A stretch of DNA of 64,000 bases from Strigamia acuminata. Lineage: Eukaryota > Arthropoda > Chilopoda > Geophilomorpha > Linotaeniidae. Below the pieces are notes generated by a model. It worked only from the letters and a program-made list of their open reading frames with translations. It was not told the origin of the DNA and searched no databases. Below are positions 1-64,000 of this stretch, piece after piece. Location of the stretch: positions 1-64,000 of the forward strand of contig CASHSZ010000019.1 in assembly GCA_949358305.1 (NCBI GenBank), read 5' to 3'. The position numbers were made by a program, and so were the translations under genes. Positions within the stretch are counted from its first letter, which is position 1; every line of letters starts with the position of its first letter.

Positions 1-1895
1 CGCCTCCAGCTGCCTTGCCGCCAAAAAGGCGTGTTGGAAGGCCCTGTAAGGTCAAAGTGGTTCCTTCTGATCCTGTGCCTAAAAGGAAAAGAGGACGGCC
101 ACCAAAACAAAAACCTAAAGTTGGAAGACCCAAAAAGATTGTATCACCTGCAAGAAGTGAGCATTCGTCTTCACCAGCGTCACCAGTTTCGAATAGAGGA
201 AAATCTGGTAGCGAGCGATTTTTGAGTGACCATAGTTCCGACGAATATCGGACTACGGTGCCACCTTTGCCGACGCGACCAAATACGCGTTTGGGGCAGA
301 CTCAACAACCTTTGGTGGACGACCAAGTCTCGCCATACGAATCCGAAGATCTGGATGAGGATCGACCGGCTGAGCATCCGGCTTACGAGCTTCTGCCAAC
401 TCAGAAAAGAATGAGGGAAGTTCAGTTGGCTGATAGTTGGGCGAAGGGTATTATAATGTATCTGGATACTGGGCATTTGCCGCCTGACGAAGACGAGGCT
501 GAGAAAATTAAAAAGCAATCTGTTGACATGGCTTTGTATCATGGGCTTCTGTGTAGGTACCCGCCAGTAACAATTGGCCAACGCGCTGAATCGCGTCGTA
601 TTTACTTGCCAGAGCCTTTGAGACAAATTTATTTTCACTGCCTTCACTTCCCGCCAACTTCTGGCCACCTCGGAATTGAAAAGACCATGATGCGTTTAAA
701 GACGCGTGTTTTTTGGCCAGGGATGAAGAAAGATGTGGCGGAGTGGATCAAGGTATGCGGGCCATGCCAGAGAGCCAAGGTCGAACGGCGTTTGCCAATG
801 GGAGAAATGGAGACGGCAAAACCACGCCGTCGTTTCAGAACCATTTACGTCGACTACTTTGGGAAAAAGTTGAAGTCTAGCCAGGGTAACTGCTATGCGT
901 TCGTGATGGTGGATGCGGCCAGCAGATGGGTTGATGTCCGTCTCACCGAAGCAGCGGATGTTCCAACTACAATTGCGCAAATTGAGGCATTTGTGCAACG
1001 TTGGGCCTTCCCAAAGACTTTAATTAGTGACAATGCGCCTACTTTTCGTTCTGCGCGTTTTCAAGCGCACTGTGCGGGAATGGGCATTGTAAATAAGTAC
1101 ATATCTGTGTATCATCCGCAAGGGAATTTGGCGGAGCGCCTGAACCAGTCATTGAAGACCTGCATTCTCGCGTACATCGGCGAGCACGTGAATTGGGACC
1201 GTCATATTGGCTACTTCATTTTGGCCATTAACGCCAGCTATCAAACATCGCTGAAGTTCTCACCGTATATGATGATCGTTGGACAGGAAGCGCGTTATCC
1301 AGGCGACCTCGACAGCGACACCGACGACGGGGATCCGCTCCCGCCGGATGAGGCGAGGTATTTACATCGATACATGCTACGCGTCGGAGCCGAGGCGCGG
1401 AAGAACTTGGAGATAGCGAACCTGCGACATAAGCGATGGTACGATCGGAAACGGCGGCCCCATGACTTCAAGCCTGGCGATTGGGTCACGCTGAGGAGCA
1501 GGATCTTGTCGTCGGCGGACAAGCAGGTTTCAGCGGGTTTCCAGCAGCGTACCGAAGGGATTTACATCATCCACCGGATCATCGGACCGAATACCGTGCT
1601 GCTGATGAAGGAGGACGGAAGTGTTACACAACCTTACCACATCGTGGACCTCCGACATTGGTATCGCGACCCGGATGAAGACGCGAAGGACTCGGAGGAT
1701 GTTCCGGACCCGCTGGAGGTGCTGAGTGCTGTTGGATACGGTTGCGGCGCTAGTTTTATTTCCCGGGTGGATATGAACGATATACACGCCCGAGTGGACA
1801 AATTCAGTGCGGAATCACGTGAGATTTGTATAAATTATTATGCCGAGAACAATATTCGGTATAATGATTGTGAACAGGAAGAGGATCCGCCATAA
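1..1895 (+). CDS. Ty3/gypsy-type integrase polyprotein, 5'-partial
   Basis: The frame is open from the left edge to a TAA at 1893-1895, so the true start lies outside the window; no in-frame ATG is convincing near the edge. The N-terminal part (about 15-150) is basic, with three AT-hook-like GRP cores (VGRPCK, RGRPPK, VGRPKK). A Ser/Asp-rich region follows, then an H2C2 zinc-binding integrase domain (HCLHFPPTSGHLG...CGPCQ, about 630-775). The catalytic core shows the triad: Asp in IYVDYFG (about 850), Asp in ISDNAP (about 1029) and Glu in NLAERLNQ (about 1134). The C-terminal part contains a chromo/GPY-like stretch (FKPGDWVTLRSR, then GPNTVLL). This is retroelement integrase, which inserts cDNA into chromosomes. 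No reverse transcriptase is visible because the element begins upstream. A decayed relative lies at 49904-51697. Confidence 0.85.
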   Translation, partial: PPAALPPKRRVGRPCKVKVVPSDPVPKRKRGRPPKQKPKVGRPKKIVSPARSEHSSSPASPVSNRGKSGSERFLSDHSSDEYRTTVPPLPTRPNTRLGQTQQPLVDDQVSPYESEDLDEDRPAEHPAYELLPTQKRMREVQLADSWAKGIIMYLDTGHLPPDEDEAEKIKKQSVDMALYHGLLCRYPPVTIGQRAESRRIYLPEPLRQIYFHCLHFPPTSGHLGIEKTMMRLKTRVFWPGMKKDVAEWIKVCGPCQRAKVERRLPMGEMETAKPRRRFRTIYVDYFGKKLKSSQGNCYAFVMVDAASRWVDVRLTEAADVPTTIAQIEAFVQRWAFPKTLISDNAPTFRSARFQAHCAGMGIVNKYISVYHPQGNLAERLNQSLKTCILAYIGEHVNWDRHIGYFILAINASYQTSLKFSPYMMIVGQEARYPGDLDSDTDDGDPLPPDEARYLHRYMLRVGAEARKNLEIANLRHKRWYDRKRRPHDFKPGDWVTLRSRILSSADKQVSAGFQQRTEGIYIIHRIIGPNTVLLMKEDGSVTQPYHIVDLRHWYRDPDEDAKDSEDVPDPLEVLSAVGYGCGASFISRVDMNDIHARVDKFSAESREICINYYAENNIRYNDCEQEEDPP

Positions 1896-2869
1896 CAGCC
1901 TTCTTTTTATGTTTTTAAAGTGTTTATTAATATTTATTCGTTTTTAGCATTGTTTCAATTTTTATAAGAGTTTTGGTGTTCGTGTTGATTTTTGTTTACA
2001 TTGGGATGAGTGTGTTGTTGTGTTTTTTGATGTATTTTGCACTAATATTTGGTTTTGGAATGTTTTTTACTGATTGTTGATATTCGCTGACGTTTCGAGG
2101 GGGAATGCGGGGTCAAAACTCCATTCTTTTCCCGTCGGAGTGTTTACGCGACTTTGTTTTCATTAACTTTGATTTTGTAAGCGCTTGGTGTTGTTCTTCA
2201 TGCTCGGTGACTGTTGCGCGTGTGTGGTCTTGTTTGCGACAGATGGCGCCGGAGTGTCTAGTGTCATCTGACCAGTGACGTCACTTGTCAATTGGTGTCT
2301 GGCTGCCATCTTGTTTTTGCGACTTGACACGGTGCACATCGTCTCCACGCGTTCGGGATATTTTGAACGCGATTTGTGCTGAGAAACTGAGCGTGGGAAC
2401 ACACCAAGGCGCGTTGACTGTTGTAGTAATACTAACCGTGAGTTTTATTGAAGTTTTGAGTGATTTTTGATAATTTTTCGCCGCTCGAGCAAACAAGTGT
2501 TTTTGAGTGCCGTGATTTGATTTATTTCTCGCCACGCGCCTCTACGCGAAGTGGGGAGAAGTTTATGTTAGTTTCTCGTTGATTTTATGGTTTTATTTAG
2601 TTTTAGAGTCTAATTAATGACAATTTACGCGTGTTTAGAATTTTCTAGTGTTTTTCGTGAATGTATTAGTTTTGATTTGCAAAATGCAAGATGGCGTCGC
2701 CATACGCCTTAGATTTTTCTTTCGGGTCACGTGATGTCGTCCATCTTTGTCAAGTGCCCGTATGTCTATAGATGGACTTAGCCAATTTTTGAGCTTGTGC
2801 ATTTTGCTTTGCTACGCGATAGACTTTGTTCGTTCGCGTGTCGCTCATTAATTGAGTTTAATTGTTACG
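1896..2869. other. internal non-coding spacer of the gypsy-type element
   Basis: T-rich sequence with scattered CGCG between the integrase frame and the next frames. I see no long reading frame and no recognisable motif. It probably belongs to the same retroelement because the composition does not change up to about 6500. Confidence 0.4.
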
Positions 2870-3127
2870 ATGAACTTTATACATTTGTGCGAAGACTTTG
2901 TATTGTTATTAGATTTTTTGATTAATGTTTTTTCTGTTATTTTTAATTTTTGTTTTGGGTTATTGCGCATTGGTATTTCGCTCATTTTGATCGTGATCCC
3001 ATTTCACGCGCTTTGTTTCCTAATTTTCATAACATCAGTGATTTTTAATTGCGAGTACCTTTTTTGGCTAAGTTACGAGCTGTTACTCGAATTGTATCGC
3101 GTAATTTTTTATAATCCGCGTTATTAG
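2870..3127 (+). CDS. small hydrophobic open frame (85 codons), doubtful
   Basis: An ATG at 2870 opens a frame of 85 residues that is almost entirely Phe/Leu/Ile/Val and could form two or three membrane helices. It lies between the integrase and the 569-codon frame of the same element. The region is T-rich, and T-rich DNA gives hydrophobic codons by chance, so hydrophobicity is weak evidence. It could be a small membrane protein of the element, or chance. No family is recognised. Confidence 0.2.
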   Translation: MNFIHLCEDFVLLLDFLINVFSVIFNFCFGLLRIGISLILIVIPFHALCFLIFITSVIFNCEYLFWLSYELLLELYRVIFYNPRY

Positions 3128-3247
3128 CTGTTTAGTTTTGTATTTTTTGTTTACTCTTGCTCGAGTGGTGTAATTTTTGTCATTTGTTGTTTGTATGATT
3201 TTTTGATTTGTTTTTGTTACTTCTGATTTAGTGACTAGATTTGTGAT

Positions 3248-4957
3248 ATGACCGGACGTGGTAACGGATCAAAGCCCCCGTCGCGTGGTGGAAAGGGCCA
3301 CAAGAACAAAACACCCGTCGAAACGCGCCGCCAGCGACGGGCGCGTGAGAGATACGTGTGCTCCTACCCAGTGCCCGGATTATTTGAGCGAGGGCCGGTC
3401 TTGATGCCAAACTATCATCCCGACCACCCGATGTGCCGGGCCTTCCCCAATCGAGAGTTGTGCCCGGTGTGTTCGGGCTGGGGCCACCTTCGCGATGGTG
3501 CAGAAGAATGTTTCGTGTGCGAAGGGTTTGGGAATTTGAGACGCGCTCAATTCCGGATTTGGATGCGGCGCGTGCAGGCCCTGTGTTTGGGGCGGACCAT
3601 CGCGGATGGACGGGACATTTCGCGTTACGTGCTCCCGAGGATTTTCCAGCCTTTACTCGGTTCCGCCTCTGATTGTAACCGCTTCGTTATACAACATGAA
3701 GCGTACTGGAGGAATACGATGCAGATGGCCGCTCGCGCTGGATTCCGTCCGCACAATTGGCAGTACCCACCGTTGGGGTGCCTGGTGTTGGCATCTGGGG
3801 TGACGGCGCCGCCATTACCCTCATTTTTTCGACGTTATGCGTTGAGGGAAGCTCCGGTGGCTCCAAGAGCAGAGAGGCTTCCGTCCGTGACTCCGAGACT
3901 CCATTCTACGGCTCATAAAAAGCGCGATGATCCAAACGCTTTTATTGCAACGGGGGCGGCGCGATTCGATGAGGAACGAGACCGACTCCGAGGAATCGAG
4001 GAGCGTAATGAGAATTTACTCCAGGACATCGCGCATTTGCAGGACTTTCATCGCTTTGTGCGAACGGAGATCGCTGCGTGTGATGCGGCTACTGCCGCCG
4101 GTTCTTCGGCGATGCCGGCGATTCGACCTGTTCCTATATTGGAGTTGGTCCTCGAGCCCGCTGAGCCTTCCATTGAGGCCGAGCTGCCGCCGCCGATTGA
4201 CGAGGTTGCGTTGTCCACGGCCTTGTTGCCGGCTGGTGTGTTGATCTGCAAGATGGATGAGATGGCGACGCCATTTGGTGTCAGTTTGCGTCGCGACTGG
4301 GCCGAGAGCGACCTCGACTACCTCATCCGGTGCCACGACGAGGCTGCGCGTCGCCGAGAAGTTGCTGGTTCGAGGGGAATGATTCCTCATTCTTCCCTTG
4401 AACAAATGGAGGACTCAATGGACTACGTGGGTGAGTTACCCAACCTCCGCGTATGTTTAACTGAAGCCGGCCGAGGAGTCGAGTATTTGCCAGCGGGCGA
4501 AGAGTCGGACGATGAGGATTCCCGACCGCGGCGACAGCTTTTGCCACTGTTTACTGGCCGTCAAGCCCAGCGTGACTTGCCTTTTCCGACTCAGCCCGAG
4601 GATTTGACCGCTGCCGTTCGAAGGCTGGTGGGTGATCAACATAAGAAACGCGACTTTGTGACGCTGCGAGAGCTCGAGCTGTATTTTGAGACGATAATGG
4701 CGCGTGCCCATTTTGATGCGATCTTTCCCATGGGTACCCTGGAGTGGGAGGGCCCGTCCCGATGGCGCAACGACACCTACTTGGAGGCAGATTTCACCCG
4801 ATGGCGCGAGTTTTTCTACGGAATTATCAAACGCGAACTTGGACTTTCGGAAAGCATGGCGGCCCTTGTGCACCTTCTTGAAGAGGGGCACATCATGACC
4901 CTGCAACGACTGATCGCCAACGTTTTGACCGAATTTCGTCCGCGGAAGGAGCGCTAG
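3248..4957 (+). CDS. accessory ORF of gypsy-type element with CxxCxGxG-type cysteine motif
   Basis: An ATG at 3248 opens 569 codons. The N-terminus is strongly basic (GRGNGSKPPSRGGKGHKNK). At about residues 74-100 there are two spaced CxxCxGxG units (CPVCSGWG and CVCEGFG), like one half of a DnaJ-type zinc region and unlike a retroviral CCHC knuckle. A middle segment (about 240-275) is predicted by eye to be coiled coil (EERDRLRGIEERNENL). The C-terminal third is acidic, then Arg-rich. I see no signal peptide and no membrane helix, so it is not a normal envelope protein. It lies downstream of integrase and just upstream of a polypurine tract, so it is the last gene of the element. A gag-like or nucleic-acid-binding role is possible but not shown. 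Confidence 0.7.
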   Translation: MTGRGNGSKPPSRGGKGHKNKTPVETRRQRRARERYVCSYPVPGLFERGPVLMPNYHPDHPMCRAFPNRELCPVCSGWGHLRDGAEECFVCEGFGNLRRAQFRIWMRRVQALCLGRTIADGRDISRYVLPRIFQPLLGSASDCNRFVIQHEAYWRNTMQMAARAGFRPHNWQYPPLGCLVLASGVTAPPLPSFFRRYALREAPVAPRAERLPSVTPRLHSTAHKKRDDPNAFIATGAARFDEERDRLRGIEERNENLLQDIAHLQDFHRFVRTEIAACDAATAAGSSAMPAIRPVPILELVLEPAEPSIEAELPPPIDEVALSTALLPAGVLICKMDEMATPFGVSLRRDWAESDLDYLIRCHDEAARRREVAGSRGMIPHSSLEQMEDSMDYVGELPNLRVCLTEAGRGVEYLPAGEESDDEDSRPRRQLLPLFTGRQAQRDLPFPTQPEDLTAAVRRLVGDQHKKRDFVTLRELELYFETIMARAHFDAIFPMGTLEWEGPSRWRNDTYLEADFTRWREFFYGIIKRELGLSESMAALVHLLEEGHIMTLQRLIANVLTEFRPRKER

Positions 4958-4965
4958 TTGGGGGA

Positions 4966-6500
4966 TGTCGTGACGTACCGTGCCATCAGCCTGATGAAAG
5001 AACTCATTACGGCCATCACGGGCTATGAGTTCTGAGTGTTGTGCCCTTGTAAGTGACATTTTTTCCCGAACGTGACTTTTTTCGCGAAGTTAGTGTTGAA
5101 CGCGAACTTTTCTTTTGAACAATACCAGTGATATTGACTTTTCCTGAATCGTGATTGTTTTATTTTTAGTGTTCTTTGTCGCGCTGATGTTTGAATCTTT
5201 ACGCGACTTTGAATTTTGTCTTTGATATTTAGTGTAGTGCATTTCTAGTGTTTAATAAGTGTCGAGATGCCCTTATGGCGTGATTTAATGCGATTAACGC
5301 ATTCTTGGCCTGGCGCTTATGCTAGTAGTTTTTCTTGTTATTGTTCAGTTTTTAGAGCGCTTAACGCTTGCGTTGTTTAGTCCGCGCGTTAGTTATTTAA
5401 TGAGTTTACGCGATAAGTTCTCGCGCCTCATTAGTGTAGTGTATTAATTATTCCAATTGTTATTTGATTTTTTCGTATCGTATTTTTATTTCTTTTTGCA
5501 GATCTAAACAGAGAATAAAAACACTCTGGTCCGAGGGGCGTGTCACGGCCCGGCATTTACGCGCTTGTAATCCTCACCAAATTGTTGTGTGTTCCATTGT
5601 TTAAAACTCTTAATAAATCCTAAGCCTAAATATAATTTCAGTTTTGTCCTACCTTCATTTCCTATTCATGTTTATCCCTTGACTTGGTCTGGTGTGGCTC
5701 AATTTAGTCACATCAGACTGGTCTATGTTGAGTATTTCCCACTGTTACCCCTCCTAATTTCGTTTAGTTCATCCTATCTAATTTAAATGTTTAGTCACTC
5801 GCGACTGACTCATCGCGATGATTATTCACGAGCGCGCCTGATTGGCTTACGCGTGCTTGACTCATGGTTCTCCCCTCGTTTTCTGTGATGGACTTGGCCC
5901 AAGTTCACTTCTGAGCTGTTTTAGCCAAGTCTGATCAGAAGGCGTAAGACCATGAGCTATCGTAAGTGCCTTAACTGGCCGTTGTGCATTTGGCGACTTT
6001 TCCTGTGTTAATTCGCAGTAACTCCATGCAAGTTAACTCTGCTTGTTTGAGGACTTACATTATCATATCGCGTGTCTAAATTCCGCGTGTCATCTTTGAT
6101 TCCTTTTCTTTCGATGTTCTTTTGTGTTTTATGCCGCTGATACGTGCCGAAGGACTAGAAGTTAGATTCAAGTAGCTAATGAGTTGTTTATTTCGTCTTT
6201 TGCGCGCGATTAGTGCGCGCTTGCTCGGTCTGGCCGCTCCGCCATTAGGGGTCCCTGCCAGATTAGCCTAAGCCACGTTTGCGTTGTTAAGTCCGCACGT
6301 GAGCATTACTTCTTCCATTTTTAAGGCTCCAACAAACTCGGTAATAATTCGTAACATGATCGAATAGGGGGTTAAGCTTGCCGCCACACTTCAGGCTGCT
6401 TAACGTTGCCGGGCCCTTATTCGGGACCAGGCTCTCTTGTATCGTAACTGGCGCGCCTTTCAAACGCGGTTTCAAAGACCAGAAACAACCGGTTCATGAC
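4966..6500 (+). repeat. probable 3' LTR and flank of the gypsy-type element
   Basis: Right after the stop of the 569-codon frame comes a polypurine run GGGGGA (4960-4965) followed by TGTCGTGACG, the usual layout of a 3' LTR start. A polyadenylation signal AATAAA is at 5514. The CG-rich composition stops at about 6500, where TTCATGACA abuts the 20-bp satellite; TGTC...GACA would be short LTR terminal inverted repeats. A second TG start (TGTCACGGCC at 5541, after GAGGGGCG) is an alternative. The 5' LTR is outside the window, so the ends cannot be proven. Confidence 0.45.
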
Positions 6501-6800
6501 AAATACAAGCAGAAATAAATAAATACAAGCAGAAATAAATAAATACAAGCAGAAATAAATAAATACAAGCAGAAATAAATAAATACAAGCAGAAATAAAT
6601 AAATACAAGCAGAAATAAATAAATACAAGCAGAAATAAATAAATACAAGCAGAAATAAATAAATACAAGCAGAAATAAATAAATACAAGCAGAAATAAAT
6701 AAATACAAGCAGAAATAAATAAATACAAGCAGAAATAAATAAATACAAGCAGAAATAAATAAATACAAGCAGAAATAAATAAATACAAGCAGAAATAAAT
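6501..6800. repeat. perfect 20-bp tandem repeat, 15 copies
   Basis: The unit AAATACAAGCAGAAATAAAT repeats 15 times with no mismatch that I can see, then degrades into AAAT-type repeats to about 6842. Similar but non-tandem CAGAAATAAATAAAT sequence occurs beside the other zinc-finger copies (near 26010-26080 and 31680), so the satellite probably grew from local sequence. Open frames across it on the minus strand are artefacts of the repeat. Confidence 0.95.
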
Positions 6801-6840
6801 AAATAAATGAATAAATAAATAAATACAGAAATAAATAAAT

Positions 6841-7040
6841 AAACCACAAGTTTTTCGAGTGTCGCTCACCATAAAAAAATGGATATGAAACGAGAGAAAT
6901 ATACAAACACAGCAAGTAGCAGGTTTTGATTTGTGGATGAAAGAAATTGAAACAAAATTTTTGAGTTGAAAACAAAAACAAAATGTCATTTGAATTAAAA
7001 TCAGAATTACAAATCATGAACTTAATGAAAAATGTGATTT
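6841..7040. other. 3' flank of zinc-finger gene, duplicated at 26470-26660
   Basis: This stretch matches the region downstream of the second zinc-finger gene: both contain CACAGCAAGTAGCAGGTTTT and a shared ATGAA/AAAACA-rich context. It marks the lower end of a segmental duplication. Confidence 0.7.
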
Positions 7041-8290
7041 TCACTTTGTATGCTTTGATAAATGTTTTTTAAAAGTCTCATTTTGACTACTATAATAAGC
7101 ACACAAATGGCACTCGAAGCGTTTTTCTGCACTATGCGTTAACAAATGCATTTTTAAACTACTGTTTGAAGGACAGGAATAATCACACAAAAGGCACTTG
7201 AATGGTCTTTCTCCAGTATGGATTAATAAATGTGTTTTTAGATTTCCCCTTTGACTGCTGGAATAATCACACAAATGGCACTTGAATGGTGTTTCTCCAG
7301 TATGGATTAATAAATGTGTTTTTAGATTTCCCCTTTGACTGCTGGAATAATCACACAAATGGCACTTGAATGGTTTTTCTCCACTATGGATTAACAAATG
7401 CATTTTTAAACTATTATTTATAGTACAGGAATAATCACACAAATGACACTTGAATGGTTTTTCTCCACTATGGGTTAACAAGTGCATTTTTAAACTATTA
7501 TTTGTAGTACAGGAATAATCACACAAATGACACTTGAATGGTTTTTCCCCACTATGGGTTAACAAATGCATTTTTAAATTACTATTTGAAGTACAGGAAT
7601 AAGCACACAAATGGCACTTGAATGGTTTTTCTCCACTATGGGTTAATAAGTGCATTTTTAAATTACTATTTGTAGTACAGGAATAATCACACAAATGGCA
7701 CTTGAATGGTTTTTCCCCACTATGGGTTAACAAATGCATTTTTAAACTATTATTTATAGTACAGGAATAATCACACAAATGACACTTGAATGGTTTTTCT
7801 CCACTATGGGTTAACAAGTGCATTTTTAAACTACTACTTATAGCACAGGAGTAATCACATAAATGGCACTTGAATGGCTTTTCTCCACTATGGATTAATA
7901 AATGTTTTTTTAGAGCTCCACTTTGATTGCAGGAATAATCACACAAATTGCACTTGAATGGTTTTTCTCCACTATGGGTTAACAAATGCATTTTTAAATT
8001 ACTATTTGAAGTACAGGAATAAGCACACAAATGGCACTTGAATGGTTTTTCTCCACTATGGGTTAATAAGTGCATTTTTAAATTACTATTTGTAGTACAG
8101 GAATAATCACACAAATGGCACTTGAATGGTTTTTCCCCACTATGGGTTAACAAATGCATTTTTAAACTATTATTTGTAGTACAGGAATAATCACACAAAT
8201 GGCACTTGAATGGTTTTTCCCCACTATGGGTTAACAAATGCATTTTTAAACTATTATTTGTAGTACAGGAATAATCACACAAATGACACT
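7041..8290 (-). pseudogene. C2H2 zinc-finger gene, 3' part (15 fingers), cut by palindrome insertion
   Basis: On the minus strand this frame has 15 C2H2 units of 28 residues (C-x2-C-x12-H-x3-H) joined by HSGEKPFKC or HTGEKPFKC linkers and ends with the last finger and TAA. Many units are near-identical (TTNNSL, TTNSNL, TSNSNL), which shows recent amplification of 84-bp repeats. The frame has no start codon of its own because it is continuous with 22547-23411 on the far side of the 14.25-kb insertion. Removing the insertion plus one GACACT copy moves positions by 14,256, and 23126-14256-8282 = 588 = 3 x 196, so the frame is restored exactly. Such proteins bind DNA in the nucleus; the target is unknown. 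Confidence 0.9.
8285..8290. repeat. target-site duplication GACACT, left copy
   Basis: GACACT directly precedes the AGTAGTGGG terminus. The same six bases follow the other terminus at 22541-22546. The pre-insertion sequence GACACTTGAATGG is part of the finger linker found many times in this gene. Confidence 0.93.
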
Positions 8291-8332
8291 AGTAGTGGGT
8301 TTATGGGGATCCTGGGCCAGTGGTTGGTGGTG

Positions 8333-8465
8333 AGGGGGGGGGGGGGTGGGGGTGGTGAGGGTTAAGTGGGGGGAGAGATAAGGGGAGGGGAAGATAAGGG
8401 GAGGGGGAGATAAGAGGAGGGGGAGATAAGGAGAGGGGGAGATAAGGGGAGAGCTAAGTGGGGGT
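8333..8465. repeat. G-rich subterminal repeats, left arm
   Basis: Runs of G followed by repeated units of the type GGGGAGATAAG lie 40-175 bp from the element end. Several runs of four or more G could form G-quadruplexes on this strand. The mirror copy is C-rich at about 22370-22500. Confidence 0.85.
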
Positions 8466-8485
8466 GACTAATTGCTTCAATCAAT

Positions 8486-8930
8486 TAGATCATTAGATCA
8501 TTGTGTCTTAGTCTATTATTTGTTATTGTTGTTTTACTTTACTTAAGTGCCTCGTTGTTTTTCTCAAAATTCAAAGGACCCTTAGGTTACTATTAACTAA
8601 AGGCAGGATATTATTGGCTAGTCATCTTTGATCTCTTGGAATTATCAATCAATTAGTCTTATCATTTGATCTTTGTATCCTAGACTGTTATTTGTTATTG
8701 GTGTTTTTCTTTACTTAAGTGCCCTGTTGATGTTTTTCCCAAATTTTCAAAGGACCCTGGTATCATCATTCAATTAGACTTATCATTTGATCATTGTGTC
8801 CTAGACTATTATTTGTTATTGTTGTTTTTCTTTACTTATGTATCATGTTGTTGTTTTTCCTAAATTTTCAATGAACCCAAAGGCTACTTTAACCCAAAGG
8901 AGGGATATTATTGGCTTGACATCCTAACCA
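8486..8930. repeat. about 120-170 bp tandem repeat, three copies, left arm
   Basis: Three diverged copies share the order ATCATTTGATC, TATTATTTGTTATTG, TTACTTAAGTG, TTTTCAAAGGACCC. They lie between the G-rich end and gene A and could hold its upstream control region. They are mirrored at about 21900-22340. Confidence 0.8.
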
Positions 8931-8947
8931 GTGAGAAACTAGTAATG

Positions 8948-8955
8948 TATATATA
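8948..8955 (+). promoter_or_regulatory. TATA box of gene A, left arm
   Basis: TATATATA stands about 80 bp upstream of the ATG at 9034, followed by a pyrimidine-rich leader. This is a normal RNA polymerase II spacing. Confidence 0.6.
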
Positions 8956-9033
8956 CCTGCAATTTCCTACACACTTCTCTTCCCTTCTTCCATCGCATTT
9001 TGGGATACTCACCATTTCTTTCACAAACTAGCC

Positions 9034-9543
9034 ATGTGTACTACTACAAGCAGCAGAATCCTCTCACTTGGTGGGGAGAATTATTGCCAAATCACCTCAT
9101 TTTTGTCAACTGTTTTTATCCACCTGAGACGTTTTCAATCTTGCTCGAATGGAAAACTTTATCCTAGTTGTGAAGGTATGGCTATGAATACGTCATTATT
9201 TTATGATTTCGTGAACCATTGGGAGCAGATTTCAAGCGAACTTTCATCTATGAAAAACAATCCAATGAAAACATCATCATCTATTGACTGTGGTGGTGTA
9301 TTAGTTAGCATAAGCAAGTCAAAAACTGCAGTTGTATCCATGAAGATATGGTGTTCTTGTATCCCAGGAATGTTTATTATTCTTCCTATTGATCAATGGC
9401 GTCAACTCTTGATGTATAAATCATATATATTTTCAACCATTGATGTGGCATTGGCAAAGCTGCAAGATTGTAACCCATTTGATGAGGAGGAAACACCTGC
9501 TGCAACTGGAATTGAAACTTCAACCACATCTCGTGTTTTCTGA
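9034..9543 (+). CDS. gene A: 169-residue protein with possible PC4-like fold (left arm)
   Basis: A single-exon frame from ATG 9034 to TGA. Residues 28-63 (FIHLRRF...NGKLYPSCEGMAMN...W) follow the pattern of the PC4/Sub1 single-strand DNA-binding domain: two beta strands with an (I/L)R.F core, a GK..P..G turn, a hydrophobic strand and a helix with Trp. Residues 100-128 (VVSMKIW...GMFIILPIDQW) look like a second, weaker copy. The C-terminus is acidic, then Ser/Thr-rich (residues 149-167). If correct, it would bind single-stranded DNA in the nucleus, which suits a hairpin-forming replicon. The match is by pattern only and could be wrong. The right-arm copy encodes the identical protein. Confidence 0.6.
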   Translation: MCTTTSSRILSLGGENYCQITSFLSTVFIHLRRFQSCSNGKLYPSCEGMAMNTSLFYDFVNHWEQISSELSSMKNNPMKTSSSIDCGGVLVSISKSKTAVVSMKIWCSCIPGMFIILPIDQWRQLLMYKSYIFSTIDVALAKLQDCNPFDEEETPAATGIETSTTSRVF

Positions 9544-10129
9544 TGAAAATGATGAAGATTAGATTTCTACTTAATTTGTTATTTGTATTGATATAATGGA
9601 AATTGTATACTTTTTGTTTAGATTTTTTTGTACATATTTCTACTTTATATTAATTATAAGTTAGCGATAAAATTGCTTTATTTTCATTCTACCATTGAAT
9701 TGGGGTTGTAGTCTCCTTTTTTTTTTTAACATAATAATGTATATCTCTTCCTTTGAAATACAGCATAAACTGTAATATCATGTATGCATATATTGTTTCT
9801 ATGATTTCTCACTAGTAGGTGCGCGAGCAGCTTGAGGTTATGTGAATGAAAACGAGTAACCTGTGCAGCACTTACGTTGCATGAAGACTAATGAACTGCA
9901 TGAGGAGTTTGAGCTGGTGTACCATTCACTGTGTTAACAGGAGTCCATAGCAATCTATTGTTACGCATCACATTTTGCTGAGAACACAACTACTTTCAAG
10001 TGAATATTGGAACTCTATTCAATTGGATCTAATCGAGCGGATCATACCCACCCAAACTCAACCCGTTGGTGTTATGATATTATGACACGACAACACATTG
10101 AACCTCTTCCTGATTCTACAGATGGTGAG
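9544..10129. other. gene A 3' region, left arm
   Basis: Mostly A/T-rich. A short open stretch at 10010-10125 (reading ADHTHPNSTRWCYDIMTRQ on the plus strand) ends in a good donor (G|GTGAGT at about 10124), but no partner exon is visible because the satellite follows. I do not call it a gene. Confidence 0.4.
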
Positions 10130-12600
10130 TAATTTTAAATGAATCAAAAGTGCTTTAAAATAAATCAAAAGTGATTTAAAATGAATCAAAGTGATTTAAA
10201 ATGAATCAAAGGTGATTTAAAATGAATCAAAAGCGATATAAATTGAATCAAAATATGATCAAAACTCATTCAAAATGAATCAAAATATGATCAAAACTCA
10301 ATCTTAATGAATCAAAATGAATAAAAAAAAAAAGAATGAAAATTTTGAATGAAACAAATACTTAATCAAAATGAATCAAAAATGATTCAAAACTTAAACA
10401 AAAGAAATCAAAACTTAATCAAATGAATCAAAATCAATCAAAACTGATTCAAAACGAAATCAAAATGAATCAAAGTGATTTCAAATGAATCAAAAGTGAT
10501 TTAAAATTTATCAAAACTTAATCAAAATATATCAAAACTTAATGAAATGAAATCAAAACTTAATGAAATCAAATCAAAACTTAATGAAATGAAATCAAAA
10601 CTTAATGAAATGAAATCAAAACTTAAACAAAAGAAATCAAAACTTAATCAAACTGAATCAAAATTGTTTCAAAACTTTATCAAAATGAAACAAAACTGAT
10701 TCAAAACTTAATCAAAATGAATCAAAAATGTTTCAAAACTTAATCAAAATCAATCAAAACTGATTCAAAACAAAATCAAATTGAATCAAAGTGATTTCAA
10801 ATAAATCAAAAGTGATTTAAAATTTATCAAAACTTAATCAAAATATATCAAAACTTAATGAAATGAAATCAAAACTTAATGAAATGAAATCAAAACTTAA
10901 TGAAATGAAATCAAAACTTAATGAAATGAAATCAAAACTTAAACAAAAGAAATCAAAACTTAATCAAACTGAATCAAAATTGTTTCAAAACTTTATCAAA
11001 ATGAAACAAAACTGATTCAAAACTTCAAAACTTAAACAAAAGAAATCAAAACTTAATCAAACTGAATCAAAATTGTTTCAAAACTTTATCAAAATGAAAC
11101 AAAACTGATTCAAAACTTAATCAAAATGAATCAAAAAATGTTTCAAAACTTAATCAAAATCAATCAAAACTGATTCAAAACGAAATCAAATTGAATCAAA
11201 GTGATTTCAAATGAATCAAAAGTGATTTAAAATTTATCAAAACTTAATCAAAATATATCAAAACTTAATGAAATGAAATCAAAACTTAATGAAATGAAAT
11301 CAAAACTTAATGAAATGAAATCAAAACTTAATGAAATGAAATCAAAACTTAAACAAAAGAAATCAAAAACTTAATCAAACTGAATCAAAATTGTTTCAAA
11401 ACTTTATCAAAATGAAACAAAACTGATTCAAAACTTAATCAAAATGAATCAAAAAATGTTTCAAAACTTAATCAAAATCAATCAAAACTGATTCAAAACG
11501 AAATCAAATTGAATCAAAGTGATTTCAAATGAATCAAAAGTGATTTAAAATTTATCAAAACTTAATCAAAATATATCAAAACTTAATGAAATCAAATCAA
11601 AACTTAATGAAATCAAATCAAAACTTAAACAAAATAAATCAAAACTAAATCCAAATGAAATCAAAACTAAATCTAAATGAAATCAAAACTAAATCCAAAT
11701 GAAATCAAAACTAAATCCAAATAAAATCAAAACTAAATCCAAATGAAATCAAAACTAAATCAAAATGAAATCAAAACTTAAACAAATAAAATCAAAACTT
11801 AATCAAAATAAATCAAATAAATAAAAAAGGAATCAAAATTTCAAATGAAACAAATACTTAATCAAAATAAATAAAAAAAAAAAAAATGAAATCAAAACTT
11901 AAACAAATGAAATCAAAACTAAATCCAAATGGAATCAAAACTTAATCAAAATGAAATCAAATCACATTCAAAACTAAATCCAAATGATATCAAAACTTAA
12001 ACAAATAAAATCAAAAACTTAAACAAATGAAATCAAAACTTAAACAAATGAAATTAAAACTTAAACAAATGAAATCAAAACTTAAACAAATGAAATCAAA
12101 ACTTAAACAAATGAAATCAAAACTAAAACAAAATAAATCAAAACTTAATCAAAACTTAATCCAAATGAAGTCAAATCTCAATCAAAACTGAATCGAAATG
12201 AAATCAAAACTCATTCAAAACTTAATCGTAATGATACAAATACTCAATCAAAACTTAATCAAAATGAAACAAAATGAATCAAAACTAATTCAAAACTTAA
12301 TCAAAATGAATCAAAAATGATTCAAAACTTAAACAAAATAAATCAAAACTTAATCAAATGAAATCAAAACTCAATCAAAACTTTAATTGAAATGAAACAA
12401 ATACTTAATCAAAACTTAATCAAAATGAAAACAAATCTCAATCAAAACTTAATCGAAATGAAATCAAAACTGAATCAAAACTTAATTGTAATGAAACAAA
12501 TACTTAATCAAATGAATCAAAACTGATTCCAAAACTTAATCGAATGTTTCAAAACTTAATCAAAAATGATTCAACATTTATTCAAAATGAAGCAAATACT
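10130..12600. repeat. 2.5-kb AATCAAAACTTAA satellite, left arm
   Basis: Degenerate short units such as AATCAAAACTTAATG and AATCAAAACTGATTC are organised into a higher-order unit of about 370 bp. That unit recurs at least three times (for example the blocks containing TTGTTTCAAAACTTTATC near 10664, 10980, 11070 and 11390). The plus strand is almost free of G, while the right arm has the complementary T-rich strand. Copy number differs slightly between arms. Confidence 0.9.
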
Positions 12601-12791
12601 TAATCAATTTTTACTTCATAATTTATAGATTAAACTGATAATTTGTTGATTTCTCTTAGATTTGATTGAAATGTCACTCAGAACTTTCACTGCTGGGAAA
12701 TAATGATTAAAAATAAAAGTAAAAAAATAAAAAAAAATAAAAAAAAATAAATAATGGATTTTAAAATAACAAAATTTATTTTTTATAATTT

Positions 12792-13304
12792 TTACCATGC
12801 TTTGCGACAATGGGGACATTTATGAACAAACTTCCCCCATTCTCTTATACAAATGTGGTGAAAAGTATGTCCACACCCTAACATATTAACATTTTCTCCT
12901 ATACAAATTACATTACTACAAATGATACAATCCTTGTTAATATCCTCCAAAAGTATTTCTGGAATTAGTTGCACTGCAGGTGGAACTGCTACATCTGCGG
13001 GTGGAGGTAGTATTTCTGCTAATGGAGCTGCTACATCTGGTGGAGGTAGTATGTTTGCTGCTTGAGGTCCTACATCTGCTGGTGGTTGCAGATATCGCAA
13101 CATTTGTTGCTGCTCACTCATTATCAACTCCAATGTCTGAATGTGATTTTGGAGTGATTGAATATGTTCACGCATATTTTCGTTTTCCTCATTTTGCTGC
13201 TGTATGTATTGGAAAACATACCGGAGCTCGCCTGGTCTTGGGATATTCATCATCTGTTGCGGTGATAGTAATGGTGGAGAATTTGCTGCACGTTTTTCTT
13301 CCAT
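12792..13304 (-). CDS. gene B: RING-H2 protein, 170 residues (left arm)
   Basis: Single-exon frame on the minus strand. Residues 30-72 are a Gln/Glu-rich coiled coil. Residues 73-112 contain repeated PPADV/PPPDVAAP segments. Residues 126-166 form a RING-H2 finger: C126-x2-C129-x14-C144-x-H146-x2-H149-x2-C152-x10-C163-x2-C166. RING fingers of this kind recruit E2 enzymes and act as ubiquitin ligases; the coiled coil suggests a dimer. It differs from the right-arm copy by one residue (Ser versus Pro at position 14). The nearby frame on the opposite strand (12980-13369) is an antisense shadow. Confidence 0.85.
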   Translation of the reverse strand: MEEKRAANSPPLLSPQQMMNIPRPGELRYVFQYIQQQNEENENMREHIQSLQNHIQTLELIMSEQQQMLRYLQPPADVGPQAANILPPPDVAAPLAEILPPPADVAVPPAVQLIPEILLEDINKDCIICSNVICIGENVNMLGCGHTFHHICIREWGKFVHKCPHCRKAW

Positions 13305-13385
13305 TATTTCTTCTGTGTGTTCGAATATTTGAAGTGGTGCTCTCTATGTCAAGTTTGTCTATGCTGTAGAGTCTTTAAGTAAACC

Positions 13386-13393
13386 CTTTTATA
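13386..13393 (-). promoter_or_regulatory. TATA box of gene B, left arm
   Basis: TATAAAAG on the minus strand, 82 bp upstream of the gene B ATG. It is the mirror of 17418-17425. Confidence 0.65.
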
Positions 13394-14342
13394 CCTACTC
13401 TTGCTGTAAGATCACCTGACACCACCACCACCATTATTCATATTGTTTTGTATGTAGTTGTCATCATTTTCCATTGTTTTCAAAGAATGTGCACTCTATT
13501 TTTAAACAAAGTTGTTTTTCACAATTGTAGTCCCCCTTAATGACTTTCAGGTGCATGTTTACGTGAAACTATCACCATTATTCAGTGTACATTAGGTCTA
13601 GTTTTTAACATTTTCCTTGTTTTCAAAAATAAAAGTCAACTCTATTTTTAAACAACTTTGTTTTTTACATATATATATATATATAGTACTCCTTATTTTA
13701 CTTGAAGAGTTTCTTTAGATTTGTTTGAAATGTCTCTCAGAACTCTCTCTAATGACAAACCCAAACTAATCCATTAAATTAATTTATTATTTCCCTTCAT
13801 CAATTAATAATTTTTTCTTTCTTTTATCGTTTTTTCTCATTTTTCAACTTTCCTTCAAACAACTTCTAAATTCCACCTACATTTTAAATAACTGAATTTT
13901 ACAAAGAAACTAAATTTTTTTTTTAAATAAATTATACAAAAAGTAACTAAATTTTTAACTAATTTATAGAAGTTTATAGAAACTAAATTCATAAAACTTT
14001 TAAAACCTTTAATTTGCAACAATGTCAGCCTCCAATTATTGAGAATGTGCAGTGATTTTATGACGACAAGTGTTGCGGTGATATCATTTTTAGATCTCTA
14101 CAGATTTTTTTAATTGTATAAAATTAATTATCAAGAACTATAAAGGTGTTCTCTAGATATTATAGAAAAAATCAGATAAATCTTCCTTAAAAAAAAAAAA
14201 AAAAATGCAAATCCTCACTCTTATTTCATCTCATTTATTTTTTTTTTTTAAAGATAAATGGATAACTCAGAGAGAAAAAAAGTACACACATAATTTTCAA
14301 ACAATACAATTATTTAAAGCATCACACAAAAAAAAAAATGAT
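13394..14342. other. A/T-rich spacer between genes B and C, left arm
   Basis: No coding potential seen. It contains a short (TA)n run near 13670 and T- and A-runs near 13920 and 14190. It is mirrored at 16469-17417. Confidence 0.5.
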
Positions 14343-14846
14343 TCAGTTATCCGGGAATATTTCCTTTGGGTGGGGCCAAGGAATAAAAGTAGTTGATGAC
14401 ATTTCTTTCTCCATCAGAGGTAATACTGCTTCAGGGGCATTCCCGCAAATGCTTTCATCACTTGAAGTCGAGAAAGTAACATCTAAGGAGAAAAAACAAA
14501 GAGAAATTAAAAAAAAAAAATAATAATAATAATAATAATATTAATAATTTTAAATGCTGACAGAAAATGTTTTACTTACACCCCATTGCATATCCAAATA
14601 TCATTATAAAAAAAGAAATAATGGTCATTAAAAGCCATCTCCTCTTGTTGAAAAAAATTGAGCAAGTCTAAACATTTTAAAAAAATAATAATAATAATAA
14701 TAATAATAATTAAAATTCATTGTCTTAGAATTAGTAAAATATCTCACCATCATGCTAATTTTCCTCATAATTTCATTAGAAGAAACTTGTTCATCTTCAC
14801 TCCTTTCAAATTGAGAGAGATTTACCTGAACAGCAATTTCAACCAT
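14343..14846 (-). CDS. gene C: spliced small membrane protein, three exons (left arm)
   Basis: Exons on the minus strand: 14748-14846 (start ATG), 14580-14667 and 14343-14482 (stop TGA). The donors are GTGAGA and GTAAGT, both acceptors end in TAG, and phases 0 and 1 join correctly to give 108 residues. The N-terminal 40 residues are hydrophilic. Exon 2 has a basic KRR stop-transfer-like start followed by one membrane helix (about residues 43-62, WLLMTIISFFIMIFGYAMG). The C-terminal 46 residues are polar with one Cys and end in a Pro-rich tail (WPHPKEIFPDN). A single-pass membrane protein is likely. No family is recognised. The poly-ATT tract in the first intron makes longer single-frame readings unreliable. 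Confidence 0.65.
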
Positions 14847-15964
14847 GTCTGATGCATAAAGTTTTAACTATTAGTTTCACTTTTCTAAAATAACACAGGA
14901 AATACAGGAAAGGTGGGTTAAATATAGAAAAAAAAAAGGGGAGAAATAAAACTTTTATTGATGGAGTAATCTGGTGGTGAAATTCACTTCCACTTTTATT
15001 TTTATTTTTTTTTTTTTTTTTTTTACAAAATTCAGAATATTTCATCTAAAATCATCCAAATATGATAAAATTTCGTAATATTTCATCTATTTTCAACTAA
15101 TTATAATAAAAATCGTAATATTTTATGTAATTCCATCCAAAATTTGATAAAGCTCATAATATTTTTTCTAATTTCAACTGAAATATGATGCAATTATGGA
15201 ATATTTTATGAAATTTCAACTGAAATAATTTTTTTTTTAAACATAAAATTTTATTCATTTCTTTACATTTAACAAATTTTATCACCAATGATTTCTACAC
15301 AAGGAGCATTTACGAGTATTACATCTCCATTCCACTATGAATTTGCAAAAACATCCCTCTTTGAAGTTTGAAAACACCACCTCTGCCCCGCATTGCTTTA
15401 AACTTGAAATTATTTTTTATGTGCGGGGCAGAGGGGTGTTTTCAATCTTCAAAGGGGATGTTTTTGCAAATTCATAGTGGAATGGAGATGTAATACTCGC
15501 AAATGCTCCTTGTGTAGAAATCATTGGTGATAAAATTTGTTAAATGTAAAGAAATGAATAAAATTTTATGTTTAAAAAAAAAATTATTTCAGTTGAAATT
15601 TCATAAAATATTCCATAATTGCATCATATTTCAGTTGAAATTAGAAAAAATATTATGAGCTTTATCAAATTTTGGATGGAATTACATAAAATATTACGAT
15701 TTTTATTATAATTAGTTGAAAATAGATGAAATATTACGAAATTTTATCATATTTGGATGATTTTAGATGAAATATTCTGAATTTTGTAAAAAAAAAAAAA
15801 AAAAAATAAAAATAAAAGTGGAAGTGAATTTCACCACCAGATTACTCCATCAATAAAAGTTTTATTTCTCCCCTTTTTTTTTTCTATATTTAACCCACCT
15901 TTCCTGTATTTTCTGTGTTATTTTAGAAAAGTGAAACTAATAGTTAAAACTTTATGCATCAGAC
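14847..15964. other. centre of the palindrome
   Basis: The inner arms are A/T-rich with a repeated CGTAATATTTTATG-type motif of about 55 bp. The arms meet at GCCCCGCA (ends 15392) and TGCGGGGC (starts 15422) around a 29-bp spacer, 15393-15421. Slight mismatches (for example GAGGTGG versus GAGGGG near the centre) show that the two arms are not machine-identical. The two gene C promoters must lie here, back to back. Confidence 0.85.
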
Positions 15965-16468
15965 ATGGTTGAAATTGCTGTTCAGGTAAATCTCTCTCAA
16001 TTTGAAAGGAGTGAAGATGAACAAGTTTCTTCTAATGAAATTATGAGGAAAATTAGCATGATGGTGAGATATTTTACTAATTCTAAGACAATGAATTTTA
16101 ATTATTATTATTATTATTATTATTATTTTTTTAAAATGTTTAGACTTGCTCAATTTTTTTCAACAAGAGGAGATGGCTTTTAATGACCATTATTTCTTTT
16201 TTTATAATGATATTTGGATATGCAATGGGGTGTAAGTAAAACATTTTCTGTCAGCATTTAAAATTATTAATATTATTATTATTATTATTATTTTTTTTTT
16301 TTAATTTCTCTTTGTTTTTTCTCCTTAGATGTTACTTTCTCGACTTCAAGTGATGAAAGCATTTGCGGGAATGCCCCTGAAGCAGTATTACCTCTGATGG
16401 AGAAAGAAATGTCATCAACTACTTTTATTCCTTGGCCCCACCCAAAGGAAATATTCCCGGATAACTGA
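15965..16468 (+). CDS. gene C: spliced small membrane protein, three exons (right arm)
   Basis: Mirror of 14343-14846. Exons 15965-16063, 16144-16231 and 16329-16468, with donors GTGAGA (16064) and GTAAGT (16232) and acceptors ending TAG at 16143 and 16328. The predicted protein (108 residues, one central membrane helix) is the same as in the left arm. Preserving coding sequence and splice sites in both arms suggests recent duplication or gene conversion between arms. Confidence 0.65.
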
Positions 16469-17417
16469 ATCATTTTTTTTTTTTGTGTGATGCTTTAAAT
16501 AATTGTATTGTTTGAAAATTATGTGTGTACTTTTTTTCTCTCTGAGTTATCCATTTATCTTTAAAAAAAAAAAATAAATGAGATGAAATAAGAGTGAGGA
16601 TTTGCATTTTTTTTTTTTTTTTAAGGAAGATTTATCTGATTTTTTCTATAATATCTAGAGAACACCTTTATAGTTCTTGATAATTAATTTTATACAATTA
16701 AAAAAATCTGTAGAGATCTAAAAATGATATCACCGCAACACTTGTCGTCATAAAATCACTGCACATTCTCAATAATTGGAGGCTGACATTGTTGCAAATT
16801 AAAGGTTTTAAAAGTTTTATGAATTTAGTTTCTATAAACTTCTATAAATTAGTTAAAAATTTAGTTACTTTTTGTATAATTTATTTAAAAAAAAAATTTA
16901 GTTTCTTTGTAAAATTCAGTTATTTAAAATGTAGGTGGAATTTAGAAGTTGTTTGAAGGAAAGTTGAAAAATGAGAAAAAACGATAAAAGAAAGAAAAAA
17001 TTATTAATTGATGAAGGAAAATAATAAATTAATTTAATGGATTAGTTTGGGTTTGTCATTAGAGAGAGTTCTGAGAGACATTTCAAACAAATCTAAAGAA
17101 ACTCTTCAAGTAAAATAAGGAGTACTATATATATATATATATGTAAAAAACAAAGTTGTTTAAAAATAGAGTTGACTTTTATTTTTGAAAACAAGGAAAA
17201 TGTTAAAAACTAGACCTAATGTACACTGAATAATGGTGATAGTTTCACGTAAACATGCACCTGAAAGTCATTAAGGGGGACTACAATTGTGAAAAACAAC
17301 TTTGTTTAAAAATAGAGTGCACATTCTTTGAAAACAATGGAAAATGATGACAACTACATACAAAACAATATGAATAATGGTGGTGGTGGTGTCAGGTGAT
17401 CTTACAGCAAGAGTAGG
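16469..17417. other. A/T-rich spacer between genes C and B, right arm
   Basis: Mirror of 13394-14342. No coding potential seen. Confidence 0.5.
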
Positions 17418-17425
17418 TATAAAAG
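17418..17425 (+). promoter_or_regulatory. TATA box of gene B, right arm
   Basis: TATAAAAG, 82 bp upstream of the ATG at 17507, with an A/C-rich leader between. Confidence 0.65.
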
Positions 17426-17506
17426 GGTTTACTTAAAGACTCTACAGCATAGACAAACTTGACATAGAGAGCACCACTTCAAATATTCGAACACACAGAA
17501 GAAATA

Positions 17507-18019
17507 ATGGAAGAAAAACGTGCAGCAAATTCTCCACCATTACTACCACCGCAACAGATGATGAATATCCCAAGACCAGGCGAGCTCCGGTATGTTTTCC
17601 AATACATACAGCAGCAAAATGAGGAAAACGAAAATATGCGTGAACATATTCAATCACTCCAAAATCACATTCAGACATTGGAGTTGATAATGAGTGAGCA
17701 GCAACAAATGTTGCGATATCTGCAACCACCAGCAGATGTAGGACCTCAAGCAGCAAACATACTACCTCCACCAGATGTAGCAGCTCCATTAGCAGAAATA
17801 CTACCTCCACCCGCAGATGTAGCAGTTCCACCTGCAGTGCAACTAATTCCAGAAATACTTTTGGAGGATATTAACAAGGATTGTATCATTTGTAGTAATG
17901 TAATTTGTATAGGAGAAAATGTTAATATGTTAGGGTGTGGACATACTTTTCACCACATTTGTATAAGAGAATGGGGGAAGTTTGTTCATAAATGTCCCCA
18001 TTGTCGCAAAGCATGGTAA
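17507..18019 (+). CDS. gene B: RING-H2 protein, 170 residues (right arm)
   Basis: Mirror copy of 12792-13304 with the same coiled coil, PPADV repeats and RING-H2 ligands; the only residue difference I see is Pro instead of Ser at position 14. It ends 12 bp before an AATAAA at 18031, so the transcript probably stops before the satellite. It is transcribed outward, away from the centre, as is its left-arm twin. Confidence 0.85.
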   Translation: MEEKRAANSPPLLPPQQMMNIPRPGELRYVFQYIQQQNEENENMREHIQSLQNHIQTLELIMSEQQQMLRYLQPPADVGPQAANILPPPDVAAPLAEILPPPADVAVPPAVQLIPEILLEDINKDCIICSNVICIGENVNMLGCGHTFHHICIREWGKFVHKCPHCRKAW

Positions 18020-18219
18020 AAATTATAAAAAATAAATTTTGTTATTTTAAAATCCATTATTTATTTTTTTTTATTTTTTTTTATTTTTTTACTTTTATTT
18101 TTAATCATTATTTCCCAGCAGTGAAAGTTCTGAGTGACATTTCAATCAAATCTAAGAGAAATCAACAAATTATCAGTTTAATCTATAAATTATGAAGTAA
18201 AAATTGATTAAGTATTTGC

Positions 18220-20700
18220 TTCATTTTGAATAAATGTTGAATCATTTTTGATTAAGTTTTGAAACATTCGATTAAGTTTTGGAATCAGTTTTGATTCATT
18301 TGATTAAGTATTTGTTTCATTACAATTAAGTTTTGATTCAGTTTTGATTTCATTTCGATTAAGTTTTGATTGAGATTTGTTTTCATTTTGATTAAGTTTT
18401 GATTAAGTATTTGTTTCATTTCAATTAAAGTTTTGATTGAGTTTTGATTTCATTTGATTAAGTTTTGATTTATTTTGTTTAAGTTTTGAATCATTTTTGA
18501 TTCATTTTGATTAAGTTTTGAATTAGTTTTGATTCATTTTGTTTCATTTTGATTAAGTTTTGATTGAGTATTTGTATCATTACGATTAAGTTTTGAATGA
18601 GTTTTGATTTCATTTCGATTCAGTTTTGATTGAGATTTGACTTCATTTGGATTAAGTTTTGATTAAGTTTTGATTTATTTTGTTTTAGTTTTGATTTCAT
18701 TTGTTTAAGTTTTGATTTCATTTGTTTAAGTTTTGATTTCATTTGTTTAAGTTTTAATTTCATTTGTTTAAGTTTTGATTTCATTTGTTTAAGTTTTTGA
18801 TTTTATTTGTTTAAGTTTTGATATCATTTGGATTTAGTTTTGAATGTGATTTGATTTCATTTTGATTAAGTTTTGATTCCATTTGGATTTAGTTTTGATT
18901 TCATTTGTTTAAGTTTTGATTTCATTTTTTTTTTTTTATTTATTTTGATTAAGTATTTGTTTCATTTGAAATTTTGATTCCTTTTTTATTTATTTGATTT
19001 ATTTTGATTAAGTTTTGATTTTATTTGTTTAAGTTTTGATTTCATTTTGATTTAGTTTTGATTTCATTTGGATTTAGTTTTGATTTTATTTGGATTTAGT
19101 TTTGATTTCATTTGGATTTAGTTTTGATTTCATTTAGATTTAGTTTTGATTTCATTTGGATTTAGTTTTGATTTATTTTGTTTAAGTTTTGATTTGATTT
19201 CATTAAGTTTTGATTTGATTTCATTAAGTTTTGATTTGATTTCATTAAGTTTTGATATATTTTGATTAAGTTTTGATAAATTTTAAATCACTTTTGATTC
19301 ATTTGAAATCACTTTGATTCAATTTGATTTCGTTTTGAATCAGTTTTGATTGATTTTGATTAAGTTTTGAAACATTTTTTGATTCATTTTGATTAAGTTT
19401 TGAATCAGTTTTGTTTCATTTTGATAAAGTTTTGAAACAATTTTGATTCAGTTTGATTAAGTTTTTGATTTCTTTTGTTTAAGTTTTGATTTCATTTCAT
19501 TAAGTTTTGATTTCATTTCATTAAGTTTTGATTTCATTTCATTAAGTTTTGATTTCATTTCATTAAGTTTTGATATATTTTGATTAAGTTTTGATAAATT
19601 TTAAATCACTTTTGATTCATTTGAAATCACTTTGATTCAATTTGATTTCGTTTTGAATCAGTTTTGATTGATTTTGATTAAGTTTTGAAACATTTTTTGA
19701 TTCATTTTGATTAAGTTTTGAATCAGTTTTGTTTCATTTTGATAAAGTTTTGAAACAATTTTGATTCAGTTTGATTAAGTTTTGATTTCTTTTGTTTAAG
19801 TTTTGAAGTTTTGAATCAGTTTTGTTTCATTTTGATAAAGTTTTGAAACAATTTTGATTCAGTTTGATTAAGTTTTGATTTCTTTTGTTTAAGTTTTGAT
19901 TTCATTTCATTAAGTTTTGATTTCATTTCATTAAGTTTTGATTTCATTTCATTAAGTTTTGATTTCATTTCATTAAGTTTTGATATATTTTGATTAAGTT
20001 TTGATAAATTTTAAATCACTTTTGATTTATTTGAAATCACTTTGATTCAATTTGATTTTGTTTTGAATCAGTTTTGATTGATTTTGATTAAGTTTTGAAA
20101 CATTTTTGATTCATTTTGATTAAGTTTTGAATCAGTTTTGTTTCATTTTGATAAAGTTTTGAAACAATTTTGATTCAGTTTGATTAAGTTTTGATTTCTT
20201 TTGTTTAAGTTTTGATTTCATTTCATTAAGTTTTGATTTCATTTCATTAAGTTTTGATTTGATTTCATTAAGTTTTGATTTCATTTCATTAAGTTTTGAT
20301 ATATTTTGATTAAGTTTTGATAAATTTTAAATCACTTTTGATTCATTTGAAATCACTTTGATTCATTTTGATTTCGTTTTGAATCAGTTTTGATTGATTT
20401 TGATTCATTTGATTAAGTTTTGATTTCTTTTGTTTAAGTTTTGAATCATTTTTGATTCATTTTGATTAAGTATTTGTTTCATTCAAAATTTTCATTCTTT
20501 TTTTTTTTATTCATTTTGATTCATTAAGATTGAGTTTTGATCATATTTTGATTCATTTTGAATGAGTTTTGATCATATTTTGATTCAATTTATATCGCTT
20601 TTGATTCATTTTAAATCACCTTTGATTCATTTTAAATCACTTTGATTCATTTTAAATCACTTTTGATTTATTTTAAAGCACTTTTGATTCATTTAAAATT
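18220..20700. repeat. 2.5-kb satellite, right arm
   Basis: Inverted copy of 10130-12600, here as TTAAGTTTTGATT-type units on the plus strand. A few units are gained, lost or changed relative to the left arm, which accounts for part of the 17-bp difference in arm length. Confidence 0.9.
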
Positions 20701-21287
20701 ACTCACCATCTGTAGAATCAGGAAGAGGTTCAATGTGTTGTCGTGTCATAATATCATAACACCAACGGGTTGAGTTTGGGTGGGTATGATCCGCTCGATT
20801 AGATCCAATTGAATAGAGTTCCAATATTCACTTGAAAGTAGTTGTGTTCTCAGCAAAATGTGATGCGTAACAATAGATTGCTATGGACTCCTGTTAACAC
20901 AGTGAATGGTACACCAGCTCAAACTCCTCATGCAGTTCATTAGTCTTCATGCAACGTAAGTGCTGCACAGGTTACTCGTTTTCATTCACATAACCTCAAG
21001 CTGCTCGCGCACCTACTAGTGAGAAATCATAGAAACAATATATGCATACATGATATTACAGTTTATGCTGTATTTCAAAGGAAGAGATATACATTATTAT
21101 GTTAAAAAAAAAAAGGAGACTACAACCCCAATTCAATGGTAGAATGAAAATAAAGCAATTTTATCGCTAACTTATAATTAATATAAAGTAGAAATATGTA
21201 CAAAAAAATCTAAACAAAAAGTATACAATTTCCATTATATCAATACAAATAACAAATTAAGTAGAAATCTAATCTTCATCATTTTCA
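20701..21287. other. gene A 3' region, right arm
   Basis: Mirror of 9544-10129. No additional gene is supported. Confidence 0.4.
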
Positions 21288-21797
21288 TCAGAAAACACGA
21301 GATGTGGTTGAAGTTTCAATTCCAGTTGCAGCAGGTGTTTCCTCCTCATCAAATGGGTTACAATCTTGCAGCTTTGCCAATGCCACATCAATGGTTGAAA
21401 ATATATATGATTTATACATCAAGAGTTGACGCCATTGATCAATAGGAAGAATAATAAACATTCCTGGGATACAAGAACACCATATCTTCATGGATACAAC
21501 TGCAGTTTTTGACTTGCTTATGCTAACTAATACACCACCACAGTCAATAGATGATGATGTTTTCATTGGATTGTTTTTCATAGATGAAAGTTCGCTTGAA
21601 ATCTGCTCCCAATGGTTCACGAAATCATAAAATAATGACGTATTCATAGCCATACCTTCACAACTAGGATAAAGTTTTCCATTCGAGCAAGATTGAAAAC
21701 GTCTCAGGTGGATAAAAACAGTTGACAAAAATGAGGTGATTTGGCAATAATTCTCCCCACCAAGTGAGAGGATTCTGCTGCTTGTAGTAGTACACAT
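21288..21797 (-). CDS. gene A: 169-residue possible PC4-like protein (right arm)
   Basis: Mirror copy of 9034-9543; the predicted protein is identical. It is transcribed inward from the element end toward the satellite, convergent with gene B. See the left-arm entry for the domain reasoning and its limits. Confidence 0.6.
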   Translation of the reverse strand: MCTTTSSRILSLGGENYCQITSFLSTVFIHLRRFQSCSNGKLYPSCEGMAMNTSLFYDFVNHWEQISSELSSMKNNPMKTSSSIDCGGVLVSISKSKTAVVSMKIWCSCIPGMFIILPIDQWRQLLMYKSYIFSTIDVALAKLQDCNPFDEEETPAATGIETSTTSRVF

Positions 21798-21875
21798 GGC
21801 TAGTTTGTGAAAGAAATGGTGAGTATCCCAAAATGCGATGGAAGAAGGGAAGAGAAGTGTGTAGGAAATTGCAGG

Positions 21876-21883
21876 TATATATA
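21876..21883 (-). promoter_or_regulatory. TATA box of gene A, right arm
   Basis: TATATATA on the minus strand, about 80 bp upstream of the ATG at 21797. Confidence 0.6.
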
Positions 21884-21899
21884 CATTACTAGTTTCTCA

Positions 21900-22530
21900 C
21901 TGGTTAGGATGTCAAGCCAATAATATCCCTCCTTTGGGTTAAAGTAGCCTTTGGGTTCATTGAAAATTTAGGAAAAACAACAACATGATACATAAGTAAA
22001 GAAAAACAACAATAACAAATAATAGTCTAGGACACAATGATCAAATGATAAGTCTAATTGAATGATGATACCAGGGTCCTTTGAAAATTTGGGAAAAACA
22101 TCAACAGGGCACTTAAGTAAAGAAAAACACCAATAACAAATAACAGTCTAGGATACAAAGATCAAATGATAAGACTAATTGATTGATAATTCCAAGAGAT
22201 CAAAGATGACTAGCCAATAATATCCTGCCTTTAGTTAATAGTAACCTAAGGGTCCTTTGAATTTTGAGAAAAACAACGAGGCACTTAAGTAAAGTAAAAC
22301 AACAATAACAAATAATAGACTAAGACACAATGATCTAATGATCTAATTGATTGAAGCAATTAGTCACCCCCACTTAGCTCTCCCCTTATCTCCCCCTCTC
22401 CTTATCTCCCCCTCCTCTTATCTCCCCCTCCCCTTATCTTCCCCTCCCCTTATCTCTCCCCCCACTTAACCCTCACCACCCCCACCCCCCCCCCCCCTCA
22501 CCACCAACCACTGGCCCAGGATCCCCATAA
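21900..22530. repeat. subterminal repeats, right arm
   Basis: Mirror of the left subterminal region: three copies of the 120-170 bp repeat (about 21900-22340), then C-rich units of the CTTATCTCCCC type and a run of C near 22480-22498. Confidence 0.85.
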
Positions 22531-22540
22531 ACCCACTACT

Positions 22541-22546
22541 GACACT
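22541..22546. repeat. target-site duplication GACACT, right copy
   Basis: Directly follows the CCCACTACT terminus and continues into TTGAATGGTTTTTCTCC, the normal finger-linker sequence. Confidence 0.93.
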
Positions 22547-23411
22547 TGAATGGTTTTTCTCCACTATGGATTAATAAATGTTTTTTTAGAGCTCCACTTT
22601 GATTGCAGGAATAATCACACAAATGACACTTGAATGGCTTTTCTCCACTATGGATTAATAAATGTTTTTTTAGAGCTCCATTTTGATTGCAGGAATAATC
22701 ACACAAATTGCACTTGAATGGTTTTTCTCCACTATGGGTTAACAAATGCATTTTTAAATTACTATTTGAAGTACAGGAATAAGCACACAAATGGCACTTG
22801 AATGGTTTTTCTCCACTATGGGTTAATAAGTGCATTTTTAAATTACTATTTGTAGTACAGGAATAATCACACAAATGGCACTTGAATGGTTTTTCCCCAC
22901 TATGGGTTAACAAATGCATTTTTAAACTATTATTTGTAGTACAGGAATAATCACACAAATGGTACTTGAATGGTTTTTCCCCACTATGGGTTAACAAATG
23001 CATTTTTAAACTATTATTTGTAGTACAGGAATAATCACACAAATGACACTTGAATGGTTTTTCTCCACTATGGATTAATAAATGTTTTTTTAGAGCTCCA
23101 CTTTGATTGCAGGAATAATCACACAAATGACACTTGAATGGTTTTTCTCCACTATGGATTAATAAATGTTTTTTAAGAGCTCAACTTTCACTGCTGCAAT
23201 AATCACACAAATGGCACTTGAATGGTTTTTCTCCAGTATGAATTCTCGTATGGACAATCATGCGTTGTTTAAGCCGAAAAGAAAGTGAACATGTTTGACA
23301 TTGGTAAGGCTTTTCACCAGTGTGTTTGAGCATGTGATGTTTCAAAAGATAATAAGATGAACACGAATAGTCGCACAAATTGCAACTGTAATCCATCTTT
23401 TTTCTATCCAT
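22547..23411 (-). pseudogene. C2H2 zinc-finger gene, 5' part (10 fingers), with one in-frame TGA
   Basis: The ATG at 23411 ([10 protein letters not shown]) begins a protein closely related to the intact paralogue at 26670-27356. Two fingers (SSYYLL, RLKQRM) are followed by a third finger in which a Gly codon GGA has become TGA (23178-23180). The same frame then continues through seven more fingers to the palindrome insertion. Without the TGA and the insertion the gene would encode about 25 fingers in one exon, about 700 residues. As it stands only about 76 residues would be made. The upstream 500 bp are duplicated at 27357-27900, so the promoter is probably shared in type. Confidence 0.9.
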
Positions 23412-25057
23412 TTTAAATAGCAAGGTCGGTCAATGTTTGTTTCGGCGACTGACGCTCACTTTCTGCTGGCAGAAATCGCTGATCACACGGAAAATGGATG
23501 CACTCTCAACCCACAAGAAATTCAATGTTCCATAGATATTTGGACAGTCTTCAAGAACTAACAGATCGTAAAACAGTGAAAAGTAAATTTCCATGTCCTA
23601 ATTTCTTTAATGGCATCTCTTACCTCAATTCGTAGAATACAAATAAGCCTAACGATTCTCCAATTGTCTCAACTGTTAAAGCGCGCGCAACATGAGCGGA
23701 TCAGGGAATTGTGGGTAGTCAAGAATGACTGAACATATAGAGCCATCTCTTGAGCGTTAATTGTGACTATCTTGTCAAGAGGACGATAGTGTGGGATAAT
23801 AATCAACACTACACGCTCATTAGCTGCGATAATATTGGTTACAAATCTGACCAAACGGACATAATCCCGTTTGAATCAGGCGCCGATTTGAATATACTTT
23901 TAGGGAAAATTGTTTTACATTTAAAATAAATAATAAAAATCTAGCAGAACAAGCTAGCATTCGCCTAAATGAAGGTTAATTCCGGATAGACATTGCTGGA
24001 TTCGTTCTGTCTGCGGCGGAATTTTTTTTATTTTGTGCTGTTTATATGTAACTTTTAATTTTTTTTGTGTTATTTTTGAGTCTTTTTTGTTTTGTTTTAA
24101 GAAACAACACTCAAGTTCTCACAAAACAATAAACGGGTGGGAGTAGGGTGGGTCCTGTGAATCCTTCGAACCGTCGGTGGAATGACACGCAGCTATCATA
24201 TCATTCGCTACGCAAACTTCGCTTCACTCACAGTCAGCTGAGTTTACATTCCACCTCCCGTTCTACGGAATCCCAGGAGACTTCAGGGCAGGTTTACAGA
24301 AGTTCCTAATTAATTCTTGTTCTCAAAAACAATTTTTATTACCATTAAATATCACCTGCTTTAGTCAACACCGCAGCTTGAAATCATTAGTTTCTTCTTT
24401 TGTGCTTGACCTTTGATTTGTAAAATGAATGCCTAATTCATGGATGCGCATCGAGTTGTACTGGTTGAAACATTGTGTTTAATGCTGTTTGACCATTCTA
24501 ATTCAATCTCTGAAGATGTAGAATGCAGATTTTATGTGCAATATACTTTGAAAAGTTATAGTATAAATAATAAACAGAAAACAAATCGCCAAATAAACAA
24601 ATATAAAAATTATGCGAGTTTATCGGAGTAAATGGCAAACTTGTGATGGTTGTCCACTGCATTTGTTGTAGACTGACCAGGGTTAGGTTCAATGTCGATT
24701 GCTTTAATCATAACCTTGGAGCATGAAATTTTCACTTTGTCGTGGGCGGAATTGCGAATATCAAATGAAAATTATTATGGGAAAAAATAGCATTGAGAGT
24801 TTCTAATTTACACGTGCCCCATTTTTTCTTTGTTATTCAAAGCGAAATTGCTGACAAATGACTGGAAATTTTAATAAAATAATTGCAGAACTTCAGCTAA
24901 AAGACCGCAAATCATGTGTTGAATGGGCACTATGGTGAACATATTGAACAGTCATCTTCTTCTACTTCCATTGGATTCCAAACCAGAGGTAGGGTTTTAG
25001 AATTTAAAATTATCTAGTGTTTTTCTTTTTAATCTTTGATTTTGATGTATTTTTAGA
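23412..25057. other. intergenic region, first 500 bp duplicated upstream of the second finger gene
   Basis: 23424-23950 matches 27399-27900 (shared stretches include GGACAGTCTTCAA, CTTGTCAAGAGGACGATA and TTGGTTACAAATCTGACC). The rest is A/T-rich. It may hold missing 5' exons of the methyltransferase-like gene at 25058, but I could not find a Rossmann motif I. Confidence 0.5.
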
Positions 25058-25627
25058 AAAGCTGTGAGTACGGTAATTTGTACAATTTGCTTCGGCCGAG
25101 CGGGTCGTGTTTGCTCCTTTTTATTGCTCAATGTCCAATTTACGAAATGTACGAGCGGATTGCTAAGAATCAGAGATGGGTGCCTTACATGAATGTACAG
25201 CAAGAGAGTCTGGCGCGTTGCACAAGTATGTTTATTCGTTTTTTTTTTAAGTACTGGGAAAGATTTATACCGGTCCACCAGAAAAGCAACCGCAACCGCA
25301 ACCGATTTCAGATCAACGCTCGAAAATTGCGGTTTTCATGTTTTGAAATGTGCGGCACCAGAATTCAGTTACGATTACAAAAATCTCTATCATTTTCGGA
25401 GTAAGACATTTTTAATTTGAATGGATTAATCCACTACTTGATTTGTTTATTTATCTTTTTCAAACTTTGTGGAAGCAATTAATCCTTTCGTTCGTTTAAT
25501 GTCCGAAGAAGATAAAAACGATTTCATGCTTGATTGCTTGTTGGAATTGCAGCTGATGAAGAAGCTATTCTTTGAAGGAAAATTTGTCGTCAAATACAAT
25601 GTACTCATTGCACATGCTCAGAAATAA
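25058..25627 (+). pseudogene. JHAMT-like methyltransferase, C-terminal part, incomplete
   Basis: After an acceptor (TTTTTAG, ending about 25057) the frame reads NLYNLLRPSGSCLLLFIAQ, then PIYEMYERIAKNQRWVPYM. This is the pattern after motif III of juvenile-hormone acid methyltransferases (LLKPGG.. LLLF.A.NPI...Y, W..YM). A second block in another frame (about 25265-25400, DFRSTLENCGFHVLKC) corresponds to the family's C-terminal LLE..GF.V segment, and ends at a GTAAGA donor. The last exon (25476-25627, INPFVRLM to the stop) matches the NPFV region. The junction between the first two blocks is uncertain: a GTATGT donor is present, but no acceptor gives a normal-sized intron in phase. The N-terminal SAM-binding half is not visible. 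It is either a decayed copy or a gene whose 5' exons I missed. Confidence 0.6.
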
Positions 25628-25744
25628 ATTATAACCAAATACAGTACATCATCAGTTCTGTATAACCTACGTCAACAGTTCTGTATGGGTATTTTTGCGC
25701 AGGCGTAACAAAAATGTCGTCTGCATATGCGCATCAGGCTTGAA

Positions 25745-26470
25745 GCAGAGTGGATTAAACAAATTGAAGCAAATTTTTGAGTTAAACACAAAAACAAAAT
25801 GTCATTTGAAATAAAATTAGAAGAAAAATAAAACAGCTTTTAATTTCATTTCTTACAAGTTTTGGGGAGAAATAATAAATTGGAAATGAAATGAGAAAGA
25901 TGTACAGAAACGGCAGATTTTGTTTCATGGATGAAACAAATTAAAACAAATTTCAGTTTTCTTAAATTTGAGTTGAACGCAAAATGCAATTTCAAATACA
26001 GAACTTTCAATGCAGAAATAAATAAATAAAGGCAGAAACAAATAAATGAATGGAGAAATAAATACAGAAATGCAGAAATAATAACACGTATTCATGGCAA
26101 GCAGGATTCCATTCAACCTTATTTTTTATTTTTACCAGTAATACTTTTACCGGGAAAATTTTCGACCCGGTTGAAAGGAATTCTGATAAAAAATGTTTAT
26201 AATTTATAATAGTTATTTTTAGAAATCAAATTGAAATGCCTTAATGCACCAATAAAAACAGAAATTAAACCGTTTTGAATTTCAGAATACAGGAATATGC
26301 ACACAAATAGCACTTGAATTGTTTTCTCTCGTGTAGGTTAATAAATGTTTATTTAAATCATCACTTCGAGTCGAAGAGAAGACACACAAATGGCAGACAA
26401 AAATTACATGGTTTTTCTCTGATATGAATTTTTAAATAAATTTTCAAATTCCCATTTCGATTCCAAGATA
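25745..26470 (-). pseudogene. zinc-finger locus relic (decayed fingers plus flank)
   Basis: 26280-26460 still shows finger-like pieces on the minus strand (CACACAAAT..CACTTGAA linkers) with frame breaks. 25745-26110 matches 31410-31740 over several hundred bases, and 26340-26440 matches 31860-31950. It is a remnant of an additional duplicated zinc-finger copy. Confidence 0.6.
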
Positions 26471-26669
26471 AACCACAGGTTGTTTGTGTGTCGCTCACGA
26501 TAAAAAATCGGAAATAAAACGAGAAAAATATACAATCACAGCAAGTAGCAGGTTTTGATTTGCGGATGAAAGAAATTGAAACAAATTTTTTGAGTTGAAA
26601 ACATCAACAAAATGTCGTTTAAATAAAATTAGTATTACAGAATTATGAACTGAATGAACAATGTGATTA

Positions 26670-27356
26670 TTACTTTGTATGCTTTGATAAATGTTTTTTA
26701 AAAGTATCATTTCGAATACAAGAATAAGCACACAAAGGGCACTTAAATGGCTTTTTTCGAGTATGGATTAATAAATGTGTTTTTAGAGATCCACTTTGAC
26801 TGCTAGAATAATCACAGAAATGGCACTTGAATGGTTTTTCTCCAGTATGGGTTAATAAATGTTTTTTTAGAGATTCACTTTGACTGCAGGAATAATCACA
26901 CAAATTGCACTTGAATGGTTTTTCTCCAGTATGGGTTAACAAGTGCTTTTTTAAACTACTACTTGTAGTACAGGAATAATCACACAAATGGCACGTGAAT
27001 GGTTTTTCTCCAGTATGGATTAATAAATGTGTTTTTAGATTTCCACTTTGACTGCTGGAATAATCACAAAAATGGCACTTGAAAGGTTTTTCTCCAGTAT
27101 GGATTAATAAATGTCTCTTTAAATTTCCATATTCACTGCTAGAATAATCACACAAATGGCACTTGAATGGTTTTTCTCCCGTATGAATTCTCATGTGGAC
27201 AATCATGCGTTGTTTCAGCCGAAAGGAAAGTGAACATGTTTGACATTGGAAAGGCTTTTCTCCAGTGTGTTTGAGCATGTGATGTTTCAAGAGATAATAA
27301 GATGAACACGAATAGTCGCACAAATTGCAACTGTAATCCTTGTTTTTTCTTTCCAT
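26670..27356 (-). CDS. C2H2 zinc-finger protein, 8 fingers, intact
   Basis: The ATG at 27356 (MERKNKDYSC) is chosen because it aligns with the ATG of the broken paralogue; upstream in-frame codons include a TTG but no ATG. The product has 228 residues and eight C2H2 fingers with TGEKPF linkers, and ends in a short KHLSKHTK tail. Finger 1 (SSYYLL) and finger 2 (RLKQRM) are nearly the same as in the broken gene, and the last finger also matches, so the two differ mainly by expansion of the middle fingers. It is probably a nuclear DNA-binding protein; no KRAB, ZAD or BTB domain is present. Confidence 0.88.
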   Translation of the reverse strand: MERKNKDYSCNLCDYSCSSYYLLKHHMLKHTGEKPFQCQTCSLSFRLKQRMIVHMRIHTGEKPFKCHLCDYSSSEYGNLKRHLLIHTGEKPFKCHFCDYSSSQSGNLKTHLLIHTGEKPFTCHLCDYSCTTSSSLKKHLLTHTGEKPFKCNLCDYSCSQSESLKKHLLTHTGEKPFKCHFCDYSSSQSGSLKTHLLIHTRKKPFKCPLCAYSCIRNDTFKKHLSKHTK

Positions 27357-28032
27357 TTTAAATAGAATAATAACGGGATTTATAGCTAGGTCGGTCAATA
27401 TTGTTTCGGCGTCTGGCGCTCACTTTCTGCTGGCAGAAGTCGCTGATTACACGTAAAATGAATGCCCTCTCAACCTACAAGAAATTCAATGTCCCGTAGA
27501 TATTTGGACAGTCTTCAACACTTAACAGATCATAAAATAGTGAAAAATAAGTCTCCATGTCCTAATTTGTTTAGTGGCATGTCTTACGTACCTCAATTCG
27601 TTGAATTCAAATAAGCCTAACGATTCTCCATTTGTCTCAACTGTAAAAGCTCGCGCAACATGAGCGGATAAGGGAATTGTGGGTAGTCAAGAATGACTAA
27701 ACACGTAGAGCCATCTTTTGAGCATTAACTGTGACTATCTTGTCAAGAGGACGATACTGAGGGATAATCAACATTACACGCTCATTAATTGCGATAATAT
27801 TGGTTACAAATCTGACCAAACGGACGTAATCCCGTTCGAATAAGGCGCCATTTTGAATATATTTTTTAGGAAAATTGTTTTATATTTAAAATAAATAGTA
27901 AATATCTATTTAAAAATAAAATAAATTCGAATTTCGTAAAAATACAAATTTCTTCTTCAAACAAATTAATAAATACACTGAAATGTACTAATTAAATATG
28001 AAAAACAGTTGCAGGAAAATGAAGTGAAAGAA
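27357..28032. other. upstream region of the intact finger gene (duplicated)
   Basis: 27399-27900 is the duplicate of 23424-23950. The remainder is A/T-rich up to the solo LTR. No gene is seen. Confidence 0.5.
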
Positions 28033-28036
28033 AGGG

Positions 28037-28854
28037 TGTCGCGTCCTACCTGCTGATAGGTTTAAAGAGCTGACGTGTATTACTTTACCTGTGATCCTAC
28101 TAAATATGTAAATTACCCAAATGAATACTAAGTATATGTAAATGAACAAACAGGTTTATTCAATAGGCGTAAGCCTTAAAATACACTCAGTATAAAACTA
28201 GAGTCGACTTGGTCAGAGTCGAACAAAGGATTTCCCAAGATGGCGTCGTCGGTTCCGCGTGGTCGGCGGAACAAAGGCGGCGTCTCGAGTTGTCGTAAAT
28301 TCGTCACGGATTCGTCGTTCACGGACGCGGTGGAATGCTCTTTCGAGACTTCTATCCGTGCCTGTTGTCTAGGGGTTGGTTTTAGCGTCGCAAGGCTCTG
28401 TCCAGAAACGTGGAGTTTCTTACAGGGCACTCGGACACTTCGTAATGAAATAACCGTGGGTCGGTTATTCGGTGTGAATCCACAAGGGTTATTTTCCTGC
28501 TTTTGCGGGGAAATAACACACAGTGTAAATTCGTGAGAGTTACAGTTGCACTGGAATCAGCGGTCCTCGATCAATCCTAACTTGTATTTGAAGTTGGCCT
28601 GACGGTGAGGTAGTTGCTGTGTTCTTGGTGTCGTTTGTGTAAGTTCTGCTTCTAGGGCGCGAAACTCTACCTGATATAGGCCAGGGTGAGGGGCCTGGCT
28701 CGGCCAATGGGGGCCGGCCACGCGTCACCTCACCCCCTCGGGGCACGTGCTTCCCAGGGGGGGAAGGCGGAGCCAACGCGAGGGAACTGACCTTTCCTAG
28801 TGACTCATGCGGATGGCGCCCACTGGAGGGGCGACCACCCGCAGGGTCACCACA
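28037..28854 (-). mobile_element. solo LTR, copy 1 (818 bp), TSD AGGG
   Basis: It starts TGTCGCGTCC and ends GGGTCACCACA on the plus strand (TG...CA), and AGGG flanks it at 28033-28036 and 28855-28858. On the minus strand there is a CCAAT-type box and a TATATCA promoter-like stretch near 28680 and an AATAAA near 28160, so the LTR reads on the minus strand. A homologous 819-bp copy with its own TSD is at 40173-40991. No internal element sequence adjoins either copy. Confidence 0.85.
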
Positions 28855-29280
28855 AGGGGCATTGCAGTTTACTATTATTATTATTTTTTTTAGTTTGGAT
28901 ATACAAAAATTGGACGCTGGATGGGATAATGATAGCTAATTGGATAAATGGTGGCATCTGGGGAAAGGAAATGTGTTTAGAAAATGTTTAACATGCAGGA
29001 AGCCAAGTTGAAAAATGTAAATGAAGTGATAGTTGACGTAGTAATGAGTGGTTGCATTGAGAAAAGTTGGAATATCTTTGGAAGCTTATTGCGAAAAACA
29101 TTTAAGAAAATGGTACGGTAACGGTATATCCATAAGAAATCGATATGAATCGAGCCTCATCTCCTAAGTCTGAACATCATTTCTTCAAATTTACACATGC
29201 GCAATACAGAACCTCGTTGAACACAAGTCAGCTGCTAGTGGAGATCGAAAACACCCGAGTTAATTCAATTTTACAGGCAC
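28855..29280. other. spacer between solo LTR and gypsy remnant
   Basis: A/T-rich, with a short ATT repeat near 28875. No gene is seen. Confidence 0.4.
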
Positions 29281-30181
29281 AGAGTCGCATTTTCTACCCA
29301 CGATTCATTTCTGTTCCTGTCCGATCGTCTGGTGATTCCTGAGCAACTTCGTCGTGCTGTCTTGACGGAATTGCATGCGGGCATTCCGGGATCGTTCGCA
29401 CCAAATCGCTCGCTCGAGCGACGGTTTGGTGGCCCTCCATCGATCGCGATGTCGAGATGATGGTTCGTTCTTGCAACGTGTGCCAACGCGCACTTGCTGA
29501 TTCGCCCGGGACGTCTGACATTCGTTGGCCTATACCAGACGAGATTTGGGGGCGCGTCCACTTCGACTTCGCGGGTCCCTTTCCCGGCAAATCGTTCCTT
29601 TTGGCCGTGGATGCTCGGACCAAGGTGTGCGAAGCTCGAGCAATGTCGACGACGACTGCCAAAGTGACTATAGACGTATTGAAATGTAGGTTTGAGCGCC
29701 ATGGACTGCCAATCCACATCCATACGGACAACGGCGTTTTACTTACGTCTGCCAAATTCACTGATTTTATGGCTAAAAATGGGATCCGCCACACACGTTT
29801 GCCGCCATTCCATCCGGCCACTAATGAAGCAGTCGGGGGAATCGTCAAGGCGTTTAAGGCGCAAGTGGGAAATTTTTTAACTTAAAGTTAACCCTTTCAG
29901 AAGCTGTCTGTCAATTCCTGATCGCTTACTGTTCTACGTCGCACGTCACCACTCGGACCTCGCCAGCTGAAGCGTTTTTGCAACGCACGCTAAGAACTCG
30001 CCTCCACCTCCTCAACCCACGTCTGATGCTGGAACCGACTACGATCGAAACAAACCGCTCGTTCGAACCAGGAGAACTCGTTTACGCACGGGATTATTTA
30101 CATGCGACTCGATGGGTATCCAGCATAATTTCGGCCAAAACGTCGTCAACTAAACGTAAACGCATATTTGTTATAGTGTAA
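29280..30181 (+). pseudogene. gypsy-type integrase remnant (frameshifted)
   Basis: The reading starts in an H2C2 region (VIPEQLRRAVLTELHAG), shifts frame near the CTCGCTCGAGCGACGG stretch, and continues with CNVCQRA and a catalytic core: Asp in VHFDFAG, Asp in HTDNG and Glu in TNEAVGG (about 29560-29840). A second frameshift near 29875 follows, after which LSEAVCQFLIAYCSTSH and TRTSPAEAFLQR are the usual next segments. It is a dead copy of the K02A2.6-like gypsy type. A second fragment of the same family is at 58785-59071. Confidence 0.8.
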
Positions 30182-30267
30182 TGATTGATTCATGTGTTTA
30201 TTGTTAACTTTGATTTTATTTTATCGCATTGTTTGATTTATTTATTGATGGAACATTAATGGGGAAA

Positions 30268-30428
30268 TGATGCTGTGATTTTGCTTCACTGCATTACTGA
30301 TGTTTTGATTGACAGCTTGTCACGAGCGCTGTACCTCCAGCGCCACCTGCGTAAAAGTTCCAGAATAAAACTCACTTGTAATTCCAATGACTATAATAGC
30401 TGACCTGTTCTTGACCACTGTTACAACA
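30268..30428 (+). repeat. possible short 3' LTR of the gypsy remnant
   Basis: A purine run GGGGAAA precedes TGATGCTGTG, an AATAAA lies near 30364, and the stretch ends TGTTACAACA. The position after the integrase fits, but no second LTR copy is present to confirm it. Confidence 0.3.
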
Positions 30429-32035
30429 CGAATTACCTATTTACTAGGTAGTAGTTGATACATACTACTTACAAATTACAATAACATATGTCTTATGTTA
30501 GATTCGTTGATATCAACACCCCACAATTTTATCAACTGGGTGTAAATGGAGCTAGTAAATATTAAATGCCATGGAGGGAAAAACGAACAGCCTGATGCAG
30601 CGAAGCCGTTCTCGAACAGATAACACGTACATTTTGCAATATGGGATCGGCTTCTCTGCGGCACGCTGTTGCTAAGTGACGGGGCAGGAATTTATCTTGC
30701 GTGGCTACGGTTGAATTTTTTTTCCGACCTTAAAGGTGAGTGGATTTTTTGTACAAGTATTTTATGAAAGAGTATAATAAAAAATCATTATTCCTGCACT
30801 TAAAATGTAAAAACATAAAAACCAGTTTTAAGAACGAAAATTAAATCCAATCAATCGACAAAACCTCTTAAACGCCCCTACAATTGGATAACAACTTTAA
30901 AATTCTTCTTTCCATAGGTTCATTCGATTTGCACGTCTACACTAACCACTCAAGCACCGAGCAAGTGTGTCTTCTATCTTTCAGCACCTCTCCGTACACC
31001 GTGAGGAAACAAGCGTCAGCTACATGACTCAAGTCATCACTCAATAGCACTATTATCTACTGTACACATAATCAAAGACTAATCATGAATTAATAAAGTT
31101 AAATTACTACAATTTTAAACATCGTCTATTAATTTTTAAGGTTTTTACAGTTCATTTACAACACATGAGGTTTACAGATTTATGTAAAGGTTTTAAAAGT
31201 GTAATAAAATTGGAAATTAAGCGAGAGATTTATGATTTCCGAACTTTTCAAGTAATACGAAATGCAAAAATCGAGCATTTTGAATTTAAGAATTGTGAAG
31301 AAGGTGAATTTTTTCATTTTTGTAAGCCCGGTTAAATGTTTATTCGATGTATCATTTTGGTAACAGGAATAATTACTCAAATAACACTTGGGTGGATTTT
31401 GAGCAGGTTTTGATTTGTGGATTAAACAAATTGAAGCAAATTTTTCAGTTAAAAACAAAAACAAAATGTCATTTGAAAGAAAATTAGAAGAAAAAAAAAC
31501 AGCTTTTAATTTTATTTCTTACAAGTTTTGGAAGGAAATAATAAATTGGAAATGAAATGAGAAAAATGAACAGAAATGGCAAATTTAGCTTCGTGGATGA
31601 AACAAATTAAAACACGTTTCAGTTTTCTTAAATTTGAGTTTAACACAAAATGCAATTTCAAATACAGAACTTTCAATGCATAAATAAAACAATAAATACA
31701 GAAATATAAACACGTATTCATGTTAAGCAGAATTCCATTCAACCTTACTTTTATTACTAGGAAGATTTTCTACACGGAAAATTTTAAACCCGGTTGAAAG
31801 AAATTCTGATAAAAAGAAATTTATATAATAGTTATTTTTAAAAATCAAATTAAAACGCCTCACTTCAAGTCGAAGAAAAGGCACACAAATGGCACACAAA
31901 AATTACATGGGTTTTCTCTCATGAATTTTTAAATGAATTTTAAATTCCCATTTTGATAAGGAATGTCGAAATAGAAACGTTTATTACACGTGATTACGGC
32001 ACGTAGAAGCGACGTGCCGCCCAGAGTCGTGACCG
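30429..32035. other. intergenic with zinc-finger relics
   Basis: 31320-31410 (minus) retains one broken terminal finger (CYLSNYSCYQNDTSNKHL); 31410-31740 and 31860-31950 match the relic at 25745-26460. 30429-31150 shows nothing I recognise. Confidence 0.5.
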
Positions 32036-32041
32036 TATAAA
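32036..32041 (+). promoter_or_regulatory. TATA box upstream of the PABPN1-like copy
   Basis: TATAAA, 74 bp upstream of ATG 32115, with a C/A-rich leader between. This is unusual for a processed retrocopy, which normally arrives without a promoter. Confidence 0.55.
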
Positions 32042-32114
32042 ACACCCTTTGAGTTAACACAGCATTTCAAGTTGCAAGCACCAAACATCACTTCACTCAC
32101 CAATCCAAATAGAA

Positions 32115-32712
32115 ATGGCGAACTTTTGCCAAAATGTTGAGGAATTTGAAGAGAATCTGCTTAAGGGTGACAACTGTGATATCGAGGTGGCGGACGAAGA
32201 TGATCTTCTTAGAGAAGATGAAGTAGTTGTTGCGGGCGGAAGAAATAAAAGCTTTGGAGCGGAAATTGGAAGAAGAACGTGCGAAATTGAAACAAACGCA
32301 AATAGATTTAGCAAATCGATATCTACCGATAGACAAGAATGAATTGGATTCGCGGTCCGTCTACGTCGGAAATGTCAATTACGGCGCGACGAGCGAGGAG
32401 TTGGAACAATATTTCGTGGGGTGCGGAGCAGTCAATAGAGTGACCATTTTGATCAATAAGTTGAGTGGCCATCCCAAGGGATTTGCGTTCATTGAATTTC
32501 AGTATGTGGATTCGGTGTCAGTTGCCGTCGTTCTGAATGCCACTGTTTTTCGGGGAAGGGAAATTAGAGTTTGCCCGAAACGAACAAATCGACCTGGAAT
32601 TTATTCGGCCACAAACCCGTCCATGGAACCTGCTAGACGCCCATTCAGAGGTGGTGGGTTTGGTCTGAAACGGAATCCGAAATACAGATATGTCAGGACT
32701 ACGCCGTACTAA
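32115..32712 (+). pseudogene. PABPN1-like RRM protein, intronless, one frameshift
   Basis: ATG 32115 opens an acidic N-terminus (about 38 codons). Near 32227 the frame must shift by one base to continue as AEEIKALERKLEEERAKLKQ (coiled coil), then an RRM with RNP2 VYVGNV and RNP1 KGFAFIEF, then KRTNRPGI and a Gly/Arg-rich tail ending at TAA 32712. The order acidic region, coiled coil, RRM, KRTNRPG is that of nuclear poly(A)-binding protein 2 (PABPN1), which controls poly(A) tail length. The lack of introns suggests a retrocopy. A single-base sequencing error is an alternative to true inactivation. Confidence 0.8.
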
Positions 32713-33463
32713 CGTGAGATGAGACGAATCCATCAATTTTTATTTCCAGTTTGTCAAATTATTCTTTTTTTAGTTTTCTTTTTAATTTAAATGGTTTTTC
32801 CCGTTTTTCCCGGCCATAAATTTGTTCCCAGTCCAGCCCTGGTGACCACACTCTTCGAGGGTCGCTACAAATTGTGGCGATAGAAGTACTTTTGTGATGT
32901 TTTTGTAGAAAACACATTTTAGATTTTTTTTAAATAGTAATTTAACGTAATACAGATTTTGATTTTTAATTGGTTAAACATTTTTTTATGGAAAAAAGTT
33001 TATTTTAATATTGATAATGTAAAAAAAAAATGAAATAAAAACTTTAAAAATATTTGGACGGATACGAACGGATTTAGAAACGTCGAAACTTGAAAGGACT
33101 AAAAATCCAATGAAATAATTAATTATGAAGATTGGTTCTGTATTTAGGATAAACGCGTGTTTATTCAAATGTAAACCCCGTAGACTTTACTCCTCACGAT
33201 GGAACGTTGCGCGTTGAAGGCACGCTGGCTTGTTTGATGAGATGGGTATTTCCGATGGTCGTTTTCTCATTAATCTGTAGTAATTTGTTTCGTTTACCTT
33301 CAATTTCAGTGCGAGAATTTGTTTTACCGATGCTCAAAGCTGCGTTTTAGTCACAAACTGGAAATGTCCAAGTCACGGTAAATTGTGCACGATTCAGGCA
33401 GAAAAGGCGGACATTTTGGCTTTGGTTGTATTCCCGATGCTTTTATCTACTTTAATTTGTTTC
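32713..33463. other. intergenic, left flank of BEL insertion
   Basis: A/T-rich. An acceptor-like TTTCAATTTCAG at about 33308 is followed by a possible exon-like stretch (GCGAGAATTTGTTTTACC), but no gene model can be supported. Confidence 0.35.
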
Positions 33464-33468
33464 ATTTC

Positions 33469-34032
33469 TGTGAAAACCGACACGTTTTTACGCGTTTTGA
33501 TTATTATTGCCACTGTTTATTTGTTTTTCATGTTGATTATTGAATTTTAATTGTTTTTATAATAATGTGAGAATTTTGATATATTGCTGATTTTAATTGC
33601 TCATTAATGATTTGAATTGATGTGATGTTAGTTTGATTTTGACAAACTATTATTTTATTGTGTTTTATTTGAACCCTTTTGAAATTATATTTGTTTAGTT
33701 AAAAATAGTTGTTTTTTCACCTTAAACCACTTATCTTTTCCATTCCAAGAATTCACCTACTTTTAAATGTGTAACTAATTATCTTGCGCTCCCCTTTTGG
33801 AGCGCGTCATCTTTTCTCTGTGTGCTTTACTTGTAGCACAGAAATATTAGTCATTTCCTTTTTGTATATTTAATTGCCGTTGTTTGAAAGAAAGAATAAA
33901 ACCAGTCTTGAAGAAGTTTTGAACCAACAAGTCATGCTCTTTATTTCTCACAATCTACACAACAATTTGAGATCGAATATTGTTATTCAGGGAATCTACA
34001 ATTAATCCGCAAATATCATATTGCATTTCAAA
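33469..34032 (+). repeat. BEL/Pao 5' LTR (564 bp), TSD ATTTC
   Basis: It begins TGTGAAAACCGACACG and ends GCATTTCAAA. I see no difference from the 3' LTR at 39347-39910. ATTTC flanks the element at 33464-33468 and 39911-39915, the usual 5-bp size for BEL elements. AATAAA lies near 33895. The right LTR edge could be two or three bases shorter (ending CA). Confidence 0.88.
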
Positions 34033-34034
34033 TT

Positions 34035-34052
34035 TGGTGCCGAAACCCGGGA
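34035..34052 (+). other. primer-binding site of BEL element
   Basis: TGGTGCCGAAACCCGGGA begins three bases after the 5' LTR, as expected for a tRNA 3'-end primer site. Confidence 0.7.
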
Positions 34053-34095
34053 AAACATCTAAGTAATTCCCCACATCACACGCTGAATCACAAAT

Positions 34096-37000
34096 ATGGT
34101 ACGCGTGTACGAGATAAAGAGGCGAGCGCTCACGACGGCCATTGCTGCTGCCAACGCCCTGATGACCACTATCACCACGGGAGTCAACAACGCAGCCCTA
34201 TTGTCGAAGGACGAACTCGCCCTTTGGTCGCAACAACTCAACCAAAAATTACTCAGAGCACAAAAATCGTTTGAAGTCTGTTTGGAACAAGCCAAGTCGG
34301 AACACGAGATCGATGAAACAATGGGCGATATGGATGCGACAGAAGACAGAGCAGCCGCTACAAAGGCAACGATAGACAGGTACATTCGATTAAATTACCC
34401 ACCTGTTCCACCTGTAGTCGACGCTCCGCTACCCGCACCCACGCCGATTGACCACGACGCGCTCGTCGCCGCTGTGACCGCCGCTGTGACCGCCACCGCT
34501 CGAGCCACTCCGCCGCCCGTAATCCACCAAAACGTAAGAAGAAAACCGCTAGAAATTCCAAGGTTCGACGGGAAACGACCCGAGGACTGGGGGGGTTTCT
34601 GGAAGACTTTTTGCGTGCAAGTCGCGGACGACGTGACACTCGACGAGGTGCAAAAACTGCTGCACTTACGCGCTCACCTGCTCGGCGACGCGATGGAGGA
34701 AATTAGAACACTCGAAATAAACGCCGCTAACTACGCCGTGGCTGTAAACCGACTGACGAAAAAATACTGTGATCGGGCAGTGTTGGAAAACAGGTTTTTG
34801 TCTAACCTATTAAATTTGCCAATTATTAGCAGTGAACGAGACATTGTTGGACTACAAAAGCTGCACCGACACGTGGAAATAAACGTGGAAAACCTGTCAA
34901 ATATCGAGGTCCCGCTCGTAGAAATTCAGCGCATGCTGTTTCCTGTCTTAGCCGCAGCCATTCCAAGAACCGTGATGCGCAAATACGATGACGACTGCGA
35001 CGGCGAACGATCGGTAATAAGATTAATGTCATGGGTACGAGAATTTTTGTTGAAGGAAAACCGTTACGAAATGATGATAAACCAACAAAAAACGAACAAA
35101 CCACCCACGTCAACTGAACCGACCAAAGGAAACGGAGATTCGAAGGGAAAGTCACATCGACGCAGAGGAGGAGCCAAGGAGAGCTCCGTCAACTCACTCT
35201 CGGTGGTAACAAATAAATGTCAATTTTGCTCTTCTAATGAACACAGCCGAAAAACGTGCCCACTCACGGTGGAAGAGCGAAGGAGGAAAATTCAATCACA
35301 AGGAACCTGCATGAGATGTTTAGGCAGAACACCCCATAAAACTGAAGACTGCCGTACCACCATGAAATGCTTCCGATGTGACGGATTACACCACACTCAA
35401 ATCTGCGATCAACCACGAGCCAACCCGATCGACAACACTGCGCTAAAAGTACACGCCTCTGCCGTCGTGAGTAAAACCAAGAAATACGAATTTTTAATGG
35501 TGATGATGGTGAACGTGATTGGCGAAAAAATAACGAAACCAGCCGTGTGCTACGTCGATGGCGGGGCACAACGGACATTTATAAGAGCTGATCTGTCGAG
35601 AAAACTAAATCTGAAAATTATAGGAACCGAGCAAATGACTTTATCCGTGTTTGGTCGCGAGCCGACGACTGGAGTCCACAACAAGGTGGAATTGACTCTC
35701 ACTCCGACGCACGCCGAGACGCCTCGCATCACAATAGAAGCCGTAGAAATCTCACACGTGACGTCAACACCCTGCGAAGTCCCGAATGAATACTTAAACA
35801 AAAAATTGAAGGAGAAAGGAGTCCAAGTGGCATGTAAACAGGTGGCCCTGCATTCCGACGAGGTGGATTTGTTGATAGGAGTCGACAACTACTGGAAAAT
35901 TACGACCAAGAGAACTGAATTCATAGAAGACAACTTAATAGCGGTCAACACAAACTTTGGGTGGACACTGCATGGACAAACAACCAATGGCACTCACATC
36001 CTTGCAACAACAGTGAGAACAAATAAAATCACCCTTGTACAATCCACAGATGACATTATGAAGAAACTCTGGGAATTGGAGGCCATTGGAATCCAGCATG
36101 AGTCGATGGAAGACACGGACGAAGTCGAAGTTCTGCGCAGATTCAACGAATCAATACGATGGACTGGAACCAACTACTCGGTTGCACTGCCGTGGGTCGT
36201 CGACAGCAACGAGCTAGAAGATAATTTTACCATTGCAGAGCAGCGTTTCATGAATTTGCTTAGAAAATTCCGTCGACAGCCTAATTTGTATTTAGAATAT
36301 AAAAAAGTCATCGAGGAACAATTGGAACAAGGCATCGTTGAAGAAGTGACCGGAGACACGTCCAACCCAATTTATTACATGCCACACAGGCCAATAATAA
36401 AAGAAGAGCGAGTTACAACAAAACTGAGGATCGTGTTCGACGCGTCTGCCCATCGAAAGGGGCAGCTATCGCTAAACGATTGCCTGTCCAAAGGTATAAA
36501 CTTTTTGCCGTCCCTAATCGTTGTATTGATGAAATTTAGACTCCGAAAAATCGCTGAGACGTCGGATATTCGCAAGGCGTTCCACATGATCGAAATTGAA
36601 GTAAAGGATCGAAACGTAACACGTTTTCTGTGGGTTTGCGCAGACTGGGACGGAACGGGACGAGCCAAAATTCGAGTACTACGCCAAACACGCGTTCTCT
36701 TCGGCGCAGCGCCCAGCCCTTTCCTTTTAAATGCAACCATCAAACGCCACATCAAGATCTACCAAGACAAATATCCCGCCACATACGAATTACTTTGTCG
36801 ATTTTTATACGTGGACGATTTGATCACGTCGGTGGACGACATTGACCAGGCAGTGAGGACATTCGAACAAGCTCGCGAAATGCTCTCATCAGCCGGCATG
36901 CAATTGGTAAAATGGCAGACTAATTCTCCTGAACTACGCGAAATATTCAGAAAAGAAGATCCTGCAGATGCAAAGGTGACATCAAATGAAGAATCCAAAG

Positions 37001-39351
37001 TGCTGGGACTGAAATGGGATCCAACTTCAGACAAGCTGAGTCTACAAATCGAAAATATATCGAGCGTGGACAGCACAACAGTGACGAAAAGAGAAGTAGT
37101 CCAAATCTCCGCCCAGATATTTGACCCACTCGGATTCGTCACGCCATTCACCGTCACTGCAAGAATCTTTTTCCAATCACTTTGGCTGAGAAAATTGGAA
37201 TGGGATGAAAAATTGGATGATGTTCTTAGACTCAACTGGCTTAAATGGGCAGAACAAATTCCAAAATTGAGTGAATTCCAAATTCCAAGATGGCTGGGAG
37301 TGAAAAATGAAATGAACTGCGAGATCCATATTTTTTCCGATGCAAGCCCCAAGGCGTACGGTGCTGTCGCCTACATTCAAGACACCACGGAAGACTTAAT
37401 CAATTCTTTTTTTATTTTTTCTAAATGTAGGGTGGCACCAGTCAAGCCATTAACATTGCCAAAATTGGAACTAATGGGAGCCTTGGTAGCAGTCCGCATG
37501 GCCGACCAAATTAAAGAAGTGACGAGCTGCCGTGAAATACACTACTGGACTGACTCCCAAATATGCATACATTGGATCCGCAACACAGCTAAAAGGCCGC
37601 CGACATTCATACAGAACAGAGTGTTAGAAATCCGCGAAAAGTCAAAAATTGACAATTGGAGACACGTGTCAGGCGTCGACAATCCTGCTGACCGCTTGAC
37701 ACGCGGTTTGACAGTCGACGAATTGATAAACGACCAGCTGTGGTGGAACGGTCCAAACTGGATGCGGGACTCACGTGACAATTGGCCAAGCTTGGAGGTG
37801 GAAATAACAGACGATTCAGACGAGGACGACATCGAGACTCACGTCGAATCCCTCCAAATCATTAATACTGAATTTATTTTTTCCAAATTTAGTTCGTTCG
37901 GTCGATTACGACGAGTCACGGCCTGGATGCTGAGATTCGCAGCCAACACACGAGCTGCTGACACCTCAGAAAAAATCCAAGGACTACTAACCGTCACCGA
38001 ACTCAAACGAGCCGAGACGACACTGATCCGAGCTGCACAGCGAGAGTGCTACGGAGCCGAGATGACACGACTACAAAATGAAAAGCCGTTGACCGATTCA
38101 AAACTACAAAACTTAAAAGTTTTTTTGGACGTTTCTGGCGTGCTCAAATTGGACACTCGACTCAAGAACTCCAAAGATGCCATCACTGCAAACTCCCCCG
38201 TGCTTCTCCCGTCCGATCATGCACTCACTAAATTGATTTTATCGTTTTCACATTCTCAGGTTTTCCATTGCGGTTTGGCATATTTTCGTCAGAATTACTG
38301 GACGCCGGCCGCAAGGAGAACTTTGAAAACGATTCTAAACAAGTGTGTGACTTGCAAGAGAATAAATGGACGATTGATGAGAGAAGTGCCCGGACAACTA
38401 CCTTTTGATCGAGTATCACAGTGCAGCCCATTCGCCATCACTGGAGTCGATTTCGCAGGCCCAATCATCGTACGTGGAAGGAAGACCAAAGCATACATCG
38501 CCCTCTTCACTTGCGCCAATGTCCGAGCAGTACACTTGGAACTGATTCCGTCACTTACCACCTCAGATTTCGTAGGCGTGCTGGAACGCTTCATCAGCCG
38601 ACGAGGGATGCCTAGGACCATCTACAGTGACAACGGGACGATGTTCCATCGTACAAACCGTGAACTGTGCGCTCTGCTGCAAAATACAAAAGACGATTCC
38701 GTGCGCAATTTCTTAACCCAAAAAGGGATTGAGTGGAAATTCATCGTGGAAAATGCTCCTTGGTGGGGAGGATTTTGGGAGAGGATGATTCAAACTGTCA
38801 AATCTTGTTTAAAAAAAACGATAGGATCAGCCTCTCTCAACTTCTTCCAACTTGAAACTTTGCTCACCCAGGTAGAGGCCATCATCAACAAAAGACCTAT
38901 TACCTACATCTATGATGCGCCAAATGAACCCGAAGCGCTCACACCGGCCCATTTTTTGACGGGGACCAACCTGACAAGTTTGCCATCTGCTGAAGACGCT
39001 ACCTCGAACGAACCGACTCAGCAGTCATTCATCCACCAATGGAAGAGACGCCAAAGCATCTTGATGGATTTTTGGCGACGATGGTCTCGTGAGTATTTGG
39101 TCGACTTAAAGAGACAAGTGGGAAAACCAAATACTTGTCAACTTCAAACGGGAGATGTAGTGTTAGTGGAGGATTTACTAAAATCAAGAGTTAACTGGAA
39201 AATGGCACGTGTTACCAGTATTCATCCCGGCAAAGACGGTGTGACGCGCTCATGCGAATTGTTAATGCCTAATGGTAATAAATTTAGGCGACCTATTCAA
39301 CGTTTGATAAAAATGGAGATTCACCCCGGTCCTGTGCCGCCGGCAGTGTGA
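34096..39351 (+). CDS. BEL/Pao Gag-Pol polyprotein, intact (1,751 residues)
   Basis: One uninterrupted frame starts at ATG 34096. Residues 1-350 are Gag (coiled coil, then Ala/Pro-rich). About 374-440 hold three Cys/His knuckles (CQFCSSNEH..C, CMRCLGRTPH..C, CFRCDGLHH..C). A retropepsin motif CYVDGGAQRTF lies at about 486. Reverse transcriptase spans about 770-960, with LRIVFDASAH and the catalytic YVDD at about 904. RNase H runs from IFSDASPKAYG (about 1079) to NPADRLTRG. Integrase has an HCGLAYFRQ..CVTCKR zinc domain (about 1390), and the triad Asp in GVDFAGP (about 1451), Asp in YSDNGT (about 1510) and Glu in GGFWERM (about 1560). All key residues are present, so the element looks competent. 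The stop codon TGA lies inside the first bases of the 3' LTR. Confidence 0.97.
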   Translation: MVRVYEIKRRALTTAIAAANALMTTITTGVNNAALLSKDELALWSQQLNQKLLRAQKSFEVCLEQAKSEHEIDETMGDMDATEDRAAATKATIDRYIRLNYPPVPPVVDAPLPAPTPIDHDALVAAVTAAVTATARATPPPVIHQNVRRKPLEIPRFDGKRPEDWGGFWKTFCVQVADDVTLDEVQKLLHLRAHLLGDAMEEIRTLEINAANYAVAVNRLTKKYCDRAVLENRFLSNLLNLPIISSERDIVGLQKLHRHVEINVENLSNIEVPLVEIQRMLFPVLAAAIPRTVMRKYDDDCDGERSVIRLMSWVREFLLKENRYEMMINQQKTNKPPTSTEPTKGNGDSKGKSHRRRGGAKESSVNSLSVVTNKCQFCSSNEHSRKTCPLTVEERRRKIQSQGTCMRCLGRTPHKTEDCRTTMKCFRCDGLHHTQICDQPRANPIDNTALKVHASAVVSKTKKYEFLMVMMVNVIGEKITKPAVCYVDGGAQRTFIRADLSRKLNLKIIGTEQMTLSVFGREPTTGVHNKVELTLTPTHAETPRITIEAVEISHVTSTPCEVPNEYLNKKLKEKGVQVACKQVALHSDEVDLLIGVDNYWKITTKRTEFIEDNLIAVNTNFGWTLHGQTTNGTHILATTVRTNKITLVQSTDDIMKKLWELEAIGIQHESMEDTDEVEVLRRFNESIRWTGTNYSVALPWVVDSNELEDNFTIAEQRFMNLLRKFRRQPNLYLEYKKVIEEQLEQGIVEEVTGDTSNPIYYMPHRPIIKEERVTTKLRIVFDASAHRKGQLSLNDCLSKGINFLPSLIVVLMKFRLRKIAETSDIRKAFHMIEIEVKDRNVTRFLWVCADWDGTGRAKIRVLRQTRVLFGAAPSPFLLNATIKRHIKIYQDKYPATYELLCRFLYVDDLITSVDDIDQAVRTFEQAREMLSSAGMQLVKWQTNSPELREIFRKEDPADAKVTSNEESKVLGLKWDPTSDKLSLQIENISSVDSTTVTKREVVQISAQIFDPLGFVTPFTVTARIFFQSLWLRKLEWDEKLDDVLRLNWLKWAEQIPKLSEFQIPRWLGVKNEMNCEIHIFSDASPKAYGAVAYIQDTTEDLINSFFIFSKCRVAPVKPLTLPKLELMGALVAVRMADQIKEVTSCREIHYWTDSQICIHWIRNTAKRPPTFIQNRVLEIREKSKIDNWRHVSGVDNPADRLTRGLTVDELINDQLWWNGPNWMRDSRDNWPSLEVEITDDSDEDDIETHVESLQIINTEFIFSKFSSFGRLRRVTAWMLRFAANTRAADTSEKIQGLLTVTELKRAETTLIRAAQRECYGAEMTRLQNEKPLTDSKLQNLKVFLDVSGVLKLDTRLKNSKDAITANSPVLLPSDHALTKLILSFSHSQVFHCGLAYFRQNYWTPAARRTLKTILNKCVTCKRINGRLMREVPGQLPFDRVSQCSPFAITGVDFAGPIIVRGRKTKAYIALFTCANVRAVHLELIPSLTTSDFVGVLERFISRRGMPRTIYSDNGTMFHRTNRELCALLQNTKDDSVRNFLTQKGIEWKFIVENAPWWGGFWERMIQTVKSCLKKTIGSASLNFFQLETLLTQVEAIINKRPITYIYDAPNEPEALTPAHFLTGTNLTSLPSAEDATSNEPTQQSFIHQWKRRQSILMDFWRRWSREYLVDLKRQVGKPNTCQLQTGDVVLVEDLLKSRVNWKMARVTSIHPGKDGVTRSCELLMPNGNKFRRPIQRLIKMEIHPGPVPPAV

Positions 39352-39910
39352 AAACCGACACGTTTTTACGCGTTTTGATTATTATTGCCACTGTTTATTT
39401 GTTTTTCATGTTGATTATTGAATTTTAATTGTTTTTATAATAATGTGAGAATTTTGATATATTGCTGATTTTAATTGCTCATTAATGATTTGAATTGATG
39501 TGATGTTAGTTTGATTTTGACAAACTATTATTTTATTGTGTTTTATTTGAACCCTTTTGAAATTATATTTGTTTAGTTAAAAATAGTTGTTTTTTCACCT
39601 TAAACCACTTATCTTTTCCATTCCAAGAATTCACCTACTTTTAAATGTGTAACTAATTATCTTGCGCTCCCCTTTTGGAGCGCGTCATCTTTTCTCTGTG
39701 TGCTTTACTTGTAGCACAGAAATATTAGTCATTTCCTTTTTGTATATTTAATTGCCGTTGTTTGAAAGAAAGAATAAAACCAGTCTTGAAGAAGTTTTGA
39801 ACCAACAAGTCATGCTCTTTATTTCTCACAATCTACACAACAATTTGAGATCGAATATTGTTATTCAGGGAATCTACAATTAATCCGCAAATATCATATT
39901 GCATTTCAAA
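39347..39910 (+). repeat. BEL/Pao 3' LTR (564 bp)
   Basis: Direct repeat of 33469-34032; no mismatch seen by eye. The polymerase stop codon (39349-39351) overlaps its start. It is followed by the second ATTTC. Confidence 0.88.
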
Positions 39911-40172
39911 ATTTCAATCCCAGCATTTTTTATTACCGAAGTTCTTGCTTTCTTTGGTAACTTGTGGTCTACCGAATTGAAATTTATCCAAACGTTCTTC
40001 ACTACATTTATCAAACAATGAAATATTTTCGGGACTATTTTCATTTTTCATATCTAAAGTTGCTTATCTTAAATTTTTCCAATTGATGACCGCATGTCGA
40101 TTTAATGATGTGGTCTTTGTTAAATGCGACCAAGCAAGTTTAGTTTTTTCTTAGGAGGTGTAAAATCCAACT

Positions 40173-40991
40173 TGTCGCGTCCTACTTTGTATAGGTTTAA
40201 ATAGCGCTAACGTGTAATACTTTACCTGTGATCAATTATGCAAATACCCAAATGAATACCAAATGTATGTAAATAAACAGGTAATTTATTCACCAGGCTT
40301 TATGCCTTTAAAATACACTCAGTATACAACTAAAGTCGACTTGGTCAGAGTCGAACAAAGGATTTCTCAAGATGGCGTCGTCGGTTCCGCGTGGTCGGCG
40401 GAACAAAGGCGGCGTCTCGAGTTGTCGTTAATTCGTCACGGATTCGTCTTCACGGACGCGGTGGAATGCTCTTTCGAGTTTTCTATCCGTGCCTGTTGTC
40501 TAGGGTTTGGTTTAGCGTCACAGAGGCCTCGTCTAGGAACTTTGGGGTTCCCTACAAAGCACTCGGACACTTACTTCGGCGAATAATCGACTGGGCGATT
40601 ATTCTGGGTGATTTCACAAGGGCTATTCTCGTGCTTTCGCAGGAATAGCTCGCAAGTGACTTCGTGAGAGTTACAGTTTGCACTTTACTCAGCGATCCTC
40701 GATCAATCCTAACTTGTAGTTGAAGTTGGCCTGACGGTGAGGTAGTTGCTGTGTTCTTGGTGTCGTTTGTGTAAGTTCTGACTTTAGGCGGGAAACACAG
40801 CCTTTTATGCAGTGGGGTGAAGGGCCGGCGATCAACCAATGGGGGCTGACCACCAGCCGCTTCCTCCCCCTCGGGGCACACACCTGCCATGGGGAGGCGG
40901 AGCCAACTCGGGGGGAACGACTCTTCAAGCATAGTGACTCAGAGGACAAGTATCCGCCCTGGGGGGACACCTATCCAACTGGGTCACCACA
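40173..40991 (-). mobile_element. solo LTR, copy 2 (819 bp), TSD AACT
   Basis: Same family as 28037-28854 (shared TGTCGCGTCCTAC start, GTCGACTTGGTCAGAGTCG, CGGCGGAACAAAGGCGG and GGGTCACCACA end). It is flanked by AACT at 40169-40172 and 40992-40995. The minus strand has CATAAAAGG as a TATA element near 40800 and AATAAA near 40290. The two copies differ by many substitutions and small indels, so they are not recent. Confidence 0.85.
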
Positions 40992-40995
40992 AACT

Positions 40996-43280
40996 CTACC
41001 TCCTCGTGGTCACCCCTGGATAAACTGATGACTCACTTAGTCTGACAGTGAAACCAAAGAGAGCTCTGGTCAATTTTTAATTCCTCTAATATCTGTTTCT
41101 TAACATTATTTCCTGGGTTTTGAATTGAGTCCTGCATTCCCACATTTACGCACCATTTACTTGTCTTTTATATTGCAAGCCCGCATTTCTAAATGAATGT
41201 GGCATTTACACGAGTATTGTAAGCCCACATTCTTGAATGAATTTGCATTTACCAGACTGTTGTAAGCCCACATTCCCAAATGATAGTTGCATTAGCAGCA
41301 TCAGGGAATACCCAATTATCGAAGGAATGTTTAATTTTAGAAACATGCATTGAATTCTGCGGAAAACAGTGAGGATGGGTCATCCTGTCAGAATGCTCCT
41401 GTGGGTGTTGCAGAAACTTTTCTGTCACGTCATTCAGTCAAGTGGTAACCCAGCATTAATTAGGCGCATTGCAAATGTTTAGGATTTGACTCTAGTGTTA
41501 GCGGCCTGAATTTCTTTGCCCGTATTTGCAAAATAGACACGTTGGCTCTCCAGTGTATAATGAATAATGAGTTCTTGATGTCTTGTTTGAGGTCCAGGTA
41601 AGTGGGTGGCCAAAATAGGCTTGGATGTGGTTGGGTTCCGGCCCTACCTCGGGCCGCTCTATTCTCATCGTGTTGTTCCTGTAATGTATTTTTGCAATGA
41701 AAAAACAAAAAAAAACACAAAAGACACTAACAAAAATTTAAAAGACACATTTTAGTAAAAAAAAAATTAAGTGTTGGTTGTTTTGTCGCCTGTTGGGATA
41801 AGTGACCAGAACACTACATTGATCGGTGTGGTATTTCAGATCTAGGGCCAAGGTTTGTTTTTGTTGTCTGGTGGAATGATTGTGTCGCAAGCACCGCAAC
41901 ACAGATACCTGAACAATTATGGTGTTGGTGGTTTCTCTGGCAGACATTTTGAACGAAAGGCAATAAAAATTGATCTCTGGGTTTCCATTCTTAGTTTTTG
42001 TTGCTATATGGTGTGCACCTGTTAGTTTTTTTTAATTTTGTATTAACTATCTAAAAAATAAAAATAAAGTAGTAAATTGCCACCATTACAGGAGGAGTAT
42101 TGATAATAGCATTTTCAGACAAAAAAAAAATTGGCGAAGCATTAAGATTATAAAAAAAGATCTGAAACAACTGTTAACAATTAAATGAAAAATTAAAAAT
42201 TACATGAAAAATTTGGTTGGTGTTAGTATTAATTAGCCCCTGTACTACAGGAACAAGGTCCCAACCATTACAGAAGAAAAATGGTAGAAAAGCCCCTAAG
42301 GAACGTTTCTGTTTGTTCCTGAAAAAAAAAAAAAGTAGTTAGACCAACTTGTCTTGTGATTGGGTGCCATAAGTGGCTATGACTAAGAAACACAATGTCG
42401 TAGTTTTGTGGGCAAATGGCGGACGACTGACATCTCGCACGGTGGACATTCTAAAGGAGTACATTTGCATTTAAGTTTAAAATAAAGGGTGTTGGACATA
42501 AATAAATAAATTAATAAAAAAGGCAGCCAAAGATTGGCGAAATGGGCAGCCAAAGTGAGTGTCAAGAATTGTGGATATAGAGCGTTACGGAGGGCAGTGT
42601 AAAGACTGCTAAAATTAAGGACAAAAAAAAAATAACGGCCAAGCAAGGGAGGCCAAAGGGTAGTCAAATATAGGCAAAAAGGGCTGCTAAAGACTACCGG
42701 TAGGACAAGAGGGGGCCAAAGAGTGGCAAAAAAAATTATAATACATAATAATAATAAAAAAAAGCTAATGAAAGGTGGCAACAAGGGTGGCCAAGAAGTG
42801 GCAGAACGGACAGCCAAGGAGTGGCATAAAGGGCGGCCGAAGAGTTAAAAAAAATGAGCGAGGGAAAATGAATGGTTGATGCTCTGCACGGAAAGTGTAA
42901 ATAGCACATCGTCTGCTGATTGATGTGCAGAGCCACGTTAATCACAATCAGTGACCACCGTGTCTCACTCACGAAAACAGTTAGTTGCTCCACTGGGTGG
43001 GAATACAGTTCTTCAATGGGACGAGTCGCACGTGAAGATGCAAAGCCGAACTCAGAAAAATATCGGTTTTTATCTCAATATTAAATCAACATTATGCAAA
43101 AAAAAATCCATGAAGAATTTGGTTGGTGTTAGTATTAATAAGCTTCTGCACCACGACAAGGTCCCAACCATCACAGGAGAAAAATGGTAGAAAAGCCCTT
43201 AACCACCTAAGGAATGTTTCTGTTTGTCCCTGAAAAACAAAAAAAAATGTAAAATCGTGTAGTTAATCGTCGTAACTTAC
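40996..43280. other. intergenic with small repeats
   Basis: 41140-41290 holds three diverged copies of a TGTAAGCCCACATTC-type unit. 42215-42330 and 43119-43250 are two copies of about 115 bp sharing GGTTGGTGTTAGTATTAAT and AAAAATGGTAGAAAAGCCC. 42530-42850 is a degenerate minisatellite with GCCAAAGAGTGGC-like units. Minus-strand frames at 42383-42993 are produced by this minisatellite and are not genes. Confidence 0.6.
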
Positions 43281-43902
43281 CGTGCAGATCTTGCAGCCTC
43301 GTCTGCCTCCTCGTTTCCCAGTATACCTTTGTGGTCGAACGTTACACCCGACTTGTCTAACCTGAAATAGTAAATGTATGAGTGATGACACTTCAGTGCG
43401 CACTCATCAGATACTGCAGCACGTCTAAGCAGTCTGTATAAATGATTACTTTTTCGTGATTCCTGTCCATGACGTGCTGCAGTGCCAGGCGGATTCCTTC
43501 TAGTTCCGCCTCGAATGGCGATGCATTTCCATTTAAAACTTTGGAAATGCTTCGTCCACAACACACGGCGACCGCTCCCACCTTCTCGTCACTTTTGGAA
43601 CCGTCGGTGTAGATGGCCCGGAAATCTTTGATGTCTTCTCTGTGGCGGTTGAAGAGAGACTGGTATTCCGTTGGTCCGGTTTTAGCCTTGCAAAATGCGC
43701 TCAAGGAATAGTTGCACGCCACGAGCGACCCAACTTCCGTCGCTCATTCCTTGCATTTTTTGACTGCTTTGTCCCATTTTTGGCAGCAGTTCTCACAAAA
43801 ATACTTCTGGCAAACGACGCAAATGTCCACAACATTGTTCTGCCAGTGGAAATGGCACGCTTGTTTGGATATGCGTTTGTTGCATGTATCCATGTTCTTC
43901 AT
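43281..43902 (-). pseudogene. RNase H domain (LINE-type) with Cys-rich N-terminal segment, interrupted
   Basis: The frame from ATG 43902 encodes 52 residues with a dense CxxC/CC pattern (CHFHWQ, ICVVCQKYFCENCC), then one TGA (43744-43746). It continues in the same frame into an RNase H domain: AIYTDGSKS, FEAELEGIRLAL and IYTDCLDVLQYL. The last part, GILGNEEADEAARSA, is in another frame at 43281-43356, bounded by an AG acceptor and a GTAAGT donor, so an intron of about 47 bp (GTGCGC...GTTAG) would restore the frame. RNase H of this style is typical of Jockey/I-type LINEs. It is either a decayed LINE end or a domesticated spliced gene; I favour decay. Confidence 0.6.
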
Positions 43903-44864
43903 CCGAGTTCTAAACTCTAAACGCTAACACTAACAACTTAATACAATACAACAGATAAGCATCTTCAATCAAATTCTTTTAGGTGTCGCTTTGATGTAAC
44001 TTTTTGGTACTTTTTGAGAGAATATTTAGGCTATTGTACAGATCTAAATTCATAGCTCCTTTGGAAAAATATCCTGCGACCGAGATAGTGATTCCCTAGA
44101 CTGTATATTTCTGGATGTTGTTGTTTCAATAACAATGACAGATTTTTCTCAATTGTTTTCTTGTCTGCCATTGTAAGGTTTGATATCCACACAAGCTTTG
44201 AAGTTTAAAATAATGTCTTAACCGGAACATTAACTATAAATCGACTACTTTAGAGCGCAGAAATGAAGCGAAGGTGACTAAGTAGAGTATACGTGGACTA
44301 TAAAAGGCACAACTTCTTGTCTGATAGCTAGAGTTGTATAGAAACAGCTAACAGCTAAACGGCGGATGGAGTCAGAATTATCTTGATGTTGGAAGATGCA
44401 TGAAAAGCATACCTTGCTGGTTACATTCTGAGTTCTCATCTGCACCCCAGTGGTCAAACATAAACTACATTAGTCCCTTTGGGAACTGTCAGTTTCCACA
44501 ATATGGATTTGAATTTTCTTTTGTTACTTAACTGTGCTAATAAAATTTTAAAATTGAATTGTGAAAAATGAATAGGGAAAGGATTTAAAATCTATAACAA
44601 CATTTGTCTGATTGATAAAAGAGATATGGGACAAAAAGTGAGGTTTTAAGGCTACAATTTCGAACTGTTTTTAGGTAGTTTTGCATAGTGCAGCACATTT
44701 CTGCGTCTTCTATTTTTATAATAATCGATTTATGCTTTTGCATGGGTGAATAATAATGTTATTAGTGATTTTTTTTTACAAAAACTACAATGTGTTAACA
44801 AACATTTTAGGAGAGTGAAAATAATTGCTGTTATTTATGTTTTTATATTGATAATAATGTAAAA
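43903..44864. other. intergenic
   Basis: A plus-strand CTATAAAAGG at about 44298 looks like a TATA box, but no reading frame follows it. Nothing else is recognised. Confidence 0.4.
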
Positions 44865-47800
44865 TCAAATGAAATTGTCAATAAGAGTAAATGTTGAGAA
44901 ACCAGTCAAAATACCAATAATAGATCCAATGCTACACAATAGTTTTGTTACAGAAATGAGCTCCTGTTCTTCGATAACTTCTCGAATGTTCTCTTCAATA
45001 GTGTATATAGCTTCTGTCACCGTTTCACCCTTAAGAGATGCTTTTGCTTTGACATTATAAACGGTTTCACGGCAGCGTGTTGCACAGGAACAGTCTTTCT
45101 GGGGGTTGGTCTTGAATTGAGTTTGCAAATATGTTTCGTAGGTTGTTTTAGCTGTTTCTGATGTCATGCAGATTTCTAAAGTACTGTTTTTCATGAACGG
45201 TAGTCTAGTTAGAAAGATACCAAATAAATTTCTTTCCGGTTTGCATATAAAGATTTAGTGCCAGATTGTGCGCCTCATGTTAATTTTTAATATATTATTC
45301 CTAAATATGCGAAATCTCTTCTGGAGAACAGAATCCTTCTAGTACAAGTTTCCTCATCTAGGCGAGTTTTCTAGGAACCTATTTGCGTCAGTCTTCCAGC
45401 AGGAGTGTGAGAAGTTGATATGCTGATGCAACATTGGAACATTTGTTATGAGAGAATGCTATAGGAAACAAAATTTCGCTGCCACACATTGTTAATGTAA
45501 ATCAGTCATTACGAAATAGCCAAACTTATGACATACAACTGGTCTGTTAAAAAAATTTACTGAAGTCTAACTCAGCATTTCACAACAACTCTAGCTGCTA
45601 GACTTCATACAGATAGGTTTCTAGAACATTTATATAGCGGTGGAAGCTTGTATTAGAAGAGGGGCCTGCCCTTCTCAAGGGATTTAAATTATTTTTTGGT
45701 GTAAGTAATATTATTTTTACCTGCACTTGAGAAGTTGTTTTGATAATTTTTTTGCAAAATATTTCTGTTCACATTCAGAAACTTCTTTATTTGGTTTACA
45801 AGGACTTTTAGCAGTGTTCACTCGAACGAACTAAACAGAGTAAGATGTAAAATAATGGTTTTTGTTTTCTTTTTGATATTACCGTTTGACAAGATATGTC
45901 AATCACGGTGCTTTGTTTGGTGGGAATGTGAAATATATATTTTGGATGAAACGCTTGATTTTTCGGCAGAACAAAATGCTGGAAATGCATGATGAAGTCA
46001 AGTGAACAACAATGTAATCTGAATGTGTCAACAATCTCACAGTTTGATATTCGTTGCAAATGTCTCTCGTGAAGTCATCAAAAAACAATAATTGAATTTT
46101 CTTTGGTGAAAATGGCATATCACCTACAAACATTTCGAAGTAGAAGAAGATAAAAAATATTACTTTTGCAGTTACCGGTACCTTTATTAAACACAGTGCA
46201 TGTTCCAAATGCCGTTGATAAAATTGATAAATTGGCAAAAATGAAGTCATGTACAGTTTTAGTCAACTACAAAAATAGTAAGTAATTTAATACAAATAGC
46301 ACTAACTATTTAGTATTTTGCTTGCTTCGCTTACACCTAGATCTTTTCCATTTGAGACGTAGGTGTTATAACTAGAAGAGTCAGTCCATAACTTCTCTGT
46401 TTCATTGGCGTATTCAGCCGATGGATGGAGTAAATCGAGGAGTTGGTAGTGGCCACAGTCAGTTTGCATTTTAGCAGCTAATTTTATCTTAGCTTTTAGT
46501 ATTCTCCTAGTTTCATGGGATGCAATAACGAGTGGAAACTCAATCACGTTGTCTCTAATGATGTTAACAGTTTTCAGGAGTGGACATTGAAAGTAAGTGT
46601 CGATCAAGTTGTAAGTCTGATAAACTGAAGTGCAAAACAGGATTAATGAAACAGTGGTTTTCAGTTTGTTTTTGACAAACGATTTCTTTTTTGATGTCTG
46701 CATTTTTTCGAGTAGTTTTGGAAGTTTTTCTTTCAACTTGCCATTTGCTTTCGTGGTTTTGCTTAATTTGGTCAAACACATTTTGCAGCAATGAATAAAT
46801 ATTTCGACGAGTGCTAAACAAGACATGCCGAAATAGAGGCCGATGTTGCCTCCAATGTCGCATAACAAAAATATTATGTCGTAAGAAAAGCTTTCTTGCA
46901 TCGTTCGAACGTAATTGTTGGCAATGAATATTTCAACGATATCCTCACTTCCAGCTTGTAGGTTATACGTTAGGCTTTGTTGCGTTACATCACACAAATT
47001 GAGACATTTGCAGTGTGTCGTTAAATCTTTCTCAAAAAGAAACATATAGAGTTTGTAGTGTTGACGAATGCTATCTGCCTTACTGCATTTCGGAAGGCTT
47101 CTTGCCTCGTAAAACGGAAATCTAAAAGAGTAATTACGTTTTAATCATTTGTATTTTCCTTTAACATACAATTGTATGAATTGTATCGTGCAATAACGTG
47201 ATTTAATGTGTTGCATCCGGTAATCGCGAAAGCTGCGAACATCGTATTTTGAGGATCATAAGGCACATTTTTAGATTTCTAAACCTGATGTTTAGAAAGT
47301 CTCATGAAACGGTCATGTCCGTCCGTCCGTCCGTCCGTCCGTCTGTCCGCATCCATATCTCGAAAGCTATAGCAGCTAGAGCCAAACGGACGGCAATAAA
47401 TTCAGCGTACCTGAATTAGTATCCTAGAATCTTTCCACAAATTTCCGACCTCCGGTTGAATTAATAAACCGGTTTTAGTGCATTTTTAGCCGTCAAATAA
47501 TACTACTTCTGTCCGCGCATCGGAAGTTGTAACATTGTACTAGCGCCACCTGGCGGATCCCGTGAGCCATATGTTGCGATACGTTTTCCGCGCGATTTAT
47601 TTCCCGATTGTAGCAAACCCCGGATGCAACAATTCCGCAGCATATCGTATCAAATTTTGGTGGGATTTGTTTGTTGTTGCTTTATATTGGCAAAAAATTT
47701 TTTTTTTTTAAAATACTTTATTTTCTTTTATTTCGGTGTTTAATCTAGGGACAAAAGGATAGGGTTTAGAAGTCTAATATGTAATGCTTCCCTGCATTAC

Positions 47801-49348
47801 AAATCCCAGCTTGTTTTACTTTCAAAAGTCAACCAACAATGGGTGGTGCATCTTAGAGTCCGAAGCACGTCTTTTAATCCGAACAATCCAACGTCCAGCA
47901 TACGCTATCCTTACACCTTTTTACATTTATCAATAAGAAAATATCCGTTCTGGAAATTTCCGATTAATTAAAATTCGTATTAAAGAGCCGCCCTTGAAGA
48001 ATTGTCGTAGCCCACAAATACTAGTGGCAGTTGAAAGTGACGATTTGACGCCCTCGAATAGTGGCTACGGCTATTATTCGAGGGCGGCCATAATTTGAGA
48101 ACTGATTCTTTTTGTTCATGCCTGGCTATGCCACTGTTTGTACGAATTCTAGAAAGTTGTTTACCTGCATTTCATTGCTTTTACTAAACAATGTTGCAAG
48201 CAGTCATGTAAGTTATTGTTGCATCGCTGTCTCGTGGTATTAATGAAGTGATACTAAAACAAGATGGAAATTTTATTGTTGTTACAATTGCAAATTTTCA
48301 AAATTTCCATTTTTGAAAGTTTCTTAACTAAGCTCTTATTGCTATTACTTCTATTGTATCTCTTACTTTTTGCACAGTAGCAATGACTTGATTTTTTAGG
48401 CCTTCTCTTATGGCAAAAACGCCTGCAAAGCCATTTGAGATATGATAGATAACTGGTGATGGATCTATGACAAGCTTAATTGAAACAATAATTTTAATGT
48501 TAAATTTGAATTCTTAATATCTGGTAACAAACATTGTAGTTTTGTTAGAACTTTTTTGCAGCGTTTATTGTTAAGTGAAAATATATATTCCTAGAATTAC
48601 TACTCACTTGATAATCTGTGCATGTTTTGGGAAAATTAAACTTTATTACCATTTTGTTATTTTCATTTCCATATGGAAATTCAAACGCTAATGTGAAAAA
48701 GAAGTTAGCATATCAAACAGCGAAAATTGTTGGTTGACTTACTACTCGAAATCTGAGCGATTGGCCATACAATTGATTCATGATTTTTAACAGTCACATT
48801 GAATCTTGAGTTGTGCTGCAAAAATTCATTTTGGTAAAAATGTTTATTAAAAAAAATTAATTTACCACAGAAAAATGTGCATCAGTTATATAGCTAGGTT
48901 TTCTCGTGAGTTCCATTACATCTTCAGGATACGTTTCCCTGAACAGTTGATTCATTTTAAAAACATCACATTGCTGTTTAAAATCGCTGTTTCCAGTCCG
49001 GTTAGCGAAGTAATTATTAAGTTCTTGTGTAGTTTGTGGATATACGTAAATAGATGGAAACGGACCATGTGGTGTTTCAATCATGTATGTGTTAACTGTG
49101 GTTGGTTCGTCCATGTAATGCAATATTCGATCGACAATTTGGTAGGAACAAGCCACCAAATTGATTACAAGTAGTGTTGTAAATAAAATTAGCATAGTTT
49201 TTTTCTTTTTAGAAATGTTCTCTAGAGATCTGATAAATAATGGAATCTCTTTCTGAGTTGCTATAACACTGCAAATAACTTGTTTCATTTGTTTCTTTCT
49301 CAGTTGTTGAATCCGGCCAAATGGTTGATACGACTTCTGAGCATCCAT
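44865..49348 (-). CDS. tandem double DEG/ENaC channel subunit, 11 exons, 777 residues
   Basis: Exons (minus): 48866-49348, 48743-48815, 48608-48687, 48367-48474, 48165-48253, 46335-47121, 46182-46266, 46041-46123, 45883-45978, 45721-45830, 44865-45204. All introns are GT-AG and the total is 2,334 nt, exactly 778 codons with the stop. Half 1 has TM1 (about 51-70), PFPSIYVYP after it, a Cys-rich domain (RQRCNNNLHDC, HCKCLNLC) and TM2 (about 360-385, DIGGNIGLYFGMSCLALVEIF, the GxS-type filter helix). A Lys-rich linker inside exon 6 leads to half 2: TM1 (about 430-450), FPLVIA, the family signature GTCTVFN, Cys-rich domain with CSCATRC, and TM2 (SIGSIIGILTGFSTF) at the extreme C-terminus. Intron phases are 0,1,0,0,2 in both halves, so two duplicated genes fused. 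DEG/ENaC channels are sodium-permeable trimers. Half 1 lacks the GxCxxFN motif. Confidence 0.85.
45388..45478 (-). other. extra copy of the terminal-domain exon inside the last intron
   Basis: After an AG acceptor with the correct phase (AG+C), this stretch reads SEILFPIAFSHNKCSNVASA and then YQLL to a TGA. It aligns with the start of exon 11 (LPFMKNSTLEIC) and with exon 6 (FPFYEARSLPKC). It has no donor before the stop. It is either a relic exon or an alternative last exon that would remove the final TM2. Confidence 0.5.
47290..47560. repeat. (GTCC)n microsatellite and dispersed repeat in intron 5
   Basis: A run of GTCC units at about 47320-47350 is followed by CATATCTCGAAAGC and AGCCAAACGGACGG. 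The mix of GTCCGTCC and a conserved TCTCGAAAGC tail is typical of dispersed non-coding repeats. A hairpin with stem CGCCCTCGAATA/TATTCGAGGGCG is at 48049-48086. The large size of this intron (0.9 kb or more) is due to these insertions. Confidence 0.6.
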
Positions 49349-49903
49349 AGTTTATTTTCCCAGATGTCACTCAGTAGAGGCGTTCTGATGGGCAAATATA
49401 TCTTTCTTTTTCTGTCAAAGAAATACGAGACCCAAAATTGATTCAATTAGTATTTTCAGTAGCTGCATTCAAAAAGTTTAAAACAATTCGTTTCTGTCGT
49501 TTCGTGTTGATATGTTTTAGACTTTTTAAATGCAGCTAGTAGGTGCATTTAAAATTATCATAATCTGAATTATCAATAATTCATGTAAGTCATTTGGCTA
49601 AACTCCATCTAAAGTTAATAATTATTTGGCTGATGTGGCTGAAATATCTTACCAATCACACGAAGTGATGTGATTTACATCACTGAAATGATAATTCAAT
49701 TGCAATAAGTGGCCTATTGATAAATCACTCCAATGAGGACTAATCAATAAGTGGCTGATTGATAAAATTCTCTAATCATGACTCAGCACATGAAATATTT
49801 GGCCACTGGTATAAGTCATTTAAGATGGATGCCCCCGGTCAGTCTATCATGAACAGAGGAATCCAGCAAGAAACTGGTCAAGGATTGAAGAAATGAGCAT
49901 TGC
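49349..49903. other. 5' flank of the DEG/ENaC gene
   Basis: A/T-rich with repeated AATAAGTGGC.TATTGATAAAT units near 49705-49800. No clear TATA box is seen in the first 150 bp upstream of the ATG. Confidence 0.4.
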
Positions 49904-51697
49904 TCATTGCCTAGCTGAACAGCCATGCCTAGGCAAAGTCTCGACATGTTTGTCGATTAGAATAACATCTTCTAACGTTAAACAGTTAGTCAGAGCGAAA
50001 TGCCAGTGGCGGAGCTCAACTTCATTATAGAGTTGAGTTTTTCTACCATCTTGTTCGATAGGGATAACCGTATTAGGACCCACCAATTTATGGATTATGT
50101 ATATTCTTTCCGTTCTTTGGCGAAAACCGGCAGCAAATTGCATGTTAGCCGAGGAAGGTTGTCTATTGAGCAGAGTAACCCAATCTCCAGGGCGAAAATC
50201 ATGAGACCAACGCTTTTAAATCAAACCATTTTTTGTCTAATTTGAGATTCGCGCAAATTATTCATTGCGCGCTCCCTCATCGTGCGCATTTGTTTGTGTA
50301 GATTTTTCTCTTCTATGGGGGACAGGTGTTTGTCGTCATCCGAGTCGCTATCTATTTAGTCCGGAAATCTGGCCTCTTGGCCGGTAACAAGTTTAAAAGG
50401 GGAATATTTAAGTGAGATTTGGTAGGCAGAGTTTATTGCCAACACGAAATAACCAATATTGACATCCCACCGTGTGTGGTCGTCAATATATGCAAGAATA
50501 CAGTTCTTAAGGGATTGATTCAGCCTTCCTGCAATGTTACCTTGGGAGTGATACGCAGCTGTGTAACGATTAATCGCGCCCAATTGCTGTATTTGATTGC
50601 AAAATTTAGGGGAACGAAATGCTGGAGCATTATCGCTAATTATTATTTTTGGGAAACCCTAACGCTTACAGAATTTCTCAATTTGCGCAACTGTTGTCGC
50701 AATATTGGAATTTTCGGTTAGTTGAACCTCCAACCACCTGCTAGCGGAATCCACCATGACGAAAGCGTAACAGTGGCCACCAACAGAGCGGGGTTTCTTT
50801 CCGTAGTAGTCAATATAGATGGCAGAGAATAAATGGCACGATCTGGACGTAATCATTTTATCATAAGACAATCGATTGAGGGGCTTTGCGTGTTGACAAG
50901 CTTCACACACTTGAATCGAAGTTTGAATGTCCTCGCAAATTTTTGGCCAGTAAACCCGCGCTTTTAATCTATGCAATGTTTTTTCTCTGCCCATGTGTCC
51001 TACAACAGGGGGATAAAGTAATGTGCGAAAATACCGTTCTCTTAAAGGTAAAGAGAGATAAATATGGCGTCTTTTACAAATTTCATTAATGTCAACAAGG
51101 GGAAAACGACACAGCATGTCCTTATGCATGCCAAAATCTTGCGCGCTCGTCTGAACCTTATTAGCCTCATCACAATCGACTGGCAACATTTGAGCGGTTA
51201 AATAAAATATTAACTCACGTGACCAGGGTTCTTGTCTTTGCGCAGCAATAATTTTGGCAGCAGTTGGCAACAGTTCGAACGGTGGATGTTTGACGGGCAC
51301 ATCATGTTCTAACTACGCCTGTTTTTCTGCTTCGGTTAAAACTTCTTCTAACTCTATAAATGTTCGTTCAGATCGCGGGTGCAATCTAGGCGGAGTTCTA
51401 GGCGTTCCAATACGTGTCATTGAATATTGACGGAAAATTCTGAACAGGACTGAAACTATCACTCTCTGATGATGACGAATCCGAGTCCGTATCGTATTTG
51501 TAACCACCAGGGCGTTGTTGTCCGGAAGGTCCTGCTCCCGGGTCAATCACTTGTGGTACCTGTGGCATAGAATCAGCCACTGCAGGTGATGATGATGAAG
51601 GAGGGGTTCTCCGTACAGGAGCGGTCGTAGAAATAAGAGAAGGTGGAATAGGAATGGATAGAGTAGGGGAAGGGGTGTGGTGATTGTGGCCATTCAC
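49904..51697 (-). pseudogene. decayed gypsy-type integrase polyprotein, relative of the left-edge element
   Basis: Pieces on the minus strand: a Ser/Pro/Asp-rich segment (51398-51697), a zinc domain VVGHMGREKTLHRLKARVYWP..CEACQHAK, and a core IYIDYYGKKPRSVGGHCYAF. A TAG replaces a Trp codon at about 50657, then IIISDNAPAF and GNIAGRLNQSLK follow, and after a frameshift GPNTVIPIEQDG. The catalytic Glu of NLAERLNQ is Gly here (NIAGRLNQ). Another TAG lies near 51313. The order and residues parallel 1-1895. No AT-hooks are visible. Confidence 0.85.
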
Positions 51698-53420
51698 GTA
51701 TCTGTGACAGCAATGGTGGCAGTGAACGATCTTCTCTTCACCTCATACTGGCGCACCATTTTGATTTCAAAAAATTTTGGAAAAAATATAAAATAAATGG
51801 CAACTTGGGGACGAGGGGAGCATGGTCACGTCAATAATGAGACAAGGACTCCAGATTGGGTTGTTGGCCTCTCCACCACTCACAAGTCAGCTCCCTCCTT
51901 TCCTACACTAGGTCATAGTGCTTCCCAAGGGCGGGATGACCTCGGAGCCATTGGGCAGTGTGTGACAGTGATGCAGGTGACCCTTGGGTGGCCAAGCGGT
52001 CACAGTTAATTTGAGTTTTGTGCTTCACAACTTTACGGTTGGCAAATCGTCACAGCAATTGGAAGCAAGTGACTAAGCAACTATCAGTAAACAGTCGGAC
52101 GATCAATTCAAAACAAAATTTGAGAAACAAATCATTGAATTGGTTCTGACATTTTGTACTTTCTTACATGACAAAAATAGTTTAGCAACATACAAAATGA
52201 ATTAAAACTTAATAAAATAAAATTGTAATTGGTTAGTACGGCTATGTCTTCCTAAACCTATTTCCAAGTTGTATCAACCATTACGTTTAAAAGCTAACTT
52301 ACCTACGACATGTTGTGCGTGCTGCTGCAACAGAGTACAGTTGGCGTTTGGTACAGTTTATGTTTGAAATTTACATTTAGAACGTTTTATTTATTATTCA
52401 TTCTGTCTTGTTGGTACGCCCACGATGAAGAAGAAATTACAGTCATTTTAGTGTTTTTAAGTTTGCTCACCAGGTGCTTGAAGACTCTTAAAATTCAGTG
52501 GAAAAAGCATGTGGGCGTTTGTTTTTCGATACAGGGGTCAAGGCTAAGGTTGCCTGGACCACTGTTAAAAATCTACACCAATGGTAAGGTGGTTAAATCT
52601 CTTCTTGGCAAGCAAACCATCAAAATATTTAAACGTAGAAATAAAGACTAGTTTATTTCTTTCAATAGCCTTTCCAAATCAATATTTATAATAGAAAACT
52701 GAAACGTTTTGCGTTTTGAATGCTTGCAATGATCAATAATTCATGAATTTTATTTCCGGTGCATTTCATAATCAATTTTCTGACGTAGACAATTTTTTTT
52801 GTATCTTTGGACGTAGTAAGTAGTGTCAGTTAAATCGTCACCGAGGAGATGATGAGTGAGTCATTCGAATTGCTAACAGTTTCTTATAAGCTCAATTGCC
52901 AAAATGGGGTCAATCCAAAACTGAATAATTTTGAGTTGAATGAAAATCTTGGGTGTAGTTTGAGCTTGCAGTCAGTCAAATTTCAATTTTAAACAAATTC
53001 GAATTTTTTGTTTCTGTGGATCTTATTTTAGAATTGATTTCACCATTGCTTAAAGGAACAATTTTATTAATTTTTTAAATACATAAGTGGCCACTTGATG
53101 GCAGTGGCAGCACCAACTAGACTAGCAAACAAATGAGGAAACATGGCTTCAGTCAAAAAGTGAAAAATACCCTGTTGGTATTCTAAATGGAGTTTATTGA
53201 CACAGTATTTCTGATTAAATGCAAAGTAAATTGAAAATGAAAATCAACAATCATTTATTTATGCCGCAACACATTTCTCTTTCGCATCACCAAAGTGCAT
53301 TTTGTGGTGATTATTGTAACTTTTACGGTTACCAAAAACAGTCAAAACTTGTTTTAAATTCATATTGTGCAACATAAACTTCAAAACCAGACTGTGGAAA
53401 TTAAATAATAGGCCGAGGAT
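51698..53420. other. intergenic, possible LTR fragment at 51790-52035
   Basis: 51790-52035 is G/C-rich with paired GGTCAC/GTGACC and CACA ends reminiscent of a minus-strand LTR start (TGTGACCGCTTGG), next to the decayed integrase. The remaining 1.4 kb is A/T-rich. A 113-codon plus-strand frame at 52310 shows no motif and is left out. Confidence 0.4.
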
Positions 53421-54222
53421 ATTCTTACGTACGTACGTAAGAATAACGTTTGCCCGACGGGCCGCTATTCTTACGTACATACGTAAGAATAGCCGTACGC
53501 TATTTTCACGTACGTACGTGAGAATAGCCGCCCCTGTAGGGGCACGTTATTCTCACGTACGCACAAAAGAAAAATTCTCACCTACCGCAACGTACGGAAC
53601 AAAATTTAAACAAAACAAACCGCACAGATAAATAAAATAAGCTAAATTTTAATGAAATTATGAACCAGATTATAACAAAACGTACAGTACCGTACCTAAA
53701 CAAAATCAAACAAAAACAGAAAAAGAAACAACTCCAAACTCGGATCAGCGTCACCAAATCTGACAAGTGAGTAAAATAAACGCCTTTTGCAAACAAAATT
53801 TTTATTTTTAATGCCTTTTACATTTACTTCGTTTCTGAATAAGCATAAATTCATGATTGAATGTTCCACGTGCTTAATTAGAAATGAAGTAAATATAAAA
53901 GGCATTAAAAATAAAAATTTTGTTTGATTTTGTTTTGGTACGGTACTGTACTGTGCGTTTTGTTATGTTCTGGTTCAAAATTCCATTAAAATTTAGCTTG
54001 TTTTATTTATCTGTGTGGTTTATTTTGTTTACGTTCTGTTCCGTACATAAGTGAGGAATTTTGATCTGTACGTACGTGAGAATAGCCCATTGGTTATTCT
54101 TACGTACGTACGTAAAAATATACACTTTTTCAGGGGCCGAGAATGGGCTTCCCTGCAATTTTCCGTTTGTACGTAAGAATAGCCAATACGCTATTCTTAC
54201 GTACGTACGTAAGAATAGCCAC
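53421..54222. mobile_element. foldback element with ACGT-rich palindromes
   Basis: Four short palindromes of the form ATTCTTACGTACGTACG... lie at 53421-53560 and three at 54066-54222. Inside, 53590-53720 and 53925-54050 are inverted copies (CCGCACAGATAAATAAAATA versus its complement). An inner inverted pair (AATTTTTATTTTTAATGCC near 53800 and its complement near 53910) encloses the centre. The whole 0.8 kb can fold into one hairpin. No coding sequence is present. It sits directly beside an LTR end. Confidence 0.85.
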
Positions 54223-54426
54223 GGCGTAAATAATAATATTTTCTTATAACGTTTTATATCGCTTGTTTAGTTTAAATGCATTATCGAAGAATATCGCCTC
54301 ATTGTTTTAATATCGAATAACGAATTCTGTACTCTGTACTTGTGCTTTAACCAACCCTTCCCAAAATATTATTCAGCAGAATAAAACTCAGTAGTTGCTC
54401 AATCTTCAATCAACTCGGTTTTCACA
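54223..54426 (+). repeat. LTR 3' end of a gypsy-type element
   Basis: AATAAA at about 54380 and the end GGTTTTCACA are followed at once by TGGCGCAGTCGACGC, a standard primer-binding-site layout at 54427-54441. The left part of the LTR is replaced by or merges into the foldback element, so its start is not known. Confidence 0.6.
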
Positions 54427-54676
54427 TGGCGCAGTCGACGCAAGCGAACAAATGCTGAGGGAAAAAGTGAACTTTGATTTAAAACATCAGTGAGCGAAAA
54501 TCGTGAGTAAAAGTTTGGCTTGCTTTGGAACTGAAAACCAACGGAGGTGCAACGACGAGGAAACCCGACCAAAGTTGTGTTTGTGAGAAAGTGAAACCAA
54601 AACCGACCAGTGTGTAAACGACGAGCACTGCAAAGTAGGACATTTTATCACAAAATTTGTATTTTCCTTTCCAAAA

Positions 54677-55126
54677 ATGGCTTCTGCTACACATGGGATT
54701 TTTCTTTCTACTGATGAAAACGTTTTGAACCTAATGACCGTTGATGCTATCAGAAATGAGTGAAACTCTCGAAATATGGACACAAATGGAAAACATAAAA
54801 AGGAACTGATTGATTTGTTGATTGTTGAAAAGCCACCACCACCCACGACGTCCAACGATCTGTTGACGAGTTTGACCAACTTAACCAAACAACTTGCTGC
54901 TGCCCAGCTCAACAGTTCGAATACTATTCAAATTCATTCCACGATGGATACGGCAAAAGCGATTCATGTTTTTAACGGGGGTGCCGTTCCAACGACGAAT
55001 CGCCTAATGGCGAATCTGGCCATTTGGACGAATGGCGAATTTCGACTTTATTCTGTCAAAAAGCAGTCCCAATGGCAAATTTCTCCCAATTCGCCATTGA
55101 AAAACATTTGCACTTGTTCAACGTGA
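54677..55126 (+). pseudogene. gag remnant with SAP-like motif, one TGA
   Basis: ATG 54677 opens a frame reading LMTVDAIRNE, then TGA (54761-54763), then in the same frame RNMDTNGKHKKELIDLL. Together this is a SAP-type helix-extended loop-helix, a known N-terminal feature of some gypsy Gag proteins, followed by a Pro-rich and a Gln/Asn-rich linker and KAIHVFNGG. The rest of gag is missing after about 54990. The element is dead and truncated. Confidence 0.6.
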
Positions 55127-55425
55127 CAAATTTATTATTTAGTTAATTAAATTAAATAAATTGGTATAAGCCAAATAAAGATACAGTGGTCATTCATTGT
55201 TTATAGAAAGGATTGACAAAATTGATGAGAATAGTCATTTTCTTGCTGTTTCAAAACTTTTTGATTTGAGACAAAAATCACCAAAAATTAACAGACATGA
55301 CATATTAACTTTTATTTTCAAACACAAAAAAATATCGATTTAACTCGTTAGTCGCCGACGTCGCCGCACTCACCTTCGGCGCTGTCATCGTCGCTCTCAA
55401 TGTCGGTCCAATCGTTGCTGTCGTC

Positions 55426-57305
55426 TCAAGAAGGAAACCCGAGCTGCAGGTTCACCCCGTGTCTTTTAGCCATTTGCTTCATCAGATCAGCATCGAAATC
55501 CAGTCTTCTCTTCTCACTAAATCGAAATCTCACATCCAACTCGACCAGAGAACCGATTTTAAACAAATCCTCAATCGCTGACGCTTCCAACAAACGACAA
55601 TCATCAAGATGCAAACTTTTGAGTTTCTTCTTCGCCATCGACTCGGCTAACTTGCGTGTTATTTTACTGCTGAAACCGTAGCAATCGCAAAGTGTAAGCT
55701 TCTCGAGATTTGGACACATGTCCAACACCTGGAAAATCCGACCGGAAGAAAACCAAACATCCGAGGGACCGAGCATAGAAAATTCAACTAAACTCTCTAA
55801 ATACAAATCACGCAAACCGAGTGGATTTTTGTCATCTATGGTGACACTTTCGCCCATACAAGCATGCAAGAAGGTCAACTCTTTGAATTTCGTCAAACTG
55901 TGCAGCATTTTGAGGGTAAAAACCTCCGACTCGATGTAGATTCTGCAAACTTTGGGACACGTGAGCACGGCGATGTCCAGCACATCTTCAATGGGATCAT
56001 CGGGGGCAAAGAAAGACAAATTTCTCAGGTTGTATTGCTGTGGTGGCTCGTCAAGTGGCAACAGCGCTCTGAGCCACTTACTGCAATCTAAAAGTCCAAT
56101 GTCTTCAATCGATGTCATCGTGTTCAATACAAAGCAGTAGTAGTCGGCTGGAATGTCGTCACCGTCAAGTTCGAGTACTCGTAAGGTTTTCCTGAGTGCA
56201 GAATCTTCTCCGCACAGTTTTCTCAAAAAAGCTTGTGTCGTTTTACTGATTTGAAGCTCAACGAGTGGCAGCTGAGCGATGTGTATGGCCAGGTTTTCCT
56301 CAACAACACCGCCGGGAATGTGAAGTTTCTGTAGATTTGGTAAAGCCTGGCACATTTGTTTGTACGCACTGGTTGTGAGTGAATTCCAAAAGGGCAGATG
56401 CAAGTCCGTTAGAGTCTATGTGACAAATACAATTAGGAGAATTAAAACAAAGAATGGCGCACATTTTCCATCAATGTGCACGCAAATTTCACAGACAAAA
56501 TATGTTTTACAACAGAAAAATGCACGGTTTTGTCAGATAAAGCATTTTTGTCTGAAAACTTTTTTTCCTTTCTTAGAATATTTAATTTCTTCTGCAAATC
56601 ATTTTTTTTTACCTCAAAATGCATTTTTTTCTTCGCAGATGCATTTTGTCTGTTTGCAAATGCATTTTTCTATCTTTAAATACGTTTTTCTATCCGCAAA
56701 TGCTTTTTTTCATTTGCAAATCCATTTTTTCACCTCAAAATGCATTTAACTGTCTGCATCAGCACTTTTTTTTGCTTGAAAATAAACTTTTATGCTAAAA
56801 AAGGGTCATTTCTGAATTTTTAATATTTAGTCTGATTTTCTTCGAATTTAATAATTTATTGTCTTTTGTGATATTTTCCATCACTGTCTGTGTGAAGGCA
56901 GTTCCCTTTTGATACTCACTTTCAACTTGTCGCCACTAATTTTAAGTAAAAATTCCAAATCAAATTTTGGACTGGTAAAGCACATCTTAAGTCTTCTCTG
57001 ATTTTGGTATACAAATGGAACAACATCCCACGCTTGGGGGTCGCGAATTTTGTCATGGCAAAGCTCCCACAGAAAGAAACTCGTCAGCATGTCGTCGCGA
57101 AGAGTATAAGCTAAATCGGACCGTATGTTATTGTATTGATAATTACAAAATAAATTCACAAATTCAAGAGTAACTTACATAGGTCATCGAAATAAGTGAT
57201 CAATTGCAGCGTGTTTTTCATTTGAACGTCGTCCATTTCATCAACGTCCCATTGCATCATACAGCCGAAAAGAGTTTTAATTGCCATGTCGGCTAACGTC
57301 GGCAT
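55426..57305 (-). CDS. leucine-rich-repeat protein, three exons, 435 residues
   Basis: Exons 57179-57305 (ATG 57305, MPTLADMAIKTLFG), 56920-57110 and 55426-56415 join in phases 1 and 0 with GTAAGT and GTGAGT donors. The N-terminal 105 residues are helical (DDMLTSFFLWELC). From about 107 to the end there are irregular LRRs of 25-30 residues (LTDLHLPFW, LPNLQKLHIPG, LRVLELDGDDI, LRNLSFF, LRDLYLESL, LEKLTLCDC, LKSLHLDDC, LVELDVRF). Such LRR proteins often act as substrate adaptors, but I see no clear F-box or VHL box, so the function is open. The stop is TGA, and the same frame continues for 25 acidic codons to a TAA at 55348 (DDSNDWTDIESDDDSAE). Confidence 0.8.
56421..56900. repeat. degenerate GCAAATGCATTTTT repeats in intron 2 of the LRR gene
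   Basis: Irregular units of about 16-20 bp containing AATGCATTTTT occupy most of the 504-bp intron. Frames found across it on either strand are artefacts. Confidence 0.6.
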
Positions 57306-58784
57306 TTTCGATTCTGATCAAAAACAATAATTACTACAGCAACAAGTAAACAAAAATGTGGAGATGTTTAACAACAATAAAAGGTCATTTTGCCTTGTCA
57401 AAAGAAAATTTTAAAAAAATTACCACAAAACAATAATATAAAAAGATATTGTTCACTCCATGTGTTTTCTTGAGTAATATGTGAATATGTCCCCCACTTA
57501 ACCTTTTCTCACAAATCTTGAATAAAATCATTAAAATCCACTCATAACTCCAACAATTACGTCCATCAACATCAAACACAACACACAACAATACACTAAT
57601 CATCAACATGTCAACTTTTCCACTACCAACAAAATCTACTGCAACAACAACAGGAAATACAACAAGAACAAAACAAACTAGAACGAGTGTTATATACCGA
57701 AAACACGAGGCGAGAGAGACTCCATTATCGTGCATTCACAACAAGTTTTAATCTCAAACCCAGCACATAGTCTCAAACACAGATACAATGTTAATGAATA
57801 CCATTAACACTAGATGGCACTACCAACTCCAACTAGAATAAAAACAACAAGAAATACTTATTTCTATTAACATTCCCACGCCTAAATTTCATCCGTCCAC
57901 TCTCGCTCCACCATTACAAGCACAACAGCAAGAAAAAACACCAATTACTACTGCAGACAAATTGTGTTTGATACATTCATACTAATCACTAGCTGCATTC
58001 AAAAATTAAAATATTTTGTGTTTTAGTTCAATTTTAAAACAAAAATGACCATAATTTCCTGTCTATAAAACTAAAATTGGTAAAAATCCAAACTAAAATA
58101 CAATTTTACTAAACTCAATTTTGCTTCAATTTTAAGTGCAGTTATGCATTACGTTTGTATACAAAGTTACGTTAAAATTGAAGCAAAAATAAATTAAAAT
58201 TCAATCACTCAAAAATTAAAATTTTATCTGTAGTTACATGAGATCACTTCACAACTTAAAACATCACTTCTTGTTTTATTTAAAAATTTTGTGCAACACA
58301 CACATAAAACATAAATACAAAAATTTTGAATTTCAATTTCTGAAGAATTTTCATAAAAATAGGTAACTCACATGTGATCATGTTTCTTTAATTTTATACC
58401 ATCCTTATTTAAAACATAGAATTTGGTATTTTTCTAACTAAGATTAATAATAAATATTGCTTACATGCTTTCTTTCTCCATGTCATATCCAATGACTTCA
58501 TCTTTGAATTGATGCTATCTATGACCTCTGGTGCCAGTTGGTCATACTCTTTTAAAATTTCTTCCTCCCTTCTACCAGCAAGGTATAAAAAAAAATGTTA
58601 AATCCCACTAAAAATAATAAAATTCCAACAATGCATACTTCTTTCTAATCATTTGAAGAGTATTATATGCTACGTTTTGGTGTTGATTACACATCAGGTG
58701 AACAATGATGTCATGTAAAAGTTATCACATGTTGTCAATTTTAATGCGGTGCGTCACATATACAGTATAACACCCTCCAGATTC
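57306..58784. other. intergenic, A/T-rich
   Basis: No gene is supported. 58000-58340 is rich in AAAATTTTA-type words. Nothing else is recognised. Confidence 0.4.
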
Positions 58785-59071
58785 CTGAGCGACTTCGTCG
58801 TGCTGTCTTGACGGAATTGCATGCAGGGCAATCCGCGATCGTTCGCACCAAATCGCTCGCTCGCTCGAGCGACGGTTTGGTGGCCCTCCATCGATCGCGA
58901 TGTCGAGATGATGGTTCGTTCTTGCGACGTGTGCCAACGCGCACTTGCTGATCCGCCCGAGACGTCTGACATTCGTTGGCCTATACCGGACGAGATTTGG
59001 GGGCGCGTCCACCTCGACTTCGCGGGTCTCATTCTCGGCAAATCATTCCTTTTGGCCGTGGATGCTCGCAC
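58785..59071 (+). pseudogene. gypsy-type integrase fragment, cut by a BEL LTR
   Basis: About 290 bp nearly identical to 29330-29625: RVPTRT-type zinc end CDVCQRALADPPE, RWPIPDEIWGRVHLDFAG and FLLAVDART. It stops at GCTCGCAC, exactly where the BEL LTR begins. It has four extra bases (one CGCT unit) compared with the other copy, so the two copies carry different frames around that site. Confidence 0.8.
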
Positions 59072-59389
59072 TGTGAAATCTCGCAATTTAAAAGAAGCTA
59101 TTTTTGCTAAAAAACTGATTGAAATTCTAACTTAACTGGAATTTTTCTGAAGACAAAATAAAACCATGCTTTTAACATAAAGACAAGATTTATTGTAACA
59201 ATATTTGGGGTTTACATTTGGAAAAACAGGAACAAAGGTCAAACATGATAATTTATGACGAATAACTGGACTTCCGTACGCGCGTCATACAATCTCGCAC
59301 AAGAAAGCACCGCCTGGATGATGGCTTCACTGCACGACACCGAACATGAACGCGCGACCCCAAACATCTAAAACTCGTCAGTTTTCACA
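59072..59389 (-). repeat. 3' LTR of truncated BEL/Pao element (318 bp)
   Basis: On the minus strand it starts TGTGAAAACTGACGAG, directly overlapping the polymerase stop, contains AATAAA near 59160, and ends GCGAGATTTCACA. The first 11 bases are like the LTR start of the complete BEL element (TGTGAAAACCGAC), so the families are related. No matching LTR is found on the right side of the element. Confidence 0.75.
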
Positions 59390-62300
59390 CTGGGGCCGGA
59401 GTGAGTTCTTCACTCGCTTCAATTCCGTCCTGAGCCTCCAAGATGCACAATCGTTGTACCGGTCTTCTCAGGACTTTATTAAAGGGAAGCTGTATCTCAC
59501 ACGCTCGTACTCGCCCATCTCTTCCTATGAAAACTTCTCTAATCCTACCAATTTTCCACGTCATGCGCGGCTGATTTAACTCTTCAATCACAACAATGTC
59601 CCCTTTCTGAACTTCACGAGACGCCTTCGTTTTGTTGTATTCTCTCAACTCGGTGAGATATTCATGATTCCACCGTGACCACAAATGACTTATTTTTTGC
59701 TGTCGCTGTTTCCATCGTTTCAACAATGTCACTGTGCTTGATGAAAGTTTCTCGTCCAACTTCTGGTTAGGATCCGGTAAATTGCAGCTTCTTCCTCCGG
59801 TTAAGAAGTGAGATGGACTCAGCGGTTGTTCATCTTCGTTTTCTGTGTAGACATATGTAATAGGACGGGAATTAATACAGGATTCAACTTCTGAGAGGAT
59901 GGTGGTTAGCTCTTCGAAGTCCAATGTAGTTTGACCGAGAACTTTCTTTAAACTCATCTTCGTCGACTTCACCATACGCTCCCAGAACCCACCCCACCAC
60001 GGAGCTCGTTCCACGATGAAACTCCACTCGATTTTTCTATCTGTTAAGAAGCCCTGAAACTGCTCTTTTCTAATGGAACTTAACAAGGCGCAAAGTTCCT
60101 TTTCGGTTCTCTTGAACGTTAGCGCATTATCCGAATAAATTTTCGTTGGTATGCCCCTTCGTGCAAAAAATCGCTTTAGGGCCAGAATAAAACGTTCAGT
60201 ATTCATGCTGGTGACTAGTTCGAGATGTACGGCCCTAATTACTGCGCATGTTATCACTACAATGTAACACTTTTCACCGCTTTGCTGGTACAGAGGTCCG
60301 GCAAAATCAATACCGACGACTTGGAACGGTGCAGCCTGCGTAATTCGATCTGGTGGCAACGCAGCTTCCACTTGTTGTACTAACCGCCCTTGCACTCGCT
60401 TGCAGACGAAACATCTATTCAACTCGCTTTTGACTGTTTTTCGGAGTTTTGGTGTCCAAAAACATTGTCTCAACTCTGCTAACGTCTCGCCAAGTCCGCC
60501 GTGAAATACTCGCTGGTGAGCTGCCAGAATAATAAGTTTTGTTAGTGGGTGATTTGGATGTAAAACGATTGGGTTTTTCAAGTTCTTTTTTGTCCCCGCC
60601 CACTGGATTCGCGTGTTTAATCGCATGGTTTGTTCGCTGTCCATGAAACACGTCACATTTCGTAATATCGAATCTCGTTCGAAACTCTGTTGATTTTTAA
60701 TTGCTAAAAGTTCCTTTGAATAACTCTGTTGTTGCATTGTTTGCAACCAGTATCTTTCGGAATTGTTAATTTCGTCTGTCGTCAATGGTGAACCGTCTCG
60801 CACTGCACTTTTACAATTGTTAAGAAAACGATTCACCCAGCTGGTTACACGCAACAATCTTCTCCAACTGCCGTATCGAGTGGGCACATCTATCAACCAA
60901 GTTTGGGGAACGATGACTGTTGCTGCTAGAGTTTCTTCCAACTCCATCTCAAAATCGTCCGCCTGAGTCGTCGGAACACTTGGCCATTCGTGTTCATCCA
61001 TCGTGAGCCACTCGGGGCCGTTCCACCATGTCTTGGACTCCAATAACGATTTTGCATCTATCCCACGTGTGAGTAGGTCGGCAGGATTCTGGACGCCAGG
61101 GCAATGACGCCAATTTGCAAACGGCACGTGCTGTTTTATCTCCTCGACTCGGCGTGCGACGAACGGAATCGCCTTTTTTCGCTCTCCTAGCCAACACAAA
61201 ACGATAGTGGAGTCGGTCCAGGCTGTGACCTTCGCAGTCGTGAACTGCTTCATTCGACCTGCGACTCGTGCCAAAAGTAACGCGCCCATCAACTCGAGTC
61301 GTGGCAGCGTCAACGTTTTTATCGGAGCTATTCTGCATTTAGAGAGAACGAAAAAAGTATTGATTAGTGAATTACATTGACGCACTCTTGTGTACGCCAC
61401 GATGCCATATGCTAACGGACTGGCGTCGCAAAACAAATGAAGTTCAATTTCTGATGCATTTGGATCGATTCCATAATGTCTGGGCACTCGAACTCGCTCT
61501 AACTCTGGCAATTGACTCTTCCAGTTTTCCCACTGTGGTATCAGTTCTTTCGGAAGTCGATCATCCCATTCCATTTTATGTTTCCACAATTGTTGGAAAA
61601 ACATCTTTCCTGTCACCGTAAATGGCGATGCAAAACCCAACGGATCAAAAACTTGGGCCACTAATTGGATCACTCGTCGTTTGGTGATTAATTCACGTTC
61701 GAGAGTCGTTTTCACTTCCTCGAGATCGAGTGCCAATTCATCCAATTCACAGTTCCATTTCAGCCCTAACACTTTAACTTCAGTCTCGAGCTCTGTCTCC
61801 GGGTGATCGATTTTAAACTGTTCACGTAAAAGTTTCGAATTACTGTTCCATTTAACCAAATCCATACTTGCTTCACACATTATTTCGGACACTTTCTTGT
61901 ACGTTTCGATCGCCTCTTGGTCGGTGCTGACACTGTCTAAATAGTCGTCCACGTAGAATCGTTTCAACAGTCGCGCGATCAATTCTGCATACTTTGTTGC
62001 GTACTTCTCCAAGTGATGTTGGATGGTCCCGTTCAGCAAATATGGGCTTGGAGACGCCCCAAACAGAACTCGAGTCTGTCGGAGAATCTCCACCTTAATC
62101 GGGCTCACTAAATCCCAGTCAGCGGCAATCCACAAGAATCGCACTGCATCTCTGTCGTCCAGATGGAGCAAAATCTGGTGGAACGCTTGTTTGATGTCGC
62201 TTATCAACGCCACTATTAACTGTCTAAAAAATAACAATGCATTGATTAGTTCTGGTAACAAGTTTGGCCCAGTAAAGAGGCAATCATTCAACGAGCGGCT

Positions 62301-63101
62301 TTTTTGCGCGTGCGACGAGGCATCGTACACGATACGCAATTTAGTTGTACTACGACGCTCTCGTATGACGGGACTGTGCGGCAAATAGTAACAACCGCTC
62401 TGATCTGACACTTCTGGGGCCGTCTCAATGATTCCTTCCGCCATCTGGTCATCCAAAACTTTCTTATAGCGATAATAAAGTTCGGGATCTTTTCTAAATT
62501 TTCGGACTAAATTCCACAATCTTTTTAAAGCGATTTGATAGTTACTGTCTAGTTCACTTTTCGGCATTAGCCACGGCAACCGCACTTCATATCTGTCACC
62601 AGTCCATTTAATCGACTTCTTGAACGCTGTCACTGCTTGATCGTCCTCGTCTTGATGGTCAGTAAGAGTCTCGTGTGGAATACCCAAGTCTTCCAACTCC
62701 CAAAAACGTTTCAGCATGTTGTCCAGTCGATCCTCGTAACGCGCAAGATGCACCTGAATGGTCGGCTGTTTGGTTATCGTTTCCTCACTTCGAATCGCTC
62801 CGTGCATCGTCCACCCAAGTCCTGTATGCAAACACATCAGATTTTCGTCTAATCGTCTTGTCTCGCCGGTAACAATGCGCCAAAAGTTGTCAGCACCGAT
62901 CAAAATTGACACTTCGTTCGGTTGAATTGAAAGCTGATCAATATTCAAAACAATGTTATTTTGCTTCAACTTCTCACGCACGTGAACTCCCGACTGTTTT
63001 GCTAAGGAATTGCTGATCCACGGCACTTCTATGAGTTCTAAATCGAAAGAATTGTCATTAATTTGGGTGTTTCGTAATGTAATTTGCTGCGATCCGGGTT
63101 T
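59385..63101 (-). CDS. BEL/Pao Pol, 5'-truncated (RT, RNase H, integrase intact)
   Basis: The open frame runs from 63101 (just after an upstream TAA) to TGA 59385, about 1,238 codons. It begins at the end of the protease region (ITLRNTQIND, then ILIGADNFWRI). It continues with reverse transcriptase (LRIVYDASSH, catalytic YVDD), RNase H (FCDASPLAYG, NPADLLTRG), integrase zinc domain (VFHGGLGETL..CFVCKR) and core (GIDFAGP, IYSDNALTF, GGFWERM). Gag, the knuckles and the protease active site are absent. The first ATG is internal, so it cannot be translated as a normal Gag-Pol. The frame has stayed open for 3.7 kb, so truncation is recent, or it may be expressed from elsewhere. It is about as far from the complete BEL element as related families usually are. 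Confidence 0.85.
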   Translation of the reverse strand, partial: KPGSQQITLRNTQINDNSFDLELIEVPWISNSLAKQSGVHVREKLKQNNIVLNIDQLSIQPNEVSILIGADNFWRIVTGETRRLDENLMCLHTGLGWTMHGAIRSEETITKQPTIQVHLARYEDRLDNMLKRFWELEDLGIPHETLTDHQDEDDQAVTAFKKSIKWTGDRYEVRLPWLMPKSELDSNYQIALKRLWNLVRKFRKDPELYYRYKKVLDDQMAEGIIETAPEVSDQSGCYYLPHSPVIRERRSTTKLRIVYDASSHAQKSRSLNDCLFTGPNLLPELINALLFFRQLIVALISDIKQAFHQILLHLDDRDAVRFLWIAADWDLVSPIKVEILRQTRVLFGASPSPYLLNGTIQHHLEKYATKYAELIARLLKRFYVDDYLDSVSTDQEAIETYKKVSEIMCEASMDLVKWNSNSKLLREQFKIDHPETELETEVKVLGLKWNCELDELALDLEEVKTTLERELITKRRVIQLVAQVFDPLGFASPFTVTGKMFFQQLWKHKMEWDDRLPKELIPQWENWKSQLPELERVRVPRHYGIDPNASEIELHLFCDASPLAYGIVAYTRVRQCNSLINTFFVLSKCRIAPIKTLTLPRLELMGALLLARVAGRMKQFTTAKVTAWTDSTIVLCWLGERKKAIPFVARRVEEIKQHVPFANWRHCPGVQNPADLLTRGIDAKSLLESKTWWNGPEWLTMDEHEWPSVPTTQADDFEMELEETLAATVIVPQTWLIDVPTRYGSWRRLLRVTSWVNRFLNNCKSAVRDGSPLTTDEINNSERYWLQTMQQQSYSKELLAIKNQQSFERDSILRNVTCFMDSEQTMRLNTRIQWAGTKKNLKNPIVLHPNHPLTKLIILAAHQRVFHGGLGETLAELRQCFWTPKLRKTVKSELNRCFVCKRVQGRLVQQVEAALPPDRITQAAPFQVVGIDFAGPLYQQSGEKCYIVVITCAVIRAVHLELVTSMNTERFILALKRFFARRGIPTKIYSDNALTFKRTEKELCALLSSIRKEQFQGFLTDRKIEWSFIVERAPWWGGFWERMVKSTKMSLKKVLGQTTLDFEELTTILSEVESCINSRPITYVYTENEDEQPLSPSHFLTGGRSCNLPDPNQKLDEKLSSSTVTLLKRWKQRQQKISHLWSRWNHEYLTELREYNKTKASREVQKGDIVVIEELNQPRMTWKIGRIREVFIGRDGRVRACEIQLPFNKVLRRPVQRLCILEAQDGIEASEELTPAPV

Positions 63102-64000
63102 TTATCCACTTAATTTCTAATAAATTAAGCAGAAACCGCAGGTGAATGCTATAAAAGACTTACAATCGGCGGCCTTAAATTATCTAGGGGTTAAGTTTAA
63201 GGAAAAGAAATAAAAAGACAGTTTTATTAATAAAAATCACAAATATGTATTTATTCGTTTAAATTACAATGACTAGTTAAAAATATCACAATGGCGACAA
63301 GTCGCGAAATGAAATGAGCGGGAACAATGGAAGGGCTTGCAACGACTGTTGCAAGCTACAAAGCGCTAAAATGGCGCTTAAACAACACACAGTTGTTAGG
63401 CGAAGGCGAATTGTCTTCGTTTGCTGAACTCACGAACGATGGTCGAAGACGATGGTTCTCGTGGGCTCCTTCTACGGCTCGTGCGACGGCTCGGCGGCGG
63501 TGGTTGACGGCTGTAGGCGTCCGGCTCTCGTACGATGGCGGTGGCTGTCGTTCGCGCGGCAGCGACGGCGATGGTTCACGATCGTCGGGAAACTTCTTCT
63601 TCTCGTTTGCTGGAATTAGCTACGGCTAATTCAAGCAGAATTGCTGGCTTTGTGCTTTGGGTGGCACAAAGATAGCAGGTGAAACTGAGTTACAACGGTC
63701 CTCTATCAATACGTATTGTCGGAGCAGATATCGCAGTGATGTTGAGGTTGTTGTTGTATTTTTCAGAGTCCCGATTTGAGCCAAGACGCGAGCCCAGCAC
63801 GCTTCAATATTGCGCAGAAAACCTGCGCACTTAGCTCAAATGGGTGCAACTAGTGGTTATTACACCATATTGCACCATAACGGCTAATAACCGTTTTCAC
63901 CCCGGACAACCTGGGGTGATATGTGCCTAGAGAGGATTTCTCCCCTCGGTCACATGATCTGACTTGGCGTGTGCCACAGTCAAATTAATTAGAAGATAAT
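63102..64000. other. right-edge region, possible diverged LTR
   Basis: It abuts the truncated BEL. A segment near 63675-63750 (GAGTTACAACGGTCCTC.ATCAAT) resembles the same part of the two solo LTRs. The minus strand has AATAAA near 63230 and a TGTGGCACACG start at 63978. This suggests a diverged minus-strand LTR, but I could not fix its other end. The 100-codon frame at 63327 is Arg/Trp/Ser-rich and probably not a gene. Confidence 0.3.

Follow-up and report, generated by a model that had tools for sequence, protein, structure and literature searches.

What is a near-perfect palindrome of 14,250 bp doing in the genome of the centipede Strigamia acuminata, and how did it come to be there? The window analysed here (64,000 nucleotides, positions 1 to 64,000 of contig CASHSZ010000019.1) carries it at 8291-22540. 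The initial annotation, made from the letters alone, had described two arms of 7,102 and 7,119 bp around a 29-bp spacer, with AG...CT ends and a 6-bp duplication (GACACT) on either side, and all of this held: only 5 substitutions separate the arms, and the duplication lies at 8285-8290 and 22541-22546. That annotation had also offered two quite different identities for the element, a giant foldback transposon of a new class or a non-autonomous Polinton satellite moving in trans, and these can be weighed against the rest of the host genome.

The palindrome and its relatives in the genome

The element and its parts lie along the window as follows.

8285..8290, no strand: left target-site duplication GACACT, abutting the element
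8291..15392, + strand: left arm, 7,102 bp
8291..8308, + strand: terminus AGTAGTGGGTTTATGGGG, left end, common to Polintons
8291..8465, + strand: tip tract, left end; copy-diagnostic at 13/168 ungapped sites in a comparison of three copies
9034..9543, + strand: 169-aa PC4-like ORF, left arm, homologue of the Polintons' terminal ORF
10137..12607, + strand: minisatellite, left arm, units of about 11, 21 and 42 bp
12792..13304, - strand: 170-aa RING ORF, left arm (zf-RING_2, E 1.1e-8), pointing outward
13305..15392, + strand: AT-rich inner arm, 32 genome matches
15393..15421, no strand: central spacer, 29 bp
15422..22540, - strand: right arm, 7,119 bp, repeating the left arm in inverted orientation
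17507..18019, + strand: 170-aa RING ORF, right arm, same ORF as in the left arm
18204..20694, - strand: minisatellite, right arm, inverted counterpart
21288..21797, - strand: 169-aa PC4-like ORF, right arm, same ORF as in the left arm
22366..22540, - strand: tip tract, right end, mirroring 8291-8465 with identical sequence
22523..22540, - strand: terminus AGTAGTGGGTTTATGGGG, right end, common to Polintons
22541..22546, no strand: right target-site duplication GACACT, abutting the element

The element reads AGTAGT...ACTACT from end to end, and its arms differ at 12 places: the 5 substitutions and seven indels, of which six are 1 bp long and one, within the minisatellite, is 21 bp long. An inverted stretch of 3,369 bp at 100% identity rules out a chance origin. 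A perfect inverted repeat, CTCTGCCCCGCA, stands on either side of the central spacer. The host site is an 84-bp zinc-finger repeat array, interrupted by the element and resuming on both sides. Another contig (C1) matches the left flank of the window copy with 0 mismatches over 3,018 bases compared and continues into the element's first 2,652 bp, then passes into a GC-rich tandem repeat with no Ns at the transition; because C1 switches path inside the element, only C30, of the two contigs, has the whole window copy.

Across the 237.5-Mb assembly the family numbers four palindromes, each flanked by a different 6-bp duplication (GACACT, CGCATG, GTAATA and GAGCAA). Besides the window copy, they lie at C1:60.09 Mb, in a 67-Mb contig, and at C13:3.99 and C13:5.26 Mb, both in a 10-Mb contig; three copies are 13.5-14.25 kb long, and the right arm of the C1:60.09 Mb copy has about 1.5 kb missing. 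Three of the four have the 29-bp spacer in common (the window copy and, in opposite orientation, the C1:60.09 and C13:5.26 Mb copies), while the fold point of the C13:3.99 Mb copy is about 220-240 bp further out. The (AGT)2 motif is complete, as AGTAGT, at both ends of the window and C13:3.99 Mb copies, and is matched in part in the others (AATAGT/AGTAGT at C13:5.26 Mb, AGTAGG at both ends at C1:60.09 Mb).

Resident Polintons and the genes of the arms

Besides the three further palindromes, the host genome holds gene-bearing Polintons. Elements of about 15.4 kb carry the palindrome's termini and 6-bp duplications, and they are classed as Polintons by the predicted gene content of the one copy searched: an integrase (rve, E 7e-19) with a chromodomain, an adenain-type protease (Peptidase_C5, E 4.5e-7), a capsid-like ORF, an ATPase-like ORF whose matches fall under the Pfam cut-off (best E 0.0013), and a 1,500-aa polymerase-like ORF, which had no Pfam polymerase match and is assigned from its motifs KLMNNSVFGK and FTDTDS. 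A PDB search with this last ORF returned zinc-finger proteins among the best 60 of 170 matches, a PHROGs search gave endonuclease VII as its sole match, and a 446-aa ORF of the same copy has 875 homologues, many of them named F54H12.2-like.

In the Polintons listed, the PC4-like gene adjoins one TIR, and it is this PC4-side end that both palindrome arms carry. Over its terminal ~270-340 bp the palindrome shares 88-93% identity with 10 local Polinton ends, 82-84% with the ends at C6:7.31, C1:2.74, C1:31.39 and C1:6.14 Mb and the left end of the C78 element, and 75-79% with the copies at C1:7.84-7.91 Mb. Copies with the same ends and a duplication of another length had been named beforehand as contrary evidence; the duplication is 6 bp long in all four palindromes and perfect at 6 bp in five of the six non-palindromic elements with both ends read. 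The exception is the C78 element, whose flanks are unlike: for 60 bases its left flank is identical to what follows the C6:7.31 Mb element on the right, and its right flank begins with the six bases found just before the C22 element.

Each palindrome arm combines a Polinton terminus and the PC4-like gene that comes first there with a minisatellite and a RING gene. The initial annotation's statement that there are no Polinton genes stands for the core proteins, which are absent since only the PC4-like one of 11 local Polinton ORFs matched in the element and the other 10 had no match (tblastn, E <= 1e-4), but it does not stand for the PC4-like homologue and the RING gene, some of whose relatives adjoin Polinton polymerase fragments; both are present. 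The palindrome and Polinton versions of the PC4-like ORF agree at 58% of amino acids across 186 residues, with a dN/dS of 0.41; copy-diagnostic sites number 0/507 in this ORF and 9/1126 in non-coding sequence, a difference that is not significant (p 0.065). Its structure model was unusably poor (mean pLDDT 51.7), and a search of a 5.8-billion-protein set with a two-sequence alignment gave 0 homologues among 1963 candidates. For the RING protein, the same set gave 0 homologues at E <= 0.001 among 122 candidates. Of 12 examined loci with a RING match, which include one palindrome copy, 4 contain polymerase fragments as well and one also matches a 229-aa Polinton ORF; a whole RING-bearing parental Polinton was not found in the genome. 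Between-copy counts in the RING gene are too few for inference on selection. Both ORFs are open in most arms read. Of the 32 matches to the inner arm, 10 lie inside the four palindromes and the remaining 22 span at most 264 query bases. An Rfam search with L043 gave no match.

Arm concordance, mosaic tips and the rival explanations

The two arms of a copy change together: across the three segments counted, single arms of different copies are never grouped by a substitution, although three of the four copies have the central spacer in common. In the outer 1.8 kb (six of the eight arms, leaving aside those of C1:60.09 Mb, read only to about 60 bp), 22 sites unite the arms of one copy and 0 unite arms across copies; the RING segment (all eight arms) has 8 one-copy sites, 1 uniting both arms of two copies and 0 across; and the third segment (seven arms, without the C1:60.09 Mb right arm) has 1 one-copy site and 0 across copies, with 1 further site that unites the window arm pair with the sole C1:60.09 Mb arm read. 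These substitution counts come from ungapped columns; of the 30 gap columns in the third segment, 7 separate one copy's arms and 3 of these 7 put a single arm with another copy. In the C13:5.26 Mb copy the RING-segment arms show 7/1071 differences, no fewer than against other copies (5-12), and in the third segment the right arm has 1-2 differences from other copies and 3 from its own left arm, all three at sites private to that left arm.

The tips are mosaic: those of different palindromes match different Polinton ends. Copy-diagnostic sites are more frequent in the tips (13/168) than in the body (9/1633; Fisher p 6e-9), the between-copy difference in the outermost ~175 bp being about 14-fold the body's. 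Over its first 98 aligned bases the window tip has 0 differences from the Polinton at C1:53.26 Mb, and over bases 100-200 it has 1 difference from C1:32.40 Mb vs 4 from C1:53.26 Mb. The 22-bp tip at C1:60.09 Mb is the same at both ends of that copy, and its exact sequence occurs elsewhere only in the end pairs at C1:2.74 and C1:31.39 Mb, elements known from their ends alone. The matches are not even across copies: the C13:3.99 Mb tip has 1 difference from the window tip in 35 bases and, beyond these 35, is not specifically nearest its Polinton.

Palindromes on mammalian Y chromosomes are maintained by arm-to-arm gene conversion, and the same satellite could have had its arms kept alike in this way, on the chromosome and after insertion; over the stretches read, each of the four copies does have similar arms, and special replication would then be unnecessary. 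However, private one-arm changes stand in the outer arms of the C13:3.99 Mb (3+3) and C13:5.26 Mb (3+4) copies, and one PC4-like ORF has a stop and one RING ORF a frameshift that persist in a single arm, unconverted by the partner arm, whereas copy-diagnostic changes are in both arms; conversion, if any, therefore lags, and we regard this explanation as unlikely. The palindrome might instead form afresh each time, a single-arm Polinton derivative snapping back at a hot inverted repeat. The CTCTGCCCCGCA repeat beside the spacer makes repeated folding there conceivable, and recurrence would account for both the identical arms and the fold point at C13:3.99 Mb, but the genome search with the inner arm, a lower-bound search, gave 7 long matches, each of them inside one of the four palindromes, without any single-arm copy; recurrent formation is a rather improbable account.

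A false mirror could enter an assembly through haplotype collapse or through a read that runs across an overlooked hairpin adapter, and both the path of C1, which diverges inside the window element, and the chimeric look of C78 would suit such an error; the differing host flanks, the perfect 6-bp duplication at both sides, the 12 places at which the window arms differ, and the three more palindromes with other duplications in 10-Mb and 67-Mb contigs make it very improbable. Scarcely credible is a giant foldback transposon of independent origin, with an enzyme of its own and a chance likeness to Polintons, since, even though the inverted repeat spans the entire element as in foldback elements, homology to local Polintons extends over the termini, the TIR segment and the PC4-like gene, and no transposition enzyme is recognisable among the four ORFs of at least 150 aa (two per arm); the proposed new class is unsupported as an independent one. 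Chance together with simple foldback was rejected, given the 100% inverted stretch and the Polinton-matching ends.

A probable palindromic satellite of Polintons

We conclude that the element is probably an inherited, adenovirus-DI-like, non-autonomous palindromic satellite of the host's Polintons. Having no integrase, pPolB, ATPase, protease or capsid of its own, it is a derivative and not an autonomous Polinton, and a gene-bearing partner with matching ends is present in the same genome. Since it carries no polymerase, integrase or capsid gene, we strongly infer that Polinton enzymes copy and insert it in trans via the shared termini; the satellite reading of the initial annotation is well supported by the shared ends and TSDs and the four dispersed palindromes. 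That annotation had not noted the concordant arms, the spacer common to three copies, the mosaic tips or the two Polinton-related genes.

Such a satellite could have arisen from a RING-bearing Polinton in protein-primed, strand-displacing replication, when a strand snapped back at a short inverted repeat in the centre and served as its own template, giving a mirror molecule with one end type on both sides; because the 29-bp spacer is common to three of the four copies, this molecule would since have been inherited as a palindrome. We propose hairpin replication and packaging of the palindrome as hypotheses. A displaced palindrome strand would fold into a hairpin whose two arms form one heteroduplex, and repair or copying there may equalise the arms before each insertion. 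Recombination of the ends with a co-replicating Polinton would explain why tips match different Polintons while the body is of one lineage. The doubled unit, about 14 kb, is within the Maverick size range, so packaging in helper capsids would be possible (an extract of PMC8097293 gives 12.7-24.6 kb for intact vertebrate Mavericks). A fuller version can be entertained only tentatively: an integrated DI lineage in which a giant hairpin keeps the arms identical, the outermost ~100-175 bp are swapped to the active Polinton's, packaging follows since doubling restores length, and the PC4-like and RING genes are under selection, possibly in an anti-helper or anti-host role like that of virophages.

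Adenovirus has symmetric (left-end duplicated) defective genomes that are helper-dependent. Like these, the palindrome is a mirrored molecule in which a single viral end is doubled, and helper dependence and protein-primed replication are presumably shared; unlike them, it sits in an animal genome as an inherited lineage of four dispersed copies whose tips match different Polintons. Virophage- and transpoviron-type satellites are likewise small elements depending on a virus-like partner, but the palindrome derives from a relative of its helper, is palindromic and has no capsid genes. Foldback elements and MITEs are also non-autonomous with an inverted-repeat structure, whereas the palindrome is far longer, with Polinton termini and two protein genes. 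With the ~15.4-kb Polintons it shares the (AGT)2 start (an end-motif of Mavericks described for vertebrates in an extract of PMC8097293), the 6-bp TSD, the TIR and the terminal PC4-like gene, but it lacks their integrase, polymerase, ATPase, protease and capsid genes, its inverted repeat is the entire element, and the RING gene is in both arms. The literature searched gave no account of adenovirus mirror genomes; an extract of PMC9863843 discusses inverted terminal repeats and cites a title on the duplication of single-stranded adenovirus DNA with a panhandle. A palindromic Polinton is described in none of the best-ranked matches in the literature searched, which takes in only a minority of subscription papers.

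Polintons encode viral necessities, and particles are so far unobserved, according to an extract of PMC8097293. A heritable palindromic satellite would be a footprint of Polinton replication: the concordant arms point to a hairpin or panhandle stage in that replication, and the mosaic tips to exchange with helper Polintons. Among animals, the satellite would parallel virophage-type satellites, and it may offer a genome-only way to ask which Polintons have been active.

Architecture and centre of the palindromic copies

The palindrome of the window (14,250 bp in total, positions 8291-22540) is made up as follows:

8291-15392, left arm
15393-15421, spacer
15422-22540, right arm

Between its arms we count 5 substitutions, six single-base indels and one indel of 21 bp. 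The surrounding sequence, left and right, is an array of 84-bp zinc-finger repeats, and GACACT adjoins the element at both the left and the right end. Elsewhere in the window, long ORFs at 34096-39351 (+) and 59385-62837 (-) resemble, by eye, BEL/Pao-type retrotransposon polyproteins.

A search of the genome with the RING protein returned 55 matches, the best eight of which form four outward-facing pairs and correspond to four palindromes (copies and other elements are named here by host contig and position in Mb); the broken RING frame of C13:5.26 accounts for one weaker match.

Palindromes located by RING pairs, with lengths
Window, 14,250 bp
C13:3.986-4.000 Mb (C13:3.99), 13,931 bp
C1:60.085-60.099 Mb (C1:60.09), 13,484 bp
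C13:5.262-5.289 Mb (C13:5.26), 27,176 bp

All four carry a common insertion signature, a 6-bp duplication: GACACT for the window copy and CGCATG, GTAATA and GAGCAA for the others. The right half of C13:5.26 holds about 12-13 kb of additional sequence, probably a nested insertion of some 12 kb at C13:5272790-5284671, and its right arm is without about 350 bp adjoining the centre. Three copies (window, C1:60.09 and C13:5.26) have the centre in common, down to the 29-bp spacer; its inversion in the latter two only means that the whole element lies in the opposite orientation. The fold point of C13:3.99 is about 220-240 bp further out than in the other copies, owing to a deletion at the centre or to an independent event. 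Contig C1 departs from the window's element at C1:51723553, within the minisatellite, and continues with no intervening Ns into a tandem repeat rich in GC, a probable misjoin at the palindrome.

Co-resident Polintons and shared termini

The elements of ~15.4 kb are Polintons, a group whose gene set is described in PMC4028283. Their halves share terminal repeats only (about 280-460 bp, with a 150-bp cut-off). ORFs were tabulated in three copies and those of one copy were searched, yielding an rve integrase with chromodomain, an adenovirus-type Peptidase_C5, an AlkB-like 2OG oxygenase and, below cut-off, ATPase matches; a 1,500-aa ORF contains polymerase motifs and had no polymerase match in Pfam. 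A 446-aa ORF had 875 homologues, many of the 120 listed being named “F54H12.2-like”; F54H12.2 is a capsid protein of Polintons.

The window belongs to contig C30 of the host assembly (237.5 Mb, 157 contigs), across which the terminus occurred 26 times with up to 2 mismatches (0 or 1 mismatch in 19 of these) vs. 8 times for the reversed control pattern. Besides the window, we read both ends of eight pairs (six non-palindromic and two palindromic) and two single ends. Perfect 6-bp duplications flank five of the six non-palindromic pairs (GATTCT, GTTAGT, CAGCTT, AATAAT and CAGCTA), AATAAT, in simple sequence, being weak evidence. Such 6-bp duplications and an (AGT)2 end-motif are reported for vertebrate Polinton/Maverick elements in excerpts of PMC8097293. 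The sixth pair, on contig C78 (C78:55796-71276), has no 6-bp duplication at its flanks; on the left, 60 bases of flank match the right flank of the C6:7.31 element without a difference, and its right flank begins with AAGATG, the six bases preceding the single end in C22. These flanks give the appearance of two fused insertions, and the C78 Polinton may be either a chimeric contig or the product of ectopic recombination between two Polintons. At C1:7836703-7912322, a Polinton-like terminus occurs seven times, always on the same strand and without an opposite-strand partner in our searches, perhaps as a tandem array.

The palindromes are homologous to Polintons in coding sequence as well: over 186 residues, the terminal ORF of the Polintons aligns at 58% with their 169-aa PC4-like ORF, the Pfam PC4 match being below cut-off for both. 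This ORF is open in 5/6 arms read, the RING ORF is open in 7/8 (one of these seven ends one residue shorter), and selection is suggested. Twelve RING-hit loci were examined (L053-L064, including the C13:5.26 palindrome, L058); Polinton polymerase matches were present in four and a 229-aa Polinton ORF was matched at one. Seven of these twelve loci form a cluster of diverged RING genes at C1:39.2-40.5 Mb, and the four with Polinton polymerase fragments are among the seven.

Arm concordance and mosaic tips

Given a shared spacer, arms evolving independently would be expected to group across copies. Instead, arms are concordant within copies. Over the outer 1.8 kb (6/8 arms), arm-to-arm differences were 0, 6 and 7, and those between copies 16-23; 12, 7 and 3 sites united exactly both arms of one copy, and none united single arms across copies. 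The tip (the outermost ~175 bp) holds 13 of these 22 arm-pairing sites. The 1.09-kb RING segment (8 arms) had 6, 1 and 1 arm-pairing sites, one site uniting both arms of two copies and none uniting single arms across copies. A third segment (0.65 kb, 7 arms) had one arm-pairing site, one site uniting the window pair with the sole C1:60.09 arm and no substitution sites uniting single arms across copies; among its 30 gap columns, 23 keep the pairs together, 4 mark one arm only and 3 ally a lone arm with another copy. Seven RING-segment differences separate the arms of C13:5.26, equal to the between-copy level and each confined to a single arm; in addition, the right arm of this copy is closer to other copies than to its own left arm in the third segment. 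This is the pattern expected of an older copy with post-insertion changes; it counts against concordance and adds no support.

The tips are mosaic. Among three copies, 13/168 ungapped columns in the first ~175 bp were copy-diagnostic vs. 9/1633 in the body (Fisher p = 6e-9). Across its first 98 aligned bases, the window tip has 0 mismatches to the C1:53.26 Polinton; exchange is patchy, with window bases 100-200 having 1 mismatch to C1:32.40 vs. 4 to C1:53.26. The C13:3.99 tip has 0/35 mismatches to both C1:16.39 and C10:3.63, but just 1/35 bases separate it from the window tip, and beyond 35 bases it is not closest to those Polintons; the C13:5.26 tip has 1-2/35 mismatches to C6:7.31 and to C78 at its left end. 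The 22-bp tip of C1:60.09 is identical at the two ends of this copy; exact matches to it lie only there and in the end pairs C1:2.74 and C1:31.39. From base 200 onward, the compared palindromes are nearly alike and distant from the compared Polintons.

A proposed origin and mobilization

Mirror genomes of adenoviruses are described in classical papers; no report of a palindromic Polinton was found among the matches listed in our literature search. The repetition within the end-motif is reported to permit jumping-back during protein-primed replication (PMC8097293). We infer that the palindrome arose by protein-primed snap-back, that its arms are homogenised at a hairpin stage, that palindromes are mobilised in trans, and that they capture tips through template switching. 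Hypothetically, the palindrome might also be packaged and might interfere with its helper.
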